Shown here: positions 1-64,000 of the stretch, in pieces
How positions within the stretch are numbered: the first letter of the stretch is position 1
How the letters are laid out: every line of letters begins with the position of its first letter
Assembly: GCF_004339765.1 (NCBI RefSeq)
Contig: NZ_SMGO01000002.1
Span: 310,001 to 374,000, forward strand
DNA: 64,000 bases
Source: Albibacterium bauzanense
GTDB taxonomy: Bacteria; Bacteroidota; Bacteroidia; Sphingobacteriales; Sphingobacteriaceae
Reading direction: 5' to 3'
The notes under the pieces: model-generated
Seen by the model: the letters and a program-made list of their open reading frames with translations, nothing else
Databases searched by the model: none
What the model was told of the DNA's origin: nothing
Program-made: the position numbers and the translations under genes

Positions 1-143
1 ATTGGGTTAGCATACTCTTTCGTTGAAAAATCATATATAACCCGATCAATCAAATTATATACAAATGGAGAATGAACCCCATGTCTGCTATTAGATGTCA
101 GGTAGTGCTTAAAATAATCTACAAAAAAACGGATATTCGACAT
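1..143 (-). CDS. SAM-dependent methyltransferase, N-terminal part only (runs off the window)
   Basis: An open frame begins with ATG at 143 and continues off the left edge without a stop. The 47 visible codons read MSNIRFFVDYFKHYL followed by a stretch containing RHGVHSPFVYNLI. The HG(V/I)HSPFV signature is, from memory, typical of the start of Bacteroidota class I SAM-dependent (O-)methyltransferases. It is divergent from the transglutaminase-like gene at 232, sharing a short 88-bp intergenic region. The catalytic domain lies outside the window, so the family call rests only on this N-terminal motif. Confidence 0.55.
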   Translation of the reverse strand, partial: MSNIRFFVDYFKHYLTSNSRHGVHSPFVYNLIDRVIYDFSTKEYANP

Positions 144-231
144 GCTTCAAAGATAAGCGTTCCTTATAAAGACCAAAGTATTATTCGTAAATTTACAGCT
201 TAGTTCTATAGCAGTAAAACGATGCTTAATT

Positions 232-1104
232 ATGGCAGATATAAAAGAAATTAATTCCCTGATTCATTTACTAGATGATCCCGACATGGAGGTATATCAA
301 CATGTCGAAGAGAGGCTGTTAACAATGGGCGAAGAGGTTATCGCTCCTTTAGAACTTGCTTGGGAGCAGTCTTTTGATGCTTTACAACAATCACGCATTG
401 AAGAACTTGTTCATAAGATTCAATTCAATCAAGTATTAATTGATCTGGAACTTTGGGCTTTAAGTGGTTCTTTTGATCTGTTACAAGGATTAATAATTGT
501 TAATAAATACCAATATCCAGATTGTGATGAGCAAAAAATAATCAACCAGATAGAATCCATTAAACGGGAGATCTGGTTGCAAATGACCTATAGCATGAAT
601 GCTGTAGAAAAGGTACGCCTATTCAATACGATCTTTTATAATACAGAGGGCTTTTCAGGAAATACCCGAAACTATAACGATCCTCAAAACTCTTACATCG
701 GACAAGTACTTGAAAGCAGGAAGGGTAACCCTATTTTATTAGCATGCATTTATAGCATTGTAGCTCAAAAATTAGATATGCCAATATATGGAGTAAATTT
801 ACCTCAGCATTTTATCTTAGCCTGTACAGATAATTATCAAACCAATAATAAAGAAGACGAAGTTCTATTTTATATTAATGCATTTAATAGAGGTCAGATA
901 TTTGGCAGGCATGATGTACTTTCGTTTTTAAACCAGCTTAAATTGCCGAATTATCCTCAATTCTTTCAACCCTGCGATAACATTTCTATAATAGAACGGG
1001 TTTTAAGGAATCTGTACAATTATTATACAAACAACAGCATAACTCAGAAAGCAGAGGAATTAGAAAAGATGTTAGCTTTAATTAACGGGCATCAATATAT
1101 ATAG
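232..1104 (+). CDS. SirB1/transglutaminase-like family protein
   Basis: This 290-aa cytosolic protein belongs to the SirB1 (Transglut_core2) family. Visible family hallmarks are NDPQNSYIGQVLESRKGNP (about residues 145-165), then ILLACIYSIVAQKLDMPIYGVNLPQHF. This region carries the cysteine and histidine positions of a transglutaminase-like fold (C in LACIY, H in PQHF). No signal peptide is seen. The N-terminal ~100 residues look alpha-helical. In other bacteria members sit near translation-factor genes and have no settled activity; here the gene is alone, and its 3' end overlaps the convergent lipoprotein gene by 23 bp. The start ATG at 232 gives the usual family length. Confidence 0.8.
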   Translation: MADIKEINSLIHLLDDPDMEVYQHVEERLLTMGEEVIAPLELAWEQSFDALQQSRIEELVHKIQFNQVLIDLELWALSGSFDLLQGLIIVNKYQYPDCDEQKIINQIESIKREIWLQMTYSMNAVEKVRLFNTIFYNTEGFSGNTRNYNDPQNSYIGQVLESRKGNPILLACIYSIVAQKLDMPIYGVNLPQHFILACTDNYQTNNKEDEVLFYINAFNRGQIFGRHDVLSFLNQLKLPNYPQFFQPCDNISIIERVLRNLYNYYTNNSITQKAEELEKMLALINGHQYI

Positions 1105-2101
1105 ACACGGGTGTTAATGCAAACTGGTTATATATAGCCTGAGGAGCAACATTTCCATCATCACTAACTTTAAATCGCAAAAGTTTCTTACTTTGCCGAT
1201 CAATAACATACATCAATAATTTATCTTCCCGATCATCCACACTAATATCAATTGGCGTTTGCATTTGCGTTTGCGCCCCTCCAATAACTCGAGTAGGTGT
1301 AATTGTAGCTTGTGTATTAAAAGCTTCCCGCGCATTTTCTATAATATAGACTTTACCCGATCCAAAGTCAGTTAAAAAGAGTGTATTTAATCTATTTGAA
1401 TATGATATTCCACGCAGATCGGTTGCTCCGGCAATTTTAATTTTCTTTGAAGCTGTCACATCTCCCGAATCAATTTTTGTCAGGTTCTCAAGCAACTGAA
1501 CTTCAGCGCTCGCGCCAGCCATCACAATAAATAAACTATCTCCACTTGTTGTATCACCTTGCAGGTATAATCCCCATGGCTGTCCGCTCAATTTAAATTT
1601 CTTATTAGGCCGAATATTACCATTACGATTTAAAGCCTGAAAATATACATAGATACTCTCTGAGAGATTATCAGAAACATATAGATTTTTTGAAGAATGA
1701 TCATACACCAAATCCCGTTGATAAAGCAGAGTTGAATCACGAAATGTACTTCCAGTACCAACTGCACCCTGACTATTAACTGAGAAAGACTTAATTGATT
1801 GATCTCTCAAACTACCCTGAAAAACTTTTCCAGCAAAAGGATCAAAGTAGATGCCTGCACCTTCCATTACACCTGAATTATATTCAAATGGCTTCAAAAA
1901 CTGCTCTGCATGTGCCGGATCAAATACACCAATATTATTATATGGATCTTCCAGATCATCGGTTTTAACATCGAAAAATGAAACATATAACCTGGAAATT
2001 TCTGTTTTAGGCAATACCGGCTCATCATCATTTCGTTCACAGGCTGTAAAAAAACCAATCGAAAAGATAATTAATAAAGCAAATAATCCTGATTTCCTCA
2101 T
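1082..2101 (-). CDS. Lipoprotein with predicted beta-propeller (NHL-like) fold
   Basis: The 339-aa product has a lipoprotein signal peptide (MRKSGLFALLIIFSIGFFTAC) with the lipid-attachment cysteine at 21 followed by an acidic ERNDDE tether. The rest consists of repeated beta-rich segments (VYDHSSKNLYVSDNLSESIYV, ISYSNRLNTLFLTDFGSGKVYII, ISVDDREDKLLMYVIDRQSKKLLRF), typical of NHL or YVTN-like propeller blades. It is probably anchored facing the periplasm or cell surface; no catalytic residues are recognisable. A promoter-like sequence lies about 30 bp upstream. The 3' end overlaps the convergent upstream gene by 23 bp. Confidence 0.7.
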   Translation of the reverse strand: MRKSGLFALLIIFSIGFFTACERNDDEPVLPKTEISRLYVSFFDVKTDDLEDPYNNIGVFDPAHAEQFLKPFEYNSGVMEGAGIYFDPFAGKVFQGSLRDQSIKSFSVNSQGAVGTGSTFRDSTLLYQRDLVYDHSSKNLYVSDNLSESIYVYFQALNRNGNIRPNKKFKLSGQPWGLYLQGDTTSGDSLFIVMAGASAEVQLLENLTKIDSGDVTASKKIKIAGATDLRGISYSNRLNTLFLTDFGSGKVYIIENAREAFNTQATITPTRVIGGAQTQMQTPIDISVDDREDKLLMYVIDRQSKKLLRFKVSDDGNVAPQAIYNQFALTPVSIYIDAR

Positions 2102-2130
2102 TCCGTTTTTTTATGGATAACCAACTAAGA

Positions 2131-2164
2131 CAAAAGTAGCAAAAAAAGATGAACTGGAAACCAA
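2131..2164 (-). promoter_or_regulatory. Bacteroidota-type promoter for the propeller lipoprotein
   Basis: On the minus strand TACTTTTG (2138-2131) matches the TAnnTTTG -7 element. A TTG (2164-2162) lies 23 bp upstream as a possible -33 element. The predicted transcription start is about 25 nt before the ATG at 2101. The spacer is at the long end, so support is moderate. Confidence 0.45.
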
Positions 2165-2198
2165 GCCATTTCCTTATATTTATGGTTATAAAACTGAA

Positions 2199-3137
2199 AT
2201 GACACTCGTTCAACTAGAATATATTATTGCAGTCGATACCTATAAGAGTTTCGTAATGGCTGCAGAAAAGTGTTTTGTAACACAACCTACCTTAAGTATG
2301 CAGATCCAAAAACTTGAGGCAGCTTTAGGTGTTCGTATATTTGATCGAAGTAAACAACCAATCTTACCAACCGACATTGGAAAGGCTATTATCAATCAAG
2401 CCCGAATTGTTCTAAAAGAAAGCGACAAAATAAAAGAGCTTATCATAGAAACCAAAGATGAACTAGGCGGTGAAATTAGAATAGGCATCATACCTACACT
2501 TGCGCCCTATTTATTACCGCGCGTTCTGGGTTCATTTATGGAAAAATATCCCAAAATGAAACTGCAAGTATGGGAATCAACGACAATGAAGGTAATTCAA
2601 GAATTAAAACTCGGTTTACTTGACTGTGGCATTCTTTCTACGCCATTAGATGATCAGGAATTGATTGAACACCCTTTATTTTACGAAAATTTTGTAGCCT
2701 ATATTTCAAAAAATAGCGCTTTAAATGAAAAGAAAATAGTCAATGTAAGTGACCTCCTAAATGAAAAACTATGGTTGCTCAATGAAGGACACTGTATGAG
2801 AAATCAAGTATTAAATATCTGCCAAAAGAAACGTTTAATGCACCCTGAAGAAACCTTACAATATAATACAGGAAGTGTTGAAACCCTCAAACGAATGGTA
2901 GATACTAATTCAGGTGTTACCATATTACCCGAATTAAGTATTCTTGAATTTGGAGAAGACCAGCTTGAAAGAGTACGCTATTTTAAATCTCCTGAACCCG
3001 TTCGGGAAATATCCCTGGTTATCACAAAGAACTCTTTAAAACAACGTGCTATTTCTTTGTTAACAAAAGAAATATTGAGTGCCGTTCCAGAAAAGTTCAA
3101 AGCCAATAAAAAGAAGGATCTAATTCACATTGACTGA
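2199..3137 (+). CDS. oxyR: LysR-family peroxide sensor OxyR
   Basis: The 312-aa product has an N-terminal LysR winged helix (residues 1-60, MTLVQLEYIIAVDTYKSF...AAEKCFVTQPTLSMQIQKLE) and a periplasmic-binding-fold effector domain. The stretch LLNEGHCMRNQVLNIC places cysteines at residues 199 and 208. These match the number and spacing of the redox-switch cysteines of E. coli OxyR, so peroxide sensing by disulfide formation is well supported. Genes for methionine sulfoxide reductase and superoxide dismutase follow on the other strand. The 3' end overlaps convergent msrA by 18 bp. Targets are not shown by this sequence. Confidence 0.9.
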   Translation: MTLVQLEYIIAVDTYKSFVMAAEKCFVTQPTLSMQIQKLEAALGVRIFDRSKQPILPTDIGKAIINQARIVLKESDKIKELIIETKDELGGEIRIGIIPTLAPYLLPRVLGSFMEKYPKMKLQVWESTTMKVIQELKLGLLDCGILSTPLDDQELIEHPLFYENFVAYISKNSALNEKKIVNVSDLLNEKLWLLNEGHCMRNQVLNICQKKRLMHPEETLQYNTGSVETLKRMVDTNSGVTILPELSILEFGEDQLERVRYFKSPEPVREISLVITKNSLKQRAISLLTKEILSAVPEKFKANKKKDLIHID

Positions 3138-3842
3138 TTCATTTTTAAGCCTTCCTGCAAACACCTTCCTAAACCTTTCAAGTTCAGGTTGAATTACCTG
3201 AAGGCAATACGGATTAGTTGGGTTTAGAGCATAATAATTTTTATGATAGTCTTCCGCTTCATAAAAATCACCATAAGGTTCTACCTTAGTAACGATAGGC
3301 TTCGGATAAACTTTTTCCTCATTTAGCTTCTTTATGTAATAATTTACCAAATCTTTCTGTGCCTGATTATGATAAAATATGGCTGATCGGTATTGTGTAC
3401 CAACATCATTTCCCTGCCTATTAAGTTGAGTAGGGTCATGAGCTACAAAAAAGGCTTCTAATAGCTGATCAAAAGAAATACTGTCTGAATTATATATAAT
3501 ATTTACTGCCTCAGCATGGCCGGTTCTACCAGTTGAAACTTCCTCATAAGTAGGATTTTTAGTAGTTCCTCCTGAATAGCCCGAAACTACCTCTTGTACA
3601 CCGGCCAATTCAAGAAACTGTGCTTCTACACACCAAAAACATCCTGCAGCAAAAGTTGCAGTATCCAATCCTCCATCACTATTCAAAGGAAGATTATCTG
3701 AGACTAAAATTTTGTTTTCTTGATTAACATTTGCCTCTTTTGATTGCGGACTTGGATTTGATGCACAAGCGGACACGGCAAAAGTCAAAGCAAAGAAAAA
3801 TACAACAACCTGAGATATTCTATTATTTTCTAACATAATCAT
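3120..3842 (-). CDS. msrA: Peptide-methionine (S)-S-oxide reductase MsrA, lipoprotein form
   Basis: MsrA reduces methionine S-sulfoxide in oxidised proteins. The 240-aa product carries the GCFWC motif at residues 67-71, with catalytic Cys68. Downstream are GYSGGTTKNPTYEEVSTGRTGHAE, a GTQYRS motif and a late cysteine (NPYC) for resolution. The first ~25 residues form a lipoprotein signal ending VSAC (Cys26), so this enzyme is exported and membrane-anchored, unlike the cytosolic ~210-aa form. Start codons at 3842 and 3836 are both possible. It sits between oxyR and sodA, suggesting a role in oxidative-stress repair. Confidence 0.92.
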   Translation of the reverse strand: MIMLENNRISQVVVFFFALTFAVSACASNPSPQSKEANVNQENKILVSDNLPLNSDGGLDTATFAAGCFWCVEAQFLELAGVQEVVSGYSGGTTKNPTYEEVSTGRTGHAEAVNIIYNSDSISFDQLLEAFFVAHDPTQLNRQGNDVGTQYRSAIFYHNQAQKDLVNYYIKKLNEEKVYPKPIVTKVEPYGDFYEAEDYHKNYYALNPTNPYCLQVIQPELERFRKVFAGRLKNESVNVN

Positions 3843-3886
3843 TCTTCTAACACCAGATTAAAGTTACTTAAAATATATAAAACACG

Positions 3887-3919
3887 AACGGCGATGCCGT
3901 TAAATACAACATCGCCGTT
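3887..3919 (-). terminator. Hairpin downstream of sodA
   Basis: A perfect 10-bp inverted repeat (AACGGCGATG ... CATCGCCGTT) with a 13-nt loop lies 19 bp after the sodA stop. On the minus strand it is followed by CGTGTTTTATATATTTT, a loose U-rich tail. It probably ends or attenuates the sodA transcript before msrA. Confidence 0.6.
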
Positions 3920-3937
3920 AATAAAATTACAAACGTA

Positions 3938-4546
3938 TTATTTTGCTTTAGCGAAACGATCAGCCACAGCATTCCAGTCAACAACATTGAAGATAGCTTC
4001 AAGGTAAGCCGGACGTTTATTTTGATATTTTAAGTAATAAGCGTGCTCCCATACATCAATTCCAAATATTGGTGTACCTTTTACTTCGGCAACATCCATT
4101 AAAGGATTATCTTGATTTGGAGTTGAACTAACTTTTAATTTACCAGAACCATCAACGATTAGCCAAGACCAGCCAGAACCAAAACGTGTTGCTCCAGCAG
4201 TCTGCAATTGTTTTTTAAGCTCATCAAAAGATCCAAAAGCTTCATTTATTGCCTTTGCTAATTCTCCTGTAGGTTCACCACCACCATTTTTAGATAATAC
4301 CGTCCAGAATAAAGAGTGATTGAAGTGCCCGCCACCATTATTACGAACAGCAGCACTGTATTTTGAAATATTTTTAATGATTTCCTCCAGGGAAAGATTT
4401 GCAGCATCTGTTCCTTCAATAGCTTTATTCAAGTTATCTACATAAGCCTGATGATGTTTCCCATGGTGAATTTCCATGGTTTCTTTATCAATAGAAGGTT
4501 CTAAAGCGTCTGAGGCGTAGGGTAACGCCGGTAATTCGAATGCCAT
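3938..4546 (-). CDS. sodA: Superoxide dismutase, Mn-type (or cambialistic)
   Basis: This 202-aa Fe/Mn-family superoxide dismutase converts superoxide to oxygen and peroxide. The expected metal ligands can be read: H27 ([11 protein letters not shown]), H77 ([10 protein letters not shown]), D164 and H168 ([21 protein letters not shown]). GGHxNHSLFW is characteristic of the Mn-type branch rather than the Fe-type QxWNHxFYW. No export signal is present, so it is cytosolic. It lies in the oxyR/msrA oxidative-stress neighbourhood with its own promoter-like sequence and a terminator-like hairpin. Confidence 0.93.
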
Positions 4547-4577
4547 AATACTTTGATTTTAAAAAATGATTAATATA

Positions 4578-4585
4578 CAAATATA
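4578..4585 (-). promoter_or_regulatory. -7 element upstream of sodA
   Basis: TATATTTG on the minus strand matches the Bacteroidota TAnnTTTG -7 element. It would start transcription about 25-30 nt before the sodA ATG at 4546. No clean TTG -33 element is at the right distance. Confidence 0.45.
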
Positions 4586-4635
4586 ACTAGAATGTATGGT
4601 ATTTGTTTGACAGTTTCGTCAAATTCATATCATGA

Positions 4636-5106
4636 TTAACGTCTCTTTTGTTGAAAGAAGTCTTTTATAAGCGCTGAACAATCCTTTTCCAAAACACCAG
4701 AAGTAATTTCCGTTCTTGGATGAATTATAGAAGAATTATAAGCTGAATACCCACGTTTATCATCTTTAGCGCCATAAACAATGCGACCAACCTGTGTCCA
4801 AAAAGAAGCTCCGGCACACATTACACAAGGTTCTAAAGTAACATAGAGTGTACATTGCTGCAAGTACTTTCCTCCTATATAATTAGATGCAGAAGTAAAA
4901 GCTTGCATTTCTGCATGGGCTGTTACATCATTTAATTTTTCACTAAGATTATGTCCCCGGGCAATAACCTTATTCTTAAAGACGATAACTGCGCCAATCG
5001 GAACCTCATCAAGCTCCCTTGCTTTTAAAGCTTCTTTTATAGCCTCCCTCATGAAATACTCATCGGCACCCGTACTATTCTCTTCCTCAAAATTAATGTA
5101 GGTCAT
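4636..5106 (-). CDS. tadA: tRNA-specific adenosine deaminase TadA
   Basis: TadA deaminates the wobble adenosine 34 to inosine in tRNA-Arg(ACG). The zinc-binding cytidine/deoxycytidylate deaminase motifs are present: HAEMQAF and LEPCVMCAGA (PCxxC). I place the start at the ATG at 5106 (MTYINFEEENSTG), giving 156 aa, the usual family length. An in-frame TTG further upstream would add a non-conserved extension overlapping the preceding gene. The start lies 7 bp after that gene's stop, so the two are probably co-transcribed. Confidence 0.92.
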   Translation of the reverse strand: MTYINFEEENSTGADEYFMREAIKEALKARELDEVPIGAVIVFKNKVIARGHNLSEKLNDVTAHAEMQAFTSASNYIGGKYLQQCTLYVTLEPCVMCAGASFWTQVGRIVYGAKDDKRGYSAYNSSIIHPRTEITSGVLEKDCSALIKDFFQQKRR

Positions 5107-5113
5107 TAGAAAA

Positions 5114-5512
5114 TTAATAATAGGGGTAAAAAACGAAATTAGCTCCTTCCGGAACAATAACAAAGAGACACATAAAGTCTTCAGGTTCTTTAAACTTCTT
5201 AATAAAAGCGTCCTTCTTATCTTCTTTAATAATGCCTACCTCAAGAAATTCTTCCAAACTTGATGCCTGAATAGTCCAGTCTGTTCCCAGTTCTGTTTTA
5301 TCCAGTATAATTTCACCTACTTTAACTTCATGCTGATGAGCAATAAATATAGGATATTGCGTATAGTCTTCTGCTAATAACTCTGCTGCAACCTCACGAA
5401 TAGATTCCTTATAAAAGTCGAGGTCCACCTTTAAGCTCTTTAATGGACTATCTTTCTTTTTATCATCTCCACCATCCTCTGAAGGAGGTAGTAGTAAATC
5501 CTGTAAATCCAT
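5114..5512 (-). CDS. Conserved hypothetical protein, 132 aa
   Basis: I do not recognise a named family. The product is acidic, starts with a charged linker (MDLQDLLLPPSEDGGDDKKK) and continues with a compact predicted alpha/beta segment: a helix (DLDFYKESIREVAAELLAEDY), then strands such as PIFIAHQHEVKVGEIIL, TDWTIQAS and CLFVIVPEGANFVFYPYY. There is no signal peptide or membrane helix. It sits tightly between rlmD (2-bp gap) and tadA (7-bp gap), both acting on RNA, so co-transcription is likely, but no function can be assigned. Confidence 0.7.
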   Translation of the reverse strand: MDLQDLLLPPSEDGGDDKKKDSPLKSLKVDLDFYKESIREVAAELLAEDYTQYPIFIAHQHEVKVGEIILDKTELGTDWTIQASSLEEFLEVGIIKEDKKDAFIKKFKEPEDFMCLFVIVPEGANFVFYPYY

Positions 5513-5514
5513 AA

Positions 5515-6924
5515 CTAATTCTTAAGAGTCAATAATACTACATTTTCAACGTGTTGCGTATGAGGAAACATATCAACCGGTTTAATTCTGCTAACTTCAT
5601 ATTTTTGAGTTAAAACAGTTAAATCTCGTGCTTGTGTAGCTGCATTACAACTTACATAAACTATTCTATCTGCTCCTATTTCCAATAGTTTGTCTACAAC
5701 ATCAGGATGCATCCCCGCTCTTGGAGGATCTGTAATAATAACATCAGGTTTGCCATGAAGAGCAATAAATTCATCATTTAAAATGTCCTTCATATCGCCT
5801 GCGAAGAAAGCAGTATTCTCGATACCATTAATTTCAGCATTAATTTTGGCATCATCAATAGCTGTAGGAACATATTCAACACCAGTTACCTTCCTCGCAT
5901 CTTTCGCAACAAAATTAGCAATGGTACCGGCACCAGTATATAAATCATACACTAACTCCGTACCATTCAACCCTGCGAAATCCTTGGTTATTTTGTATAA
6001 TTCATGAGCCTGCAAAGAATTCGTCTGATAAAACGACTTAGCACCTATTTTAAATTTAAGCTCAGCCATGGCTTCAAAAATATGATCGCGGCCAGCATAA
6101 ACATGAATATCCTGATCAAATATGGTATCGTTCTTCTTTTGATTAACAATATAAAGCAGTGATGTTATTTCCGGAAAAGATGCTTGAAGAAAACTCATCA
6201 CATCCTTGATATTATCCCCTTCGGGATACCCAAAGACAACAATAACCATTAACTCACCGATCGATGTATTCCGTATAATCAAGTTTCTTAATGCGCCCTC
6301 ATGCCTGCGTAAATCATAAAAGCTAATTCCTTTCCGAATAGCGAAATCGCTTAATAAATTACGAATCGCATTGGATGGATCTGCCTGAAGATAGCAATGA
6401 TCAATGGTCAAAATTTTATCAAAACGCAAGGGAACATGAAAGCCCAAAGCATTCCGTTCAAACTCCTCGTTACTACTAATCTCTTCTGGAGTTAACCATC
6501 GTTGATTCGAGAATGTATACTCTAATTTATTCCGATAATATGTGGTGTTTTCAGAAGGTAAGATTGTTTCTATAGAAGAAGTGTCAACTTTTCCAATACG
6601 AGTTAAGGCATCCTCAACACTTTTTTGCTTGTATAATAATTGGGCATCATAGGTCATATGCTGCCATTTACAACCTCCGCAAACTCCAAAATGCTTGCAA
6701 AAAGCTTCTGTCCTATGTAATGATGGCTTCTTTAATTCAAGTACATTTGCCTCTGCAAAGCTCTTTTTCTTCTTTTGTATTTCTACATCTACAATATCAC
6801 CTGGAATTGCATGCTGAATAAATAAAACTAAATCTTCCGCTTTTCCTACTCCTTTACCCCCTTCAGCAATATCTATAATTTCCACATTATCAATGCGGAT
6901 TTTTTCCCTAACTGTCTTTCTCAT
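5515..6924 (-). CDS. rlmD: 23S rRNA (uracil-C5)-methyltransferase, RlmD/RumA family
   Basis: The product has an N-terminal TRAM domain (~residues 5-60), an iron-sulfur cysteine cluster (CKHFGVCGGCKWQHM), and a Rossmann methyltransferase domain with YDLYTGAGTIANFVA, the ITDPPRAGMHPDVV motif and the catalytic-cysteine motif VSCNAATQARDL. These identify a TrmA/RlmC/RlmD-family m5U methyltransferase; RlmD is the common Bacteroidota annotation, but the exact target base is inference. The ATG at 6924 (MRKTVREKIRI) gives 469 aa and fits the family; an in-frame TTG 27 bp further upstream is unlikely. It lies just after the tetR gene on the same strand. Confidence 0.88.
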   Translation of the reverse strand: MRKTVREKIRIDNVEIIDIAEGGKGVGKAEDLVLFIQHAIPGDIVDVEIQKKKKSFAEANVLELKKPSLHRTEAFCKHFGVCGGCKWQHMTYDAQLLYKQKSVEDALTRIGKVDTSSIETILPSENTTYYRNKLEYTFSNQRWLTPEEISSNEEFERNALGFHVPLRFDKILTIDHCYLQADPSNAIRNLLSDFAIRKGISFYDLRRHEGALRNLIIRNTSIGELMVIVVFGYPEGDNIKDVMSFLQASFPEITSLLYIVNQKKNDTIFDQDIHVYAGRDHIFEAMAELKFKIGAKSFYQTNSLQAHELYKITKDFAGLNGTELVYDLYTGAGTIANFVAKDARKVTGVEYVPTAIDDAKINAEINGIENTAFFAGDMKDILNDEFIALHGKPDVIITDPPRAGMHPDVVDKLLEIGADRIVYVSCNAATQARDLTVLTQKYEVSRIKPVDMFPHTQHVENVVLLTLKN

Positions 6925-6951
6925 GTTCCGCGAAATTACGCATAATATCAA

Positions 6952-7521
6952 TTAAGCAATAGCTGCTTTGACTAAAAAAGGAAGCATATCATTTTGGAAT
7001 GAAATAAAATTCTTCCTTACATCGGCAACACTTACAGAAGTAAATGCAAAAGAAAACACGATACTCTTACTAGAATTAACTAAGAATCTTAAATTATTAA
7101 GAGGTATAGAAACGCGATCGCTCTCTTGAAAAGATTGAATCAATAAATTCTCCAAATCGTCTGAAAGAGTTTTTAAATATTCCTGCGCGTTGGCAGATTC
7201 ACGAATAAAATCCCATCCTACAAATTCATTACAAATGGTATAGGATAACTTACTCACCTTTAAAATTAAATTACTGAGATAGGTTTCAAGATCTAAATCC
7301 TTTGGTGAATTATTAATTAAATCTTTCACACTCTTGCGGATATATTCCATTAAAATAGCATGCAAGATCATTTCTTTGCTTTCGAAATACTTGTAGATGG
7401 TTGCTTTAGCAACTTTCGCATCACGAGCAATCTCATTTACGTTTGTTTTATTATATCCGTAACGACGAAACAGCTCCCTTGCAGAATCTTTAATACATGC
7501 TTTAACTTTATCCGCTACCAT
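6952..7521 (-). CDS. TetR/AcrR-family transcriptional regulator
   Basis: The product has a classical N-terminal TetR helix-turn-helix (VNEIARDAKVAKATIYKYFESKEMIL) and an all-helical ligand-binding C-terminus that resembles no specific subfamily. The ATG at 7521 (MVADKVK) gives 189 aa and begins one base after the pheS stop; an in-frame TTG at 7542 would overlap pheS. The near-contiguous pheS-tetR-rlmD order suggests one transcript. No operator is recognisable, and the ligand and targets are unknown. Confidence 0.85.
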   Translation of the reverse strand: MVADKVKACIKDSARELFRRYGYNKTNVNEIARDAKVAKATIYKYFESKEMILHAILMEYIRKSVKDLINNSPKDLDLETYLSNLILKVSKLSYTICNEFVGWDFIRESANAQEYLKTLSDDLENLLIQSFQESDRVSIPLNNLRFLVNSSKSIVFSFAFTSVSVADVRKNFISFQNDMLPFLVKAAIA

Positions 7522-7522
7522 A

Positions 7523-8563
7523 TTAAATTGTTTCAGTCTCAAACTGTCTTAAGAACCGAATATCATTCTCTGAGAATAAACGTAAATCCTTTATCACGTA
7601 TTTAAGATTAGTGATACGTTCAATACCCATTCCAAAAGCAAACCCACTATATTTCTTACTGTCAATACCACAATTTTCCAATACATTCGGATCTACCATT
7701 CCGCAACCTAAAATCTCTACCCATCCACTCCATTTGCAAAGAGTACAACCTGCACCTTTACAAATGGTACAAGAGATATCCATTTCAGCAGAAGGTTCTG
7801 TAAATGGAAAATAAGACGGACGAAACCGAACCTTCGTATCCTCACCATATAATTCTTGAACAAAATGAAACAGAGTCTGTTTTAAATCGGCAAACGAAAC
7901 ATCTTCATCAACATATAACCCTTCAACCTGGTGGAAAAAGCAATGTGCCCTGGCCGAAATAGCTTCATTCCGATAAACCCTTCCCGGCATAATAGCCCTA
8001 AAAGGAGGCTTTCCGTTTTCCATCATTCTTACCTGAACAGAAGAAGTATGCGTGCGTAAAGCAATATCATTACCCTCTTTCTTTTCAATGAAAAAAGTGT
8101 CTTGCATATCTCTCGCAGGATGCTCTTCCGGAAAATTCAACGCACTGAAGTTATGCCAGTCATCTTCAATCTCCGGACCTTCAGCAACAATAAATCCCAT
8201 TTTATTAAATATCCCAACAATTTCTTTCCGCACCAAAGACAAAGGATGTCTTGAACCCAACTCCAAACCCTTTCCAGGAAGCGTTAAATCCTGAGTTGAA
8301 CCTCCGGCTTTATCTGAATTATCTGCTATCTGCTCCAATAAGCTCTTGTGCTTAGATTCAGCCAACTGTTTAAAGACATTTAATACCTGGCCTAATTCAC
8401 GCTTCTCTTCAGTAGAAACTGTTTTAAATTCTTCAAACAAAGAGCGCACAATCCCTTTATTTACTAAAAAACGTAAACGAAAAGCTTCAATCTCTTCCGC
8501 AGAAGAAGCATTGAAAGCATTGATCTCTTCAGTATACCCCTGTATCTTGGTCTTTATATCCAT
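7523..8563 (-). CDS. pheS: Phenylalanyl-tRNA synthetase alpha subunit
   Basis: The 346-aa product is the catalytic alpha subunit of the alpha2beta2 PheRS, which charges tRNA-Phe. It has the N-terminal coiled-coil tRNA-binding arm (residues ~1-90) and class II synthetase motifs: GSRHPLSLVRKEIVGIFNKMGF, FPEEHPARDMQDTFF, LRTHTSSVQVRMM, and the motif 3-containing FGMGIERI near the C-terminus. Length is normal. pheT is not adjacent, as often in Bacteroidota; tetR follows after 1 bp. Confidence 0.96.
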   Translation of the reverse strand: MDIKTKIQGYTEEINAFNASSAEEIEAFRLRFLVNKGIVRSLFEEFKTVSTEEKRELGQVLNVFKQLAESKHKSLLEQIADNSDKAGGSTQDLTLPGKGLELGSRHPLSLVRKEIVGIFNKMGFIVAEGPEIEDDWHNFSALNFPEEHPARDMQDTFFIEKKEGNDIALRTHTSSVQVRMMENGKPPFRAIMPGRVYRNEAISARAHCFFHQVEGLYVDEDVSFADLKQTLFHFVQELYGEDTKVRFRPSYFPFTEPSAEMDISCTICKGAGCTLCKWSGWVEILGCGMVDPNVLENCGIDSKKYSGFAFGMGIERITNLKYVIKDLRLFSENDIRFLRQFETETI

Positions 8564-8675
8564 TGTTTTTGAAATTCCATATACTACCTTAAATCGAAAT
8601 TGAAGGTGAATTTATTGCTAAACTTATACCTAGGTCGTATATTTTGCGTAAAAATACGTCATTAGTATGGAAATG

Positions 8676-8707
8676 CAAAAAACCCTGAAAATTGATTCCA
8701 GGGTTTC
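8676..8707 (-). terminator. Rho-independent terminator after the thiamine-type TonB receptor
   Basis: On the minus strand a short stem (AACCCTGGAATC / GATT..CAGGGTT region) is followed by a run of T residues (GGGTTTTTTG). It lies 20 bp downstream of the receptor stop codon. Confidence 0.75.
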
Positions 8708-8727
8708 ACTAAAAAATTAGAAATCTA

Positions 8728-11112
8728 TTAGAATTTCAAATTCAAACCTAATAGAAAGTTACGAGTTGCTTGAGGGAAATAATAGTTGTAAGTCTCCAAT
8801 TGGCCATCCGGATTAAAATATCCAAATGTATATCCATTCGCTTCATATAATTCATTGAAAATATTATTTACTTTCAATGTAACTCCTAAATTCTTCAAGC
8901 CTTTAATAGGTGCTTGATAGCTTAAACGCAGATCAGATGTAAAAAACGGATCAATACTTTTAGCTTCATTAGCTGTATTATCCAAATATTGGCGAGAAAC
9001 ATATTTGCTTATCAAAGCAATCTCAGCCCTCTCAAAAGGTACATAAGCAAACTCATTAGAAAGAATGGTATTTGGTGAAAGCGCGATATCTGTTTCGCTT
9101 AATGTTTCTGCTTTCTGATCAACCACATCCCAATTAGCATCATAGATATCAGTATAAAATGTATAATCTTTAATCTTATTCTGACTAAATGCCGCAGTTG
9201 CCCTCCATGTAAAATTAGCAAAAGGCTGCCAGCTAGCGTCTAGCTCAGCTCCAATCCGATAACTCTTATCCACATTCTCACGAACTGCCGAACCAATATC
9301 ATTAATCTGTCCGGTAACAACCAATTGATCTTTATAGAACATGGCATATCCATTGACACCTACATTGAATTTACTGGAAGAGATCCGATAACCTAATTCA
9401 ACATCTGTAAGTCTTTCAGGTAAAGGCCTACTTTGAGAAGGGGATAAATCTGTAAAATCTCTTCTAACAGGTTCCTTATTAGCCATAGCCACAGACGCAT
9501 ATACATTGCTATTATTGTCAAAGCTTAAACTCAACCCCACTTTTGGGTTAAAGAAATTATAATCCATTTCTTGATCCAACATTCCCAAGTCCCTATTTAC
9601 ACCTCTCAAAATATAGTTTACTTTGCGGTATTGTACATCACCAAAGAAACTAAAATTATCTACTTTATAATCACCCTTAGCATACACGTTAAAATCTCTC
9701 TTTGTGGCATCATTCAAATAGTACTTATCACCCAAATTCAGATTAGACGAATAGGTAGCCCAAATTACTTCCCCATAATGATCTCCTTGATATTCATTAT
9801 AAGCACCACCTAAAGTTAGATTCAGTGAACTTGTAGGTCTGTAATTCAGAGAATAAGTAAGTCCATAAAAATAATTATCCAACCACCTTCTTCTTACCAA
9901 ATCCGTATTAGTAATTGTTTCGCTACCAATGGTTACAGGTTCTAGTTTATACTCTTCAAGCGCAGCATCCTCCTCAAATTCTTCATAATAACCCAAACCT
10001 CTTGTATAGTGCAAAGCTCCATTCAATAGCAATTTGGCATTTAGCTGATTAGAATACAATAATTGATAATGCGTTTGTGTATAATTATCAGTCTGATCTT
10101 TGTAATCAAATTCATTGTGCGTGCGATCAGTTTTTAATAACTCTTCTGGAACGCCGTTCCAAGCTTGATAGGTTTTTTCCTTCCCAGAAAACACATTTGC
10201 TCTCAAAAAGCTTTTTTCTCCATACCATGCTCCTGAAACATAAAACGATTTCAAATCAGAAAAGGCATTATCAATATACCCATCCGATTTTACCTGAGAA
10301 AGTCGGGCGTCTAAACTAAATTTATTATTAATAAGTCCGGTACCTAATTTAACCGTGTTTTTCCACGTATTATATGATCCGAAACTATTATCTAACTCAC
10401 CATATGCTGTATCAATCCGTTGATCTGTTTGAATATTAACACTCGCTCCAAAAGCACCTGCGCCGTTAGTTGATGTACCAACACCACGCTGTATTTGAAT
10501 GTTATTTACAGACGAAGCAAAATCAGGCATATTTACCCAGAAGGAGCCTTGACTCTCAGAATCATTGTATGGAATTCCATTAATGGTAACATTAATCCGT
10601 TGAGAATCACTTCCCCGGATAGTCATATTGGTATAGCCAACTCCTGCACCAGCATCAGAAGAAACCACTACAGAGGGAGTTTGATTTAACAGATAAGTTA
10701 TATCCTGTCCCAAATTATTCTTGGCAATTTCATCACTAGAAAGATTCTTAAATGTTGTTGCTGCATTAGTAGAAGCTCTAGTAGCTTGTACAACTACTTC
10801 ATCAGCCAAAAAACTTGACGGCTCCATCAGAACCACAATACTTTGATCTTGAGGGATAACAACAGTCTTTTCCGCTGTCTTATAGCCCAAGTAACTCACC
10901 ACAAGCAGGTTACTTCCTGCTTTTAAATTGTTTAATTGAATCTGTCCCTGCAAATTCGTTTGCCCACTCAAAGGCGTTCCTTTGATCCGGATCGAAGCTC
11001 CCGTTAAAAGTTCAGTCGTTCTTGCATCTCTAACCTCGATGCGAACTGTGTTTTGTGCCAGCAACCATACAGGCAGCCATACAATCGCCAATAGCGCAAT
11101 TGTTTTTTTCAT
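8728..11112 (-). CDS. TonB-dependent outer-membrane receptor under TPP-riboswitch control (probable thiamine uptake)
   Basis: The 794-aa product has a signal peptide (MKKTIALLAIVWLPVWLLAQ), a CarboxypepD_reg-like domain (about 22-98), a plug domain (about 110-225, with NQTPSVVVSSDAGAGVGYTNMTIRGSDSQRINVTINGIPYND) and a 22-strand-type beta-barrel ending in the aromatic GLNLKF. A TPP riboswitch lies immediately upstream, so the substrate is probably thiamine or a precursor. THI-element-controlled TonB receptors are known in Bacteroidota (the omr1/OMthi type), but here the substrate is inferred only from the riboswitch. No TonB-box could be assigned. No inner-membrane transporter or thiamine kinase gene lies alongside. 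Confidence 0.85.
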   Translation of the reverse strand: MKKTIALLAIVWLPVWLLAQNTVRIEVRDARTTELLTGASIRIKGTPLSGQTNLQGQIQLNNLKAGSNLLVVSYLGYKTAEKTVVIPQDQSIVVLMEPSSFLADEVVVQATRASTNAATTFKNLSSDEIAKNNLGQDITYLLNQTPSVVVSSDAGAGVGYTNMTIRGSDSQRINVTINGIPYNDSESQGSFWVNMPDFASSVNNIQIQRGVGTSTNGAGAFGASVNIQTDQRIDTAYGELDNSFGSYNTWKNTVKLGTGLINNKFSLDARLSQVKSDGYIDNAFSDLKSFYVSGAWYGEKSFLRANVFSGKEKTYQAWNGVPEELLKTDRTHNEFDYKDQTDNYTQTHYQLLYSNQLNAKLLLNGALHYTRGLGYYEEFEEDAALEEYKLEPVTIGSETITNTDLVRRRWLDNYFYGLTYSLNYRPTSSLNLTLGGAYNEYQGDHYGEVIWATYSSNLNLGDKYYLNDATKRDFNVYAKGDYKVDNFSFFGDVQYRKVNYILRGVNRDLGMLDQEMDYNFFNPKVGLSLSFDNNSNVYASVAMANKEPVRRDFTDLSPSQSRPLPERLTDVELGYRISSSKFNVGVNGYAMFYKDQLVVTGQINDIGSAVRENVDKSYRIGAELDASWQPFANFTWRATAAFSQNKIKDYTFYTDIYDANWDVVDQKAETLSETDIALSPNTILSNEFAYVPFERAEIALISKYVSRQYLDNTANEAKSIDPFFTSDLRLSYQAPIKGLKNLGVTLKVNNIFNELYEANGYTFGYFNPDGQLETYNYYFPQATRNFLLGLNLKF

Positions 11113-11177
11113 TGTTCTTTTGATTTTTTTTAATAAAACATAACAGAGACGAGGGTTGTCTCCGCCCTTATTTTATT

Positions 11178-11297
11178 TACCTTCCCTACGCCGGCATTAT
11201 CCGGATCAGGTCCACAGAAGAATTAACTCAGAAAAGCAAATTCAACCGATGGGTATAATCTCAGCCCTGAATTTCGTTATCATTCAGAACACCCCCT
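11178..11297 (-). promoter_or_regulatory. TPP (thiamine pyrophosphate) riboswitch
   Basis: On the minus strand this contains the conserved THI-box elements in order: GGGGGTGTTCTG at the 5' end, GGCTGAGATTATACCC, and GGACCTGATCCGGATAATGC followed by CGGCGTAGGGA. These are the pyrimidine- and pyrophosphate-sensor helices of the TPP aptamer. It begins about 10 nt after a -7 promoter element and ends about 65 nt before the receptor ATG. Between them a 6-bp hairpin (GGAGAC / GTCTCT) with a weakly U-rich tail may be the expression platform. Confidence 0.95.
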
Positions 11298-11306
11298 TAG
11301 ATGCAA

Positions 11307-11314
11307 CAAAGGTA
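11307..11314 (-). promoter_or_regulatory. -7 element for the riboswitch/TonB receptor transcript
   Basis: TACCTTTG on the minus strand matches TAnnTTTG. It would start transcription at about 11301, almost exactly at the 5' edge of the TPP aptamer, which supports both calls. No clear -33 TTG is seen. Confidence 0.55.
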
Positions 11315-11353
11315 AAAGAAAATCCCAGATAAAAGAAAATGAAGAAAAAATCT

Positions 11354-11361
11354 TATTTTTG
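11354..11361 (+). promoter_or_regulatory. -7 element upstream of prfA
   Basis: TATTTTTG matches the TAnnTTTG -7 element about 48 bp before the prfA ATG. No -33 TTG is evident, so support is modest. Confidence 0.4.
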
Positions 11362-11408
11362 CAGAAATCTGTAAAATCACAAACAGATTAAATCAGCCCC
11401 AATAAAAT

Positions 11409-12479
11409 ATGTTACAAAAATTACAGGCTATAAAAGAACATTGGCAAGACGTAGAACGCGAATTGAGCAATCCGGATACCGTTAATGACATGAAGCGCTT
11501 TGCCAAGCTTAATAAAGAATATAAGGATTTAGGTAAAATTGTTGACAAATACCACATATATAAAAATGTGGTAAGCAATATTGAAAGCAATCGGGACATC
11601 TTATCTAATGAAAAAGATCAGGAATTGCGCGAGATGGCTAAAGAGGAGCTAGATCTTTTATTAGAAGAAAAGGAAACATTGGAAGAAACCGTACGCTTAA
11701 TGCTTATTCCAAAAGATCCTGAAGACGCTAAAAATGCTATAATTGAGATCAGAGGGGGTACCGGTGGTGACGAAGCTGCATTATTTGCAGGCGATCTTTA
11801 CCGAATGTATACTCGCTATTTCGAAGATAAAGGATGGAAAGTTGAAACCATGGACGTTACTGAAGGAACTGCCGGTGGATACAAAGAGGTTATTTTAAAA
11901 GTAACCGGTGAAGATGTTTACGGTACGTTAAAATATGAATCAGGCGTTCATCGTGTACAACGTGTACCTGATACTGAAACCCAAGGCCGTGTTCATACCT
12001 CTGCAGCATCTGTTGCCGTTTTGCCAGAAGCAGAAGAAATAGACGTATACCTTAACCCTGCAGATGTTGACTTCCATACCTCTCGTTCAGGAGGAGCCGG
12101 CGGACAAAATGTTAACAAGGTAGAAACTAAAGTTCAGCTTACTCATAAACCAACCGGAATTGTTGTAGTATGTCAGGTAGAACGCTCTCAATTAGCCAAT
12201 CGTGAGCTGGCAATGGATATGCTTCGTTCTAAACTATATGAACTGGAATTATTAAAGAAAAATGGCGATATCGCTGCAAAACGTAAAACCATGGTATCAA
12301 CCGGTGACCGTTCTGCAAAGATTCGTACCTATAACTACCCGCAAGGAAGAATAACTGAACACCGAATTGGTTTAACACTTTACAACCTTCCATCTGTTAT
12401 GGATGGTGATATCCAGGAGATTATCGATGCATTGCAATTTGCAGAAAATGCAGAAAAAATGAAAGAGAGCGATATGTAA
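11409..12479 (+). CDS. prfA: Peptide chain release factor 1 (RF1)
   Basis: RF1 recognises UAA/UAG stop codons and triggers peptide release. The 356-aa product has the universal GGQ loop in [20 protein letters not shown], followed by the RF1-type sequence [15 protein letters not shown] near the C-terminus. Domain order (helical domain 1, codon-recognition domain 2, GGQ domain 3) and length are normal. It is followed by tRNA-Asp. The prmC methyltransferase gene is not adjacent. Confidence 0.96.
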
Positions 12480-12498
12480 ATCTTTTTTCACAAAAATG

Positions 12499-12528
12499 TT
12501 GTGAAATATAGAAATCGCAGTATATTTG
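12499..12528 (+). promoter_or_regulatory. Promoter of tRNA-Asp
   Basis: TTG (12499-12501), a 19-bp spacer and TATATTTG (12521-12528) form a full Bacteroidota promoter. The mature tRNA 5' end lies 20 nt after the -7 element. An 8-bp inverted repeat (TTTCACAA/TTGTGAAA, 12485-12505) overlaps its upstream edge and follows prfA. Confidence 0.65.
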
Positions 12529-12548
12529 CATTCCCAAAAGGGAACAAC

Positions 12549-12622
12549 GGTTCGGTAGTTCAGCTGGTTAGAATACATGCCTGTCACGCATGGGGTCGCG
12601 GGTTCGAGTCCCGTCCGGACCG
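12549..12622 (+). tRNA. tRNA-Asp (anticodon GTC)
   Basis: A 74-nt cloverleaf folds with acceptor stem GGTTCGG/CCGGACC (one G-T pair), D-arm GTTC AGCTGGTTAGA, anticodon stem CATGC-CTGTCAC-GCATG with anticodon GTC, and T-arm GCGGG-TTCGAGT-CCCGT. The discriminator base is G; CCA is not encoded. The last 16 nt form part of the att core of the integrated element, and insertion restores the tRNA sequence. Confidence 0.96.
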
Positions 12623-12623
12623 C
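12607..12623 (+). repeat. attL core (tRNA-Asp 3' end)
   Basis: The 17-bp sequence AGTCCCGTCCGGACCGC, covering the end of the T-arm through the acceptor stem and one base beyond, recurs exactly at 42674-42690. The bases beyond differ (T here, C there). This is the direct repeat expected from tyrosine-recombinase integration into a tRNA 3' end. Confidence 0.92.
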
Positions 12624-12644
12624 TAACGAAAGTTAGATAAGATT

Positions 12645-12672
12645 AAAGGAGGTTGAAAAACCTCCTTTTTTT
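12645..12672 (+). terminator. Terminator downstream of tRNA-Asp, carried by the element
   Basis: AAAGGAGGTT-GAAA-AACCTCCTTT followed by TTTT is a strong intrinsic terminator. It lies inside attL, so it belongs to the element. The original chromosomal terminator of this tRNA appears to be the one now beyond attR at 42699. Confidence 0.85.
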
Positions 12673-12731
12673 ATGCCCTAAGGCCACTTCTTGTTAAATA
12701 GCATAAGGGCAGATTCAACAAGATTTACTAA

Positions 12732-12757
12732 AAAGAACCCCCAAAAGAACCCCCGAT
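12732..12757 (+). repeat. Left copy of 26-bp C-rich direct repeat (putative integrase arm site)
   Basis: A 26-bp sequence, itself two near-copies of AAAGAACCCCC, is repeated exactly at 42606-42631 in the same orientation. Both copies are inside the att cores. The integrase has an N-terminal arm-DNA-binding domain, so arm-type binding sites are the likely function; binding itself is inference. Confidence 0.75.
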
Positions 12758-12806
12758 AATTCTCTTTCTTTCCCCTCTTTTCGTAACTTTCATAAAATTA
12801 CCGATT

Positions 12807-14201
12807 ATGATGATAGTTAAAGCAGAATGCGGGATTCGTTTTAGGCTAAGAGAACCCAAGTCCAAACTTCCTACCCCAATCATTTGCATTATAGAATATG
12901 ATGGCAAACCTGTTATTAAAATTCCGACGGGCGTAAAGGTTTATCCTTCTAAATGGAATGCAAGCAGTGAAAAACCAATAGGAGGTCTCAAAGGTTTACA
13001 AAAGGAAGATTACGATTTAATAACGGATCGCATTGCTAAAATCAAAGGTGAGGTAAATACCCAATACAAAGACTATACAAATCAATTCGATCGTTATCCC
13101 GATAAAACAGCCTTCAAAGCATCGGTAGTACGTGCATTATCGGGAAAGGAGGAAGAAGATGATCCGTTAATGAAAGACCTATCTTTCATTAACTTCATTT
13201 CACTACAAATTAAACGCTCTGAATCAGGGGTACGCGTGAAGCTATCTGGTAATGGTGCAGGTCAAGCTTTTACTAAGGGAACCATTAGCGACTACCGAGT
13301 AGGCCTGAATTTTTTAAAGACCTATATAGATGACAGAAAATTGAGCACCTTAGATTTTGATGACGTTACCTTAGAATTCTACTGGGATTTACAGGATTAC
13401 GTCTACAATGAAAGAAAGCTATCTCTTAACTACTTCGGAAAACTTATTAAAAACATCAAAGCATTCATGCGTGAAGCTCAGGAAATGGGGTATCATAGTA
13501 ATGAAGCTTATAAATCTAGACGGTTTCTTAAACCCCAGGAAGAAACGGATGCCATTTATCTAAATGTAGAGCAGTTAAAAAAGATTGAAGAACTCAACCT
13601 TTCCGAAATACCTTACTTAGAAAATGCACGTGATTTATTTTTGATCGGCTGCTGGACAGGTCTACGATTTCAAGATTATTCTCAATTGACAGCCAAAGCT
13701 AAAATTGAAGGTAATTTCATTCATATAAAAACTACAAAAACAGGTGCTAGTGTCGCGATTCCACTCCTTCCAACAGTAAGAAAAATCATAAAGAAGTATG
13801 AAGACTCAGAAAAAGGAATTCTTCCGCACGCTATCACCAATCAAAAACTAAATGAGTATATAAAAGTCGTCGCCGAAAAGGCCAAATTAAACCAAAGCAT
13901 AAACATTTCAATTCCTGTCGCTGGCAAAAGAAAAACGATAAATCAACCGCTACATTCCTTGATCACCACTCATTCCGCACGAAGATCTTTCGCTACGAAC
14001 ATGTATAGACACTTTAACTTACCTCCTATCACCATTATGAAAGTAACCGGACATAAAAGCGAATCGGTTTTTTTAAAATATATCCGCATGACACCAGAAG
14101 AAAATGCACAATCCATATTAGATGCCGTTAATAAAATCCATAATGCAGACAAAGTAAAGGCCAAACGAGCTTTAAAGAAGATTGGAGGGGATCATGGATA
14201 A
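12807..14201 (+). CDS. int: Tyrosine recombinase/integrase (Arm-DNA-binding type)
   Basis: The 464-aa integrase catalyses site-specific insertion at the tRNA-Asp 3' end. It has an Arm-DNA-binding domain (~residues 8-60, GKPVIKIPTGVKVYPSKWN), an SAM-like core-binding domain (~125-235) and a catalytic domain with R287 (GCWTGLRFQDYSQL), H389/R392 (THSARRSFATNMY), H416 (GHKSES) and nucleophile Y425 (FLKYIRM). All active-site residues are intact. Two adjacent ATGs (12807, 12810) could start it. It is the first gene inside attL, the usual place, and overlaps the next gene by 8 bp. Confidence 0.93.
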   Translation: MMIVKAECGIRFRLREPKSKLPTPIICIIEYDGKPVIKIPTGVKVYPSKWNASSEKPIGGLKGLQKEDYDLITDRIAKIKGEVNTQYKDYTNQFDRYPDKTAFKASVVRALSGKEEEDDPLMKDLSFINFISLQIKRSESGVRVKLSGNGAGQAFTKGTISDYRVGLNFLKTYIDDRKLSTLDFDDVTLEFYWDLQDYVYNERKLSLNYFGKLIKNIKAFMREAQEMGYHSNEAYKSRRFLKPQEETDAIYLNVEQLKKIEELNLSEIPYLENARDLFLIGCWTGLRFQDYSQLTAKAKIEGNFIHIKTTKTGASVAIPLLPTVRKIIKKYEDSEKGILPHAITNQKLNEYIKVVAEKAKLNQSINISIPVAGKRKTINQPLHSLITTHSARRSFATNMYRHFNLPPITIMKVTGHKSESVFLKYIRMTPEENAQSILDAVNKIHNADKVKAKRALKKIGGDHG

Positions 14202-15282
14202 TTATTCAAAGCAGTATTTTCAGCATGATAAAGCCACCATTATCAATTATGGAAAATTATTCATTGATTCTGAGGGAGGATGCAATTGGGAAAAACTCTG
14301 GATAGGAAGCACAAAATCATTGTCAAGACCATCATGGCTACACTTTTACTATGATTTATACACAAACAAATTCCAGGAATCAATTGATAATTTATTGAAC
14401 TATGAGATTGGCGCCTACCAACGAGAACAAATCATTCACGATACTAAAGATCTCGTTGAGATATTAAAAACAACAGAAACCACCAACCCTCAAAATCCTG
14501 CTTCAAAAACATATGTAAGCATAGAACTAGCTGCACTTGAAAAATTTAAAGAAGCTATAGAATATCTTTTTGAAAATTATATTCTTGAAAATTTCCCATG
14601 GGGTGAGGGTGAAAGACAAGATATTGTTATTATAAAGTTAATCAATGGTCAATTTAAAGAGATATTACTCGAAGGCTATTATTCTATAATTAATTACTAT
14701 GAAAATGAGGATCAGCAAAAAATACGAGAACTCGAAAAGCAAATTCAAGATTTTAAAAATACAATTCAAATACTTAAAGAAGATACCAAATTAAATGAAT
14801 CTCGACTTAATGAATTGAAAAATCAAAAAAATGAGATCCAAAGCAAGTCTAATCAATTAAAAGTTCAACAGAGGACCGACAAAAAATCTATTAAAGAGTT
14901 AACTAAAGAGATCCAGAAATTAAGACAGGAAAACGATGTGGTATATTCTTTAGAGGATGATTTATCCGATTCGACCCATAACGATTTGTTTGCCTTAATC
15001 TTATTAAACGAGCTGGATCTGTTGGATTCAAAAGTATGGGATAATGCAGAATCTATTGATGACGTTGCAAACGTCTTGTATAATCTTTTGAAAATTTCAA
15101 AGAAATTGAAATTAACTGCAAAAAGTATTGTGAAATACCGAGGAATCATCTTATATCCTCATACAGATCATAAGCGATACGAAGGATGGCAAAAAACATA
15201 CAATAAAAGGGTAACCGAAATAATGAACAAATATTTACCGAAAAAGGAAATAAAACTAATAAAACCGATAAAATTAAAATAA
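14194..15282 (+). CDS. Coiled-coil protein of unknown function
   Basis: I do not recognise this 362-aa protein. The N-terminal ~190 residues are mixed and aromatic-rich (QYFQHDKATIINYGKLFIDS, WLHFYYDLYTNKF). Residues ~170-250 form a long charged coiled coil (IRELEKQIQDFKNTIQILKED, then QRTDKKSIKELTKEIQKLRQE). The C-terminus is a basic helical segment ending KEIKLIKPIKLK. The start is set at the ATG at 14194, preceded by a good GGAGGGG Shine-Dalgarno (14184-14190), and it overlaps the integrase stop by 8 bp. Its position suggests co-expression with the integrase, perhaps in integration or excision control. Confidence 0.6.
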   Translation: MDNYSKQYFQHDKATIINYGKLFIDSEGGCNWEKLWIGSTKSLSRPSWLHFYYDLYTNKFQESIDNLLNYEIGAYQREQIIHDTKDLVEILKTTETTNPQNPASKTYVSIELAALEKFKEAIEYLFENYILENFPWGEGERQDIVIIKLINGQFKEILLEGYYSIINYYENEDQQKIRELEKQIQDFKNTIQILKEDTKLNESRLNELKNQKNEIQSKSNQLKVQQRTDKKSIKELTKEIQKLRQENDVVYSLEDDLSDSTHNDLFALILLNELDLLDSKVWDNAESIDDVANVLYNLLKISKKLKLTAKSIVKYRGIILYPHTDHKRYEGWQKTYNKRVTEIMNKYLPKKEIKLIKPIKLK

Positions 15283-15314
15283 AGACAGTGTCCAGAAGTT
15301 TGTCCTAATGATAC

Positions 15315-15347
15315 TTGTGCCATTCAAACACGTAAAGAATGGCACAA
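15315..15347 (+). promoter_or_regulatory. 11-bp inverted repeat over the start codon of the HTH gene
   Basis: TTGTGCCATTC (15315-15325) and GAATGGCACAA (15337-15347) are perfect inverted repeats with an 11-nt spacer. The ATG of the HTH gene (15339) lies inside the right arm. It could be an operator bound by the HTH protein or an mRNA hairpin that hides the start codon. Confidence 0.6.
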
Positions 15348-15644
15348 ATTTTAACCAGTTATTCGGATGCAGAGTTCAAGGAGATTCTGTCCGAGCAAGT
15401 CAAAGAAGTTTTTAATGATGTTATTAAAAACAACAAATCATCATTTCAAAAGCCTGAATCCCCAACAGCAGAAAGGTATAAAACCAGAGAAGAGACACGG
15501 CGATATTTCAATGTCTCCTTAACCACTTTATATTATTGGGAAAAAGCTGGAATATTAATTCCAGATCGCATTGGTAGGCGGGTTCTATATTCCGAAAAGG
15601 CAATCCAAGAATCTGTCCAGAAACAGAAAGGGGACTTGATATGA
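15339..15644 (+). CDS. MerR/excisionase-like helix-turn-helix protein
   Basis: The 101-aa product has a C-terminal HTH_17/MerR-type DNA-binding domain: YKTREETRRYFNVSLTTLYYWEKAGILIPDRIGRRVLYSEKAI. Such small proteins act as excisionases or replication/regulatory factors in Bacteroidota elements. Its start codon is embedded in an 11-bp inverted repeat, suggesting autoregulation. It overlaps the downstream RepA-like ATPase by 4 bp (ATGA), so the two are translationally coupled. Confidence 0.75.
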   Translation: MAQILTSYSDAEFKEILSEQVKEVFNDVIKNNKSSFQKPESPTAERYKTREETRRYFNVSLTTLYYWEKAGILIPDRIGRRVLYSEKAIQESVQKQKGDLI

Positions 15645-16834
15645 AAAACTCAACCGTTCTCAATGGGTTCAATGGTCATAAAACCATCGACTTTACTCCA
15701 TCTCAACCCCAGTCATCAATAGCAATAAGAAAGGGAAAGTATGATGAGGAAGTGTTTTCTGCTCTTGATCTTTACAACCGCAACATCAAAGAGCTCCCAA
15801 AACTTTTAGGTGAATTAATTCCAAAAGTAGGAATTATCTTACTCGCGGGTAGTTCTGATACGGGAAAATCAATTTTTGCAAGAGACCTTCTTTTATCACT
15901 TGTATTAAACAAAGCTGAATTCATCGGATTTCCCTTTGCGGAAAACCTATTCCGAAAAGCAATCATTGTTTGTACTGAAGATGATGATTTGGCGATTAGT
16001 TATCTTATCAGAAAACAACTACAGGATGAATCCGAAGAATTAAAACTCCTTTGCCTTCAAAACCTTTATTTTTTATTCGATTCTGAAAACTTAATTGATC
16101 GACTAAATTCCATCTTAACAAAGGACCGCATTGATATTATTAAGATCGATACGCTTGGCGACCTTGTCAATGATATCAAGGATAATGGAGAAACAAGAAA
16201 ACTTCTAAGCAGCATGAAAAAGCTTGCGATGAACTATCAATGCTTGATTCTCCTGATGCACCACACAAACAAGCGAACAGAAAGTCTCGTTCCCAATAAA
16301 AGCAACATTCAAGGTGCAGGTGGTTTGGAACAGAAATGTCGACTAGTACTAGAATTAAGAAATGATTTAAACGACTCTAATTTAAAACACCTTTCCGTTT
16401 TAAAAGGGAACTATCTTGGAGCGGAATACAAGCATTCAAGTTTTGTTTTAGAATGCGACCCTCTTTCCTTAACATTCAAAAATACAGGACAACGTATTCC
16501 ATTTGAAGATTTAATCGACTCCCAAAAAGTCAATTCAAGACCTACCAAGAATACACTTCCTGATTATAGTGATATCGATCATCATCGATGGAGAATGATC
16601 CTCTCACCCATTTTCAAAAAATATTCTAATGGGTTATTAAGAAATCAATTGATCACCATCCTAACGGTAGAATTGAAAGCGTGGTACAACCTGGAAACGG
16701 CACCCGGCAAAAACAAAGTCAGTGAATTAATCACACGCCTTCAATTGGATGGCATTTTATCCGATCCAGCAACAGGAGGCTTAAGAGGAAAAGCAGCGAT
16801 AATTAACCTAATCCCATTTACTGAACCGGACTGA
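15641..16834 (+). CDS. RepA-like RecA-fold ATPase (AAA_25)
   Basis: The 397-aa product has a Walker A (AGSSDTGKS, ~70-77) and a Walker B-like IDIIKIDTLGDL, followed by CLILLMHHTNKR and a GAGGLEQKCRLVLELRN segment. This pattern matches hexameric RepA/RadA-like replicative helicases. The C-terminal region looks like a winged helix. It is followed by a repeat-rich intergenic stretch and a primase-like gene, so a role in replicating the excised element is likely. It overlaps the preceding HTH gene by 4 bp. Confidence 0.8.
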   Translation: MKNSTVLNGFNGHKTIDFTPSQPQSSIAIRKGKYDEEVFSALDLYNRNIKELPKLLGELIPKVGIILLAGSSDTGKSIFARDLLLSLVLNKAEFIGFPFAENLFRKAIIVCTEDDDLAISYLIRKQLQDESEELKLLCLQNLYFLFDSENLIDRLNSILTKDRIDIIKIDTLGDLVNDIKDNGETRKLLSSMKKLAMNYQCLILLMHHTNKRTESLVPNKSNIQGAGGLEQKCRLVLELRNDLNDSNLKHLSVLKGNYLGAEYKHSSFVLECDPLSLTFKNTGQRIPFEDLIDSQKVNSRPTKNTLPDYSDIDHHRWRMILSPIFKKYSNGLLRNQLITILTVELKAWYNLETAPGKNKVSELITRLQLDGILSDPATGGLRGKAAIINLIPFTEPD

Positions 16835-16920
16835 ATGGTATACCTAAAGGTATCTACCATTTCAGTTCGGTTCTAATGTGAACTGAAATAGCAAACTGGA
16901 ATGGAAGGTCAGTTTAGTTC
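16819..16920. repeat. Inverted-repeat cluster, possible replication origin or operator
   Basis: A perfect 10-bp inverted repeat (ATTTCAGTTC/GAACTGAAAT, 16859-16889, 11-nt spacer) is followed by AAACTG/CAGTTT (16893-16915). Further GAAC/CAGTT-type half sites lie at either side. The cluster lies between the RepA-like ATPase and the primase-like gene, where an origin or iterons would be expected; function is inference. Confidence 0.4.
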
Positions 16921-16935
16921 AAAATCAACACTATT

Positions 16936-17853
16936 ATGAAAAGTTTAAAAACATCCATCTGTAGTATCTTTCAAAACAAATATGCTACTGCTCCTAAAGC
17001 AATAACTTTATGGGAGGCCTTAACTACTCCTTGGCAATCGGCACTTATAAAACAAATTCAATCTCTGCCCTATCAATCTTTCGAGCAACATAAGTTAAAG
17101 GGAAAACTATTAGCAATAACCCCGAGTAGTTTTCAACTTGGTGGACGTGGGGAAAAACACCATGTTCACCATAGTGGCTATTTGGCATTTGACATTGACG
17201 GCTTAAAGGACAAACTGGATTATGCCTTCAACAAGATTATTCAATTACCGTATATTTCCTATTGTGGCAAATCAGCTAGTGGCAAAGGCTTATGGGGTCT
17301 TATGCCCATCATGGATCCCTCACTTCACAATGAGCATTTCAATGCAATGGTCACCTATTTTAACAACCTAGGGATAACCATCGACACTGCCCCCAGAAAT
17401 GTTGCTTCTTACCGATTTCTGGCGTATGATCCTCATGCGTATTTTAATGACAATGCCCAAGTTTTTAAAGAAACACAAACGAACGAAAAGATATTTGTCA
17501 AACCAGAAATCAACTATATCCCTATTGAGGTAGATCAGTATAACATCTGGCGACTCTTCAATCAACACGCAGACTTCGACGTGATCCATAATATTCTTTT
17601 AGAAGCAGGCTGGAAATACCATTCTACAAAAGCTGAAAAAGTTCGATATACCCGCCCTGGTAAAGATCCGAGGAATGGACTGAGTGCAGAGTACCACACA
17701 GCCCGTAAAACTTTTTTCGTGTTTAGCAGCGAAGCACCACAAGCTCAATTCTTCATCAATAAAGGGGGCGGTTCTCCTTGTGATATTGTTTTACAGTATG
17801 CCGCACACGGCGATCGAAAAAAAGCCCGAAATATTATAAAATCACATCTATAA
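16936..17853 (+). CDS. VirE/BT4734-like primase-related protein
   Basis: The 305-aa product resembles the N-terminal domain of Bacteroidota BT4734/VirE-type proteins, related to primase-polymerases. Features are HHVHHSGYLAFDIDGLKDK (acidic DID motif), YISYCGKSASGKGLWGLMPI (the S-x-SGKG region of prim-pol-like folds) and APRNVASYRFLAYDPHAYFN. The C-terminal part (~220-305) ends in a small domain with KGGGSPCDIVLQYA. With the upstream ATPase it forms a likely replication module. No helicase domain is fused, unlike longer VirE-family proteins. Confidence 0.7.
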   Translation: MKSLKTSICSIFQNKYATAPKAITLWEALTTPWQSALIKQIQSLPYQSFEQHKLKGKLLAITPSSFQLGGRGEKHHVHHSGYLAFDIDGLKDKLDYAFNKIIQLPYISYCGKSASGKGLWGLMPIMDPSLHNEHFNAMVTYFNNLGITIDTAPRNVASYRFLAYDPHAYFNDNAQVFKETQTNEKIFVKPEINYIPIEVDQYNIWRLFNQHADFDVIHNILLEAGWKYHSTKAEKVRYTRPGKDPRNGLSAEYHTARKTFFVFSSEAPQAQFFINKGGGSPCDIVLQYAAHGDRKKARNIIKSHL

Positions 17854-17987
17854 CCGTTTAAAGGTAGCGAGCCTATAGGTAGTCATCTTGCAATGGCAGG
17901 TAGTGCCTTTGTCTTACGCCACGACGGGATTGGCGAGCAATCCATAAAATAACTCCTGATAGTCGTAAGCCCAAACATTGAATAATC
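17854..17987. other. Candidate origin of transfer (oriT)
   Basis: This 134-bp gap lies just upstream of mobC-mobA and is rich in inverted repeats: GGCA/TGCC (17895-17907), GGATTG/CAATCC with a 5-nt loop (17927-17943), and CTTACG/CGTAAG (17913-17969) enclosing the latter. oriT usually sits beside the relaxase operon and contains such repeats next to the nick site. The nick site itself cannot be identified. Confidence 0.5.
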
Positions 17988-18344
17988 ATGAAAGAAAAGA
18001 TAGATAATAATTCTCAAAAATCCACCAAAGGGGATTTTCAGAAAACCTGTAAGGTTACATTCCGATTAACCGAAAAGGAAAAAAACACATTCATTAATCG
18101 ATCGAAAAAAGCCTATATGTCTCCGAGCGAATTCCTGCGGAGAAGCATTCGAGATTCAAAAATAATTACTCGGTTAAGCCCAGAGGAATTAGAAATCTAT
18201 AAACAGCTGTCGAGGATTGGCCATAACATCAATACCATCCTCAAACTTGCACATATTGCAAATATACATGCGGTTGAAGGTCAATGTCAAGAAATATTAA
18301 GTGCGATTAACAAACATCTTAAACATTTGAGCAATGATTGGTAA
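17988..18344 (+). CDS. mobC: MobC-family mobilization accessory protein
   Basis: The 118-aa product is an oriT-binding relaxosome component. It has a ribbon-helix-helix-like N-terminal half (KVTFRLTEKEKNTFINRSKKAYMSPSEFLRRSI) and the MobC signature RIGHNINTILKLAH near residues 76-90, then a helical C-terminus. It overlaps the relaxase gene by 11 bp, as expected for partners in one complex. Confidence 0.88.
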   Translation: MKEKIDNNSQKSTKGDFQKTCKVTFRLTEKEKNTFINRSKKAYMSPSEFLRRSIRDSKIITRLSPEELEIYKQLSRIGHNINTILKLAHIANIHAVEGQCQEILSAINKHLKHLSNDW

Positions 18345-19302
18345 GACTCTTAAATCTGGATCTAGTTTTTCTGCCACCGTGAATTATGTTGCCGAAAAAG
18401 AAAAGGCAGAAATTCTCTATAGTGAAGGAATCCGTGACTACCTCACAACCAAAGAAATGATTGAGGATTTTAAAGCTCAGTCAAACCTTAATCCTCGTTT
18501 AAACAAATGTGTAGGTCACTGCATTCTTTCCTTTTCTAAAGAGGATTTATCAAAGCTCCAACTTGAAGGAGATATGTCCAAAACGATGTTGGATAGGGCT
18601 AAAGAGTACCTTGAAAAAGTGAACATTGTTAACACTCAATTGCTCATTGTTCGTCATTTTGATCGGGAGGCGGAAGGCTTGCATATGCATGTGATATATA
18701 ATCGGGTTTCGAACTCGGGGAGAACTATTTCAGATAAGAATATTGGGTTGAAGAGCGGGAAAGTATGTCAAGCAATGAATCAGAAATATGAGTATAGCAA
18801 CGGAAGAAAAGGAGAACATCGAGTAAACAGGCATCGACTTAGAGGAACCGACAGCCTTAAATATACAATTCGAGATGCTATTACCGCCCGGTTAAAAACA
18901 TCCAATAACCTCCAGGAACTAAAAGATCAATTACAACGCTACCACGGAATTTCAATGCAATTCAAATATGCAGGCAAAACCGATTTGATACAAGGCGTAT
19001 CCTTCAATCATAAAGAACAATCTATAAAGGGTTCAAGTATTGGATACAGCTACGGGAAACTAAATTCTATTTTCAATGAGAACCAACTTACGATAAAGAA
19101 AAATTTCACTAACCATGCTGATGAATTTAAACCTTTGCTCAACATTATTCAGCCTCATCAATCCATTTCTCATTCACCATTAATACCCAATATTGGCTTA
19201 GGCATAATCAGCGATCTACTCTCGATTAGTGGAACATCTCAATCTGAAGAAGATAATGCACAGAAGAAATGGAAGAAGAAAAGAAAAGGCATACAACGAT
19301 AA
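18334..19302 (+). CDS. mobA: MobA/VirD2-type relaxase (MOBP-like)
   Basis: The 322-aa product nicks oriT and pilots the strand during mobilization. The histidine triad is clear: H108 in RHFDREAEGLHMHVIYNRV plus H117 and H119. The N-terminus MIGKTLKSGSSFSATVNYVAEKEKA contains the likely catalytic tyrosine (Y18), typical of Bacteroidota MobA/B proteins. No coupling or secretion genes follow, so transfer needs helper machinery. The sequence appears intact. Confidence 0.9.
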   Translation: MIGKTLKSGSSFSATVNYVAEKEKAEILYSEGIRDYLTTKEMIEDFKAQSNLNPRLNKCVGHCILSFSKEDLSKLQLEGDMSKTMLDRAKEYLEKVNIVNTQLLIVRHFDREAEGLHMHVIYNRVSNSGRTISDKNIGLKSGKVCQAMNQKYEYSNGRKGEHRVNRHRLRGTDSLKYTIRDAITARLKTSNNLQELKDQLQRYHGISMQFKYAGKTDLIQGVSFNHKEQSIKGSSIGYSYGKLNSIFNENQLTIKKNFTNHADEFKPLLNIIQPHQSISHSPLIPNIGLGIISDLLSISGTSQSEEDNAQKKWKKKRKGIQR

Positions 19303-19325
19303 ATTAACTTTAAATCTATACCCTC

Positions 19326-20000
19326 ATGGAAAACGAAGAAATTAAACACCGAGTTGAATCATTGGAAAAATCCAATGACCTTATTTTAGAAACGATCATA
19401 AAAGACCAGAAAGAATCTGCTTTGGCTCTAGATTCACATATCGAAAGCTTTAAAGAGTATCATAGGAAGCTGGAAGAAGGTGCTCAAAGTAGGAGAGATT
19501 TTGTAAAAACACTAGACCTTTTTTACGATGCAGTACAAAAGGTTGTAGACCATAATGAAACACACCATCAAGCAAGGGATTATTTTAAAAATGTAACAGA
19601 TGAATTTAAACAGCATCTCGATGAATCGAAGGAGTTCATAAAAATCCAAACTGATAAGATCCCCAATTCATTCCAAGTAAAACATCATGTTGCGCCTAGT
19701 TCACTGGGTATCTTAGCAATAATGGTCACCTTAGTACTAACATCAGTCTTTGCTTTAGGCTGGGGCATTGCGAGCTATCACGAAAAAGAATCCTTAAAAG
19801 CTAATAACGTCAAATATCGAATGTTCAGGCACGAATTCCCCCCTTTGGTTCAAAGCATCGACTCTTTGTATTATGAAAATCCTGAAAAAGCAGAGTTGGT
19901 AATTTCCAAACTGGAAGAAGAAGCGGAACTGAGGAAGGCAGCTGAGAGGAAAAGGCTGGAAGCTGAAAGTATTGCTGGAGAGAAAGAGATAGTTGATTAA
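19326..20000 (+). CDS. Coiled-coil membrane protein following the relaxase
   Basis: The 224-aa product has a predicted coiled-coil N-terminal half (~1-110), one transmembrane helix (~127-149, LGILAIMVTLVLTSVFALGW) and a C-terminal charged helix (EEEAELRKAAERKRLEAES). It begins 23 bp after the relaxase stop, so it probably belongs to the mobilization operon. Small membrane proteins in this position are common in Bacteroidota mobilizable elements but have no established function. Confidence 0.6.
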   Translation: MENEEIKHRVESLEKSNDLILETIIKDQKESALALDSHIESFKEYHRKLEEGAQSRRDFVKTLDLFYDAVQKVVDHNETHHQARDYFKNVTDEFKQHLDESKEFIKIQTDKIPNSFQVKHHVAPSSLGILAIMVTLVLTSVFALGWGIASYHEKESLKANNVKYRMFRHEFPPLVQSIDSLYYENPEKAELVISKLEEEAELRKAAERKRLEAESIAGEKEIVD

Positions 20001-20728
20001 ATAGAGGACAAACAAAAAACCACTCCCCCGTCGGCGAAGAGCAGTTTTTAACAACATCTTACAATTAATCACGCCATGTTATTAAAACTGCACATTTCCG
20101 GCTCCCACAAAAGCACATTTAGAAACAAATAACCTGTTAAAAAAAAGAGTATTTGTTCTAAATATACTTTTCTCTCCTAATGCGCCGCTTGCTACAATAA
20201 GTGACAATCTGAATCAAAGGAGCTCGACCAGATTACCTATCCATTTAGAGACTTCCACGATATATCATTTTAGACTATATCGATTTATAAACATATATAC
20301 ACACAACTAAAGATGTGGACACGTTTATGAAGCCCTCTAACCAAAAAGCTAAAGCGGCATATGTATTTTATGTGTTTACATTTTATTAAATATATGTACC
20401 AGAGAGTTTGAGTACAGACGGGTTGGGAATGCAACATTTTTACTTAAGTTTGGTAACAATATTTATGGATACTATAAAAGGGAAAGAATAGTGAAATATA
20501 CTGCATTTAGGAATATTTATGTAGTATATAGGTAAGTTATGCACAAGTTTCCGAAACCTCTCGAAATATAGAGACCAAAACTTAATAATCTAATTGAACA
20601 TATTGAAGATTTAGTTGATGCCGAAAAAAATATGATTAATGAATCTATAGCAAAAGATTGTGTGACAATATTCATTGAAATAGAAGAATAAAAGCTGTCC
20701 ATAACAGTCGTTATTAGCAATAAAAAAA
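20001..20728. other. Intergenic region with a possible gene remnant
   Basis: This 728-bp AT-rich stretch separates the mobilization module from the cargo. No intact gene is seen. Near its end (about 20572-20691) a short frame reads NLIEHIEDLVDAEKNMINES and then IAKDCVTIFIEIEE before a stop; it has no proper start and looks like the tail of a lost gene. No convincing promoter for the gene at 20729 was found. Confidence 0.4.
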
Positions 20729-22081
20729 ATGAACAAATTCTTCGAGGAAATAGAAAAATTGCTTTACCTCACCAGAAACTATGGTGTAGACAATTATATA
20801 AAAAGAGGTGGAAACAAAGATGAAATCAATCCTTATGAATTTTGTAAGTTTTCAAATTTTGGATTTAAAAAAGCCCAACTAAAAGTTTTAGAATTATTAC
20901 GGAAAGAGGCTGAAGTTAAAATGGAAATCAAAAGTAATCTATCTGAAGAACGTTTAAAAAAAGCTAAAGATCAGTTAAAAATAAAACAAATCCAGACTGA
21001 TTTGAAATTGTCAGAAATGAGGGAAGGGTTATTGAGACATGTCATTGATTCAATTGCTTGGCAAATATACGGTGGAAAGAGAGAAATCATGGGACGATAT
21101 TACATGGAAGAAGAAGGAGCAACTTCTATTACTGATGAAGGATTTGAAGCTACTTTAGCCTTAGCAAATAAAATAAATGCTGATCCAACAAAATTTGCAT
21201 TAATTACTGATTTAACAGAAAACATACAAATAGGAGATTTACATGTTTGGTCTCCTAAAGGAATTGATATAATTGAGGTGAAAACAGGAGAGAAAAACAG
21301 AATAGCAATTGAACTATTTGGATTCTATGATACCAATAATCTTAATCCAACAGAATGTATAGAAAGAATTGACGATGCAAAAATGAGAAAGCAAATGCAA
21401 AGAATGCAGAGTCAAAAAGAGAAAATGAAAAAGACGAAAAGGATCTTGAATAAAGATTCAGGGGAATACCAAAAAAATCCTGAGTCAAGAGTCGAAATTC
21501 ATGAGTCTCACTTTCAACAAGAAACATACCATAGTAAGATTTTAGCCTTGATAGAGAAATCCAAAGAAAAAGGTTGGGCTTATGAATCTATTGGGGCAAT
21601 AGTAAATGTTGGTGTTTATCGTGATAACTGGAGATTTGGTGCAGGAAAGGAGGCTTTACTTGAAAGTAATAGAGGATACCAAATAATAGATATAAGAGAA
21701 TGTACGGGGTTCACAATAGGGGAACCTCTTCTTTGCAAACCGTTCCCTGATAAGATAATAATGGATATTATCAAAGGAAATATCATCATTTATATTGGTG
21801 TAGATTTACAACGGGTTATTGATTTTGGTAATGACATTGGAGGTTCAATGAGGTGGTCAACCAAAAAAGAATTACACGATATGAAAACTACTTCACCTCT
21901 AAAAGGTAGAGAGATTATTTCCCATAACAATCGTGGTGTAATAATGGCTGAATCTAAAAATGGAAAGGCCTTTATGGGAGGTGGGTTTATTTGCCGACTA
22001 GTTTTCGACCATTTACATCCTTGGATTGAGATAGCAAATAGAGTTCATACTTATCAAAATGAAATCGAAGACGAAGAATAA
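20729..22081 (+). CDS. Putative PD-(D/E)XK nuclease-like protein, unknown family
   Basis: This 450-aa cargo protein belongs to no family I can name. A nuclease signature is visible: GDLHVWSPKGIDIIEVKTG places D170, E183 and K185 in the D...ExK spacing of PD-(D/E)XK enzymes. N-terminal residues 40-105 are helical and charged; a basic region (~215-245, RKQMQRMQSQKEKMKKTKR) could bind nucleic acid. The C-terminal half is mixed alpha/beta. Lys/Asn/Ile-rich composition suggests AT-rich foreign origin. It lies 94 bp upstream of another nuclease-like gene. A defence role is inferred from context. Confidence 0.6.
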   Translation: MNKFFEEIEKLLYLTRNYGVDNYIKRGGNKDEINPYEFCKFSNFGFKKAQLKVLELLRKEAEVKMEIKSNLSEERLKKAKDQLKIKQIQTDLKLSEMREGLLRHVIDSIAWQIYGGKREIMGRYYMEEEGATSITDEGFEATLALANKINADPTKFALITDLTENIQIGDLHVWSPKGIDIIEVKTGEKNRIAIELFGFYDTNNLNPTECIERIDDAKMRKQMQRMQSQKEKMKKTKRILNKDSGEYQKNPESRVEIHESHFQQETYHSKILALIEKSKEKGWAYESIGAIVNVGVYRDNWRFGAGKEALLESNRGYQIIDIRECTGFTIGEPLLCKPFPDKIIMDIIKGNIIIYIGVDLQRVIDFGNDIGGSMRWSTKKELHDMKTTSPLKGREIISHNNRGVIMAESKNGKAFMGGGFICRLVFDHLHPWIEIANRVHTYQNEIEDEE

Positions 22082-22175
22082 ATAGAGCTGAGAACAAAAT
22101 ACATGACGATCAGAGACCCTATCCGTCGCAAATCGAGAACATTTTTAGTCATGCTAACTCAACAATCGTATCAAA

Positions 22176-25100
22176 ATGAATGAAAGAAAATTTCCTACTC
22201 CTTCTCAATTTTACAGACACCGAAGACCAGAATACTTTTCTGATTCAAAGATTGTAGCAAAAGCTATTTTACCAAGAGAACAATTAGATTATGAGCTTAG
22301 TCAGATCTCTGTAAATCAAAAGCATGATAACTTTGAAACTTTGTGTAGAAAACTGGCTGAAAAACTAATCTCACCAAATTTAATTCCTCAAGTAGGTCCA
22401 ACTGGAGGTGGCGATGGAAAAACAGATTCAGAAACTTATCCTGTTTCGAACTTTATTTCAGATAGATGGTTTGTCGGTGATAACAAATGGAATGAAAATG
22501 AAAATTGGGCTTTTGCGATAAGTGCAAAAACGGATTGGAAACCTAAAGTAAAATCTGATGTCAAAAATATTGTAGACACAAAAAGAGGTTACACTAAAAT
22601 ATTCTTTTTCTCCAATCAAAAAATATCCAGTAAAAAGAAAAAGGATACTCAAGACCAAACAAAGATTGATTACAATATTGAGCTTATTATTTTAGATGCT
22701 GAATGGATACTTGAAAATGTTTATAGCAGCCGCCTATTAAATGATGTAATAGAATCATTGAATTTATCAAGAACATATTTAGAAGAAAAAACCATTGGTT
22801 CTAGAGATACAGAAAGATTAAATCAACTTGAAGAATTAGAGAATCAAATTAACTCTCCAAGTCGATTTTTAGAAATTGATTTTCAATTAATTGAGGACTG
22901 CCTTGAAAGTGCTATAATTTCAAGAATGTTAGAACTTCCAATGGCCGAAGTTATTGGAAGGTTTCAACGCGCATTAAAATTCGCACATAAACTCAATAAT
23001 ATTCAATTAAATATTAGAGTTCATTATCAATTTGCTTGGACATTAATCAATTGGTATGACGATTATAAATCGTTCTATAATGAATTCTTAAATGTAAAAG
23101 AATTAGTCCAGAATGAACCTAATCTGAACAATCTAGAATTTTATTTAAACCTATCAAACATTCTTAAAACAATTTCCAGTATTGACGAAGTTAAAGAAGT
23201 ACTTGTAATCGATAACGAAAAAGAAGATCAAGATTTTATAACGTTTATAATTCAATGTAGTCAAAATAAAGATAAACCATCAACTTCTCTCCTTGCTAAA
23301 TTTCATTTATCATTCTTTCAAATAAGAAAAAAATTAGAAAATGGAATATCTGTTTCTGATGAATTGATAAAGCTTAAAGACTACTTTGAATTAAGTAGAA
23401 ATCATTTAGATATACGATTTGAGCAACTAAAAGACATTATTAATGTTTATGGCGAAATCCTTCCTGATAACAACGACTTTGACAATTTGATTGATGTCAT
23501 TGCAGAAATAGAAGCTACTAGAATATCTGAATTAACTTCTGGTCAAACATATTTAAGTAGAGGTGTTATTAAATTACAAAATAATCTTAATAAGGAAAGT
23601 CTTGTATATTTTGGTAAAGCCGCAAGGAAACTCGCAAAAGATGAAACTCAAATGGAGTTCTATTATTGTTTAATGCTCTTAAGTGAAGCATATTCAAAAC
23701 TAGACCTTTATTGGGCATCATATAATGCTTTAGTAACTGCAACCAACATTTTTGCGAATAATTGGTACACAACAGGAAATTTAAGCCCTAATTTCCTCAA
23801 GGGTGTTGAGAAAATACTTAAGAATGAAGCTATAATAGGAAGAGTTCCTGTACTATTATGTTGGTATGAACTATATTCTGTCTTGAAACGATATTTTCAG
23901 CAAAAAAATGATAATAATAATCTTGAAGACATCCCAACGGAGCATTTGACTGACGCGTGTTTATCTATTAGATTATTAAATATGAGATTTAAAGATTTTG
24001 ATGTTTTAAAATCTTTGCCTGATATTTTTAAAATAAATGAACTGTGGCTAAGTGAGGATGCTGCTTTATATTTATTAGGAAATGAAGACTTGATTGAATT
24101 AGATGAAACAAAAACATCATTAAGAAAAGAGAATTTTCCGGAATACTATAACAAATTTGCTAATCAGCCTTTTGTTGAACAAATTGCCTATGAAACTAAT
24201 TTTTTAAATTCTCAAGAAGTTTCTATTGAAAGTCAAATTCTTGGAATAAAACTTAAAATCACATTTTCACGGAATCCGAAATTATTAATACTAGCAGAAA
24301 ATATACTTGCGTATTTTGAATCATTCCTTGCAACTTCATTTGAGGAAGCTTTTCCAATATCAGAAAACATAAATGTAAATATTGATCTTGAAGAAATTGA
24401 CACTAAGTTCAAAATAGAGGTTATTAATAAAAACTTTATCACAATACATGTAAAAAGTTCAATTGTATTTAGTAGGAGAAATTTTAAAGAACTTATAGAC
24501 GAACTACTTCCTCAAGTTATAGGAGGAAATTATATGTTCAAAGACATCGAACAGTTTTTCGACAGCCTATTTAACAAAGATGAAGTCCATGAAAGATTAT
24601 CTTTAATTTTGGAACATCATAATTTCTTGACTAACGTTTTATCTAACAAACCAAAATTCTTTTTGGAAAACTGGGTAAACAATCAAGTTTCAGAATATAA
24701 ATTATTAAGAACTGAATCTCCTATTTTAATAGATAAGGAATTACAGAAGTTACCTGAAAAAGAAGAAACGGAAGGAAATCCAAAGTTTAAAAACATTTCA
24801 CATAAAAAAATAAAAGCCGAAACTATAATTAATACTGAATTATGGGATAATGCTCAATGGAAAGCTTTTGGATTTTTTGCTTCTCAAGAAATCCCGTTTG
24901 GGATAACTTTATTATTTGAAAACGGCGATTATGGACGAAAAATATTTGAAGAATGGATAACTAATTATGGGAAAAATGATATTAACAACATCATTTCCAT
25001 TACAATTATAAAAGGAATTGATAAAAACAACCCCTACTGGTATAAAGTATTGGTTTGCAAAAATGTAAATAAAAACTTATATAAAGATGGTAATCTGGTG

Positions 25101-25409
25101 TCAATCTCATCTAGATTCCATCGAATGGAACCAGCTAATTACACAAATCTTAATAAGATTACCAAAGGTTATGAAACATTTAAAAAGTATTATCTGATTC
25201 CTTCATATATCGATAGTAATTATAAAATATCACCCTATTTAGATTTAGGAATCCTAAAAACAGAATTAAAGATAATTGACGCTTGGAAAATCGGAATACA
25301 TGACATTGAAAAAGCTGTAATCACTGATGAGGATGACCCAATTATTCCAAATGGAGTCATTGATGCACCAATACTTGAGGTTCTAAAAGAAAAAAAGTTG
25401 AATATTTAA
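22176..25409 (+). CDS. Large putative restriction-type protein, nuclease-like N-terminus plus helical repeats
   Basis: The 1077-aa product starts with a region like Mrr/PD-(D/E)XK enzymes: FETLCRKLAEKLISPNLIPQVGPTGGGDGKTD (acidic D80/D84) followed by WAFAISAKTDWKPKVKSDVKNI with K118, where the usual E/Q two residues before the lysine is S. Residues ~210-600 are mostly helical and TPR-like (for example LYWASYNALVTATNIFANNWY). The C-terminal ~250 residues are mixed alpha/beta. No Walker motif is seen. Its composition is strongly AT-rich. The fold suggests a sensor-nuclease defence protein, but the nuclease assignment is tentative. Confidence 0.6.
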   Translation: MNERKFPTPSQFYRHRRPEYFSDSKIVAKAILPREQLDYELSQISVNQKHDNFETLCRKLAEKLISPNLIPQVGPTGGGDGKTDSETYPVSNFISDRWFVGDNKWNENENWAFAISAKTDWKPKVKSDVKNIVDTKRGYTKIFFFSNQKISSKKKKDTQDQTKIDYNIELIILDAEWILENVYSSRLLNDVIESLNLSRTYLEEKTIGSRDTERLNQLEELENQINSPSRFLEIDFQLIEDCLESAIISRMLELPMAEVIGRFQRALKFAHKLNNIQLNIRVHYQFAWTLINWYDDYKSFYNEFLNVKELVQNEPNLNNLEFYLNLSNILKTISSIDEVKEVLVIDNEKEDQDFITFIIQCSQNKDKPSTSLLAKFHLSFFQIRKKLENGISVSDELIKLKDYFELSRNHLDIRFEQLKDIINVYGEILPDNNDFDNLIDVIAEIEATRISELTSGQTYLSRGVIKLQNNLNKESLVYFGKAARKLAKDETQMEFYYCLMLLSEAYSKLDLYWASYNALVTATNIFANNWYTTGNLSPNFLKGVEKILKNEAIIGRVPVLLCWYELYSVLKRYFQQKNDNNNLEDIPTEHLTDACLSIRLLNMRFKDFDVLKSLPDIFKINELWLSEDAALYLLGNEDLIELDETKTSLRKENFPEYYNKFANQPFVEQIAYETNFLNSQEVSIESQILGIKLKITFSRNPKLLILAENILAYFESFLATSFEEAFPISENINVNIDLEEIDTKFKIEVINKNFITIHVKSSIVFSRRNFKELIDELLPQVIGGNYMFKDIEQFFDSLFNKDEVHERLSLILEHHNFLTNVLSNKPKFFLENWVNNQVSEYKLLRTESPILIDKELQKLPEKEETEGNPKFKNISHKKIKAETIINTELWDNAQWKAFGFFASQEIPFGITLLFENGDYGRKIFEEWITNYGKNDINNIISITIIKGIDKNNPYWYKVLVCKNVNKNLYKDGNLVSISSRFHRMEPANYTNLNKITKGYETFKKYYLIPSYIDSNYKISPYLDLGILKTELKIIDAWKIGIHDIEKAVITDEDDPIIPNGVIDAPILEVLKEKKLNI

Positions 25410-25630
25410 TAAGCATAAAGAAAAATTACTAGAAAGAATACTATACGACAAAATCATTATCTTGGAAGCTCGAAGAACTTCGGCTCATTAATATTTGAGG
25501 TTGAATTAGCAGGAAGCCTAATTTTTAACGATCCGGAGAAGAATCTGAACAGAGTTAAAAGGAAAAGGTTCTTATCTTTTATTCCTACTTTTACAACAAT
25601 AGCAAACAATTAGAAATTTTAGTCCCCAGA

Positions 25631-28324
25631 ATGAACATCTTTCAAATCGAAAAAAACATTGAAGGTTTAATGACCAACTTTGATGAGGAAACCTTTGTCT
25701 ATGATTTCTTGCTAGCCTATGGAACAACCAAAGCAGCAGTAAAGCGATTGAAAGATGGGGGACTGAATCTTTCTAAGCAACCCGATGAGTTACTCTGGAA
25801 AAAGAAGCTTCATTTTAAAGAAAGCAAAGAAGAGAAGGATCTATATTCTCAAATTGAGGATTTAAAACTAGCTGACAATACATTACGTCATCAACCAAGG
25901 TTCATCATTGTAACGGATTATAAAAAACTACTGGCTATTGATACCAAGACCAAAGACAGTCTTGATATTGCTTTTAATGAACTTAATAAGCACTTCGACT
26001 TTTTCCTTCCTCTGGCGGGCATGGAAAAAGCCACTTATCAAAATGAAAACCCTGCAGATGTAAAAGCGGCGGAGAAAATGGCTCGCTTATATGATGAAAT
26101 TCTAAAAGATAATCCAACTCAATCATCAGAAGAAGTTCACGCCCTTAACGTTTTTCTATCCAGAATTCTGTTCTGCTTTTTTGCAGAGGATACCGATATT
26201 TTTTCTAAAAGTCAATTTACAAATGCACTCACTTCCCACACTCGCGAAGATGGGAACGATTTACAAACTTACTTTGAAGGCTTATTCCAAACATTAAATA
26301 CCAAGGATAGAAAAGATCTACCTAGTTATTTCGAAAAGTTCCCCTATGTAAATGGCGGACTTTTCAGAGAGAATCATCCTATTCCAATTTTTACTAGACG
26401 AAGCCGGCAAGCTATTATAGATAGCGGAAGTTTAGACTGGAGTGCGATCAATCCTGATATTTTTGGATCAATGATCCAAGCGGTAATAACGCCAGAACAT
26501 CGTGGAGGTTTGGGAATGCATTACACTTCCGTCCCTAACATCATGAAGGTTATCGAACCTTTATTTTTAGATGAACTAAAAGAGGTGTTTGAAAAATCAA
26601 AAGCCAATAAGAACAAACTAGAACAATTACTGATTCGCCTTACTAAAATTAAAGTTTTTGACCCCGCCTGTGGATCTGGGAACTTTTTAATTATCGCCTA
26701 TAAAGAACTGCGGAAACTCGAAATGAAGATCATTAAGCAGATTGACAAACTAACGGGGCAGCAAAGTATGTCTTTTAGCAGGATTAGCTTAAACCAGTTT
26801 TATGGGATTGAACTGGACGATTTTGCCCATGAAATTGCTTCCCTTTCCTTATGGCTTGCCGAACATCAAATGAACGTGGCATTCTTCAATGAATTCGGTA
26901 GAAGTACGCCGGCCCTTCCATTAAAAGATGCAGGTGAAATTGTTCATGGCAATGCTACCCGATTGGATTGGGAAGATGTTTGTCCAAAAACGGATAAGGA
27001 TGAGATATATCTTTTGGGAAATCCACCGTATAAAGGTTTTTCTCAACAAGATAAATCTCAAAAAGAAGACTTGTTTAGAATCCTAAATTCCAAAACGAAG
27101 CTTGACTATATTGCATGTTGGTTCATAAAAGGTGCTGAATACATATTAAACTTTAATATAAAAATGGCCTTTGTTTCAACTAATTCCATTTGTCAAGGAG
27201 AACAAGCCACTTTACTATGGGCTGATATTCTTAAGAAAAATGTTGAAATCAATTTTGCTTTTCAATCTTTTAAATGGGCCAACAATGCTAAAAGCAAAGC
27301 TGCTGTAATCTGTGTAATAGTAGGGTTACGAAATATTTCTAAAGAAATTAAAGTTCTGTATAAGGGAATGCATCGCGGAGTCGTTAAGAATATCAATCCA
27401 TATCTTATTGATTCTGATAATGTTTTTATACAGAAAAGAACCAAACCCCTATCTTCATTTCCTTTAATGGTTCTTGGAAATATGCCCTATGATAGAGGAA
27501 TCCTACATTTTTCAGAAGAAGAATATAGAGGTATATCCGTTACATCACCTGAATCAATTAGATATTTAAAAAAAATAGTAGGTTCCCAAGAATATATCAA
27601 TGGTTTCTATAGGTATTGTATCTGGATAGAAAACGAACAATTGAATGATGCAATGAAAAATGATCTTATTAGGGATAGAATAATACAAAATAAGGAAACT
27701 AGACTTTTATCAATAGATAGTGGGGTTAGAAAATTAGCAACCAAACCTCATCAATTTAGAGAAATGAGAGTTGCTGAGAGCCATTCTCTTATTTTACCAG
27801 GTACTTCATCTGAAAGAAGAGATTATATTCCTGTAGGATACTTAGATAATGATACCATCATAAATAATTTGGCATTTGCTATTTATGATCCTAGTAACTA
27901 CATATTAGCCATAGTTGCTTCAAGAATGCATATGACATGGGTAAGAACAGTTGCTGGCAGGCTGAAGAGCGATTACCGCTATTCGTCCGTTCTATGCTAC
28001 AACACCTTTCCTTTTCCAAAGATCAACGATTCTCAGAAACAGGAACTTGAAAAACATACTTATCGAATCCTAGAAGAAAGAGAAAAACATTCAGAAAAAA
28101 CACTAGCTCAGCTTTACGATCCTGATAAAATGCCAGAAGGTTTACGTGAAGCACATCATCAAAATGATCTAGCAGTAGAACGCTGCTATCGTAGTAAACC
28201 TTTTGAAAGTGATGAAGAACGATTAGAATATTTATTCAAGCTTTATGAAAAAATGATTGCCGAGGAGGAAGAAAAAAACACCTTATTTGCCAAAGAAAAG
28301 AAATCCAAGAAAGGAAGAAAATAA
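25631..28324 (+). CDS. MmeI/type IIG-like DNA adenine methyltransferase (class I SAM-dependent)
   Basis: The 897-aa product has a gamma-type N6-adenine methyltransferase core: motif I DPACGSGNF (344-352) and catalytic NPPY (464-467). The N-terminal ~300 residues (FIIVTDYKKLLAIDTKT, then ADVKAAEKMARLYDEI, NVFLSRILFCFFAEDT) match the leading region of MmeI-like or BREX-like methyltransferases; a nuclease motif there is at best degenerate (DTK). A target-recognition region follows (~600-800). It overlaps the next gene by 1 bp (TAATG). With the helicase and GIY-YIG genes downstream it is probably the modification and recognition subunit of one system. Confidence 0.85.
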   Translation: MNIFQIEKNIEGLMTNFDEETFVYDFLLAYGTTKAAVKRLKDGGLNLSKQPDELLWKKKLHFKESKEEKDLYSQIEDLKLADNTLRHQPRFIIVTDYKKLLAIDTKTKDSLDIAFNELNKHFDFFLPLAGMEKATYQNENPADVKAAEKMARLYDEILKDNPTQSSEEVHALNVFLSRILFCFFAEDTDIFSKSQFTNALTSHTREDGNDLQTYFEGLFQTLNTKDRKDLPSYFEKFPYVNGGLFRENHPIPIFTRRSRQAIIDSGSLDWSAINPDIFGSMIQAVITPEHRGGLGMHYTSVPNIMKVIEPLFLDELKEVFEKSKANKNKLEQLLIRLTKIKVFDPACGSGNFLIIAYKELRKLEMKIIKQIDKLTGQQSMSFSRISLNQFYGIELDDFAHEIASLSLWLAEHQMNVAFFNEFGRSTPALPLKDAGEIVHGNATRLDWEDVCPKTDKDEIYLLGNPPYKGFSQQDKSQKEDLFRILNSKTKLDYIACWFIKGAEYILNFNIKMAFVSTNSICQGEQATLLWADILKKNVEINFAFQSFKWANNAKSKAAVICVIVGLRNISKEIKVLYKGMHRGVVKNINPYLIDSDNVFIQKRTKPLSSFPLMVLGNMPYDRGILHFSEEEYRGISVTSPESIRYLKKIVGSQEYINGFYRYCIWIENEQLNDAMKNDLIRDRIIQNKETRLLSIDSGVRKLATKPHQFREMRVAESHSLILPGTSSERRDYIPVGYLDNDTIINNLAFAIYDPSNYILAIVASRMHMTWVRTVAGRLKSDYRYSSVLCYNTFPFPKINDSQKQELEKHTYRILEEREKHSEKTLAQLYDPDKMPEGLREAHHQNDLAVERCYRSKPFESDEERLEYLFKLYEKMIAEEEEKNTLFAKEKKSKKGRK

Positions 28325-29967
28325 TGGAAGAACTTTTAAATCAATTGTTACAGTCGGATACAGAAAGCGAGATTCTTGAGTTTAAGGAAGCCAGGGGTCA
28401 GTATGATAAAAATAAATTGGGCAAGTATTTTTCAGCATTGAGCAATGAAGCTAATTTGAAAAATAAAACTTGTGCGTGGTTGCTTTTGGGGATTGATAAT
28501 AACAAACAAATCGTAGGTACATCTATTACGGATGCACAATTGAACGACTATAAAGCTGAAATAGCATTTCATACTTCTCCTTCACTTAATTTCAGGGATG
28601 CTTACCGAGTTGATGTTGAGAACAAGAAAGTGATTATGTTAGAAATTCCCGCTGCACCGCAAGGCATTCCAGTTGCCTGGAAGGGGCATTATTATGGTCG
28701 GGATGGGGAAAGCTTAGGAGGGTTAAACATAGAAGAGCTGGAGCGGATACGCAATCAGGCAAGGGTCTTTGATTGGAGCGTTCAGCTTGTCCGTGGAGCT
28801 TCTATCAATGATCTTTCTGAAGAAGCGATTGCAAAAGCCCGTGTTCAGTTTGCGGAGAAAAATCACTCCCTAAAAGATGAAATGGCAAAATGGGATAATA
28901 TTACTTTTCTAAACAAGGCAAAAGTTACTATTAATGGTCAGATTACCAATACTGCAATTTTATTGTTGGGAAAAGCAGAGTCTGAGCATTTTATCAGTCC
29001 TGCTACTTCAAAAATTACTTGGATATTGAAAGACCGCGATGGAATAGAAAAAGATTATGAGCATTTTACTTGTCCCTTATTTTTAAGTGTTCAACAGGTT
29101 TATGGCAAAATCAGAAATATAAAATATAGGTATTTACAAGAAGGGACTTTATTTCCGGATGAAGTAAACCAGTTTGAGCCTTATATTATTCGAGAGGCAT
29201 TGAATAATTCGATTGCCCATCAAGATTATATGTTGGGAGGGAAAATACTAGTGATTGAGCGAGAGGACGGCGTGCTTACATTTTCTAATTCAGGTAGTTT
29301 TATTCCTCGATCAATAGAGAAAGTGATTGCTGCAGATGCTCCTGAAAATCGCTATAGGAATCCTTTTCTAGCGAATGCCATGGTTAATTTAAATATGATT
29401 GATACCATTGGGAGTGGTATTAAAAAGATGTTTGTGATTCAAAAGGATAAATTCTTTCCCCTACCTGAATATGATCTATCCAATCAAAAAGTAACCGTGA
29501 GTATTACTGGTAGAATTGTAGATGTCAACTATGCTCGTAAGCTGGCCCAATTGCCCGACCTACGGTTGACAGAGATTATTTTACTTGACAAGGTTGCTAA
29601 GAATAAACCTATAACGGACCCCGAGGTTCGGCAATTAAAAGCGAAGAAGCTTATTGAGGGGAGAAAGCCTAACTTTCATATTTCTGCGGGTTTAGCCAAA
29701 GGCTCCGGACAAGAAGTCGATTATATCAAAATGAGAGGAATCGATGATGACTATTATATGAAGCTTATTGAGGATTATTTATTAAAGTTCAAAAAAGGAA
29801 CTAGGAATGATTTTGAAAATATGCTTCTTGATAAGTTGCCCGACGTTCTCTCTGTGGTTCAAAAAAAGACCAAAGTAAAAAATCTCCTGCAAAAACTAAA
29901 AACACAAGGGAAGATTGAAACTGATAAAAAAAGACAGTGGGTTAGACGGGAGTTAGACGAGATTTAG
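28324..29967 (+). CDS. AlbA_2/Schlafen-type, RecG-like ATP-binding regulator
   Basis: The 547-aa product has an N-terminal AlbA_2 (Slfn) domain (~11-130, ESEILEFKEARGQ ... GIPVAWKGHYYGRDGES), a GHKL-like ATP-binding domain (~275-395, IIREALNNSIAHQDY, FSNSGSF, GSGIKKMF) and a C-terminal winged-helix region. Relatives are annotated as putative transcriptional regulators or RecG-like proteins and often sit inside restriction systems. It is coupled to the upstream methyltransferase. Its stop codon lies within a tandem 11-bp repeat, and sequence resembling its C-terminus continues in the next intergenic region. Confidence 0.8.
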   Translation: MEELLNQLLQSDTESEILEFKEARGQYDKNKLGKYFSALSNEANLKNKTCAWLLLGIDNNKQIVGTSITDAQLNDYKAEIAFHTSPSLNFRDAYRVDVENKKVIMLEIPAAPQGIPVAWKGHYYGRDGESLGGLNIEELERIRNQARVFDWSVQLVRGASINDLSEEAIAKARVQFAEKNHSLKDEMAKWDNITFLNKAKVTINGQITNTAILLLGKAESEHFISPATSKITWILKDRDGIEKDYEHFTCPLFLSVQQVYGKIRNIKYRYLQEGTLFPDEVNQFEPYIIREALNNSIAHQDYMLGGKILVIEREDGVLTFSNSGSFIPRSIEKVIAADAPENRYRNPFLANAMVNLNMIDTIGSGIKKMFVIQKDKFFPLPEYDLSNQKVTVSITGRIVDVNYARKLAQLPDLRLTEIILLDKVAKNKPITDPEVRQLKAKKLIEGRKPNFHISAGLAKGSGQEVDYIKMRGIDDDYYMKLIEDYLLKFKKGTRNDFENMLLDKLPDVLSVVQKKTKVKNLLQKLKTQGKIETDKKRQWVRRELDEI

Positions 29968-29995
29968 ACGAGATTTAGACGAGATTTAGACGAGA
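29942..29995 (+). repeat. Tandem 11-bp repeat across the 3' end of the AlbA_2 gene
   Basis: The unit TTAGACGAGAT is present about five times, the first imperfect (TTAGACGGGAG). The stop codon at 29965 is inside it. Since 11 is not a multiple of 3, each frame meets TAG within the array, so unit gain or loss would only slightly change the protein end. A degraded copy (TTTAGACGAGTA) recurs at about 30049. Confidence 0.85.
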
Positions 29996-30522
29996 ATGCA
30001 ATTAACTACCTGACAGCCAATCTTCTATATATCTTTAAACGTGTTCTGTTTAGACGAGTAATGAATGATAAATTTGCTGTTAGACAAATATTTTTGAAGA
30101 TTCGCTTAAAAGAAGTAGATTGAGAAATCATTAATGTTGAAAGGAAAAAGTAAAGTACCAAGATAACGTATTGTCCTAAGTCTGCATATCAGACAGTTAT
30201 ACTTTGTCTTCCTGATCTACGTACCAAGATGACTTCATTTACGTACTAAGATGGTACTTTGTTATTGACAAAGATGGTATGGAAATGTTTTTGAAAGGGC
30301 TTGCTAAGGGCTCAATTCTTAACTAATCAACAACGAACAATTTACTAATCATTTGTATATCAATGGCTAACATAAAGAACAAAGGGCTCACTAAGGGCTC
30401 AAATAAATAAGATGAAAATAAAGAGGGACCAAGATGGCTTCAAGTACGTACCAAGATGTTATAAATTAAACCGATCTTGAGTTGAGAACTTCTTAATACT
30501 TGATTATTAATTCAAATAAATT
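29968..30522. other. Repeat-rich intergenic region upstream of the helicase gene
   Basis: This 555-bp stretch has no intact gene but has repeated words. The core ACGTACCAAGATG or variants occur at about 30154, 30219, 30241, 30425 and 30446. A 22-bp word (AAAGGGCT-3 nt-TAAGGGCTCAA) occurs at 30294 and 30381. One frame around 30219-30327 reads MEMFLKGLAKGSILN before a stop, and another ends KGLTKGSNK, so it may be decayed duplicate coding sequence from the upstream gene's C-terminus. A regulatory role is also possible. Confidence 0.55.
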
Positions 30523-32445
30523 ATGCCCGATATTGTAAACGTAACCTATCACCAAACTGGACAGAGCACCCAAACCAATACAATGGGGATGCGCGAAATG
30601 CAAGAGAAAGCTTTTGAAAAACGTGATGCCCAGTATTTATTACTAAAAGCACCTCCTGCTTCTGGTAAATCACGTGCATTGATGTTTCTAGCATTAGATA
30701 AGCTGATCAATCAAGGAATAAAGAAAGTAATTGTAGCAGTCCCAGAACGATCCATTGGAGCTTCTTTTAGAAGCACCAAATTATCAGATTATGGCTTTTT
30801 TGCCGATTGGGAACTCAATCCGCAATATAATCTCTGCACACCGGGAGCAGATGGCAGCAAAAGTAAAGTTCAATCATTTACGAACTTTATGGAGAATGAT
30901 GAAAAAATTCTAATCTGCACACATGCCACGCTCCGTTTTGCTTGTGACGGAATAGATGAGTCAGTTTTTAATAATACACTAATTGCAATTGATGAATTCC
31001 ATCACGTTTCTGTAGATGCAGACAACCGTTTGGGTGAGGTATTGAAAGGAATAATGCAGAAATCAACGGCTCATATTATTGCGATGACAGGTTCCTATTT
31101 TCGTGGGGATAGCATTCCTGTTCTTTTGCCTGAAGATGAAACCAAATTCGAAAAAGTCACCTACGATTACTATCAGCAATTAAATGGATACGAGTATTTA
31201 AAATCCCTGGGGATTGGGTATCATTTCTACCAAGGGAAATATGCTTCTGCTATTATGGAAGTATTGGATACTACTAAGAAAACCATTCTGCATATTCCAA
31301 ATGTAAATGCAGGGGAGTCTACCAAAGATAAATATGAGGAAGTAAATACCATTCTGGATGCCATCGGGGATGTAGACCATGTTGATGATCACGGCATCAT
31401 CCACCTAAGAAGAAATCTGGACGGCAAAATTATTAAGATTGCAGATTTGGTAACCGATTATAATGATCGAGATAAAAGGGTTGCTTATCTCAGAGATATC
31501 GAGGAGCCTGAAGATATGGATTTAATCATCGCTTTAGGAATGGCAAAAGAGGGCTTTGACTGGCCTTTTTGCGAACATGCCTTAACGGTTGGTTATCGTG
31601 GCTCCTTAACAGAGATTATTCAAATTATTGGCCGCTGTACACGTGACAGCTCAAATAAAACACACGCACAGTTTACCAACCTAATTGCGGAGCCAGAAGC
31701 TACTCAGGATGATGTGAAGCTTTCGGTTAATAATATGTTGAAGGCCATTACTGCATCTTTATTAATGGAGCAGGTTTTGGCCCCTAGTTTTAAATTTAAA
31801 ACAAAGCGAAGTGATGATGATATTGCCGGCCCTGGAGAAATTAAGATACGAGGACTAAAAGAACCAACGTCCCAACGTGTTCGTGATATTATTGAAACAG
31901 ACTTGAATGATTTAAAAGCTACAATTCTTCAAGACGATACCATGTTGAAAGCAATGCCTGGCAATTTAGATCCAGAAGTGATCAATAGGGTACAAATTCC
32001 AAAAATCATCCAAATCAAATATCCAGACCTTAGAGATGAAGAGGTGGAAGAGCTAAGGCAACATGTGGTGGTAGATTCGGTTATTCGAGCAGCTGAAATC
32101 ACAGAATCAGGCGGCAAGCGCTTTATTAAAATGGCCGACAAGTTTGTTAATATTGACGACCTCCATATCGATTTGATTGATCGTATCAATCCTTTTCAAA
32201 GAGCTTTTGAAGTATTATCCAAATCGGTTACAACAAATGTATTAAAGCTGATTCAGGAAACCATCAATGCGAATAGAATACAAGTTAGTGAAGAGGAGGC
32301 CGTAGAAGTTTGGCCTAAAATAAAGGATTTTGTTGGCACTTATAATCGTGAGCCTAGCATTGCCTCTTTAGATCCTTTGGAAAAAAGAATGGCAGAAGTA
32401 TTGACTTATATCCGCGATCAAAAGCGAAAAATGCAAACTTCATGA
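30523..32445 (+). CDS. DEAD/DEAH-box (SF2) helicase of an R-M-like system
   Basis: The 640-aa product has SF2 motifs: Walker A KAPPASGKS (~42-50), motif Ia VAVPERS, motif II DEFH (157-160), motif III MTGSYF, and motif VI EIIQIIGRCTRD. It resembles the translocase/helicase subunits of restriction systems rather than repair helicases. The C-terminal ~40 residues (IKDFVGTYNREPSIASLDPLE then KRMAEVLTYIRDQ) resemble a segment near the N-terminus of the following nuclease. It overlaps that gene by 4 bp (ATGA), suggesting the two work as a complex. Confidence 0.85.
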   Translation: MPDIVNVTYHQTGQSTQTNTMGMREMQEKAFEKRDAQYLLLKAPPASGKSRALMFLALDKLINQGIKKVIVAVPERSIGASFRSTKLSDYGFFADWELNPQYNLCTPGADGSKSKVQSFTNFMENDEKILICTHATLRFACDGIDESVFNNTLIAIDEFHHVSVDADNRLGEVLKGIMQKSTAHIIAMTGSYFRGDSIPVLLPEDETKFEKVTYDYYQQLNGYEYLKSLGIGYHFYQGKYASAIMEVLDTTKKTILHIPNVNAGESTKDKYEEVNTILDAIGDVDHVDDHGIIHLRRNLDGKIIKIADLVTDYNDRDKRVAYLRDIEEPEDMDLIIALGMAKEGFDWPFCEHALTVGYRGSLTEIIQIIGRCTRDSSNKTHAQFTNLIAEPEATQDDVKLSVNNMLKAITASLLMEQVLAPSFKFKTKRSDDDIAGPGEIKIRGLKEPTSQRVRDIIETDLNDLKATILQDDTMLKAMPGNLDPEVINRVQIPKIIQIKYPDLRDEEVEELRQHVVVDSVIRAAEITESGGKRFIKMADKFVNIDDLHIDLIDRINPFQRAFEVLSKSVTTNVLKLIQETINANRIQVSEEEAVEVWPKIKDFVGTYNREPSIASLDPLEKRMAEVLTYIRDQKRKMQTS

Positions 32446-33947
32446 GAGAAAAGAAAACTCTAGCCGATATTTTTGCTGATGATCCATTCAATTTACTGGA
32501 TGTAAAAAAGATAAGTACTCAAGCTATAACAGCGGATGAACGTCTATTGGAATCATTCAATGAGATCAATGTATTTTATGGTAAAAATCAACGTGAACCT
32601 CAGTCTGGAAAAGGAATACAGGAGCATCGATTGGCTGCACGATTAAAGAACCTGAGAGAAGATTCAGAGAAAGCTTCCTCACTAGCAGGAGCAGATGAAT
32701 ATCATCTATTAGAAGTCAAAGAGAAGAAAGTTGAAAGCATTGCTGATATCTTTTCTGATGATGGTTTTGGGTTGTTGAATAACGATGCAGATGATATTTT
32801 TAATTTGAAGCATGTTACTAGTCCCGAGGAAAGAGCCAAAGCAGACTTAGTAGCCCATCGGAAGAAATGCCTAAATTTTCAAGAGTATGAAGCACTCTTT
32901 AAAAGCTGTCATCAAGAACTTAAAGACAAGAAAAGAAAAGTCGTTCCCTTTGTTGAGAAAAGTCTGGACAAAGGCGTATTCTTTGTTTTAAGTGGGATCA
33001 TTGGCTATGTGGAAAGTATTTTGGAAACATACAAAGATGAGTTTGGCAAGATAGATGGGCGAACCCGTATCATTTTTGAAAATGGAACAGAATCCAATAT
33101 GCTTTTTCGTTCCTTGATCAAAAGGCTATATGAAGACGGGAAGTTAATCACCGAGCATCAAGATAACTATTTGAACCCCTTGCGTTCGATCACAGAGGAA
33201 GATCAAGAATCGGGTTTTATTTATATTCTCAAATCAAAAAGTGATCGTCAGGAAATAACATCAATTCCTCATTTATACAAAATTGGTTATTCAAAAGGAG
33301 CAGTTGAAGAACGAGTTAAGAATGCTGCACAGGATCCAACTTATTTAATGGCACCAGTTGCAATCGTGACTGCTTTTAAATGCTATAATATGAATCCTCA
33401 AAAGCTGGAACAGTTACTCCATAATTTCTTTGGCTCTTCCTGCTTAAATGTGGATGTCATTGATGAACGAGGAAGGCGATCGGTACCCAGAGAATGGTTT
33501 ATTGCGCCATTAAATGTGATTGAGGAAGCCATTCAGATGATCGTATCGCGCGAAATTGTCCATTATCGTTACGATGCCAATAGACAGGAAATAAGAGCTA
33601 GAGAGTCCTTTGATAAAACCCGGCGGGCATTAAGCATCCGTCAACCTTATGCTGAACAAATTATGCGTGGCTTTAAAAAGGAGGAGTATAGAGGTATTCC
33701 GACCAATATTAGAGGCCGTGTTTACATTTATGCTTCCAATACCTTGGCGGACATAGATGCTTCTTTACGCTTAGGTATAAAAAACGAGGATCTCCCAAGA
33801 GGAGTTTTGATTGGTTCTGTAGAAATTGTAGGTTGTGAAGGAAATAAAAGATTAGGATATGCTTGGATACTGGCTAATCCAGAACGTTTACCGGAACTGA
33901 TTAAACCAGTGAAGAAACCACAACCAGTTTGGTTTTATCCGTTTTAG
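32442..33947 (+). CDS. GIY-YIG nuclease fused to a C-terminal ASCH domain
   Basis: The 501-aa product has a T5orf172/MUG113-type GIY-YIG domain (~258-355): SGFIYILKS, LYKIGYSKGAVEERVKNA (R291) and VPREWF (E351). Residues ~396-501 form an ASCH domain (ALSIRQPYAEQIMRGFKK ... GRVYIYAS ... GVLIGSVEIVG). The N-terminal part repeats a short acidic motif, LADIFADDPFNLLD (8-21) and IADIFSDDGFGLLN (100-113). The likely role is the cleavage subunit of the methyltransferase-helicase cluster; ASCH domains bind nucleic acid, so this one may sense modified bases or RNA (inference). It overlaps the helicase gene by 4 bp. Confidence 0.85.
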   Translation: MREKKTLADIFADDPFNLLDVKKISTQAITADERLLESFNEINVFYGKNQREPQSGKGIQEHRLAARLKNLREDSEKASSLAGADEYHLLEVKEKKVESIADIFSDDGFGLLNNDADDIFNLKHVTSPEERAKADLVAHRKKCLNFQEYEALFKSCHQELKDKKRKVVPFVEKSLDKGVFFVLSGIIGYVESILETYKDEFGKIDGRTRIIFENGTESNMLFRSLIKRLYEDGKLITEHQDNYLNPLRSITEEDQESGFIYILKSKSDRQEITSIPHLYKIGYSKGAVEERVKNAAQDPTYLMAPVAIVTAFKCYNMNPQKLEQLLHNFFGSSCLNVDVIDERGRRSVPREWFIAPLNVIEEAIQMIVSREIVHYRYDANRQEIRARESFDKTRRALSIRQPYAEQIMRGFKKEEYRGIPTNIRGRVYIYASNTLADIDASLRLGIKNEDLPRGVLIGSVEIVGCEGNKRLGYAWILANPERLPELIKPVKKPQPVWFYPF

Positions 33948-33969
33948 ATCTTTATAAAAAATAATTCGA

Positions 33970-34075
33970 ATGGCAAAAAGCAAACAAGCACAATTCGTTA
34001 AATGGTTTGGGCCATTACTTGACACTCCCTGAACTGGGATATTCGGGTAAGCCAAGTGGATATTCCGCTCTATAG
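33970..34075 (+). pseudogene. Truncated, frameshifted Mrr-like gene start
   Basis: An ATG at 33970 opens MAKSKQAQFVKWFGPLLD, the typical N-terminus (winged-helix) of Mrr-family restriction proteins. The frame stops at 34030; shifting one base continues it as LPELGYSGKPSG before another stop. Everything downstream of this fragment is missing. It looks like the remnant of a deleted type IV-like restriction gene at the junction of two defence modules. Confidence 0.65.
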
Positions 34076-34113
34076 TGGAGCGGAACACTGGTGTACTTTC
34101 GTCGGAATATCCA
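34057..34113. repeat. Nested inverted repeat between convergent gene clusters
   Basis: An outer perfect 11-bp inverted repeat (TGGATATTCCG, 34057-34067, with CGGAATATCCA, 34103-34113) overlaps an inner 8-bp stem (TTCCGCTC/GAGCGGAA, 34063-34085, 7-nt loop). Lying between the convergent GIY-YIG and STAND genes, it could serve as a two-way terminator or mark a recombination junction. No long T-run is adjacent. Confidence 0.55.
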
Positions 34114-34148
34114 GACTTTCTTTTCAATTGATCAAAATGAGATTATTT

Positions 34149-36500
34149 TTAAAATTCTAAAAATGGCAAATCATCATTAATCTTTGTATCCTCAATATTA
34201 AATAGTCTATTAATTGTTAAAGTTTCATTCGCCACATCATAAGAATTTTCAATACTTTTAAGTAATGTTTCTTGAGTAGATTGAAGTGATAAATTCATTT
34301 GCAATTGATCATCATAATTAAATGAATATTCATTTATTGCTGGAGATGACTCTATATTAAGAAATTCATTCATTTTTGCTGCCGCTCGTTTTCTGGTTTC
34401 GATAAGTTGAATTAGTTCATCTCGCTTGATGATATTTTTCAAATTATATGTCTGTTCAATATAATATTCAAAACTGCTACTCCACGATTTATTAATATTA
34501 TTTTGAATTTTAGAGTAAAAATCTAGATTGTTAATTTTGGCTTCAGTAATAATAGACTTATATCGTTCCTGACTTGAAATCAACTTCGAGAATGCTTCTA
34601 TATGGTAATAATATGATATATCTTCAGAGAGGATTAACAACATATTCTCAATTGAGAAATTGAATTCATTCTCAATATTGTTATCTGCAATATAATCAAG
34701 TATTTCAATAAGGTTATACCGATCATCCCAACCAAGAGATATGGCTGACAAATTATTCATTATTTGAATCACTTTATGCTTTATATCTACCCATTTAAAG
34801 AGCTTAATCAGAACTGCTGCAACATGCAAATTCTTGTAAGTTCCAGCCCCTTTTAATTGTGGTAATCGCTCACTAAATGTTTTTAATAGCTTTTCATAAT
34901 TATTCCTTTCACCAAAATATATTCTCTTCGAATCTTGTTCTAGCTTCGTGGTAATCCGATCTCGAAACTGCCCAATTACAATCGCCGATTTTAAAATAAT
35001 AAAGTACTCTTCAATATTTTTATTGAAATAATTGTATAAAAAATCTTCAATTGATGGGTTTAAAAAGCGATACTGAATCGTCGTGTAATTTTTTTCTGTT
35101 TTGTGCACTCTATTTATAAAACCATCTAAAAGTTCCTTGACAACCTTATTGAATGTTCCAGATGTTTTTGTATAATTATTATTAGAAACTTCATACTCCA
35201 AGCGAATATCAAAGGCTTCTTTTAGATTTGATTCCTCAACAATATATCTACCGCCTAATGAATAAAGTGTAGATAGAAAGAATCTTGCCTCATTGGAAAT
35301 CTGCTTATTATATGACTTTTCCCATATTTTGGTTGGATCTTCCAAGAAGTCTAAAACTTCTTGACTATATTCTATCTCGGGCTGTAAACGTTCAATATCA
35401 GTAAAGAATTCAATAATACGGGGGTTATAATTCCTGTGAGTTATTACTTTCCAATAAAATTTGTCTTTAAAAAAAACAGCTTTTAATTCCTCAGAAAGAT
35501 TCGAAAAATATATATGGTGATATAGAATTTTTGCCTTATCTAGATTTCTATAGTTTTCGATTTTCACTTCATAATTAGAAACTTCCATTTTAGAGTTATC
35601 TATTTTTTCTGATTCCTCTTTAGCTTGTTTCAACAATGTTGTTCTACAAGTAAGAATAAGTCTTTTTGATTTATCTGATCTTATTTGATCAGTAAAATTC
35701 ACTATCGCTGAATCTGCATTTCTTGAACTTTTAAGATCTAATGTTGAGGCACCTAAAAAATCATCGAAGTAAAATACCTGTTTTTTATTTGGAAGATACG
35801 AATCCTCAGCCTCTCTAATTTCCCTTACATATACAAGTTCAAAGTCCTCTGCGAGTAATTGATAAGTTAGCATATTCGCCAAAGTAGTTTTGCCTATACC
35901 TGGCGCCCCAGTAATCAAAATAAAATTATTTTGATTTAAAATATCAACAGCGAGTTTATGGGTTATACTTGGAACAAATATTCGAATCTTGTCGTATATA
36001 TGTTTTTTAGTAAAATCTGATCTTCCCTTAACTCCATTATGAAGTATTCTTTTTAGCACTGCCGTTCCTGACAACCATAACTTGAAATGATTCTCTACGA
36101 CGGCTGGATTATTTCTCAAGAAATTATTTAAATCATTTTTGCCCAGTATGTCTGATGTAGATTTTATGTATGGATTGAAGATGATTTTGATTTCTGCCTT
36201 ACTCTGAGGACTGAGGGCTAACGAAGTAACAAAAATGTATCTCTGAGGGTTTAATTTAATTACTTTTTCAACTTCTTGCTTTTTTAATATGCTTTTTAAT
36301 TTTGTCAATCCAGAATCAAGAAAATGTTTTACCTGAACAATAATTTCATTTTCATTATTGTTTGATGCGTATCTTAAATCAATCCCCTTATCCTTTCCCG
36401 ATTTAAACGATTGAAAATCTGTCTCTAACTTAACAGAAAGTATATCCCGAACTAACTCTTCTAGGTCCTTATCGTTTAATGTTGAGAAATCATAACTCAT
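34149..36500 (-). CDS. Mrr-type nuclease/STAND NTPase fusion
   Basis: The 783-aa product has an N-terminal restriction-endonuclease domain (~1-115; GKDKGIDLRY with D41, then IIVQVKHF with Q56-x-K58). A STAND-type P-loop NTPase follows: Walker A GAPGIGKT (198-205) and Walker B VFYFDDF (242-248). The C-terminal ~400 residues are helical and probably a sensor. The architecture matches nSTAND3/Avs-like immune proteins that cleave DNA after detecting a phage trigger. It starts 7 bp after the SMC-like ATPase gene on the same strand, so it probably belongs to the same operon; whether it is a functional fourth component is unknown. Confidence 0.8.
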   Translation of the reverse strand: MSYDFSTLNDKDLEELVRDILSVKLETDFQSFKSGKDKGIDLRYASNNNENEIIVQVKHFLDSGLTKLKSILKKQEVEKVIKLNPQRYIFVTSLALSPQSKAEIKIIFNPYIKSTSDILGKNDLNNFLRNNPAVVENHFKLWLSGTAVLKRILHNGVKGRSDFTKKHIYDKIRIFVPSITHKLAVDILNQNNFILITGAPGIGKTTLANMLTYQLLAEDFELVYVREIREAEDSYLPNKKQVFYFDDFLGASTLDLKSSRNADSAIVNFTDQIRSDKSKRLILTCRTTLLKQAKEESEKIDNSKMEVSNYEVKIENYRNLDKAKILYHHIYFSNLSEELKAVFFKDKFYWKVITHRNYNPRIIEFFTDIERLQPEIEYSQEVLDFLEDPTKIWEKSYNKQISNEARFFLSTLYSLGGRYIVEESNLKEAFDIRLEYEVSNNNYTKTSGTFNKVVKELLDGFINRVHKTEKNYTTIQYRFLNPSIEDFLYNYFNKNIEEYFIILKSAIVIGQFRDRITTKLEQDSKRIYFGERNNYEKLLKTFSERLPQLKGAGTYKNLHVAAVLIKLFKWVDIKHKVIQIMNNLSAISLGWDDRYNLIEILDYIADNNIENEFNFSIENMLLILSEDISYYYHIEAFSKLISSQERYKSIITEAKINNLDFYSKIQNNINKSWSSSFEYYIEQTYNLKNIIKRDELIQLIETRKRAAAKMNEFLNIESSPAINEYSFNYDDQLQMNLSLQSTQETLLKSIENSYDVANETLTINRLFNIEDTKINDDLPFLEF

Positions 36501-36507
36501 AGGAAGA

Positions 36508-38886
36508 CTAATTAAATGTGGATTCTAAAACGATGGTTTGAACATTTTGAATTTCTGTATTCATTTCAAATTTATCAAACTTATATTTCATATAGCGTGA
36601 AGTAAAGTCATCATGAGTAGACATTATTATTTGATAATCCTTGAATTCATTTCGAACAAGTTCAATGAAAGTGTGAATATTTAAATCATCCATAGTTTGA
36701 ACAGGGTCATCTATCGATAAGAACTTGAAATTTTCGTTGGTATTATAAACTTTATTTAATGATAAACAAAATGCTAATGATACGACAGCCATTTGGCCCG
36801 AGCTCAGATGGTAAACAATATCGTGATCAGAAGAATGACCAGTCTTAAAACGTACATTGTTACTTAATCCAGTAGGGTGGATTTCAACAAAAATCCCCAA
36901 ACCTTGTTGATAGCTTTGAAGGATTTTTCCTGAATAGATGTAAAATGGCACTTTGATTTTTTCAATCAATTCAACCTTATGTTCTTGAATACTCTTATGT
37001 ACTTTATCATAAATTGAAGTAATGTGTTGAAGCAAATTAGATAGTTTTTGCTCACGAGATTCTAAGAAAGTTAATCTTGAATTTGCTATTTGTGCATACG
37101 ATCCTAAAATATATTGAGATTTGGCAACTATCATTTCAATCGTTATTTCAGAGAATTTAGTCCGATCCGCATCAAAATAATGAACGTATAATTGCTTGTT
37201 ATCAATTAACTGTTCATTATATAATAGTTCTGATAACAGGTCTCTTTCAAGGAAGGCTTTGAGTAAGGCTCTTTTCTCACTAATCTCCGCCATTGTTTTT
37301 GGTGATTGGGAGAAATCTATTGCCTTCATTCCCGAACTGCCAAGTATAGCATAGATAGCGAAAATTTCTTCCGTTTTTTCCTTCAAAGCAGAATATTCCC
37401 TGAGTAATGCAAGAACAGGCTGTTCTGTTATATTATTTGCAGCTATAAATTCTGTAGCTGATTCTGTTAATCTTGAATGGAAAATTTTTATTTGTTCTTC
37501 AAGATTAGTTTTTGTTTGCAACTTCTCTGAGCTATAAACTTGTAATGAGGTGGTTTTAATGTTTATTGCTTGTTCTAAGAATTCAAATGATTCGAAATTT
37601 GTATCGCATAATGGACAATTAGTGTCTGAAACATGTTCGGTATGTTTTATTTTTTTAAATTCTTCAAGTGTTTGGTTTCGGCTAGAATTTATTTCTGATA
37701 TTATTTTGCCAATGTCACCTAGGTCACGATTAATTGCTTTAATATCTCTTTCAATTATAGCGTAAGCCGTGTATTCTTCTGGACTTGCTAAGAATGAATC
37801 GAAATATTCCTTTGATATAAATGCTGTGTTTGGGGATTGAAGAAAATTATTGGCTTGGCCAATTTTTGAATTGATTGCTTCTATATTAGCTATAAGTTCA
37901 TCCGTATATATATTCCTAATTAAAATTGCGTTTAAAATCTGCTGATTGGAAAGTACTTCATCATTAAGTTTTTTGTACTTAATGGATTTTTCATATTCGT
38001 CAGGAGAAAAGTTGTTTTTCAGAATTGTTAATGAAGCGAGTATATCCTGGAAAGATTTAAGCTGTTCTATAGCGGTGTTTAGCTGGATGAATGGTTTTTC
38101 TTTATCAAAGTCGAAATCTTTCTCCTTAAATAGCTTTTCATAATCGCCACTTTGTGTATCGGGTAAGGATTTTCTTAGTTGTTCTAATTCTTGGTTAATT
38201 AATGTCTGTTGACGGATTAAATTACTCTTCAATTCGAGAAGCTTTTGTTTTTCCGCCTCTTCCTTTTCAATATTAAAGAGAAAACCTAATGATGCACCTT
38301 TATCGTCCTCATTTTTACGTAAAAAATAGATACTATCCGCTTGCTGGATATAGTTAAAAAGATAATAGATGGATGCTAAATCTACGGTTGAATCTACTCC
38401 ATAGAATAGATTATTTATTTCTGTTTGCCGAACGGGTGAAAGGGTTGAAAAGTTATCCTCCGTAAAATGAGTTGAATCTGTCGTAAGATAGGTAGTGAAA
38501 ATATTTCTAGCATCAGCAGGAATAAAGTCTCTACCATGATCTATTTTGGTAGGTGATTCACCATCGTCGTAATATTTAATAATAATATGATCAATATTTG
38601 TGGTAGAATTATGAACCCATAATTTGAGTATTACGTTCTCTCCATCTGTGTTTTGAAAAAATGGCTTATTTTTGTTATTATTTTTCTTTTGGACATGATC
38701 AAATAATTCAACTCTCTTGAATTCGCCAGTAAGACAGATTTCAATTATATCAAATATGGTTGTTTTACCAAATCCATTGGGTCCTGATAGAATATTCACA
38801 TGAGTTTCTGCAATATCAAAATGAAAAACCGTTTTCGGTTTAATTCCCTTGAAGTTTTCAAGAGATATTTTTTTAACTTTAATCAT
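36508..38886 (-). CDS. Rad50/SMC-like ABC ATPase of an ABC-three-component (Lamassu-like) system
   Basis: The 792-aa product has Walker A GPNGFGKT (35-42), a long central coiled-coil region with one CPLC (424-427) resembling a Rad50 zinc hook, the ABC signature LSSGQ (694-698), Walker B/D-loop FLSIDDPVQTMDD (722-734) and a switch histidine in STHDD. This is the SMC-type ATPase expected to sense or tether DNA in ABC-3C/Lamassu defence. It overlaps the upstream small gene by 8 bp and is followed after 7 bp by the nuclease-STAND gene. Confidence 0.85.
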   Translation of the reverse strand: MIKVKKISLENFKGIKPKTVFHFDIAETHVNILSGPNGFGKTTIFDIIEICLTGEFKRVELFDHVQKKNNNKNKPFFQNTDGENVILKLWVHNSTTNIDHIIIKYYDDGESPTKIDHGRDFIPADARNIFTTYLTTDSTHFTEDNFSTLSPVRQTEINNLFYGVDSTVDLASIYYLFNYIQQADSIYFLRKNEDDKGASLGFLFNIEKEEAEKQKLLELKSNLIRQQTLINQELEQLRKSLPDTQSGDYEKLFKEKDFDFDKEKPFIQLNTAIEQLKSFQDILASLTILKNNFSPDEYEKSIKYKKLNDEVLSNQQILNAILIRNIYTDELIANIEAINSKIGQANNFLQSPNTAFISKEYFDSFLASPEEYTAYAIIERDIKAINRDLGDIGKIISEINSSRNQTLEEFKKIKHTEHVSDTNCPLCDTNFESFEFLEQAINIKTTSLQVYSSEKLQTKTNLEEQIKIFHSRLTESATEFIAANNITEQPVLALLREYSALKEKTEEIFAIYAILGSSGMKAIDFSQSPKTMAEISEKRALLKAFLERDLLSELLYNEQLIDNKQLYVHYFDADRTKFSEITIEMIVAKSQYILGSYAQIANSRLTFLESREQKLSNLLQHITSIYDKVHKSIQEHKVELIEKIKVPFYIYSGKILQSYQQGLGIFVEIHPTGLSNNVRFKTGHSSDHDIVYHLSSGQMAVVSLAFCLSLNKVYNTNENFKFLSIDDPVQTMDDLNIHTFIELVRNEFKDYQIIMSTHDDFTSRYMKYKFDKFEMNTEIQNVQTIVLESTFN

Positions 38887-39583
38887 GTGATAGAATACTT
38901 AATAATTCATTGATTTTTGCTTCATCCTCTGGCTTGCTAAAGTCGACTTGCGCTAATTCTTCGGAATGGCTAACTAACGACGCATACAATGACGCTTCGG
39001 CACTAAGAATCGATGTTAATTTTTGACTTAGGGACGTAAACCTCTCTTTGTTATAAACAAGGTTTAAAAAAGGCAATTTGATAAAGAGTTGCATTATTAC
39101 AAGATATTCAGCAATGTCAGATTGGTATCCCTTTCTTGCGAAAACATTGAAAGTGGTGTTATCCTTTACTTTTGTTCTTAGTTCGGGAATAAGAGGGGTG
39201 GCAGTTAATCCACTAATTGAGGCTTCGGTATATAAAATGACATATTTTTTAAAAAAATATTGATCTTCCTCAATAAGAAGAATTTGTTGCTGCAGATCCC
39301 CAATCGCGTCAATGTTTGAACAATTTACAAGAACGATTAATGATGAGTTCTTTTCTATTGTAATTTGATCACCACTATTCACAATAGTTTTGAATCCATC
39401 CATTGCAGCTTTATACTGCGAATTCTCCTTTATTAGTTCCTTACTATTAAGAGTAATAAAATCTGTTTCCGCAATATTTATTATAAAGAAAAACGATTTA
39501 TCCTCTTTCGAATAAAATGGGATAGCTCCTGTTTTTTCGATATAGGAAGATTCATTTAATAGCTTTTTAATTATTATTTCCAT
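38879..39583 (-). CDS. Putative middle component of the ABC-three-component system
   Basis: This 234-aa protein has no catalytic motif. The N-terminal half is beta-rich (GAIPFYSKEDKSFFFIINI, QITIEKNSSLIVLVNC); the C-terminal half is helical (YLVIMQLFIKLPFLNLVYN) and acidic. Its size and position between the nuclease-type gene (17-bp overlap) and the SMC ATPase (8-bp overlap) match the 'middle component' of ABC-3C systems, or LmuC in Lamassu. The assignment is by context more than sequence, and confidence in the gene itself is high. Confidence 0.65.
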   Translation of the reverse strand: MEIIIKKLLNESSYIEKTGAIPFYSKEDKSFFFIINIAETDFITLNSKELIKENSQYKAAMDGFKTIVNSGDQITIEKNSSLIVLVNCSNIDAIGDLQQQILLIEEDQYFFKKYVILYTEASISGLTATPLIPELRTKVKDNTTFNVFARKGYQSDIAEYLVIMQLFIKLPFLNLVYNKERFTSLSQKLTSILSAEASLYASLVSHSEELAQVDFSKPEDEAKINELLSILSHD

Positions 39584-40772
39584 TGTTTAACTTTAAAAGT
39601 GCGTCTTCTCTTTTTACTAATTTACTATTGGCAAAGAACATGAACTTGTCATTGTCGTCATCTTTTTGTTCGGGTGTTGCCACCATGAATATGGCGGGGT
39701 TTCTATTGATGAGTTCAATTTCAATGTTTCTATTGATTAATGAGTGATTCTCCCACAAAAGGTTTTGTGACTTGAGATTGGTAAGGATATTTTCGACGAC
39801 TGTTAGCTTTTCTTCTTCCTCTGCAATAATCGCTGTCAATGTAAATTTGCTAGCCTCAGTATCCTTATTGAATTTTACAATATTTTCGATTAATACTGGG
39901 TCTGTATCAATAATTTCGATAATCATTTTGAAAAACACCTGTTTGAGTCCCTCTTTATTATAATATATTTGAGTTTTCTTTAAATTCTCTGGAGTTTCAT
40001 TAAGATTCATACGCTGCAGGAACATTAAAAAATTAGAATCATCTAGGTTATTGATTTGCCTTATAATGTTGTCGTGAATTTTATCAATCCTATCCTGAGT
40101 CAAATTGGCATTGTGTATAACATAAATATAAGTTTCATAGAATAGCTTTCGACAATCGTAAATATCTTTCTTTGTAAATGTTTCTGTGCTCCGTATTAAT
40201 TGGTCAATTTCTAATAAGGAAAACTTTATGTCAAATAAGTATTTATGAACTTTTTGATGTTCCATACGTATGCGATGATCAAGTTCAAATGAAAGGCGAT
40301 AGTATACCTCATCTATTACTGGTTGTGAAGCATTAAGAATAGTACTTAATTCCGTTTTTATGAATTCTTCGATCTCAGTCGTTCCGCAATGATTTTGTGT
40401 CGCAGTATAGGCATAGCGAAGAACACCATTATTATTGGTTGTAGCGGAAGTATCCCAATCGCCAATCCCCACAGCTGTATGTAAATATCTTTCATTGCCA
40501 GGTTCGAAATCGCCATTCAATACCCCATGATAGGTGCTCTTATATATGTTAGCTGCGGAATAATATGCTTTAACCTGATGAACTGTTAAGTATGTGCGCG
40601 GCCCTCCAACTGGTTCTTCATAAACTGCAACATCTTCATGAGTTTCGAATTGCACAAAATGAGTATTTAAGTCAATCCCATTTCTCTGCAGAGTACGGAG
40701 CGCAATTAGTAAGCCTACTTGGCCTTGATGTGAATAACCACTCCAACTTGCTGTTGCATTTCTATTACTCAT
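39567..40772 (-). CDS. Cap4-like nuclease effector with ABC-3C C-terminal region
   Basis: The 401-aa product begins ASWSGYSHQGQVGLLIALRTL, then QFETHEDVAVYEE (E43, E46-D47) and YLTVHQVKAYYSA (Q66-x-K68). The fE...EDV...QVK pattern is that of Cap4/DUF4297-type dsDNA nuclease domains in ABC-3C and Lamassu effectors. The helical remainder (~140-400) would be the domain contacting the ATPase complex. It is the first gene of a four-gene minus-strand operon. I expect it to cut DNA when activated by the SMC-like complex; this is inference from the family. Confidence 0.7.
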   Translation of the reverse strand: MSNRNATASWSGYSHQGQVGLLIALRTLQRNGIDLNTHFVQFETHEDVAVYEEPVGGPRTYLTVHQVKAYYSAANIYKSTYHGVLNGDFEPGNERYLHTAVGIGDWDTSATTNNNGVLRYAYTATQNHCGTTEIEEFIKTELSTILNASQPVIDEVYYRLSFELDHRIRMEHQKVHKYLFDIKFSLLEIDQLIRSTETFTKKDIYDCRKLFYETYIYVIHNANLTQDRIDKIHDNIIRQINNLDDSNFLMFLQRMNLNETPENLKKTQIYYNKEGLKQVFFKMIIEIIDTDPVLIENIVKFNKDTEASKFTLTAIIAEEEEKLTVVENILTNLKSQNLLWENHSLINRNIEIELINRNPAIFMVATPEQKDDDNDKFMFFANSKLVKREDALLKLNNGNNN

Positions 40773-41419
40773 TTTGCTAAAATTAAATTTTTGTAACCTA
40801 TGTTATCGTTATCTCCTATACTTGCCTACAACTTAGATATTGACGCATATAAATTCCATCTTTTTGAACTTTACCGAGCAAACAGCATCCTGCATCTAAG
40901 TTAAATTCTCAATCAGATAAAACTAGGTAATCAATACTACATAACCAAAGACCAATACCACAAACTTTCTTTTGGTTATCAGACATACACAAACTTGCCA
41001 CTAAATCTTCTTCGAAATCAACAAATCCATCAAGGCGACACCCACTTCCACTACCTCCCAAAACTAAGTTCCAAGAAACAATAATCACTCAAATCCCTCC
41101 TGGCAAAGAATAGCTTTCTCCATTGCTAACGAGCCTCCCTTGCATTCAATACCGAAAAAGACTACGGCATAAACCCACAAAACCACCTCAAACGCCATTT
41201 ATTCCGTTTCACTTTTGATTATCCATGTCTCTACACGCATTTACCCATAAGCGGAAAATGGAATACTGTATTTCTCTAACAAATAAGCTATTTCCAAAAA
41301 CTATCCTATATTTATAGAAAAAAACTACATTATCGCATAGTGAAGGCTTATATAAATCGGAAACAAAATTCTATTAGTAATGCGATCGGAAATTATTTTT
41401 TATAAATTATCTAAAAACT
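40773..41419. other. Intergenic region without an intact gene
   Basis: This 647-bp stretch separates the ABC-3C operon from the DUF2971 gene and contains both their upstream regions. One plus frame (about 40946-41070) is open for some 40 codons (including YTNLPLNLLRNQQIH and GDTHFHYLPK) without a start, so it may be coding debris; I cannot name it. No clear TAnnTTTG promoter was found for either flanking gene. Confidence 0.35.
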
Positions 41420-42211
41420 ATGCCCATCTTTCACTATACAAATGTCCAATCACTTGCTTTAATTTTACATTCAAAAAAAATCCGATTTACTAGATTAGAT
41501 TTATTAGATGATTTAAAAGAAATCGATGGACTACCTGATAATATAGAATCATCCTTTTTTGTTTCTTGTTGGACAGAAGAGTCTGAAGAGAATTTGTCTT
41601 TATGGAGCTTATATACTAGAATGCAAGGAGTAAGAATTGAATTGCCCCAAAAATTTTATAAGGAATACAAACATCCTAAAGGAGATTATGGACATTGGGG
41701 ATTCTCCGAAGAAACAATTTGTCCAATTAATATAGAGGAATTCAGAACTGATGAATATATAATTTCAAATCCCTTTTGGCTTGAAGATGGTTTTTATATA
41801 AAAGTTATCTACGATAAAAATTACAAAGAGCTAAAAGAATCAGCAATATTAAAAACTGAAAAAGAAACAGGAATAAACCATATAAAGAATTTAATAATAT
41901 ACAAAAATCCAATTTGGGAGTTTCAAAAAGAATCAAGATTTTACTTAATGGCGAACCCACTTCCACCATTGAGTGATTTCGATGGGGATAGAATAAAACA
42001 AATGAAGAATATTAGTTTGGGTCGCATAAATAACAGTTGTGATCATATTGATATAGGTATTAATCCCGAAGTTTTAGATAGTATTGTTGTAAGATTATAT
42101 CCAAATTGCGAGTACTCTGATGAATTAATTGTAAGATCAATTTTAGATAAATTCACCAAAAATGGCAAAATAGAACATAGTAACCTAAATGGAACTTATA
42201 GAACGAAATGA
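41420..42211 (+). CDS. DUF2971-family protein
   Basis: The 263-aa product matches DUF2971: MPIFHYTNVQSLALILHSKKIRFT at the N-terminus, then FFVSCWTEESEENLSLWSLY (SCWs...n..SLW..Y signature) and IIYKNPIWEFQKESRFYL. The family is common in defence islands and near mobile-element ends; its biochemical activity is not established. It stands alone as the last cargo gene, about 400 bp before the right arm repeat. It is AT-rich like the other cargo genes. Confidence 0.8.
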   Translation: MPIFHYTNVQSLALILHSKKIRFTRLDLLDDLKEIDGLPDNIESSFFVSCWTEESEENLSLWSLYTRMQGVRIELPQKFYKEYKHPKGDYGHWGFSEETICPINIEEFRTDEYIISNPFWLEDGFYIKVIYDKNYKELKESAILKTEKETGINHIKNLIIYKNPIWEFQKESRFYLMANPLPPLSDFDGDRIKQMKNISLGRINNSCDHIDIGINPEVLDSIVVRLYPNCEYSDELIVRSILDKFTKNGKIEHSNLNGTYRTK

Positions 42212-42605
42212 TCTACTCATAATGTATGAATTCCCACGTATAATTCCAGTTCGCAACTTCGCACTAGAGAGCAGAGGTTTAATAATCTCAGATCAGTAAA
42301 AAGAAATACATCTTTAGAATATATTAGTTATTATCACTTAAGTGACTATTGATACCCGACGTTTAGCCGAAACTAAATCAGAACATATCTTCAAGAAAGG
42401 CTCAACTTTTGAAAAAGGATTTAAACTATATTGTTTCGATAGAGTGTTGAGAAATCTGATTTCAAGAATGAAAAATTGCAGTTAAAACTAAGGTCATCTT
42501 TAGACGTAAGCGCAATGAATCTTCCACAACATTGGCAAAATGAGCCACTTTGGAAATAATGCTAAATACCACTAACGATCAAACACGATACTCTTATACT
42601 TACAT

Positions 42606-42631
42606 AAAGAACCCCCAAAAGAACCCCCGAT
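42606..42631 (+). repeat. Right copy of 26-bp C-rich direct repeat (putative integrase arm site)
   Basis: This is an exact copy, in the same orientation, of 12732-12757. It lies 42 bp inside the attR core, whereas the left copy lies 108 bp inside attL. Such asymmetric arm spacing is usual for tyrosine-recombinase att sites. Function is inferred. Confidence 0.75.
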
Positions 42632-42673
42632 TGCAAAAAACCCTCTTTAAGTCATATTAAAGCAATAAAAACA

Positions 42674-42690
42674 AGTCCCGTCCGGACCGC
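42674..42690 (+). repeat. attR core (copy of tRNA-Asp 3' end)
   Basis: AGTCCCGTCCGGACCGC is identical to 12607-12623 and is not part of a complete tRNA here. It marks the right boundary of the integrated element. Confidence 0.92.
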
Positions 42691-42698
42691 CAGATTAA

Positions 42699-42732
42699 AA
42701 GGTAATTAGTTAATAACTAGTTACCTTTTTTT
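42699..42732 (+). terminator. Terminator beyond attR (ancestral tRNA-Asp terminator)
   Basis: A long near-perfect stem (AAGGTAATTAGTTA with TAACTAGTTACCTT, one G-T pair) is followed by a T-run. It lies 9 bp beyond attR, the position where the uninterrupted chromosome would have the tRNA-Asp terminator. Confidence 0.8.
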
Positions 42733-42824
42733 ATTTTATAGGTGGTGAATGCTTTACAAGTTTGATACTATTTACATTTGTTTCAAATGCCGGAAAGAAT
42801 CTTAACGCGCAAAGCTCATATTCA

Positions 42825-44750
42825 TTATTTTGATTGGATTTTATTTATGACTGCCTTTTCTTTACTTATGATTGGCTCTTCTTTATTCAACACACTCTGT
42901 ACAGAACCTTGAGGATAATTGACTACGTATCCTATTACTAAAAAAGAAGAAATGACTATTAGAGAAATAATTATCCAGTGAACCCAATGAACTTTCAAAA
43001 TGTTATCACGAGTAATAATCCATATTAATAATACAAAAAGACACAAAGAATAACCATAAGAAAGAATAAATCTATAATAAATATGTGGATCAGAATAAAC
43101 TGGTTCCTGTGAGAATACTTGTAAACTTCCTATTGAAAACAAAGCAACTGCAGAAAATATAGCTAATATCTCTACCGATCTTCTTTCATGCTTTCTCATC
43201 TTCTCGGATTCCTCATTAACCTTATCTACAACTTTTTCTAGCTTTTCATAAACTGTTACTAGTGCATCGTATTTTACCTTTTTTAAATGTAAATCGTCTT
43301 TTTTAGCTCTTACATTTTTATAGTTTAATGGAAGCAAATATGAGCTAAATATAAAAAGGTTAAAATCACCATATTTTGTATCATAAATTATATAATCAGA
43401 ATGACATTCTTCAAAAGACATTTGAAAAGGTATAAATTTTTTATACTCGCTCCACTGGAATGCTTCTTCGAGTTTTCTAACAGTATCTTCCAATAATCCT
43501 AAAAGAACCTTAAATTCTCTAAACATTGCTTCATTCAATAAGTTATCAGAAAGCTTGTCAATCCTTTTGGATAAAGTTATACCAAGTTTTAACCAAGGAA
43601 AGAAATTTCTAATAAAATTATTATTCTGATGATTTTTGATTGTATAAAATAATTCTCTATAATACTCCGAACGACCTGACTCTCCATTTTTACTTCCACA
43701 TAGGAAGGAAATTCTATTATTAAAAACATAAGAGGTAGAAATCTTTTTGGCATATTTTTCAAAAGAAGAGACTGGCTTAATTTCATTAATATCATTAAAT
43801 AGATTATCTATCTGTTCTTCATTTTTATAATCATCTTTATAGATTTTTATCAAAGCGTGATAATCTCCATAGGTATAGTTTTTTCGGACTTTCTCATATA
43901 TTAAATTGACTCTTTTTCTTTGTTCATTTTTATAGTCGGCATGGAAATTATAGTGAATATCAATCACATCAGACCAATTTTGCAATTTTTTATCTAATTC
44001 AATATTATCTATACTTAAAGACTCATCTTCTTCCTGATTAAAAGAATAAAAGAAAACCTCCTCATCTTCATTGTTTTGAGTTATATTTCTATAAAGAAGT
44101 TTTACTAACAAAAAATTTATCTTGGATATTATAGCTTTTTTAAGAACCTCATCAATTTTTAATTCACTGCTTTCTTTTTGATATAATAAAAAATTTCTTA
44201 ATACTGTTGGATTTAGATGATAATTAAAATGCTCTATATTTGTACTCCAAAGAATGATATCAAACCCCTTTAAATAATCTTGTACTTCCTCGTCAAACGA
44301 CTTGGATATAGTCGTAATTTTTATCGCTCTAACTAATTTCTTTTTTCTATCAATACTAAATTGGTTTTCAAGATCTCTTGTAAGATAAACTAAAGGAGGT
44401 TTAATATAATTATTAAAAAGTTGAATTATATTAATAGAAAAACACAATTGGAGCTCTTCTGACTCTGCTGGATGAGTTTTAATATCAATTTGATTAGCAA
44501 CTTCATGCAAATACTTTTCAAGCTGTCCTAAATAATCATTTCTTTCTTTATCTTCAATCAATCTACAATACTCTCCACTAAGAAAAAAAAGAATATAATA
44601 AGACAATATCTCTGTAGCTGCTTTTATAATTTTATTAGTTATTAGCGATTTAGATTCAGGTTCGAAATTATTCTCACTAATCCAATTTTCATTGAAATAA
44701 TCCCTCTCTAATATCTTTATTAAAGTAGATATAGGTAAATCAGAAGCCAT
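42825..44750 (-). CDS. Large protein with C-terminal membrane helices, unknown function
   Basis: I do not recognise this 641-aa protein. Residues 1-500 are predicted soluble, helical and charged. A coiled coil (~485-522, YEKLEKVVDKVNEESEKMRKH) leads to three likely membrane helices (~527-547 ILAIFSAVALFSIGSLQVFS, ~559-580, ~590-611 IIISLIVISSFLVIGYVV) and a short polar tail. Soluble-sensor plus C-terminal membrane segment is an arrangement seen in abortive-infection effectors. It starts 4 bp after the small Panacea-like gene, so the two form an operon. It lies just outside attR and is AT-rich. Confidence 0.6.
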   Translation of the reverse strand: MASDLPISTLIKILERDYFNENWISENNFEPESKSLITNKIIKAATEILSYYILFFLSGEYCRLIEDKERNDYLGQLEKYLHEVANQIDIKTHPAESEELQLCFSINIIQLFNNYIKPPLVYLTRDLENQFSIDRKKKLVRAIKITTISKSFDEEVQDYLKGFDIILWSTNIEHFNYHLNPTVLRNFLLYQKESSELKIDEVLKKAIISKINFLLVKLLYRNITQNNEDEEVFFYSFNQEEDESLSIDNIELDKKLQNWSDVIDIHYNFHADYKNEQRKRVNLIYEKVRKNYTYGDYHALIKIYKDDYKNEEQIDNLFNDINEIKPVSSFEKYAKKISTSYVFNNRISFLCGSKNGESGRSEYYRELFYTIKNHQNNNFIRNFFPWLKLGITLSKRIDKLSDNLLNEAMFREFKVLLGLLEDTVRKLEEAFQWSEYKKFIPFQMSFEECHSDYIIYDTKYGDFNLFIFSSYLLPLNYKNVRAKKDDLHLKKVKYDALVTVYEKLEKVVDKVNEESEKMRKHERRSVEILAIFSAVALFSIGSLQVFSQEPVYSDPHIYYRFILSYGYSLCLFVLLIWIITRDNILKVHWVHWIIISLIVISSFLVIGYVVNYPQGSVQSVLNKEEPIISKEKAVINKIQSK

Positions 44751-44754
44751 CTAA

Positions 44755-45279
44755 CTACAAACTATAGATTTTTGTCTCCTGTTGAATAAGATTGGTAGCT
44801 ATCTTCTTAGAAAAAGATTCTTTTTTTCGTGCTTGTGAAAATGTATACCGCCATGAGAACCAACTATGACTAAGCTCGACAAGTTCAAATGGACTAAAAG
44901 ATATAAGTTTAGCATTCTCCCCTTTTAAGTTTTTTATAGCTCTATCAATAACCTCAGAATCTCCATCAGGTACTATATTCCAATCATTAATATTTACAAA
45001 CTCCAATTTGGAATTTGTAACATTGAAATATTTAAGAGTGTTTAGATATGAATATACGTCGCTTTCAACATGGCCATAAGGCATAGCATGAAACTCATTG
45101 AAAATGTTTAATGCTTCTTCTTCAGTTGAACATGCAAAGAAGTGAAGTTTTAAAACCTTTAATTTACTTAAATCATTAAATGAATGCTCATTAAAATAAC
45201 TAACTGAGGTTTTATAATATTCGCAATACCAGTCTACTAGCTCACGAAGAAAATATTCAAACAAATCTTTTTTAGACAT
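44755..45279 (-). CDS. Panacea/SocA-like (DUF4065-type) putative antitoxin
   Basis: The 174-aa product has features resembling the Panacea (DUF4065, SocA-like) domain: LKVLKLHFFACSTEEEALNI, FHAMPYGHVESDVYSYL (the x-YGPV-SDVY-type motif), and FSPFELVELSHSWFSW. Panacea proteins are antitoxins found beside many unrelated toxins. Here the partner would be the 641-aa membrane protein 4 bp downstream. The family match is by motif recall and needs a profile search. Confidence 0.55.
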   Translation of the reverse strand: MSKKDLFEYFLRELVDWYCEYYKTSVSYFNEHSFNDLSKLKVLKLHFFACSTEEEALNIFNEFHAMPYGHVESDVYSYLNTLKYFNVTNSKLEFVNINDWNIVPDGDSEVIDRAIKNLKGENAKLISFSPFELVELSHSWFSWRYTFSQARKKESFSKKIATNLIQQETKIYSL

Positions 45280-45650
45280 GATTACTAAATTACACTTGAG
45301 TTTACAAATATTGGAGAACTTACAGAAAAAGTAAGACTTATTAAAAGTAAGATATTAATTTTATAACCACAAGCAATTTGACCCATTATATTATTGCAAA
45401 TCTATTTATTCTGATCGTATATTTTTCACATTAATCCTTTAATTAAAGGATTAAATTCTTCTTTTGTTTGTTTAAGACGGACGATTCAATAACTTTCTCC
45501 GTCAAAAAATAGTTAGCTTGTTATTTCGGGTCTGGTTGTTGTATTCGGAATCCCAATAGAAAAAAGTATATTTATTCGGTATAAAAATGATTACTTAGCT
45601 AATACAGAATTAAGCTTACATCAATGAAAAGAGGCTAAAAAATTAAAACA
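45280..45650. other. Intergenic region with a 24-bp palindrome
   Basis: This 371-bp gap lies between the divergent Panacea-like and EEP-fold genes. It contains one perfect 24-bp palindrome (half-site TTAATCCTTTAA, 45431-45454), which could be an operator or a short hairpin. No other feature is evident. Confidence 0.5.
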
Positions 45651-46487
45651 ATGAAAAAAATATCCATAACATTATTACTATCATTACTGATATGCGCATC
45701 TGCACTTGCTCAAGAGTTAAAAGTTGCTACTTACAACATCCGATATGCAAGTGCAAATGATATAGGAAATTTATGGCCAGACAGGGCTCCTTACGTGGGG
45801 GCATTGGTTAGATTTCATGATTTTGATATATTCGGCACCCAAGAGGGTCTGCCAGAACAATTAACTGATCTGGATGGCTTGTTGCCGGCTTATGCGCGTT
45901 ACGGCAAAGGAAGAGATGATGGTAAAGATAAAGGAGAACATTCTGCCATTTTTTATAAGAAAGATAAGTTCACCCTCTTAAACCAAGGAGATTTCTGGTT
46001 AGCTGAGAACCCCAATGTACCAGCGAAAGGATGGGATGCAACATGTTGCAATCGAATTGTATCATGGGTCAATTTAAAGGATAATAAGTCAGGTAAAGAA
46101 TTCTTTTTCTTCAGTGCTCATTATGATCACCAAGGACAGATAGCGCGTAGAGAAAGTAGCAAACTAGTGCTGAAAAAGATACAGGAAATAGCAAAAGGGA
46201 AACCTGTAATTTTTGTAGGAGATTTAAATGCAGATCATGCAAGTGAACCTTATAAAATATTGCAAGATTCAAAAATAATAGTTGATACCTATACATTGGT
46301 AGATGAACCTTATCATAATAATGGAAGTTTTAATAGTTTTAAGGTTTCGAATAATACGACAATCATCGATCATATCTTTGTTACGCCTGGTATCAAGGCT
46401 TCAAAATGGGGAATATTGACTGATAGTTATTTTGGCAAATATCCATCTGATCATTTTCCAGTTGTAAGTGCTTTGTCACTTCCTTAA
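45651..46487 (+). CDS. Secreted endonuclease/exonuclease/phosphatase-family protein
   Basis: The 278-aa product has a signal peptide (MKKISITLLLSLLICASALAQ) and an EEP fold: VATYNIRY, FGTQEGLP (catalytic Glu), GDLNAD, TIIDHIFVTPG and PSDHFPV (catalytic Asp-His). All catalytic positions are present. Secreted Bacteroidota members are usually taken as phosphodiesterases of unknown substrate. The gene stands alone, followed by a tandem-repeat stretch. Confidence 0.85.
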   Translation: MKKISITLLLSLLICASALAQELKVATYNIRYASANDIGNLWPDRAPYVGALVRFHDFDIFGTQEGLPEQLTDLDGLLPAYARYGKGRDDGKDKGEHSAIFYKKDKFTLLNQGDFWLAENPNVPAKGWDATCCNRIVSWVNLKDNKSGKEFFFFSAHYDHQGQIARRESSKLVLKKIQEIAKGKPVIFVGDLNADHASEPYKILQDSKIIVDTYTLVDEPYHNNGSFNSFKVSNNTTIIDHIFVTPGIKASKWGILTDSYFGKYPSDHFPVVSALSLP

Positions 46488-46527
46488 TATAGCCAAACTC
46501 ACATTAAGCAGATACTAAACAGTAATT

Positions 46528-46595
46528 GAACAGTCCTTTTACCACTGCTTGAGGACTGTTCAACCACTGTTTGACCACTGTTTAACCACTGTTCT
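46528..46595. repeat. Inverted repeat plus 11-bp tandem repeat array
   Basis: GAACAGTCC (46528-46536) and GGACTGTTC (46553-46561) form a perfect 9-bp inverted repeat. Overlapping it, five 11-bp units related to ACCACTGTTTA run from 46541 to 46595. It lies 40 bp after the stop of the EEP-fold gene; it may act as a terminator or be a slippage-prone repeat. Confidence 0.7.
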
Positions 46596-46721
46596 TTATA
46601 AACAAGATTTTAATTAGCTTCTTAAGAGGGTTTTCCCTGTGGGCTATCCTGTTTAAATACACTATAAAGCTATTTCAGTAAAAGATACTTTACTGATTTT
46701 GAAGATTCATTTATAAGAAGT

Positions 46722-47297
46722 TCAGACTCTAAGTACACCCCGAAATCCTCTGGCAGCATAATATGAATCTGCACCATTATGGTATAAGAATACCATATCA
46801 TAGCGGCGATCACAAAAGAAAGCACCTCCGCGTTTCCTGATATCAGCAGGAGTTTTCACCCAGCTTGATGTTTTAAGGTCAAATTTTCCTAGTTGCTGCA
46901 ACTCCCGATATTGCTCTTCCGTTAAAAGCTCAATACCCATATCGGCTGCCATATCCATCGCAGTATTTTCCGGTTTATGGGCTTTCCTTGCCTCCAGAGC
47001 CTCACGATCGTAACAAATACTTCTGCGCCCTTTAGGGCTTTCCGGTGAACAATCATAAAAAATGTACTCATCTGACTTTTTATCATAACCAACCACATCT
47101 GGTTCGCCGCCAGTTATTTCCATATCATCAAGTGACCATAACTTTTCTGGATTGGCTTCTAGCTTCGCCTGTACTTTCGCCCATTCTAAACCTTTGTGGC
47201 GGTTTGTATTTTTCTCAAAACGAGCTTTTAATATTGCCAATAGTTCTTCGCGTTGTTCTGATGACAGTTCCTTTTTATTACTAGTTCTATTGCTCAT
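46722..47297 (-). CDS. DUF4256 family protein
   Basis: This 191-aa soluble protein has conserved features of the DUF4256 family: RFEKNTNRHKGLEWAKVQAKL, MEITGGEPDVVGYD, YDCSPESPKGRRSICYDREAL and GGAFFCDRRYDMVFLYHNGAD. Function is unknown. It is the last gene of a small operon (ArsR, SRPBCC, DoxX, DUF4256), 3 bp after doxX, a combination common in Bacteroidota and perhaps related to small-molecule stress. Confidence 0.85.
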   Translation of the reverse strand: MSNRTSNKKELSSEQREELLAILKARFEKNTNRHKGLEWAKVQAKLEANPEKLWSLDDMEITGGEPDVVGYDKKSDEYIFYDCSPESPKGRRSICYDREALEARKAHKPENTAMDMAADMGIELLTEEQYRELQQLGKFDLKTSSWVKTPADIRKRGGAFFCDRRYDMVFLYHNGADSYYAARGFRGVLRV

Positions 47298-47300
47298 AAT

Positions 47301-47684
47301 TTATAGTTTAGCTGAAATAGTTTTTCGATCTGCAGGCCTGAAATACCAAGATACAAAAATCAGGATTAATAATAATATTGGTCCAAAAAAATCTTTGGCA
47401 TCATCTCCCTGAACTAAATGAGAAATAACAGCACCCGACATGGCAAAGAAAAAACCAGCATAAGCCCACTCCTTGAGTAAAGGAAATTTGGGGATAAGTA
47501 CTGCTATTACGCCCAATATTTTCCACACACCCAATATGGTTAACAAATAACCGGGATATCCCAGATTTGTCATCATATCTACTTCTTCTTTCATTTTAAG
47601 CAGCTGCACTATTCCTGTTGACAGCATTCCTAATGCAAGCCAGATTGTTGCAATCCAATAGATGATTTTATTCTTTCTTGACAT
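47301..47684 (-). CDS. DoxX-family membrane protein
   Basis: The 127-aa product has four predicted transmembrane helices (IIYWIATIWLALGMLSTGIVQL; YLLTILGVWKILGVIAVLI; AYAGFFFAMSGAVISHLV; ILLLILIFVSWYF), typical of DoxX-like proteins. The helix-break motif (LGYPGYLLTILGVWKILG) matches the family. Such proteins are thought to act in membrane redox or quinone-related processes, without a firm role. It lies 6 bp after the SRPBCC gene in the ArsR operon. Confidence 0.85.
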   Translation of the reverse strand: MSRKNKIIYWIATIWLALGMLSTGIVQLLKMKEEVDMMTNLGYPGYLLTILGVWKILGVIAVLIPKFPLLKEWAYAGFFFAMSGAVISHLVQGDDAKDFFGPILLLILIFVSWYFRPADRKTISAKL

Positions 47685-47690
47685 CGTATA

Positions 47691-48158
47691 TTATTTTAGC
47701 TTACCAACAATTTCCTGCAAACGATTATGTGCCATATTAATACCTTTTGCGAAAGGCAATTTCAACAGCTGATCTCTAAGTTCAACTGATTTAAATACAC
47801 TCTGCATGGTAAGCTTGCTGGTACTATCTGTAAGTTTCTCAAATTCTAAGAACTCAAGCTGAACAGAAAAAGGCGTATTCTCCATTTCAAACGTCCGTGT
47901 TATTTTTTGATTCGGAACAAACTCAGGAATTACTCCATTGGCACGAAAAACCACGTTCCCTTGTGCATCGCTTGTTTCAAATTGATAAATCCCGTGCTTT
48001 TTATTTTCAAGTTTCAGCACTTTCGTTCCCATCCATTGTTCAATAATTCCAGGCTCTGTATATGCTTTAAAAAGCAATTCTAATGGCAAATCAAACTCCC
48101 TGGTTATTACTAATTCTTGTTTGCCATTTTCTGCATTGACTTCTGTTTTCCGTTCCAT
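47691..48158 (-). CDS. SRPBCC (AHSA1-like) domain protein
   Basis: The 155-aa product has the AHSA1/START-like SRPBCC fold: ELVITREFDLPLELLFKAYTEPGIIEQWMGTKV at the N-terminus and NMAHNRLQEIVGKLK at the end. The fold binds hydrophobic ligands in a deep pocket. It lies 6 bp downstream of the arsR gene, an arrangement very common for these pairs. No ligand can be inferred. Confidence 0.88.
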   Translation of the reverse strand: MERKTEVNAENGKQELVITREFDLPLELLFKAYTEPGIIEQWMGTKVLKLENKKHGIYQFETSDAQGNVVFRANGVIPEFVPNQKITRTFEMENTPFSVQLEFLEFEKLTDSTSKLTMQSVFKSVELRDQLLKLPFAKGINMAHNRLQEIVGKLK

Positions 48159-48164
48159 ATTATT

Positions 48165-48488
48165 CTATTTTTTTGATTGGTATTCTTTCATTATGGTTTC
48201 CAATTTGTTAAATCTATCATCCCACATTTTGCGGAATGGTTCAATAAAATCAGCTACTTCTTTTATCCTTTCCGGATTTAAGTGATAATAAACTTCTCTA
48301 CCCTTCTGCTCTTGCTCAAGTAATTCGCATTCAGTAAGTATCTGCAAATGTTTCGAGACAGTTGGCCTTGCTGTATCAAAGTTTGAAGCTATTGCACCTG
48401 CTGTCATCGATTGGGAAGCAACCAATACGAGTATAGCTCTCCTCGTGGGGTCGGCTATGGCTTGATATACATCTCGTCTTAAATTCAT
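48165..48488 (-). CDS. ArsR-family transcriptional regulator
   Basis: The 107-aa product is a winged-helix ArsR-type repressor: [43 protein letters not shown] and [10 protein letters not shown]. No metal-binding cysteine box is present, so it belongs to the non-metal ArsR group paired with SRPBCC proteins. Two GTAG-N8-CTAC palindromes lie between its ATG and the promoter, likely its own operators. It heads an operon with SRPBCC, DoxX and DUF4256. Confidence 0.9.
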
Positions 48489-48491
48489 TAC

Positions 48492-48533
48492 GTAGCTATT
48501 TGACTACAAATATAAATGTAGCCACTCAACTAC
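48492..48533 (-). promoter_or_regulatory. Promoter and twin operator-like palindromes of the arsR operon
   Basis: Two related palindromes GTAG-N8-CTAC lie at 48492-48507 and 48518-48533 (26 bp centre to centre), 12 of 16 positions identical. The -7 element TATATTTG (48514-48507, minus strand) lies between them, with a TTG about 20 bp upstream (48537-48535). The layout suits autorepression by ArsR; binding is inferred. Confidence 0.6.
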
Positions 48534-48563
48534 GCAAATATTTATGTATTTTTTTTACCTCAA

Positions 48564-48596
48564 CAAAAAAGCCCTGTAAGAATTATCTTACAGGGC
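48564..48596 (-). terminator. Terminator of the DUF1080 gene
   Basis: A perfect 10-bp stem (GCCCTGTAAG/CTTACAGGGC, 6-nt loop) is followed on the minus strand by seven T residues. It lies just downstream of the DUF1080 stop and before the arsR regulatory region. Confidence 0.88.
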
Positions 48597-48619
48597 TTTC
48601 GCTTTTAAACTATCGTTGT

Positions 48620-49519
48620 TTAAAGAAACTTGATTTTTGGATCCTTAAATTGAATCTGCATTCCAGCACCAGCATGTTGTTGGAGTGCCACAATACCATT
48701 TTTCAATGCGCCAGGATTTTCATCAATCATTTCAGTGAAAACATGTCCGTTAATTTTCACAGTTATATGAGAGCCTTGGGCAATGATAACAAGCTCATTA
48801 AATTCCTGACCTACAGGTTTAAGATAACTAGCTAGCTGCTCTGAAGTTTCAGCCAATGGTGTAGCTTTTCCTTCACCTCCATCAGCCGGATAAGTTACTT
48901 TAAATCCCCGGGGAGAGATGTGTGGTCCCTGAACATCTTTAGTTCTCCGGCCTGATAAAGCTGATTCATCATAAATACCACCTGTGTAATTATTCTGAGG
49001 GTCCATATCAGCCTGATAGCCGGCAATATGTTTAGTAGAATCTACGTTCATTACTCCCCGAACCTGAACTCCGGAGTTACCACCATTTGATAGCCACCGA
49101 TATTGCACATGAATTTCAACATTTGCATATTTCTCAGGGTTTTTCTGTGAATCCATCCAAACTAAATTGGATTGAATGTTATCACCTGGCCCCGGTCCTT
49201 CAACACATTCAATTACACCGTCCTTTACTGACCAAAATCTGGGAAGCGCATCCCATCCTTTCAGGTTTTTACCATTAAACATAGAGATGAATCCATCTTT
49301 ATCTTCCTTTAATTTTTTCATCTCCTTACCTAATCCGGGCGACTTACTAGGGCGTATAAAAACCCTTGCAGAATCAAGGTTAACACGCCTAGGCCGTTGT
49401 GTTTGAGATTGTGTATTAGATTGTGCGCTTGGTTGTTGCGCAAATGATGGAATACTTACGATTGCCAATGCGGCAACAATAAACATTCGCATCAATGTTT
49501 TGAAATTTGTACTTGTCAT
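48620..49519 (-). CDS. Secreted DUF1080 (3-keto-disaccharide hydrolase-like) protein
   Basis: The 299-aa product has a signal peptide (MRMFIVAALAIVSIPSFAQ, after a short leader) and a DUF1080/LamG-like jelly-roll domain: FISMFNGKNLKGWDALPRFW, SVKDGVIECVEG, LSNGGNSGVQVRGV, and GIVALQQHAGAGMQIQFKDPKI. Some family members hydrolyse 3-keto-glycosides; the substrate here is unknown. It stands alone, with a strong terminator. Confidence 0.85.
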   Translation of the reverse strand: MTSTNFKTLMRMFIVAALAIVSIPSFAQQPSAQSNTQSQTQRPRRVNLDSARVFIRPSKSPGLGKEMKKLKEDKDGFISMFNGKNLKGWDALPRFWSVKDGVIECVEGPGPGDNIQSNLVWMDSQKNPEKYANVEIHVQYRWLSNGGNSGVQVRGVMNVDSTKHIAGYQADMDPQNNYTGGIYDESALSGRRTKDVQGPHISPRGFKVTYPADGGEGKATPLAETSEQLASYLKPVGQEFNELVIIAQGSHITVKINGHVFTEMIDENPGALKNGIVALQQHAGAGMQIQFKDPKIKFL

Positions 49520-49716
49520 TTTTTATAATTTAGGTTAATTTAATTCAATTTATAATGAATTTATCAAAGCAGCATCCTGTGCTTTCAGGTATACACCCGT
49601 TAAGAGTGAAATGCATATAGCCTCTCAAAACATGAATATTTATGCATTTTTTTAATTGTTATTTTCTATCTTTCACTAAAAGATAATACCAGAAGAGAAA
49701 GAAATATTAATCATGA

Positions 49717-50622
49717 ATGCCCGAATTTGAGAAAAGTCATCAAGCCCATTCCTCGTGGTATGATGATAAATACAAAACAGAGGAAGATAAGCTGGAAGCG
49801 ATAAAGCGCTGGAAAAAGGATCGAAAGAATAACACGGTTAACCATTGGCTCCAGGAGCGCTACATGCAACTTGTAGACTCTTTTATTAGAGATAAACATT
49901 CATGGCTTACTGTTGGTGACCCTTATGGATTTGATGCACATTACCTGATCAATAAAAAACAGGATGTGGTAGCTTCTGATATTGCAAATACATTCTTTCC
50001 TTTGGTTCAAAAAGATGGAATTATTACGGATTATGCTGTTGAAAATGCCGAAAACCTTTCTTTTCAGGACAATACTTTCGACTATATTCTTTGCAAGGAA
50101 TCTTATCATCATTTCCCCCGACCGTACCTGGCTGTTTATGAAATGATCCGCGTTGCCAAAGAAGCAGTAATCTTAATCGAGCCGCAAGACCCCGTCACAA
50201 AGATGCCATTGCTTTTGGCTTTGTGTAATTTAGCAGATCGGATAAATCCGAAGCTTATACAGAAGGTCTGGAAAAACAGGTATTCTTTTGAAGTAGTAGG
50301 AAATTATGTTTTCAAGCTATCTGAAAGGGAAGTAGATAAACTTGCTAATGGAATCGGCCTGCCTGCTGTAGCTTTTAAGGGAATACATAATAACTTTTAT
50401 GACCCTTCAATTATTGATGAAAAAGCCAATAATTCATCCGCTATTTTCAAAAAAATTAAAAGGAAGCTTAGATTTCGAAATCTGCTAACAAAACTGACAA
50501 TCATATCACCAGATGTGTTATGCGCTGTTATTTTTAAAACCCAACCTTCCCCTGAACTTATTGAATCCTTAAAAAGTGAAGGATTTACATTTCATGCATT
50601 TCCATCGAACCCTTATTTATAG
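49717..50622 (+). CDS. Class I SAM-dependent methyltransferase
   Basis: The 301-aa soluble protein has a methyltransferase core: WLTVGDPYGFDAHYL (SAM-binding motif I, in degenerate form), VVASDIANTFF, and LSFQDNTFDYILCKESYHHFPRPYLAVYEMIRVAK, which resembles Methyltransf_11. The last ~110 residues are a separate helical region. The ATG at 49717 is used; an upstream ATG is out of frame. The substrate is unknown, and no neighbouring pathway suggests one. Confidence 0.8.
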   Translation: MPEFEKSHQAHSSWYDDKYKTEEDKLEAIKRWKKDRKNNTVNHWLQERYMQLVDSFIRDKHSWLTVGDPYGFDAHYLINKKQDVVASDIANTFFPLVQKDGIITDYAVENAENLSFQDNTFDYILCKESYHHFPRPYLAVYEMIRVAKEAVILIEPQDPVTKMPLLLALCNLADRINPKLIQKVWKNRYSFEVVGNYVFKLSEREVDKLANGIGLPAVAFKGIHNNFYDPSIIDEKANNSSAIFKKIKRKLRFRNLLTKLTIISPDVLCAVIFKTQPSPELIESLKSEGFTFHAFPSNPYL

Positions 50623-50643
50623 GGTCAATAAAGAATTCAGGCT

Positions 50644-51534
50644 TTAGTTTCCTAAGGCTTCACTAACCTCTATTGGTAAATCGGTTTCAATAACATCAGC
50701 TCCATCCGAAGAAATTTTTCGATAAGCTTCAGCCCTTTCTTCTTTGGTTGTAAGTTTATCATAGGTAGAAGCTGCAGAAATCATGCATTTAACACCTTTA
50801 GAATGAAGCAATGTATACATCTTTTGGTTTTCAGATTTAACATTCGGTCCGATGTAAGCCATTATTTGTGTCCATGGAATGCCTGCTTTATCGTAGCGGT
50901 CAAACATTTCGGGTGTTAGAATATGGGCTGAAAACATGCTATTTGGATTTTTATCAAGATAAAACCTGGCTTCCTCTGGAGAGTGCACAGTAAGCATCAT
51001 AAACGCTTCAGCTTTATGCTCTTTTATAATTGCGGCAGTCATTTCAAATGGCACATCCTTTTTATCGAGGTTAAGGATTGTTTTGCCACGTGCCCATTCA
51101 ATAACTTCTGCTAAAGTTGGTATACCAAATTCAGTTATATTTCCTTGAGGATCTTTCAAACGAAATTTCTTTAATTCCTCCCAGGTATAATCTGACACTT
51201 TTCCTGTACCTGTGGTGGTGCGATCCAAGGTTGCATCGTGCATTAAAACAATAACACTGTCTTTCGTTAATCGAGGATCGATTTCATAAAAAGCCGGTGT
51301 ATTCCTTAATGTATTCTCGAAAGTAGCGATGCTATTTTCAGGAAAGCCTTCAACCATTCCACCTCGATGGCCGCTAATAATAACCGCGTTACCTTCTTTA
51401 AATCTAAAAAAATCATGGAGTGCTTTCGTGTTATCTAAACGAATAGCTTTTAAAGAAATATCCTGAGCTTTTGCATATCCATTCATGCAAAGTAAAATAG
51501 CTAATGACAAAAAGGAAGATAGAATGCGTTTCAT
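50644..51534 (-). CDS. Secreted glycerophosphodiester phosphodiesterase family protein
   Basis: GDPD enzymes hydrolyse glycerophosphodiesters to glycerol-3-phosphate and an alcohol. The product, starting at the ATG at 51534, has a signal peptide (MKRILSSFLSLAILLCMNGYA) and GDPD motifs: ISGHRGGMVEGFPENSIATFE (catalytic His-Arg and metal Glu), YEIDPRLTKDSVIVLMHDATLDRTT, and GADVIETDLP at the C-terminus. An in-frame TTG further upstream would add 41 non-signal residues and is rejected. Its start region is divergent from the DUF4954 gene. Confidence 0.88.
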   Translation of the reverse strand: MKRILSSFLSLAILLCMNGYAKAQDISLKAIRLDNTKALHDFFRFKEGNAVIISGHRGGMVEGFPENSIATFENTLRNTPAFYEIDPRLTKDSVIVLMHDATLDRTTTGTGKVSDYTWEELKKFRLKDPQGNITEFGIPTLAEVIEWARGKTILNLDKKDVPFEMTAAIIKEHKAEAFMMLTVHSPEEARFYLDKNPNSMFSAHILTPEMFDRYDKAGIPWTQIMAYIGPNVKSENQKMYTLLHSKGVKCMISAASTYDKLTTKEERAEAYRKISSDGADVIETDLPIEVSEALGN

Positions 51535-51682
51535 GCTACTAAGATATATTATTATATGAATACTCGCTTTGAGATTATCGATGTTTTTTTCTTTAATCCG
51601 TTTTTGTAAATTCGCAAATATTAATGTCTTAATATCCAGATTCAAAAATCCAGTCAAGACAATACCTTATCGCAAACACCAG

Positions 51683-53899
51683 ATGAATCAAATAAAGAAA
51701 TTACCTCTGACAAACTTAGGATATGGTTTTATATCCAAAAAATATATTCCTAAAGGGAAGGATGAATATCATCTTAGAAATATTCAAAACAGAAGTGGTA
51801 TTGCTTATCGAAATTTATCTGCATTTGAGATAGAGGTGCTGGTTAAAAATGGAAATACTACTGATAACTGGAATAATATCCTGGTATCAGATGCCTTTAA
51901 TCCGGAGCTGGTAAAGGCCTGTAAATTCTACGGATTAATCAGAATCGGAAAGCTAGAGCCCTATTTTCTGGAGTATAATGATTTTAGAGTTCCGGTTGGT
52001 TTATATAATTCAACGATAATAAGTTCGGACTTCGGTGATAATGTGGCTATTGACCATGTTAATTATATGTCGCATTATATTATCGGTAATGAAGTGGTAA
52101 TTGTGCAGGTTGATGAAATGAAGACTACAGCCAATGCCAAGTTCGGAAATGGAATTATCAAAGACGGCGAAAGCGAATCGACTAGAATATGGTTGGAGAT
52201 TTGCAATGAAAACGGGGGAAGAAAGGTAATTCCATTTAATGGAATGCTACCCGGAGATGCATGGATGTGGAGTAAATACAGGGATGATAAAGCGCTGTTA
52301 GATAATTTCATAAAATTCACTGAAACTGAATATAAAACTGAACCCGGCTACTATGGTAAAGTGGGTGACAGAACGATTATTAAAAGTACGAATATCCTGA
52401 ATGATGTATGGATTGGTTCTGATGCGTATATAAAAGGGGCTAATAAATTAAAGAACCTAACCATCAAATCAAGTGCAGAAGGAAGAACGCAAATTGGCGA
52501 AGGTTGTGAGCTTGTAAATGGTATTATCGATTTTGGCTGTCGTATTTTCTATGGTGTAAAGGCCGTTCGTTTTGTAATAGCATCTAACTCTCAATTAAAA
52601 TACGGAGCGCGTTTAATTAACTCTTATTTGGGAAGTAATACAACAATCTCTTGCTGTGAGGTATTAAATTCCTTGATTTTTTCTGCTCATGAACAGCATC
52701 ATAATAACTCCTTTCTATGTGCGGCTTTAATTCTTGGTCAAAGTAATATTCCTGCAGGTGCTACCATTGGCTCCAATCATAATTCAAGAGGGGCGGATGG
52801 AGAAGTTATTGCCGGCCGGGGTTTCTGGCCAGGATTATGTGTAAGTATGAAACATAATTCGAAGTTCGCTAATTTCACTATTTTAGCTAAAGGCGATTAT
52901 GATTATGAACTCAATATTCCTATTCCCTTCTCTCTGATCAGTATTGATGAAGAGCATAATTCATTGATAGTGATGCCTGGATATTGGTTTATGTATAATA
53001 TGTATGCTCTTCAGAGAAATACGTTTAAATACAAGGACAGGGATAAAAGATATGAGAAGATACAACATATTGAATACGATTATTTAGCCCCCGATACCAT
53101 TAATGAGATGTTTTCATCAATCTCTCTGTTTGAAACACTGGTTGGTAAAGCTTATAATGAGAAATTCGATAAAGACTCTATTTTAACGGAAGAAGAATAT
53201 GCTGCTATTGGCAAGAAGTTACTGACTGAAAAAAATGAGGTCATTAATGATTTGGAAATAACAGCTCCTAACCTTGAGAATGCAAAGCGGAAGGTCAAAA
53301 TCATTAAAATTCAACGGGCTTATGATCTGTTTCACTCGATGATACGCTTTTACGGAATTACGCATTTAATGGCTCATGCAACTCAACATAATGAGTTTTC
53401 AATGAAAAAGCTGGTTGCTGATCTATCTCGCAAAAGACTGGAAAGAACAGAATGGCTTAATGTAGGTGGACAATTGATTCCAGAAGAAGATGTGCTTGAG
53501 CTAAGAAAGAGCATTCGTTCTAATGAAATAAAATCATGGGATGCTATTCATGAATACTACGTTGAAGAGGGTGAAAGGTATGAAGAAAAGAAAACCCTGC
53601 ATGCCATTACTGCCTTGTTAGAAATAGAAGAAATTACTATTTCTAAAGTCAATAAGAAGCTTTTCACTGAATGGGTCAAAGAAATAAAAAACACTAAGCA
53701 ATGGATGGTGGATTCTATCGAGTCTTCGCGCAAGAAGGATTATACCAATCCTTTCCGTAAAATGATGTATGATACGCAAGAGGAACTGGATGAGGTTTTA
53801 GGGAAATTCGATGATAATGTATTTATAAAAGATCAAAAAGCAGAACTTAAGGTGTTCAATAAGAACTTGAATTCTTTTGCCAAGAAAATAGATAATTAA
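51683..53899 (+). CDS. DUF4954 family protein (left-handed beta-helix)
   Basis: The 738-aa product (start MNQIKKLPLTNLGYGFISKK) belongs to DUF4954, a large Bacteroidota/Spirochaete family. Residues ~95-400 contain hexapeptide-like repeats of a left-handed beta-helix (IIKSTNILNDVWIGSDAY, LKNLTIKSSAEGRTQIG, GANTTI-like turns), like sugar-nucleotide acyltransferases. The C-terminal ~300 residues are helical. Function is unknown. The ATG at 51683 is preferred; an in-frame TTG 114 bp upstream would overlap the divergent GDPD region. Confidence 0.85.
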   Translation: MNQIKKLPLTNLGYGFISKKYIPKGKDEYHLRNIQNRSGIAYRNLSAFEIEVLVKNGNTTDNWNNILVSDAFNPELVKACKFYGLIRIGKLEPYFLEYNDFRVPVGLYNSTIISSDFGDNVAIDHVNYMSHYIIGNEVVIVQVDEMKTTANAKFGNGIIKDGESESTRIWLEICNENGGRKVIPFNGMLPGDAWMWSKYRDDKALLDNFIKFTETEYKTEPGYYGKVGDRTIIKSTNILNDVWIGSDAYIKGANKLKNLTIKSSAEGRTQIGEGCELVNGIIDFGCRIFYGVKAVRFVIASNSQLKYGARLINSYLGSNTTISCCEVLNSLIFSAHEQHHNNSFLCAALILGQSNIPAGATIGSNHNSRGADGEVIAGRGFWPGLCVSMKHNSKFANFTILAKGDYDYELNIPIPFSLISIDEEHNSLIVMPGYWFMYNMYALQRNTFKYKDRDKRYEKIQHIEYDYLAPDTINEMFSSISLFETLVGKAYNEKFDKDSILTEEEYAAIGKKLLTEKNEVINDLEITAPNLENAKRKVKIIKIQRAYDLFHSMIRFYGITHLMAHATQHNEFSMKKLVADLSRKRLERTEWLNVGGQLIPEEDVLELRKSIRSNEIKSWDAIHEYYVEEGERYEEKKTLHAITALLEIEEITISKVNKKLFTEWVKEIKNTKQWMVDSIESSRKKDYTNPFRKMMYDTQEELDEVLGKFDDNVFIKDQKAELKVFNKNLNSFAKKIDN

Positions 53900-53924
53900 C
53901 CTTAACGCTTTCAACTTATTATAT

Positions 53925-53972
53925 CAAAAAAGAACCGCATTAGCTTTCTCTAAGCTAATGCGGTTCTTTTTT
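53925..53972. terminator. Bidirectional terminator
   Basis: A 16-bp perfect stem (AGAACCGCATTAGCTT and its complement, 5-nt loop) is flanked by A-runs on the left and T-runs on the right. It serves the convergent DUF4954 and TonB-receptor genes. Confidence 0.93.
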
Positions 53973-53987
53973 GATGCTTACTTATAA

Positions 53988-56480
53988 TTAAAACTTATAA
54001 GCCAGGCTTGCTACCATGCTTCTAGGTTTCTGAGGATTAGCAGTTGTATATCCAATCCAATATTTTTGATTGCTTATATTATCTACTTTAATACTCAATC
54101 TAACTTTTTGATAATCATAAAAAGCTGAAGCATTGAATACTGTATAGGCTGGTAAAGTAAACTCGCCGTAATAAACACTATTAAGGATTTTGTTATCGCT
54201 TGCATAGTTTCCACCAACACCAACACCCAGGCCTTTTACTATATTTTCAGGGAAATGATAGCTTATCCAAAGATTTACCTGATAAGGAGAAGAAGCTGTA
54301 GTTGGGCGGCGTCCGATTACATCAGCATCTGACTTTTCGAATTTAGAGTCATTGTAAGAGAAACCGGCTATAACATTTAGTCCTTTATAAGGGTTAGCGA
54401 TTAAGTCTAACTCAATTCCTTTGCTTCGTTGACTTCCATCTTGCACCTGGGCAGATAATTGTGCTGCGTCAGGATTTGGATCTGTACGTAAAATATTATC
54501 AACTAAAATATTATAATAGCTGATCGTTGTTGACAACCTGCCTTGCCATGCATTTATTTTTACCCCTCCCTCAATTTGGTTAGCATGCTCTAGATCAGCT
54601 ATTTTTTGAGTAAGATTATTGGGCGCAGTAACATCATAGGCCAGGTAAGTTCCCTTATTAGTAAAGCTATTTTGGTAGTTTGCAAAAAGAGAAACTCTGT
54701 CTTTAACGGGTTGGAAAACGACACCAAATTTAGGAGAAAGCGCGTTTTGTGAATATCCTTCAAATGCATCAGATCCAGTAAGACCGCCTTCATTATCAAA
54801 TTTATCAGCTCTTAAAGCTGCCAATACGCTGAAATTATCCGTAATATCTAATACATCAGATACGAATGCACTGTAGGTTTTTGTTTTACTAATATCAGGC
54901 CATGTAAAATCTATATCACCTTCTGCATACATTTGACCTAAATTTTTGCCATTAAATGAACTGTAATCAAAGTTTGGATCATTCAATGGTACAGTATCAT
55001 ACTCGCTTCCAAAGAAATTTATATTCGAATTGGTAGAATAGAAATCCAGACCTAAAACAATTCGGTTTCTTAAGTTGCCGATCATAAAGTCGCCATTAAA
55101 GTTTTGTTGAACTTCAAACGCAGTTACTTTACTATCTTTTGTTGACTGATCTGCTCGCGTCATATAATTACTCATACCTACATCTGCAGGATCTTGAGTA
55201 ACGATATAATTGGGCACTAAGTAGAAATAAGAACCAAATCCATCTGAATAGCTATGGCTAGATGAAAAATTTGTTGATGAGGTAAAGCTATCTGAGATCT
55301 TATAATTTATCTGACCATAAAAGTTAGTGCTTCTTGATTTTTGTTCAAGCCCATTACCCATATAAGATTCTTTATAATCCAGGTTTAAATCTTTCGCATT
55401 ATGAATTCCTAATTCATCTGCCGGGAAGTAAAAGAATAGCATTTGTTTACCTGTACTTTTAACACTCGATAATTCAGCATCCAAACTAATTGATAAACGG
55501 TCTGTAGGTTGGTATAATAAGCTGGGAGCTGCTGCAAAACTTCTTTGAAAACCAACATTTTGGAAACTACCTTCATAATTATAGGCTGTATTCAAACGAA
55601 ACAATAGTTTTCCATCTTTCGTTAAAGGTGCATTTACATCTGCACTTACTCTATGGAACTCATCAGTACCGCTGGCAAAAGATATTTCTGACTGAAACTG
55701 CTCGAAAGGTTTTTTAGTTACCCGATTAATTGCCCCACCATAAGATGTGAGTGAACTGCCAAATAAAGTAGCAGAAGGACCTTTAATTACTTCCAATCGT
55801 TCTAGATTTATTGCATCGACAGTACTGGTTACTTTACCTAAAAGACCATTTCTAAGTGAACCTTGCGCAATAAAACCACGTGTACCATAATAGCTTCCAC
55901 CATCACCACTTCTTCCGGTTGCTTCCCACATTTTCTGAATACCAGGTGCATTTCTAATAGCATCATCTACTGAAAATATTAACTGTTCTGTTATAAGCTC
56001 TTTTGGAACTGTGTTATAAACCTGTGGATTCTCAAGGTTTAGAAGTGGCATTTTAGAAACATAATCACTCTGCTTTTTAGAGAACCTGTTGGTATTTCCC
56101 TGGATTACCACTTCATTAAGGGATTGTGTTGCCTTATCTAATTGAAGATCAATCGTAGTAGTTTCTCCTGCATTAACTCTAACATTTTGTTTAGATGCGG
56201 TATATCCTATGCCGCTTGCAGTAATTGTATAACTTCCAGCAGAAAGATTTTTGATTTCAAACTGTCCTTCGCTATTTGTGATTGTACCCGTCTGGGTTTC
56301 TTCTAGCTTTATACTGATGCGGGTTAATGGTTCGTTTAACTCCGAAACAATCGTTCCTGAAATAGAACCAGGTCTTTGCGTACGATCGTTATCTGTCGTT
56401 TGTGCTTTTAAAAGACCTGAAAATAAAATGATTGTTATCGTACTGAGTAGAACCTTGACTTTAAAGTTTAGTATAGTCAT
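53988..56480 (-). CDS. TonB-dependent siderophore-type receptor
   Basis: The 830-aa outer-membrane receptor has a signal peptide (ending GLLKAQ), a CarboxypepD_reg-like domain (~38-115, GSISGTIVSELNEPLTRISIKL), a plug (~130-260, with DAIRNAPGIQKMWEATGRSG and LERLEVIKGPSATLFGSSLT) and a beta-barrel ending SMVASLAYKF. The plug and barrel resemble FhuA/FpvA-like siderophore receptors (LxRIEVIKGPSAxLFG signature). The ligand is unknown. A promoter matching the Bacteroidota consensus is upstream; no Fur box was identified. It is followed by a strong terminator. Confidence 0.85.
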   Translation of the reverse strand: MTILNFKVKVLLSTITIILFSGLLKAQTTDNDRTQRPGSISGTIVSELNEPLTRISIKLEETQTGTITNSEGQFEIKNLSAGSYTITASGIGYTASKQNVRVNAGETTTIDLQLDKATQSLNEVVIQGNTNRFSKKQSDYVSKMPLLNLENPQVYNTVPKELITEQLIFSVDDAIRNAPGIQKMWEATGRSGDGGSYYGTRGFIAQGSLRNGLLGKVTSTVDAINLERLEVIKGPSATLFGSSLTSYGGAINRVTKKPFEQFQSEISFASGTDEFHRVSADVNAPLTKDGKLLFRLNTAYNYEGSFQNVGFQRSFAAAPSLLYQPTDRLSISLDAELSSVKSTGKQMLFFYFPADELGIHNAKDLNLDYKESYMGNGLEQKSRSTNFYGQINYKISDSFTSSTNFSSSHSYSDGFGSYFYLVPNYIVTQDPADVGMSNYMTRADQSTKDSKVTAFEVQQNFNGDFMIGNLRNRIVLGLDFYSTNSNINFFGSEYDTVPLNDPNFDYSSFNGKNLGQMYAEGDIDFTWPDISKTKTYSAFVSDVLDITDNFSVLAALRADKFDNEGGLTGSDAFEGYSQNALSPKFGVVFQPVKDRVSLFANYQNSFTNKGTYLAYDVTAPNNLTQKIADLEHANQIEGGVKINAWQGRLSTTISYYNILVDNILRTDPNPDAAQLSAQVQDGSQRSKGIELDLIANPYKGLNVIAGFSYNDSKFEKSDADVIGRRPTTASSPYQVNLWISYHFPENIVKGLGVGVGGNYASDNKILNSVYYGEFTLPAYTVFNASAFYDYQKVRLSIKVDNISNQKYWIGYTTANPQKPRSMVASLAYKF

Positions 56481-56516
56481 GTGTGTAGTCTATAATGATT
56501 ATAAATAAGATGTCGG

Positions 56517-56547
56517 CAAATGTAGAAAACGTATTATACATTTGCAA
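56517..56547 (-). promoter_or_regulatory. Promoter of the siderophore-type receptor
   Basis: TACATTTG (56524-56517, minus strand) matches TAnnTTTG, with TTG (56547-56545) 20 bp upstream as the -33 element. Transcription would start about 30 nt before the ATG at 56480. Confidence 0.6.
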
Positions 56548-56656
56548 TACTTATTTAAACTAATTCTAAACAATATGTTTAAAGCCTTATTATAGGCATA
56601 GAAGGGCTATTTTTGGAAAGATCTCTTAATAGAACACATGTATCTGTGTTTAATAT

Positions 56657-56664
56657 TATATTTG
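56657..56664 (+). promoter_or_regulatory. -7 element upstream of the lactonase gene
   Basis: TATATTTG, a TAnnTTTG match, lies 28 bp before the ATG at 56693. No TTG lies at the right distance for a -33 element. Confidence 0.4.
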
Positions 56665-56692
56665 ATTAAACGTTTGACCTTAATTATCAAAT

Positions 56693-57826
56693 ATGAAAAC
56701 TCTTAAAACATCCTTGTTGCTCTGTTGCCTATGTGTATTTTGTACCAGTAAGGCTCAAGATAAATTCGATCTGTTGATTGGCACTTATACAAGCGGAACA
56801 TCTACAAGTGAAGGTATTTATGTTTACACATTTGATAGTAAAACCGGAGAGTTAGAATATAAGAATGAAGTTAAGGGTATTGATAATCCATCTTATTTAA
56901 CGATCTCTCCTGATCATAAAAATGTATATGCTATTTCTGAATCCGGAGGTGAGCGGGTAGGTATGGTTTATGCCTACGGTTATGATTCCTCGACAGGAAA
57001 GCTAACCTTCAAAAATAAAGAATCAGCAGGTGGCCTGGGTCCTTGCTATGTTTCGGTCGATAAAACGGGCAGCTACGTTTTCACTGCTAATTATGCTAGT
57101 GGAAGTTTAGCGGCTGTTCCTATACTTCAGGATGGTTCTTTAGGGTCTTCTATTCAAGAGATCTATAATAAAGGGAATGTAATAAATGGTAAGGAAGGGC
57201 CATCGCGCATGCATTCTGCCGTGATTTCACCAGATAACAACTATTTATTTGCGCCGAATCTTGGTATAGACAAGATTGGAGTCTATCTTTTTGATTCAAA
57301 AGCGAGTTCAAACCCTTTAACTCCTGCAGAACCTGAATTTATCAATTTAGCATCAGGAAGCGGTCCCCGACATTTCGTATTTCATCCTAATGGAAAGTAT
57401 GCTTACGTTATTCAAGAACTGGATGGTGGAATTACCCGCTTCGATTACCAAAATGGAAAGCTAAGTCCAAAACAAACAGTATCAATTTTACCGGCAGGTT
57501 TTGAAGGAAAGTTCGGAGCTGCGGATATTCATATTTCTCCCGACGGCAGGTTTCTTTATGGGTCTAATAGAATTGATATTAATGAGATAGTTATTTACAG
57601 CATTGATCAGAATACAGGAATGCTAACATTTGTCAGCAGACAATCTTCTTTGGGTAGAATACCGAGAAACTTTACAATTGACCCAACAGGCAATTTTCTT
57701 TTAGCAGCAAATCAGGATACGGACAATATTATCGTATTTAGACGCGACCAAATGACAGGGCTCTTAACTCCAACAGATATAAGTCTTAAAATTGGCCGTC
57801 CGGTATGTTTAAAGTTTGTCTATTAG
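56693..57826 (+). CDS. Secreted lactonase, 6-phosphogluconolactonase (Pgl/YbhE) family
   Basis: The 377-aa product has a signal peptide (MKTLKTSLLLCCLCVFCTSKAQ) and a seven-bladed propeller of the YbhE-type lactonase family: LLIGTYTSGTSTSEGIYVYTF, NPSYLTISPDHKNVYAISE, GSGPRHFVFHPNGKYAYVIQEL, and RIPRNFTIDPTGNFLLAANQDTDN. Cytosolic relatives hydrolyse 6-phosphogluconolactone; an exported form, as here, more likely acts on other lactones or sugar derivatives (inference). It is convergent with xseB after 11 bp. Confidence 0.85.
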   Translation: MKTLKTSLLLCCLCVFCTSKAQDKFDLLIGTYTSGTSTSEGIYVYTFDSKTGELEYKNEVKGIDNPSYLTISPDHKNVYAISESGGERVGMVYAYGYDSSTGKLTFKNKESAGGLGPCYVSVDKTGSYVFTANYASGSLAAVPILQDGSLGSSIQEIYNKGNVINGKEGPSRMHSAVISPDNNYLFAPNLGIDKIGVYLFDSKASSNPLTPAEPEFINLASGSGPRHFVFHPNGKYAYVIQELDGGITRFDYQNGKLSPKQTVSILPAGFEGKFGAADIHISPDGRFLYGSNRIDINEIVIYSIDQNTGMLTFVSRQSSLGRIPRNFTIDPTGNFLLAANQDTDNIIVFRRDQMTGLLTPTDISLKIGRPVCLKFVY

Positions 57827-57837
57827 TAATAGATTAT

Positions 57838-58032
57838 TTATTCTTCCATAGATTCAATAACCTTATTGACTTCCTCTTCTGTGGCAGTTAATTTCTTTTT
57901 GCAGAGTTCTATCAATAAAGCAGCGCGTTTTACTTTGGCAGCTAATTCATCAACTGTAATTTCTCCTTGCTCGAGATCTAAAATCAGGGTTTTAAGTTCT
58001 TCAAAAGCATCGTTATAGGTAATCTTATCCAT
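57838..58032 (-). CDS. xseB: Exodeoxyribonuclease VII small subunit
   Basis: The 64-aa helical protein (YNDAFEELKTLILDLEQGEITVDELAAKVKRAALLIELCKKKL) is the small subunit of exonuclease VII. Length is normal. It overlaps the xseA gene by 8 bp, so the two are translationally coupled. Confidence 0.92.
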   Translation of the reverse strand: MDKITYNDAFEELKTLILDLEQGEITVDELAAKVKRAALLIELCKKKLTATEEEVNKVIESMEE

Positions 58033-59293
58033 CGTTATTCTTTTTAACTGTTTTTATTGTACTCCTTACTTCACCATCATAAAACTGGGTGATTAATTCT
58101 TCTTCCTCGTCAATATCATTGATATCTTTAATCAATTTCCCGTTTTGATAACTAAGACTGAAGCCTCGCTTCAATATATTGTTAGGATGCAAAAGATTTA
58201 CTTGCCTTTCAATAGATTTTAACGCATTTCCTTCAATATTTAACTGCTGCTTAGCTAATATTTTAATAGAATTTTTAAGCATGGTAATTTCTGAAGTTTG
58301 TGTCCGTAAAGCGTTTTGCGATGCCAGTTGAAATTGCCGGCTAAGCTGATATACCTCTCGTTTTTTTTCTTGGATTAGAGACGGAACCTTTCTGATTAAA
58401 AATTCTTCTGCTTCTAAAACCGGGACAGCAAATTGGTGAAACCGCTGTATAAGAAAGTCGGCTAATTCACTTGGAGTGATCGCATTCTTAAATGCCACCA
58501 TCTCACTTACCGTTTCGTTGGTAGCATGGCCTATACCGGTTAAAATGGGTAATGGGAACTGAGCTAACTCACGCGCTAAGGGATAATTGTTATAACAGGT
58601 TAGTCCGATATCGCCTCCTCCTCCACGAATTAATGCGACAGCATCAAAATTAAGATAGTTATCCTTAATATATTTCAACTGAGAAAGAATGGAGGCAGGG
58701 GCTTTATCTCCTTGAAGAAGAGCAGGGAACAATTGATATTCAAACTTATAGTTCCAAACATTATTATCAATTATTTTAAGGAAATCGGCTAAACCCTTGC
58801 TTGTTTCTACAGAAATGATCGCCAATCTCTTAGGCAATAGTGGAAAAGTGAGCTTTTTATTTGAATCAAAGATCTCTTCTTTTACTAAACGGTTAATCGA
58901 TTCTTGCTTTTCTCTTGTGAGCTCTCCCAAGGAGAAAGAAGGATCAATATCCAGAACTCTTAGACTTACACCATACACAGCATCAAATGTTATGCTTACG
59001 AGCATTAACACAGTTATTCCATCTTTCAAAGGCTCCTGAAGAACGTCTATAAAGCGTTGGTTGATGAATTGATAATCGCCCTTCCATAGAACCGAACGCA
59101 TTTCTGCAATGATTTTACCATCGCTCTTTTCCACCAGATCCGGATAACAATGCCCTGAATGTGAATAGAGATTAAGCTTATTCATTTCGGCTTTTACCCA
59201 GAAACTACTCTTGTATCTATCAGACAAAGTTTTCTTAATACTTCCTGCTACTTGGGAAAGGGTAAATATTTTCTTTGCCGAAGGGTCTGACAT
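58025..59293 (-). CDS. xseA: Exodeoxyribonuclease VII large subunit
   Basis: The product degrades single-stranded DNA from both ends as the catalytic subunit of exonuclease VII. It has an N-terminal OB-fold (VAGSIKKTLSDRYKSSFWVKAE), a catalytic domain with VALIRGGGGDIGLTCYNNYPLARELAQFPLPILTGIGHATNETV, and C-terminal coiled coils. The ATG at 59293 is preferred over a TTG two codons upstream. Length of about 422 aa is typical, and xseB overlaps its 3' end by 8 bp. TATATTTG lies about 25 bp upstream (59317-59324). Confidence 0.93.
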   Translation of the reverse strand: MSDPSAKKIFTLSQVAGSIKKTLSDRYKSSFWVKAEMNKLNLYSHSGHCYPDLVEKSDGKIIAEMRSVLWKGDYQFINQRFIDVLQEPLKDGITVLMLVSITFDAVYGVSLRVLDIDPSFSLGELTREKQESINRLVKEEIFDSNKKLTFPLLPKRLAIISVETSKGLADFLKIIDNNVWNYKFEYQLFPALLQGDKAPASILSQLKYIKDNYLNFDAVALIRGGGGDIGLTCYNNYPLARELAQFPLPILTGIGHATNETVSEMVAFKNAITPSELADFLIQRFHQFAVPVLEAEEFLIRKVPSLIQEKKREVYQLSRQFQLASQNALRTQTSEITMLKNSIKILAKQQLNIEGNALKSIERQVNLLHPNNILKRGFSLSYQNGKLIKDINDIDEEEELITQFYDGEVRSTIKTVKKNNDG

Positions 59294-59385
59294 ACTCAAA
59301 TTTATAACTCTTGATTCAAATATACGATATATTCATTAGGGCTCTACAAAATCAAAACAGCATGAAAGCAAGGATTAGATCGTAA

Positions 59386-59417
59386 ATAAAAAAGCCTGCT
59401 TTTGTTAAAGCAGGCTT
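59386..59417 (-). terminator. Terminator of the M49 peptidase gene
   Basis: An 11-bp perfect stem (AAGCCTGCTTT/AAAGCAGGCTT, 4-nt loop) is followed on the minus strand by a T-run. It lies 20 bp downstream of the peptidase stop. Confidence 0.92.
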
Positions 59418-59436
59418 AAAATTCGAAGAATAAGTA

Positions 59437-61485
59437 TTAATTGTTAACTGGTAAAAAGGAATAATTCTTCCCGTATTCGATCATTTGTTCAAAGAATGAT
59501 GTTGGATATTCAATTTTAACATCAGCAATCTTTCCATCTTTCATAACAGGAACCAGGCGTGGTTGAATAAATCCTTTGTAAGCTTTTAGATTCAACCCTG
59601 CAAAACGATTAAGAACTTCTTTATGCAGTTCTTGATTAACTTTTACACCATAGGTTTCTACCAAGTTTTTGCCAGCTTCATAGTCACCTTCTGATTTAAT
59701 GCGCTGTATTTCTTTTAATAGAGATCCAAATAGTTCGCGTAACTTCTCATAATCATTAATCTGTATATATGTTTTACCGTTCTCTTTTACGAACTCAACC
59801 ACATTGTCTTTCTTTCCTTTTTCATATACCCAATAAGCATTTAAAGCGCGATTTCTCATATGAGCCTCTTCAATATCATCGCCTGCTTTTAAACGGGTTA
59901 ACTGAGTCATTAATCCATTCATCATATAGCTATCATATTCAGCTTTTCCAACCTCTAAACTTTCCATAACGCCCAAATCGATAAGCTTTTTATCCATTAA
60001 ATAATAAAGAGCTACCAGATCTGCACGTGCTTCTTCTAAAGTAGAAGCATATGTTTTTAACGTTTTATCAGGTGTCCCAACACCGGGATTAATTTGTCCT
60101 GAAGCATGACCAATACATTCGTGCATATCGGTATGTAAATCGCTTGCCAGGTTCCCGTATTTTTTCATACGACTAATAACTGCAGGATCTTTAACAAACT
60201 CTTCCAGAAAACCGCTGTTAGTACTGCTCTCATTGTAAGCATGAACAATGTTGCTTAAAGAAACGGACTTAGAACCGTAATCTTTCCTGATCCAATCTGA
60301 ATTTGGAAGATTTATTCCAATTGGAGTGCTTGGCGCAGCATCTCCCGATTCTACAATAACGGTAATAGCTTTTGCACTAATTCCTTTCACTTCTTTCTTT
60401 TTATGAGCAGGCTCCAAAGGAGAGTTATCTTCAAACCATTGAGCTTCATCTGCAATTGCTTTGATACGTTTCGTAGTTTCAAAATCACGAAGTGACAATA
60501 CTCCCTCGAAGCTTCCTTTGATACCAAGAGCATCATTATAAACCTCTATAAACCCGTTAGCGAAATCAATTACACTGGCTGTGTCCTGCACCCATGAGAT
60601 ATTGTATTCATCCCATTTCTTAAGATCTCCGGTTTTATAGTATTCAATTAACAGATTGAGTGATTTTTGCTGATGATCATTCTCAGCAACAGCAGATGCT
60701 TTCTCTAACCAGTATATCACTTTATCGATAGCGGTACCATACATACCTCCCGATTTCCATACTTGTTCAATTAAGGCTCCATTCTTTTTAGTTAATTTAC
60801 TGTTTAATCCCCATTCCGGTTCATGATCGCTTTGTGGAAATGTAGCATAAAATGCTTCTACTTCCTTCTGCGTAACGTTCTCATAAAAGTTATTGGCAGA
60901 TCCGACAACATTATCGATACCTTCTTTTAAGTTAACCATTTTAGGAGCAAAATTAGGATCGAATATAACAGGCTCTATGCGTGCCAAAAACTGGTCTATA
61001 TTTTCTCCATTTTCTAAAGGAAGGTTTTCTTCATTTACAGCCTTCACTAATGATGTAAAATACTCTTCATTAAATCCCGGAGTAAATTTATCATTAGAAT
61101 AATGATGGTAAATTCCATTGCTAAACCAAACCTGGCCAGCATAGGTTTTAAAAGCTTCCCACTCCTGGCCTGTTTTATCAGTTGCTGGGTTCTCCCAGAT
61201 AGCTTCGATAGTTTTACGCACAAAAAGATTGTACTTCCCTCGCTGATCATAAATAATATCTCTTCCTGAAAGCGCTGCCTCGTATAGATAATAAGCGAGT
61301 TCTTTTTGTTTAGGATCTAAACTATCCCAACCAGGAACATCATATTTAAGGATCTGGAGATCTGCAAACGACTCTAACTGATTAGTCGCAGCTTCAGCTG
61401 TTTCATTCTCTGGGTTACTTCTACATGCAGAAAAGAATACGACTGTAGACAGTAAAACTATTCCGATAATGGGTTTATTTATCAT
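59437..61485 (-). CDS. Lipoprotein peptidase, dipeptidyl-peptidase III (M49) family
   Basis: The 682-aa metallopeptidase carries the M49 zinc motif HECIGH (from H455, HExxGH) and the second motif EEARAD about 25 residues later, supplying the third zinc ligand. A lipoprotein signal ends VVFFSAC (Cys21), so it is anchored outside the cytoplasm, unlike classic cytosolic DPP III. It would remove dipeptides from peptide N-termini, presumably in nutrient uptake (inference). The gene is monocistronic, with a strong terminator. Confidence 0.92.
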   Translation of the reverse strand: MINKPIIGIVLLSTVVFFSACRSNPENETAEAATNQLESFADLQILKYDVPGWDSLDPKQKELAYYLYEAALSGRDIIYDQRGKYNLFVRKTIEAIWENPATDKTGQEWEAFKTYAGQVWFSNGIYHHYSNDKFTPGFNEEYFTSLVKAVNEENLPLENGENIDQFLARIEPVIFDPNFAPKMVNLKEGIDNVVGSANNFYENVTQKEVEAFYATFPQSDHEPEWGLNSKLTKKNGALIEQVWKSGGMYGTAIDKVIYWLEKASAVAENDHQQKSLNLLIEYYKTGDLKKWDEYNISWVQDTASVIDFANGFIEVYNDALGIKGSFEGVLSLRDFETTKRIKAIADEAQWFEDNSPLEPAHKKKEVKGISAKAITVIVESGDAAPSTPIGINLPNSDWIRKDYGSKSVSLSNIVHAYNESSTNSGFLEEFVKDPAVISRMKKYGNLASDLHTDMHECIGHASGQINPGVGTPDKTLKTYASTLEEARADLVALYYLMDKKLIDLGVMESLEVGKAEYDSYMMNGLMTQLTRLKAGDDIEEAHMRNRALNAYWVYEKGKKDNVVEFVKENGKTYIQINDYEKLRELFGSLLKEIQRIKSEGDYEAGKNLVETYGVKVNQELHKEVLNRFAGLNLKAYKGFIQPRLVPVMKDGKIADVKIEYPTSFFEQMIEYGKNYSFLPVNN

Positions 61486-61511
61486 AACGTATTTGTTAAG
61501 CGGTAAAATTC

Positions 61512-61721
61512 TTATGCTCTTTTTAGGAATTCTGTACGAAGTACAATCCTTGTTTTTTCAACTTTACAATCCACTTCATCCGGATCATCAGTTAGGCGAA
61601 TATTTTTTACAACAGTTCCTTTTTTAACAGTCAACTGCGTCCCTTTTACTTTTAAACTTTTGATAACAATTACTGAATCGCCATCATTCAATAGATTCCC
61701 ATTTGAGTCTTTTACTTCCAT
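61512..61721 (-). CDS. PhnA/YjdM-like small protein (C-terminal domain only)
   Basis: This 69-aa protein matches the C-terminal SH3-like domain of PhnA/YjdM: VKDSNGNLLNDGDSVIVIKSLKVKG, VKKGTVVKNIRLTDDPDEVDCKVE. The N-terminal zinc-ribbon of longer family members is absent, as in some short Bacteroidota forms. Its annotation history ('alkylphosphonate uptake') is misleading; the true role is unknown. Confidence 0.8.
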   Translation of the reverse strand: MEVKDSNGNLLNDGDSVIVIKSLKVKGTQLTVKKGTVVKNIRLTDDPDEVDCKVEKTRIVLRTEFLKRA

Positions 61722-62007
61722 ATTTCCCGTGTTAAACTAAGATTAAATTCAAAAAAATATCCTCAAACTTAAGATAAATATATGAAATAAAATATTTAAG
61801 CCAACACAAGCGCAGCCTTAAGAAAGAGGATTCTTCCCTATTTTGACTGGATTTAGATCAACCTTTCTTCATTAAAGAATTACATTTAAAAGGTAAGAAT
61901 ATTCTTCTGCCTCTCAAACATTCTACTTGTAATTACGTTTAGTTCCTAGTAAACAGTTCAACCACTTACCCTTTATCTTAAGATTACAAAATTTAAAACC
62001 TAAAACG

Positions 62008-62520
62008 ATGTTAGAAAATCTAGAAAACCTAATAAGAGAAAATGCCCAAGGAGCAATTATAAATAATAATGCTATTCCGAATGAAAAGAACGAAGCTGTA
62101 ATTCACGCAGCATCAACTTCCATCGTAGACGTTTTAAAGCAAAAACTCGCATCTGGAGACATAAATGGCCTAATCAATTCATTTAAACAGGAAGGGGCAA
62201 ACGCGGGTACAACAAGTGAAGTGTCAAATACATTTACAAACAAATTGCAGGACTTAGGAATCAATATGGATACTGCAAAGTCATTGGCATCATCCTTTAT
62301 TCCAGCAATATTGGCACAATTCACTAAAAAAACTAATGATCCGAATGATAGCTCATTTGATTTCCAAGACATTGTTTCTAGCATCTCAGGTGCTGATGGA
62401 AAATTTCAATTATCTGATCTTACCGATCTATTCAATAAAGGAGGCGCAGATAGTGGAGGTGCAGATGAGCAAACAAACAATCAAGGAAGTATTGTAGATA
62501 AATTAAAAGGATTATTTTAA
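62008..62520 (+). CDS. DUF937-like protein
   Basis: The 170-aa protein is acidic and helical, with MLENLENLIRENAQGAIINNNAIPNEKNEAVIHAA, NTFTNKLQDLGINMDTAKSLASSFIPAILAQF and a glycine/aspartate-rich tail ending GSIVDKLKGLF. This resembles DUF937/YidB-type proteins. No signal peptide or catalytic motif is seen. It is convergent with trmB. Confidence 0.65.
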   Translation: MLENLENLIRENAQGAIINNNAIPNEKNEAVIHAASTSIVDVLKQKLASGDINGLINSFKQEGANAGTTSEVSNTFTNKLQDLGINMDTAKSLASSFIPAILAQFTKKTNDPNDSSFDFQDIVSSISGADGKFQLSDLTDLFNKGGADSGGADEQTNNQGSIVDKLKGLF

Positions 62521-62536
62521 TTTATCTAAATGGCTT

Positions 62537-63199
62537 TTAAACGACAGTTTTCTTTAAAAGCCATTTCAGATAATTAATATTCTTACCTACATCAAGATAT
62601 TTCTTTTCGTAATAAGTCTTGATCGATAAAGTATCGTCTAAAAGATCTGAATGGTAAAGGTCGGTTGTATTCGCTATTATATGCTCTCCAAGCCCTTCTA
62701 ATTTTTCAAAAGTATATTGATACAGACCATCATTATCTGTTTTTAAATGCATAAAACCGCCATCTTCAAGTAATATACGATAGGTATCCAGAAAGCGGTC
62801 GTAGGTTAATCTTTTCTTTTCTCTGCTCACTTGTGGTTGTGGGTCTGGAAATGTTATCCAGATTTCTGAGACTTCCGACTCTGAAAAATAAGCTAATATA
62901 TCTTCAATCTGGATTCTCAAAAAGGCAACATTCTTAACAGATTCCTGGATCGCCGCTTTTGCTCCCATCCAAATTCTATTACCTTTATAGTCAATTCCGA
63001 TAAAGTTCTTATCTGGAAAAGCTTTTGCCATATTTACTGAATATTCTCCTTTACCACAAGCCAGTTCAAGTACTATCGGATTATCATTATTAAAATGATT
63101 CTTTGACCAATTTCCTTTATTGACTAAGCCTTCTTCAAGCTGATATACATTTTCAAAAGTCCCAATTTCTGCAAACTTTCTTAGCTTATCTTTACCCAT
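62537..63199 (-). CDS. trmB: tRNA (guanine-N7-)-methyltransferase TrmB
   Basis: TrmB makes m7G46 in tRNA. The product (start MGKDKLRKFAEIGTFENV at 63199, 220 aa) has VLELACGKGEYSVNMAKAFPDKNFIGIDYKGNRIW (SAM motif I and acidic loop), ISEIWITFPDPQPQVSREKKRL (family motif with catalytic Asp) and HLKTDNDGLYQYTFEKL. All key motifs are present. An in-frame TTG 39 bp upstream is rejected because family starts read MGKxKL. It is divergent from the fucose-synthase gene. Confidence 0.93.
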   Translation of the reverse strand: MGKDKLRKFAEIGTFENVYQLEEGLVNKGNWSKNHFNNDNPIVLELACGKGEYSVNMAKAFPDKNFIGIDYKGNRIWMGAKAAIQESVKNVAFLRIQIEDILAYFSESEVSEIWITFPDPQPQVSREKKRLTYDRFLDTYRILLEDGGFMHLKTDNDGLYQYTFEKLEGLGEHIIANTTDLYHSDLLDDTLSIKTYYEKKYLDVGKNINYLKWLLKKTVV

Positions 63200-63272
63200 A
63201 AAATAGTATTGCTTTGCTTTATACTTTAATTGGGGCAAAAATAGTTTTATCTTTGGATATCATTATAGAAAC

Positions 63273-64000
63273 GTGGAAAAAGACGCTAAAATATATATTG
63301 CGGGACATCGGGGAATGGTTGGGTCAGCTATTCTACGGAATTTAAAAGCCAAAGGATATTCCAGCTTCATATTACGGACTTCATCTGAACTTGATCTAAA
63401 AGACCAACAGGCTGTCATCCGTTTTTTCGAAAAAGAAAAACCTGACTATGTATTTTTAGCGGCAGCGAAAGTAGGTGGAATCAATGCAAATAATATATAT
63501 AGGGCCGATTTCTTATATGATAATTTGAGTATACAGAATAATGTTATTCATTGCTCTTACTTGCAAGGAGTCAAAAAACTCTTGTTCTTAGGATCAAGTT
63601 GTATCTATCCGAAATTAGCACCACAGCCTCTTAAAGAGAAGTATATTTTAAGTGGTGAGCTTGAACCTACTAATGAGCCTTATGCCATTGCGAAAATTGC
63701 CGGCATTAAACTTTGTGAAGCGTATCGGGATCAATACGCTTGTAATTTCATTTCGGTAATGCCGACAAATCTATATGGAGTTAATGATAACTATCATCCG
63801 GATAATTCACATGTTTTACCTGCTTTAATTAGAAGATTTCATGAAGCCAAAGTCAATAACCTCGCTGAAGTGGTTATTTGGGGAAGTGGTAAACCCTTGC
63901 GTGAGTTTTTATTTGCCGACGATATGGCAGATGCATCAGTTTTTTTAATGGAGAACTACGACGAGAAAGAGTTCGTAAATATAGGCACAGGGAAAGAAAT
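63273..64000 (+). CDS. fcl: GDP-L-fucose synthase (partial, runs off the window)
   Basis: A GTG start at 63273 opens [20 protein letters not shown] (Rossmann GxxGxxG NADPH site). The frame then shows [37 protein letters not shown] (catalytic serine region), [18 protein letters not shown] (YxxxK) and [21 protein letters not shown]. These are the hallmarks of GDP-4-keto-6-deoxymannose epimerase/reductase (Fcl/WcaG), the last step of GDP-L-fucose synthesis. 242 codons are visible; the C-terminus is outside. The GTG is the only plausible start nearby; a surface-polysaccharide locus may continue to the right. Confidence 0.9.

Follow-up and report, generated by a model that had tools for sequence, protein, structure and literature searches.

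Gene content of the locus

The window analysed here, i.e., the whole 64-kb stretch of DNA, carries a four-gene cluster on a 30-kb tRNA-Asp island. The left end of the island is a 17-bp direct repeat (12607–12623) corresponding to the 3' end of tRNA-Asp, the right copy lies at 42674–42690 (all repeats are given without strand), and a tyrosine integrase is encoded at 12807–14201 on the + strand. In the ORF list of the window, the four frames of the cluster are all open and on the + strand. They encode an MmeI-family adenine methyltransferase with a fused target recognition domain (25631–28324; assigned from the ORFs, Pfam and a triad alignment), an AlbA_2 (Schlafen) protein with a GHKL-like ATPase domain and C-terminal winged helices (28324–29967), which we treat as slot cargo and a putative regulator, a YeeB-type superfamily 2 helicase (30523–32445; Pfam and motif stretches), and a YeeC-type GIY-YIG (T5orf172) nuclease with a C-terminal ASCH domain (32442–33947). 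An earlier note on this DNA had placed four genes here with a 1-bp overlap between methyltransferase and AlbA_2 and a 4-bp overlap between helicase and nuclease; the ORFs reproduce the positions and both overlaps. NCBIfam gave an above-cut-off name to none of the four proteins.

The AlbA_2 and helicase genes are separated by a gap of 555 bp (29968–30522) that is rich in repeats. An 11-bp tandem direct-repeat array with the unit TTAGACGAGAT (29942–29996; array sequence TTTAGACGAGA) straddles the AlbA_2 stop codon at 29965–29967. A lone additional copy, TTTAGACGAG, is found at 30049–30058. A second repeat family, unrelated to the first and with the core TACCAAGATG, occupies 30155–30461 upstream of the helicase. 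The earlier note was silent on the MmeI family, on the GHKL domain and winged helices, and on this gap.

Methyltransferase, helicase and nuclease core

Pfam detected all five MmeI domains in the methyltransferase (MmeI_Mtase, 359 bits), and its specificity residues, as in MmeI and type IIL enzymes, can be read by the MmeI code. Unlike in MmeI, the positions of D70/E80/K82 are occupied by E/K/S; the PD-(D/E)xK nuclease triad is gone, and the nuclease function has apparently moved to a separate protein. The D-E-K triad was absent from 72/72 readable MmeI-family homologues linked to a helicase (n = 77, 5 unreadable) and was kept in 39/40 readable homologues without helicase (n = 43, 3 unreadable). 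The sole exception among the solo enzymes, L133, is located at a contig edge. In a tree of 88 sequences, built from the methylase domain only and including a random 45 of the 77 linked enzymes, 42 solo enzymes formed one branch with 100/100 support, and the 45 linked enzymes plus L133 formed another.

The helicase matched DEAD/ResIII in Pfam, with Helicase_C slightly below the cut-off. It contains the stretches PPASGKS, DEFHH, MTGSYFRG and GRxTRD, and these motifs are preserved in nine aligned sequences, two of them incomplete. A PDB sequence search with the helicase profile gave no match. The nuclease matched T5orf172/MUG113 (GIY-YIG) and, weakly, ASCH (22.7 bits vs. a cut-off of 21.2). Residues G258, Y261, K280, G282, R291, E323 and H327 are identical in 90/90 aligned nucleases; the C-terminal ASCH domain was not found in the collected relatives.

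Gene neighbourhoods were compared on genome contigs for the 80 best-scoring out of at least 540 relatives of the helicase, a sample that therefore favours close kin. The nuclease gene was present in 79 of these best 80, the one miss being a sequence that ends 2 bp after the helicase. A methyltransferase gene was found in 68 of the 80 (67 upstream, 1 downstream), and the 12 loci missing it had <2.4 kb of sequence upstream. One exception to the linkage is genome G375 (L141), in which helicase and nuclease are encoded without any MmeI-family match. The synteny of the core is preserved across phyla. We concluded that the association of the three genes is far from chance.

The locus is of the DnmA-YeeB-YeeC type, a DNA-defence system already known, though little studied, with separate proteins to mark, unwind and cut DNA. 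According to the available text of PMC7261158 and PMC9973331, B. subtilis dnmA-yeeB-yeeC (M.BsuPY79I) likewise encodes an MmeI-like methyltransferase without nuclease motif, a helicase and a GIY-YIG/T5orf172 nuclease, and the latter two genes follow the methyltransferase gene in this order on the same strand, as here. In contrast to that operon, the present cluster has the AlbA_2 gene and the repeat-bearing 555-bp gap between methyltransferase and helicase, and its nuclease has the extra ASCH domain. The same sources report site-specific adenine methylation by DnmA at GACGAG, with no restriction or phage protection seen in B. subtilis. In Vibrio crassostreae, dnmA and yeeB mutants showed raised sensitivity to certain phage subclades, whereas for other subclades it was not increased (cited in the available part of PMC9973331). 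The earlier note had proposed a restriction-type cluster built from several subunits, a GIY-YIG nuclease among them, and this is borne out by the core and by the triad loss that tracks the helicase. The note's suggestion of a distinct new system was given up because the core had already been described.

Membership in type I, type III, BREX or DISARM, none of which had seemed to fit in the earlier note, was rejected since their defining genes are absent among the eight genes scanned. In these eight genes we found no Methylase_S or HSDR_N (type I), no PglZ or BrxL (BREX; PglX models matched the methyltransferase only, and weakly), and no DUF1998 (DrmB) (DISARM; DrmMI models matched the methyltransferase only). 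The putative division into a modification arm and an ATP-dependent restriction arm is shared with type I systems (HsdM/S/R), but here there is no HsdS or HsdR, the recognition domain is fused to the methyltransferase and the GIY-YIG nuclease is separate.

AlbA_2 genes and their direct-repeat arrays

The AlbA_2 protein (547 residues) matched SLFN_AlbA_2 and HATPase_c_4 in Pfam, and in its structure model the N-terminus is Schlafen-like, the middle resembles a histidine kinase, and a winged helix is present. D58 presumably aligns with SLFN11 D252 as the third acidic Schlafen position; with it, the protein of the window would have all three acidic residues (E14, E19 and D58). Among 34 homologues, E14 is kept in 31 and E19 in 32, and the D58 position is occupied by D (3), E (9), H (9), N (8), K (3) or a gap (2). 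RNase activity across the AlbA_2 family therefore appears unlikely, as judged from this variation.

Of 67 loci, 34 have no gene inserted in the slot between methyltransferase and helicase; in the other 33 the slot is 0.5–4.3 kb long, with AlbA_2 or RhuM types in 21. Other cargo includes Abi_C, Fic, RloC-like AAA_13 and OLD-like AAA_15. Exchange is evident among loci whose helicases are 96% identical: the slot is 986 bp in L111 vs. 4 bp in L101 and L114. The AlbA_2 gene is thus exchangeable cargo outside the three-gene core; the earlier note had counted it as a component, which holds for its presence in the cluster and fails for a fixed subunit. Close AlbA_2 homologues also occur within type I, type III and BREX loci. 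One lies between hsdS and hsdR (L198), where DarTG2 sits in type I islands according to the available text of PMC12255303, and others between a pglX-like methylase and pglZ (L209 and L210). In L200 and L201, an array-bearing AlbA_2 gene comes ahead of the modification genes as well as the restriction genes; in L223 and L224, the neighbours scanned around the array-bearing homologue are pentapeptide-repeat proteins.

The new observation is that many AlbA_2/GHKL/winged-helix genes have their own 10–12-bp direct-repeat array next downstream. Under a period-based score, a gene passed when no more than 1 of 200 shuffles did equally well. Of the 37 close AlbA_2 homologues (>290 bits, with the 3' end available), 18 passed, compared with 6 of 264 other genes from these loci (Fisher p 4e-14). 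Ten of 21 clusters passed when grouped at 75% identity and represented by the median member, and 0/34 helicase-adjacent methyltransferases without this AlbA_2 gene did so. The 19 close homologues that failed include L209, L142 and L059; two of the six passing controls (L211 and L212) bear the AlbA_2 array motif itself. Far AlbA_2 genes passed in 5/12 cases, in part through A-rich runs. Helicase-upstream regions without a close homologue passed in 5/29, these five carrying far AlbA_2 genes (L127, L081 and L105), a Fic-HTH gene (L084) and a HATPase/Fic-like gene (L066). Among four plasmid records examined later, three homologues could be scored and none passed (two at 2 of 200 shuffles, one at 22 of 200); L304 was without a long enough ORF. 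The period-based score was adopted after the less sharp separation by an earlier statistic had been seen (best 8-mer with one mismatch, 13/35 close homologues vs. 3/120 controls from 253 available), and 30 of the 37 close loci were fetched after the AlbA_2 link had been noted (14/30 pass).

The array units correlated with protein identity in the C-terminal part (r 0.41, p 0.001) and the middle (r 0.48, p 0.006) of the AlbA_2 protein, and showed no correlation with the N-terminal domain (r 0.13, p 0.26). The comparison used 14 of the 21 array-bearing homologues, near-copies having been discarded. In the window, 464 bp separate the last array copy from the helicase start; in six relatives for which this distance was taken it is ~115 bp at most. 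The second repeat family was sought upstream of other helicases and found only in L123, with two copies. A Bacteroidota-type promoter pattern had no match just upstream of the helicase and 8 matches in the window vs. 4.9 expected, i.e., no excess. Arrays beside Schlafen/AlbA_2 genes were not described in the available text of the literature searched (bioRxiv preprints lay outside its scope).

Proposed mechanism and alternatives

We consider it fairly probable that the locus is an island-borne DnmA-YeeB-YeeC-type restriction-modification system whose slot holds an AlbA_2 regulator and its cognate array. This reading draws on the gene content, linkage, triad loss, slot exchange and array association described above, and on DnmA methylation and the phage sensitivity of V. 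crassostreae mutants as given in the available part of PMC9973331. The MmeI-like protein would retain recognition and adenine methylation without a nuclease of its own. The ATP-dependent helicase and the GIY-YIG nuclease would form a complex, the restriction arm, that cuts at unmodified sites, a division of work that may resemble HsdM/S vs. HsdR. The slot between the two arms takes exchangeable genes, here the AlbA_2 gene with its 11-bp array. We infer that the AlbA_2 protein uses its winged helices to bind this array as its operator, and that it regulates the helicase and nuclease genes, or its own gene, at the level of transcription; restriction would thereby be gated and tied to a signal. 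As a precedent, RptR represses a type I island via 9-bp direct repeats (PMC12255303, available text), but it is a 79-residue helical dimer, first in its operon, that binds a palindrome; the AlbA_2 gene lies within its operon and encodes 547 residues in several domains.

The arrays could also be neutral products of slippage at gene ends. Slippage is a known source of short tandem repeats, the first units in the window fall inside the coding end, and the few passing controls and some slots with other cargo score too. We regard this as distinctly unlikely, given the separation of AlbA_2 homologues from controls and methyltransferases, the isolated further copies outside the tandem run, and the units that follow the middle and C-terminal parts of the protein. 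A methylation-gated switch, in which operator methylation would report a modified host genome, appears more doubtful still. By the MmeI code (PMC4833311, available text), the recognition residues of the methyltransferase predict G-A-C-G-A-G, the same site as for B. subtilis DnmA, and GACGAG occurs within the array unit (29956, 29967, 29978 and 29989) and in the lone copy (30053). Five of the ten GACGAG in the window lie within 103 bp of the slot, the total of ten being no excess over the 8.7 expected, and DnmA was reported to bind methylated DNA poorly (PMC9973331, available text). However, the kilobase before the helicase contains GACGAG in L058 (4) and L059 (1) despite differing recognition residues, and has none in L142, L104 and L100. 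Gating was abandoned as a general rule, since the specificity residues of the methyltransferase are not mirrored in related arrays; the comparison suggests that the site inside the array unit is a coincidence.

It is conceivable, at well below even chance, that the AlbA_2 protein acts as a back-up effector, a Schlafen RNase by which the cell is killed or arrested after restriction has failed; the array would then serve only to autoregulate this toxin. According to the available text of PMC12839542, Schlafen RNases that carry a minimal histidine kinase and a wHTH, in the domain order seen here, are back-up effectors of BREX and of systems related to it, and occur in at least 1017 taxa; arrays are not mentioned there. 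Part of the other slot cargo is abortive in kind, and the first two acidic residues are well kept, the protein of the window having D58 as well; against this, D is rare at the third position, and arrays accompany the AlbA_2 gene in loci of four classes (DnmA-YeeBC, type I, type III and BREX). A decayed core in which the methyltransferase alone still works, having become an orphan regulator, an idea put forward for B. subtilis, would agree with the lack of phage protection there (PMC9973331, available text). We find it unlikely in view of the four open frames, the intact helicase and nuclease motifs, the synteny across phyla and the V. crassostreae mutants. The earlier note had named methyltransferase homologues that are consistently solo type IIG enzymes, with unrelated helicase and nuclease genes, as the case against its proposal, a pattern that did not occur. 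PADLOC does label the methyltransferase REase_MTase_IIG (1037 bits), but a self-contained type IIG/IIL enzyme unrelated to its neighbours is scarcely credible with the catalytic triad gone and the strict linkage to helicase and nuclease, and was rejected.

Within the favoured reading of an AlbA_2 regulator with its array, a broader and tentative proposal is that AlbA_2/GHKL/winged-helix genes and their co-diverging 10–12-bp operator arrays form a portable checkpoint cassette. Such a cassette may enter unrelated systems (DnmA-YeeBC, type I, type III and BREX), commonly between modification and restriction genes, and keep the restriction arm in check; release would come from a signal of the cell or of a phage, for which the methylation state of the array itself is one candidate.

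The MmeI family is strictly split: enzymes that stand alone keep the nuclease, and those accompanied by a helicase and GIY-YIG nuclease have lost it. This clearly illustrates one way in which a single-protein enzyme may have turned into a multi-subunit system. How a new restriction system spares its host before full modification is, to our knowledge, understood for few systems. If the proposed cassette is real, a regulator family common to four classes, many members lying beside their own array, would offer one testable answer, and proteins now called back-up RNases would be recast.

The core genes and the methyltransferase

Four plus-strand genes code for a methyltransferase (25631-28324), an AlbA_2 protein (28324-29967), a helicase (30523-32445) and a nuclease (32442-33947); an ORF check reproduced the four ORFs of an earlier note, with their strand and overlaps of 1 and 4 bp. 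Pfam analysis found the full set of five MmeI domains in the first protein, SLFN_AlbA_2 and HATPase_c_4 in the second, and DEAD/ResIII in the third; the fourth matched T5orf172/MUG113 and, weakly, ASCH. ASCH is the C-terminal domain of the GIY-YIG protein (33600-33944); used as a query against the collected loci, it matched the window only. The three-gene core is already known from B. subtilis dnmA(yeeA)-yeeB-yeeC, whose genes are identical in kind (PMC7261158, PMC9973331). DnmA methylates GACGAG and is without the MmeI nuclease motif; the available text of these two papers reports neither restriction nor phage protection by the B. subtilis genes. A Vibrio crassostreae study, cited in the accessible part of PMC9973331, found deletion mutants of dnmA and of yeeB to be more sensitive to certain phage subclades but not to others.

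Scanning genome contigs with the helicase alignment gave at least 540 relatives, and the best 80 were read with flanks of up to 10 kb. Among these 80, the nuclease was present in 79 (in the sole miss the sequence stops 2 bp past the helicase) and the methyltransferase in 68 (all 12 misses have <2.4 kb of upstream sequence). The helicase matched 263 of 72,556 plasmid records and 12 of 395 genomes of the phylum. Two of these 12 were G215 (L148), where only a methyltransferase fragment precedes the helicase, and G375 (L141, 3635-12080), where SIR2, HerA and AlbA_2 genes directly precede the helicase and GIY-YIG nuclease genes and an MmeI-family search at E 0.001 gave no match.

The catalytic residues D70/E80/K82 of MmeI (PMC4833311, as far as its text was available) align with E/K/S in the window methyltransferase. 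We compared 120 methyltransferases, many of them close kin and hence not independent. The triad was missing from 72 of the 77 enzymes near the helicase, the other 5 being unreadable. Among the 43 that have no helicase nearby, 39 carried it and 3 could not be read; the one remaining enzyme, L133, lacked it and lies at a contig edge. A tree was built from 88 methylase domains, those of every one of the 43 solo enzymes and of 45 random picks from the 77. It placed 42 solo enzymes together on a 100/100 branch and put L133 with the 45 linked enzymes on another. The earlier note would have taken its restriction system as refuted by methyltransferase homologues consistently standing alone as single-chain type IIG enzymes, with unrelated helicase and nuclease genes. 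Since triad loss tracks helicase linkage (72/72 readable) and the tree splits likewise, this check does not refute it.

In the MmeI alignment, the specificity residues are D/R/E at position 1, L/M at 2, G/N at 3, L with a conserved R at 4 and K/D at 6. By the rules in the accessible text of PMC4833311 they read G, A (K645M), C (N773), G, A and G, giving a predicted site of GACGAG, with position 3 the weakest call because E751 is lost.

An exchangeable slot within an integrative island

The methyltransferase lies upstream of the helicase in 67 of the 80 best of at least 540 relatives. The two genes were adjacent (<250 bp) in 34 of the 67 loci and separated by 0.47-4.3 kb in 33. By profile search, RhuM-type genes or pieces of them occupied 11 of the 33 filled slots, and AlbA_2-type genes or pieces of them also 11 (21 in all, one locus having both). 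Pfam analysis of 20 slot proteins also detected Fic (Fic-HTH in L084, 9022-9996), Abi_C (L093, 8359-9108), an M78 peptidase with HTH, KAP, and OLD-like and RloC-like ATPases (RloC-like AAA_13 in L118, 6349-8967); several had no match. Helicases 96% identical follow the methyltransferase directly in L101 and L114 whereas L111 bears cargo, so cargo is exchanged at one junction.

The locus lies in a 30-kb island (12607-42690) between 17-bp repeats at tRNA-Asp(GTC); the tRNA 3' end recurs at 42674, and an inner 26-bp repeat is found at 12732 and 42606. Island genes include an integrase, AAA_25, BT4734-like and a MobA-like relaxase. The distance between the matching flanks is 4.7 kb in G001, a genus mate, vs. 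34.8 kb in the window, with ∼30 kb absent; a search there for the 17-bp repeat gave no exact copy. Immediately 5' of the methyltransferase, the region 20729-25409 holds a pair of large ORFs, of 450 and 1077 aa, with no Pfam match at E 0.01. A minus-strand set at 34149-40772 (Mrr_cat-nSTAND3, an SMC-like ATPase called LmuB by PADLOC, MComp1 and CTD1) resembles an ABC-three-component system.

Direct repeats beside AlbA_2 genes

The 555-bp AlbA_2-helicase gap holds two repeat families. The 11-bp unit TTAGACGAGAT is present in 4.9 copies at 29942-29995, and its TTTAGAC core also occurs 3' of the close AlbA_2 homologues in L058, L059, L100, L142 and L197. Distant homologues have different units with a period of 10-12 (TAGAAGAGAT, TTATAAGAG, TTAAGAGAA, TTAGTCG and TGCAGAATAAA). 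About six copies of the TACGTACCAAGATG-type follow at 30155-30461; upstream of other helicases this family was found only in L123, in two copies. A 22-bp/11-bp tandem repeat, ACTGTTCAACC, is located outside the island (46537-46594).

Arrays were scored by the top direct-repeat score at lags 9-13, from -40 to +240 around the stop, and passed if at most 1 of 200 shuffles was equally good. Close AlbA_2 homologues passed in 18 of 37 cases and other genes of the same loci, the control, in 6 of 264. Helicase-adjacent methyltransferases without this AlbA_2 gene gave 0/34, methyltransferases followed by other cargo 1/29, and the helicase-upstream regions of the latter loci 5/29. Upstream of the helicase, the Fic-HTH locus L084 bears a 12-bp array, AAAATGTCCCT. 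When homologues were clustered at 75% identity, the median member passed in 10 of the 21 clusters. Far AlbA_2 genes passed in 5 of 12 cases; three plasmid homologues scored later all failed (2/200 twice, 22/200 once).

Passing loci include DnmA-YeeBC (the window, L058, L104, L100), type I (L198, L204), BREX (L210) and type III (L212) systems; BREX L209 failed, with 15/200 shuffles as good. A search with the AlbA_2 protein of the window gave matches, mostly weak, in 145 of the 395 genomes of the phylum. For chosen close homologues, a scan of 30 proteins encoded nearby gave the gene orders hsdM-hsdS-AlbA_2-hsdR (L198), hsdS-AlbA_2-x-hsdR (L204), AlbA_2-x-hsdS (L199), pglX-like methylase-AlbA_2-pglZ-brxL (L209, L210), the type III order methylase-AlbA_2-x-res (L211, L212) and helicase-AlbA_2-methylase (L218, L220). 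AlbA_2 stands ahead of methylase and helicase in L201 and L200, the latter with a second AlbA_2 gene before it. On Alphaproteobacteria plasmids (L301, L302) it lies between methyltransferase and DEAD/DEAH helicase genes. The scanned neighbours in L223 and L224 were pentapeptide-repeat proteins, with no restriction gene seen. Given these mixed orders, the gene commonly, but not always, lies between genes for modification and those for restriction.

Possible role of the AlbA_2 protein

The predicted structure (mean pLDDT 84, pTM 0.61) has a Schlafen-like N-terminal domain, a middle part resembling a histidine kinase (Z about 8, in agreement with HATPase_c_4) and a C-terminal winged helix; from secondary structure we infer that residues 401-455 may form a further winged helix. 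The closest full-chain match was 3lmm (Z 24.9, rmsd 7.4 over 400). Among 14 homologues, array-unit likeness follows the middle and C-terminal parts, not the N-terminal domain.

The chief rival reading makes the AlbA_2 protein a back-up RNase, as put forward in the available text of PMC12839542. Just 3 of 34 homologues have D as the third acidic residue, which counts against an RNase across the family, but the window protein has D58 and escapes this objection. We consider the following division of work most likely: the methyltransferase recognizes and protects, the helicase acts with the GIY-YIG nuclease against unmodified DNA, and the AlbA_2 protein would bind its own array and thereby set expression of the restriction genes.
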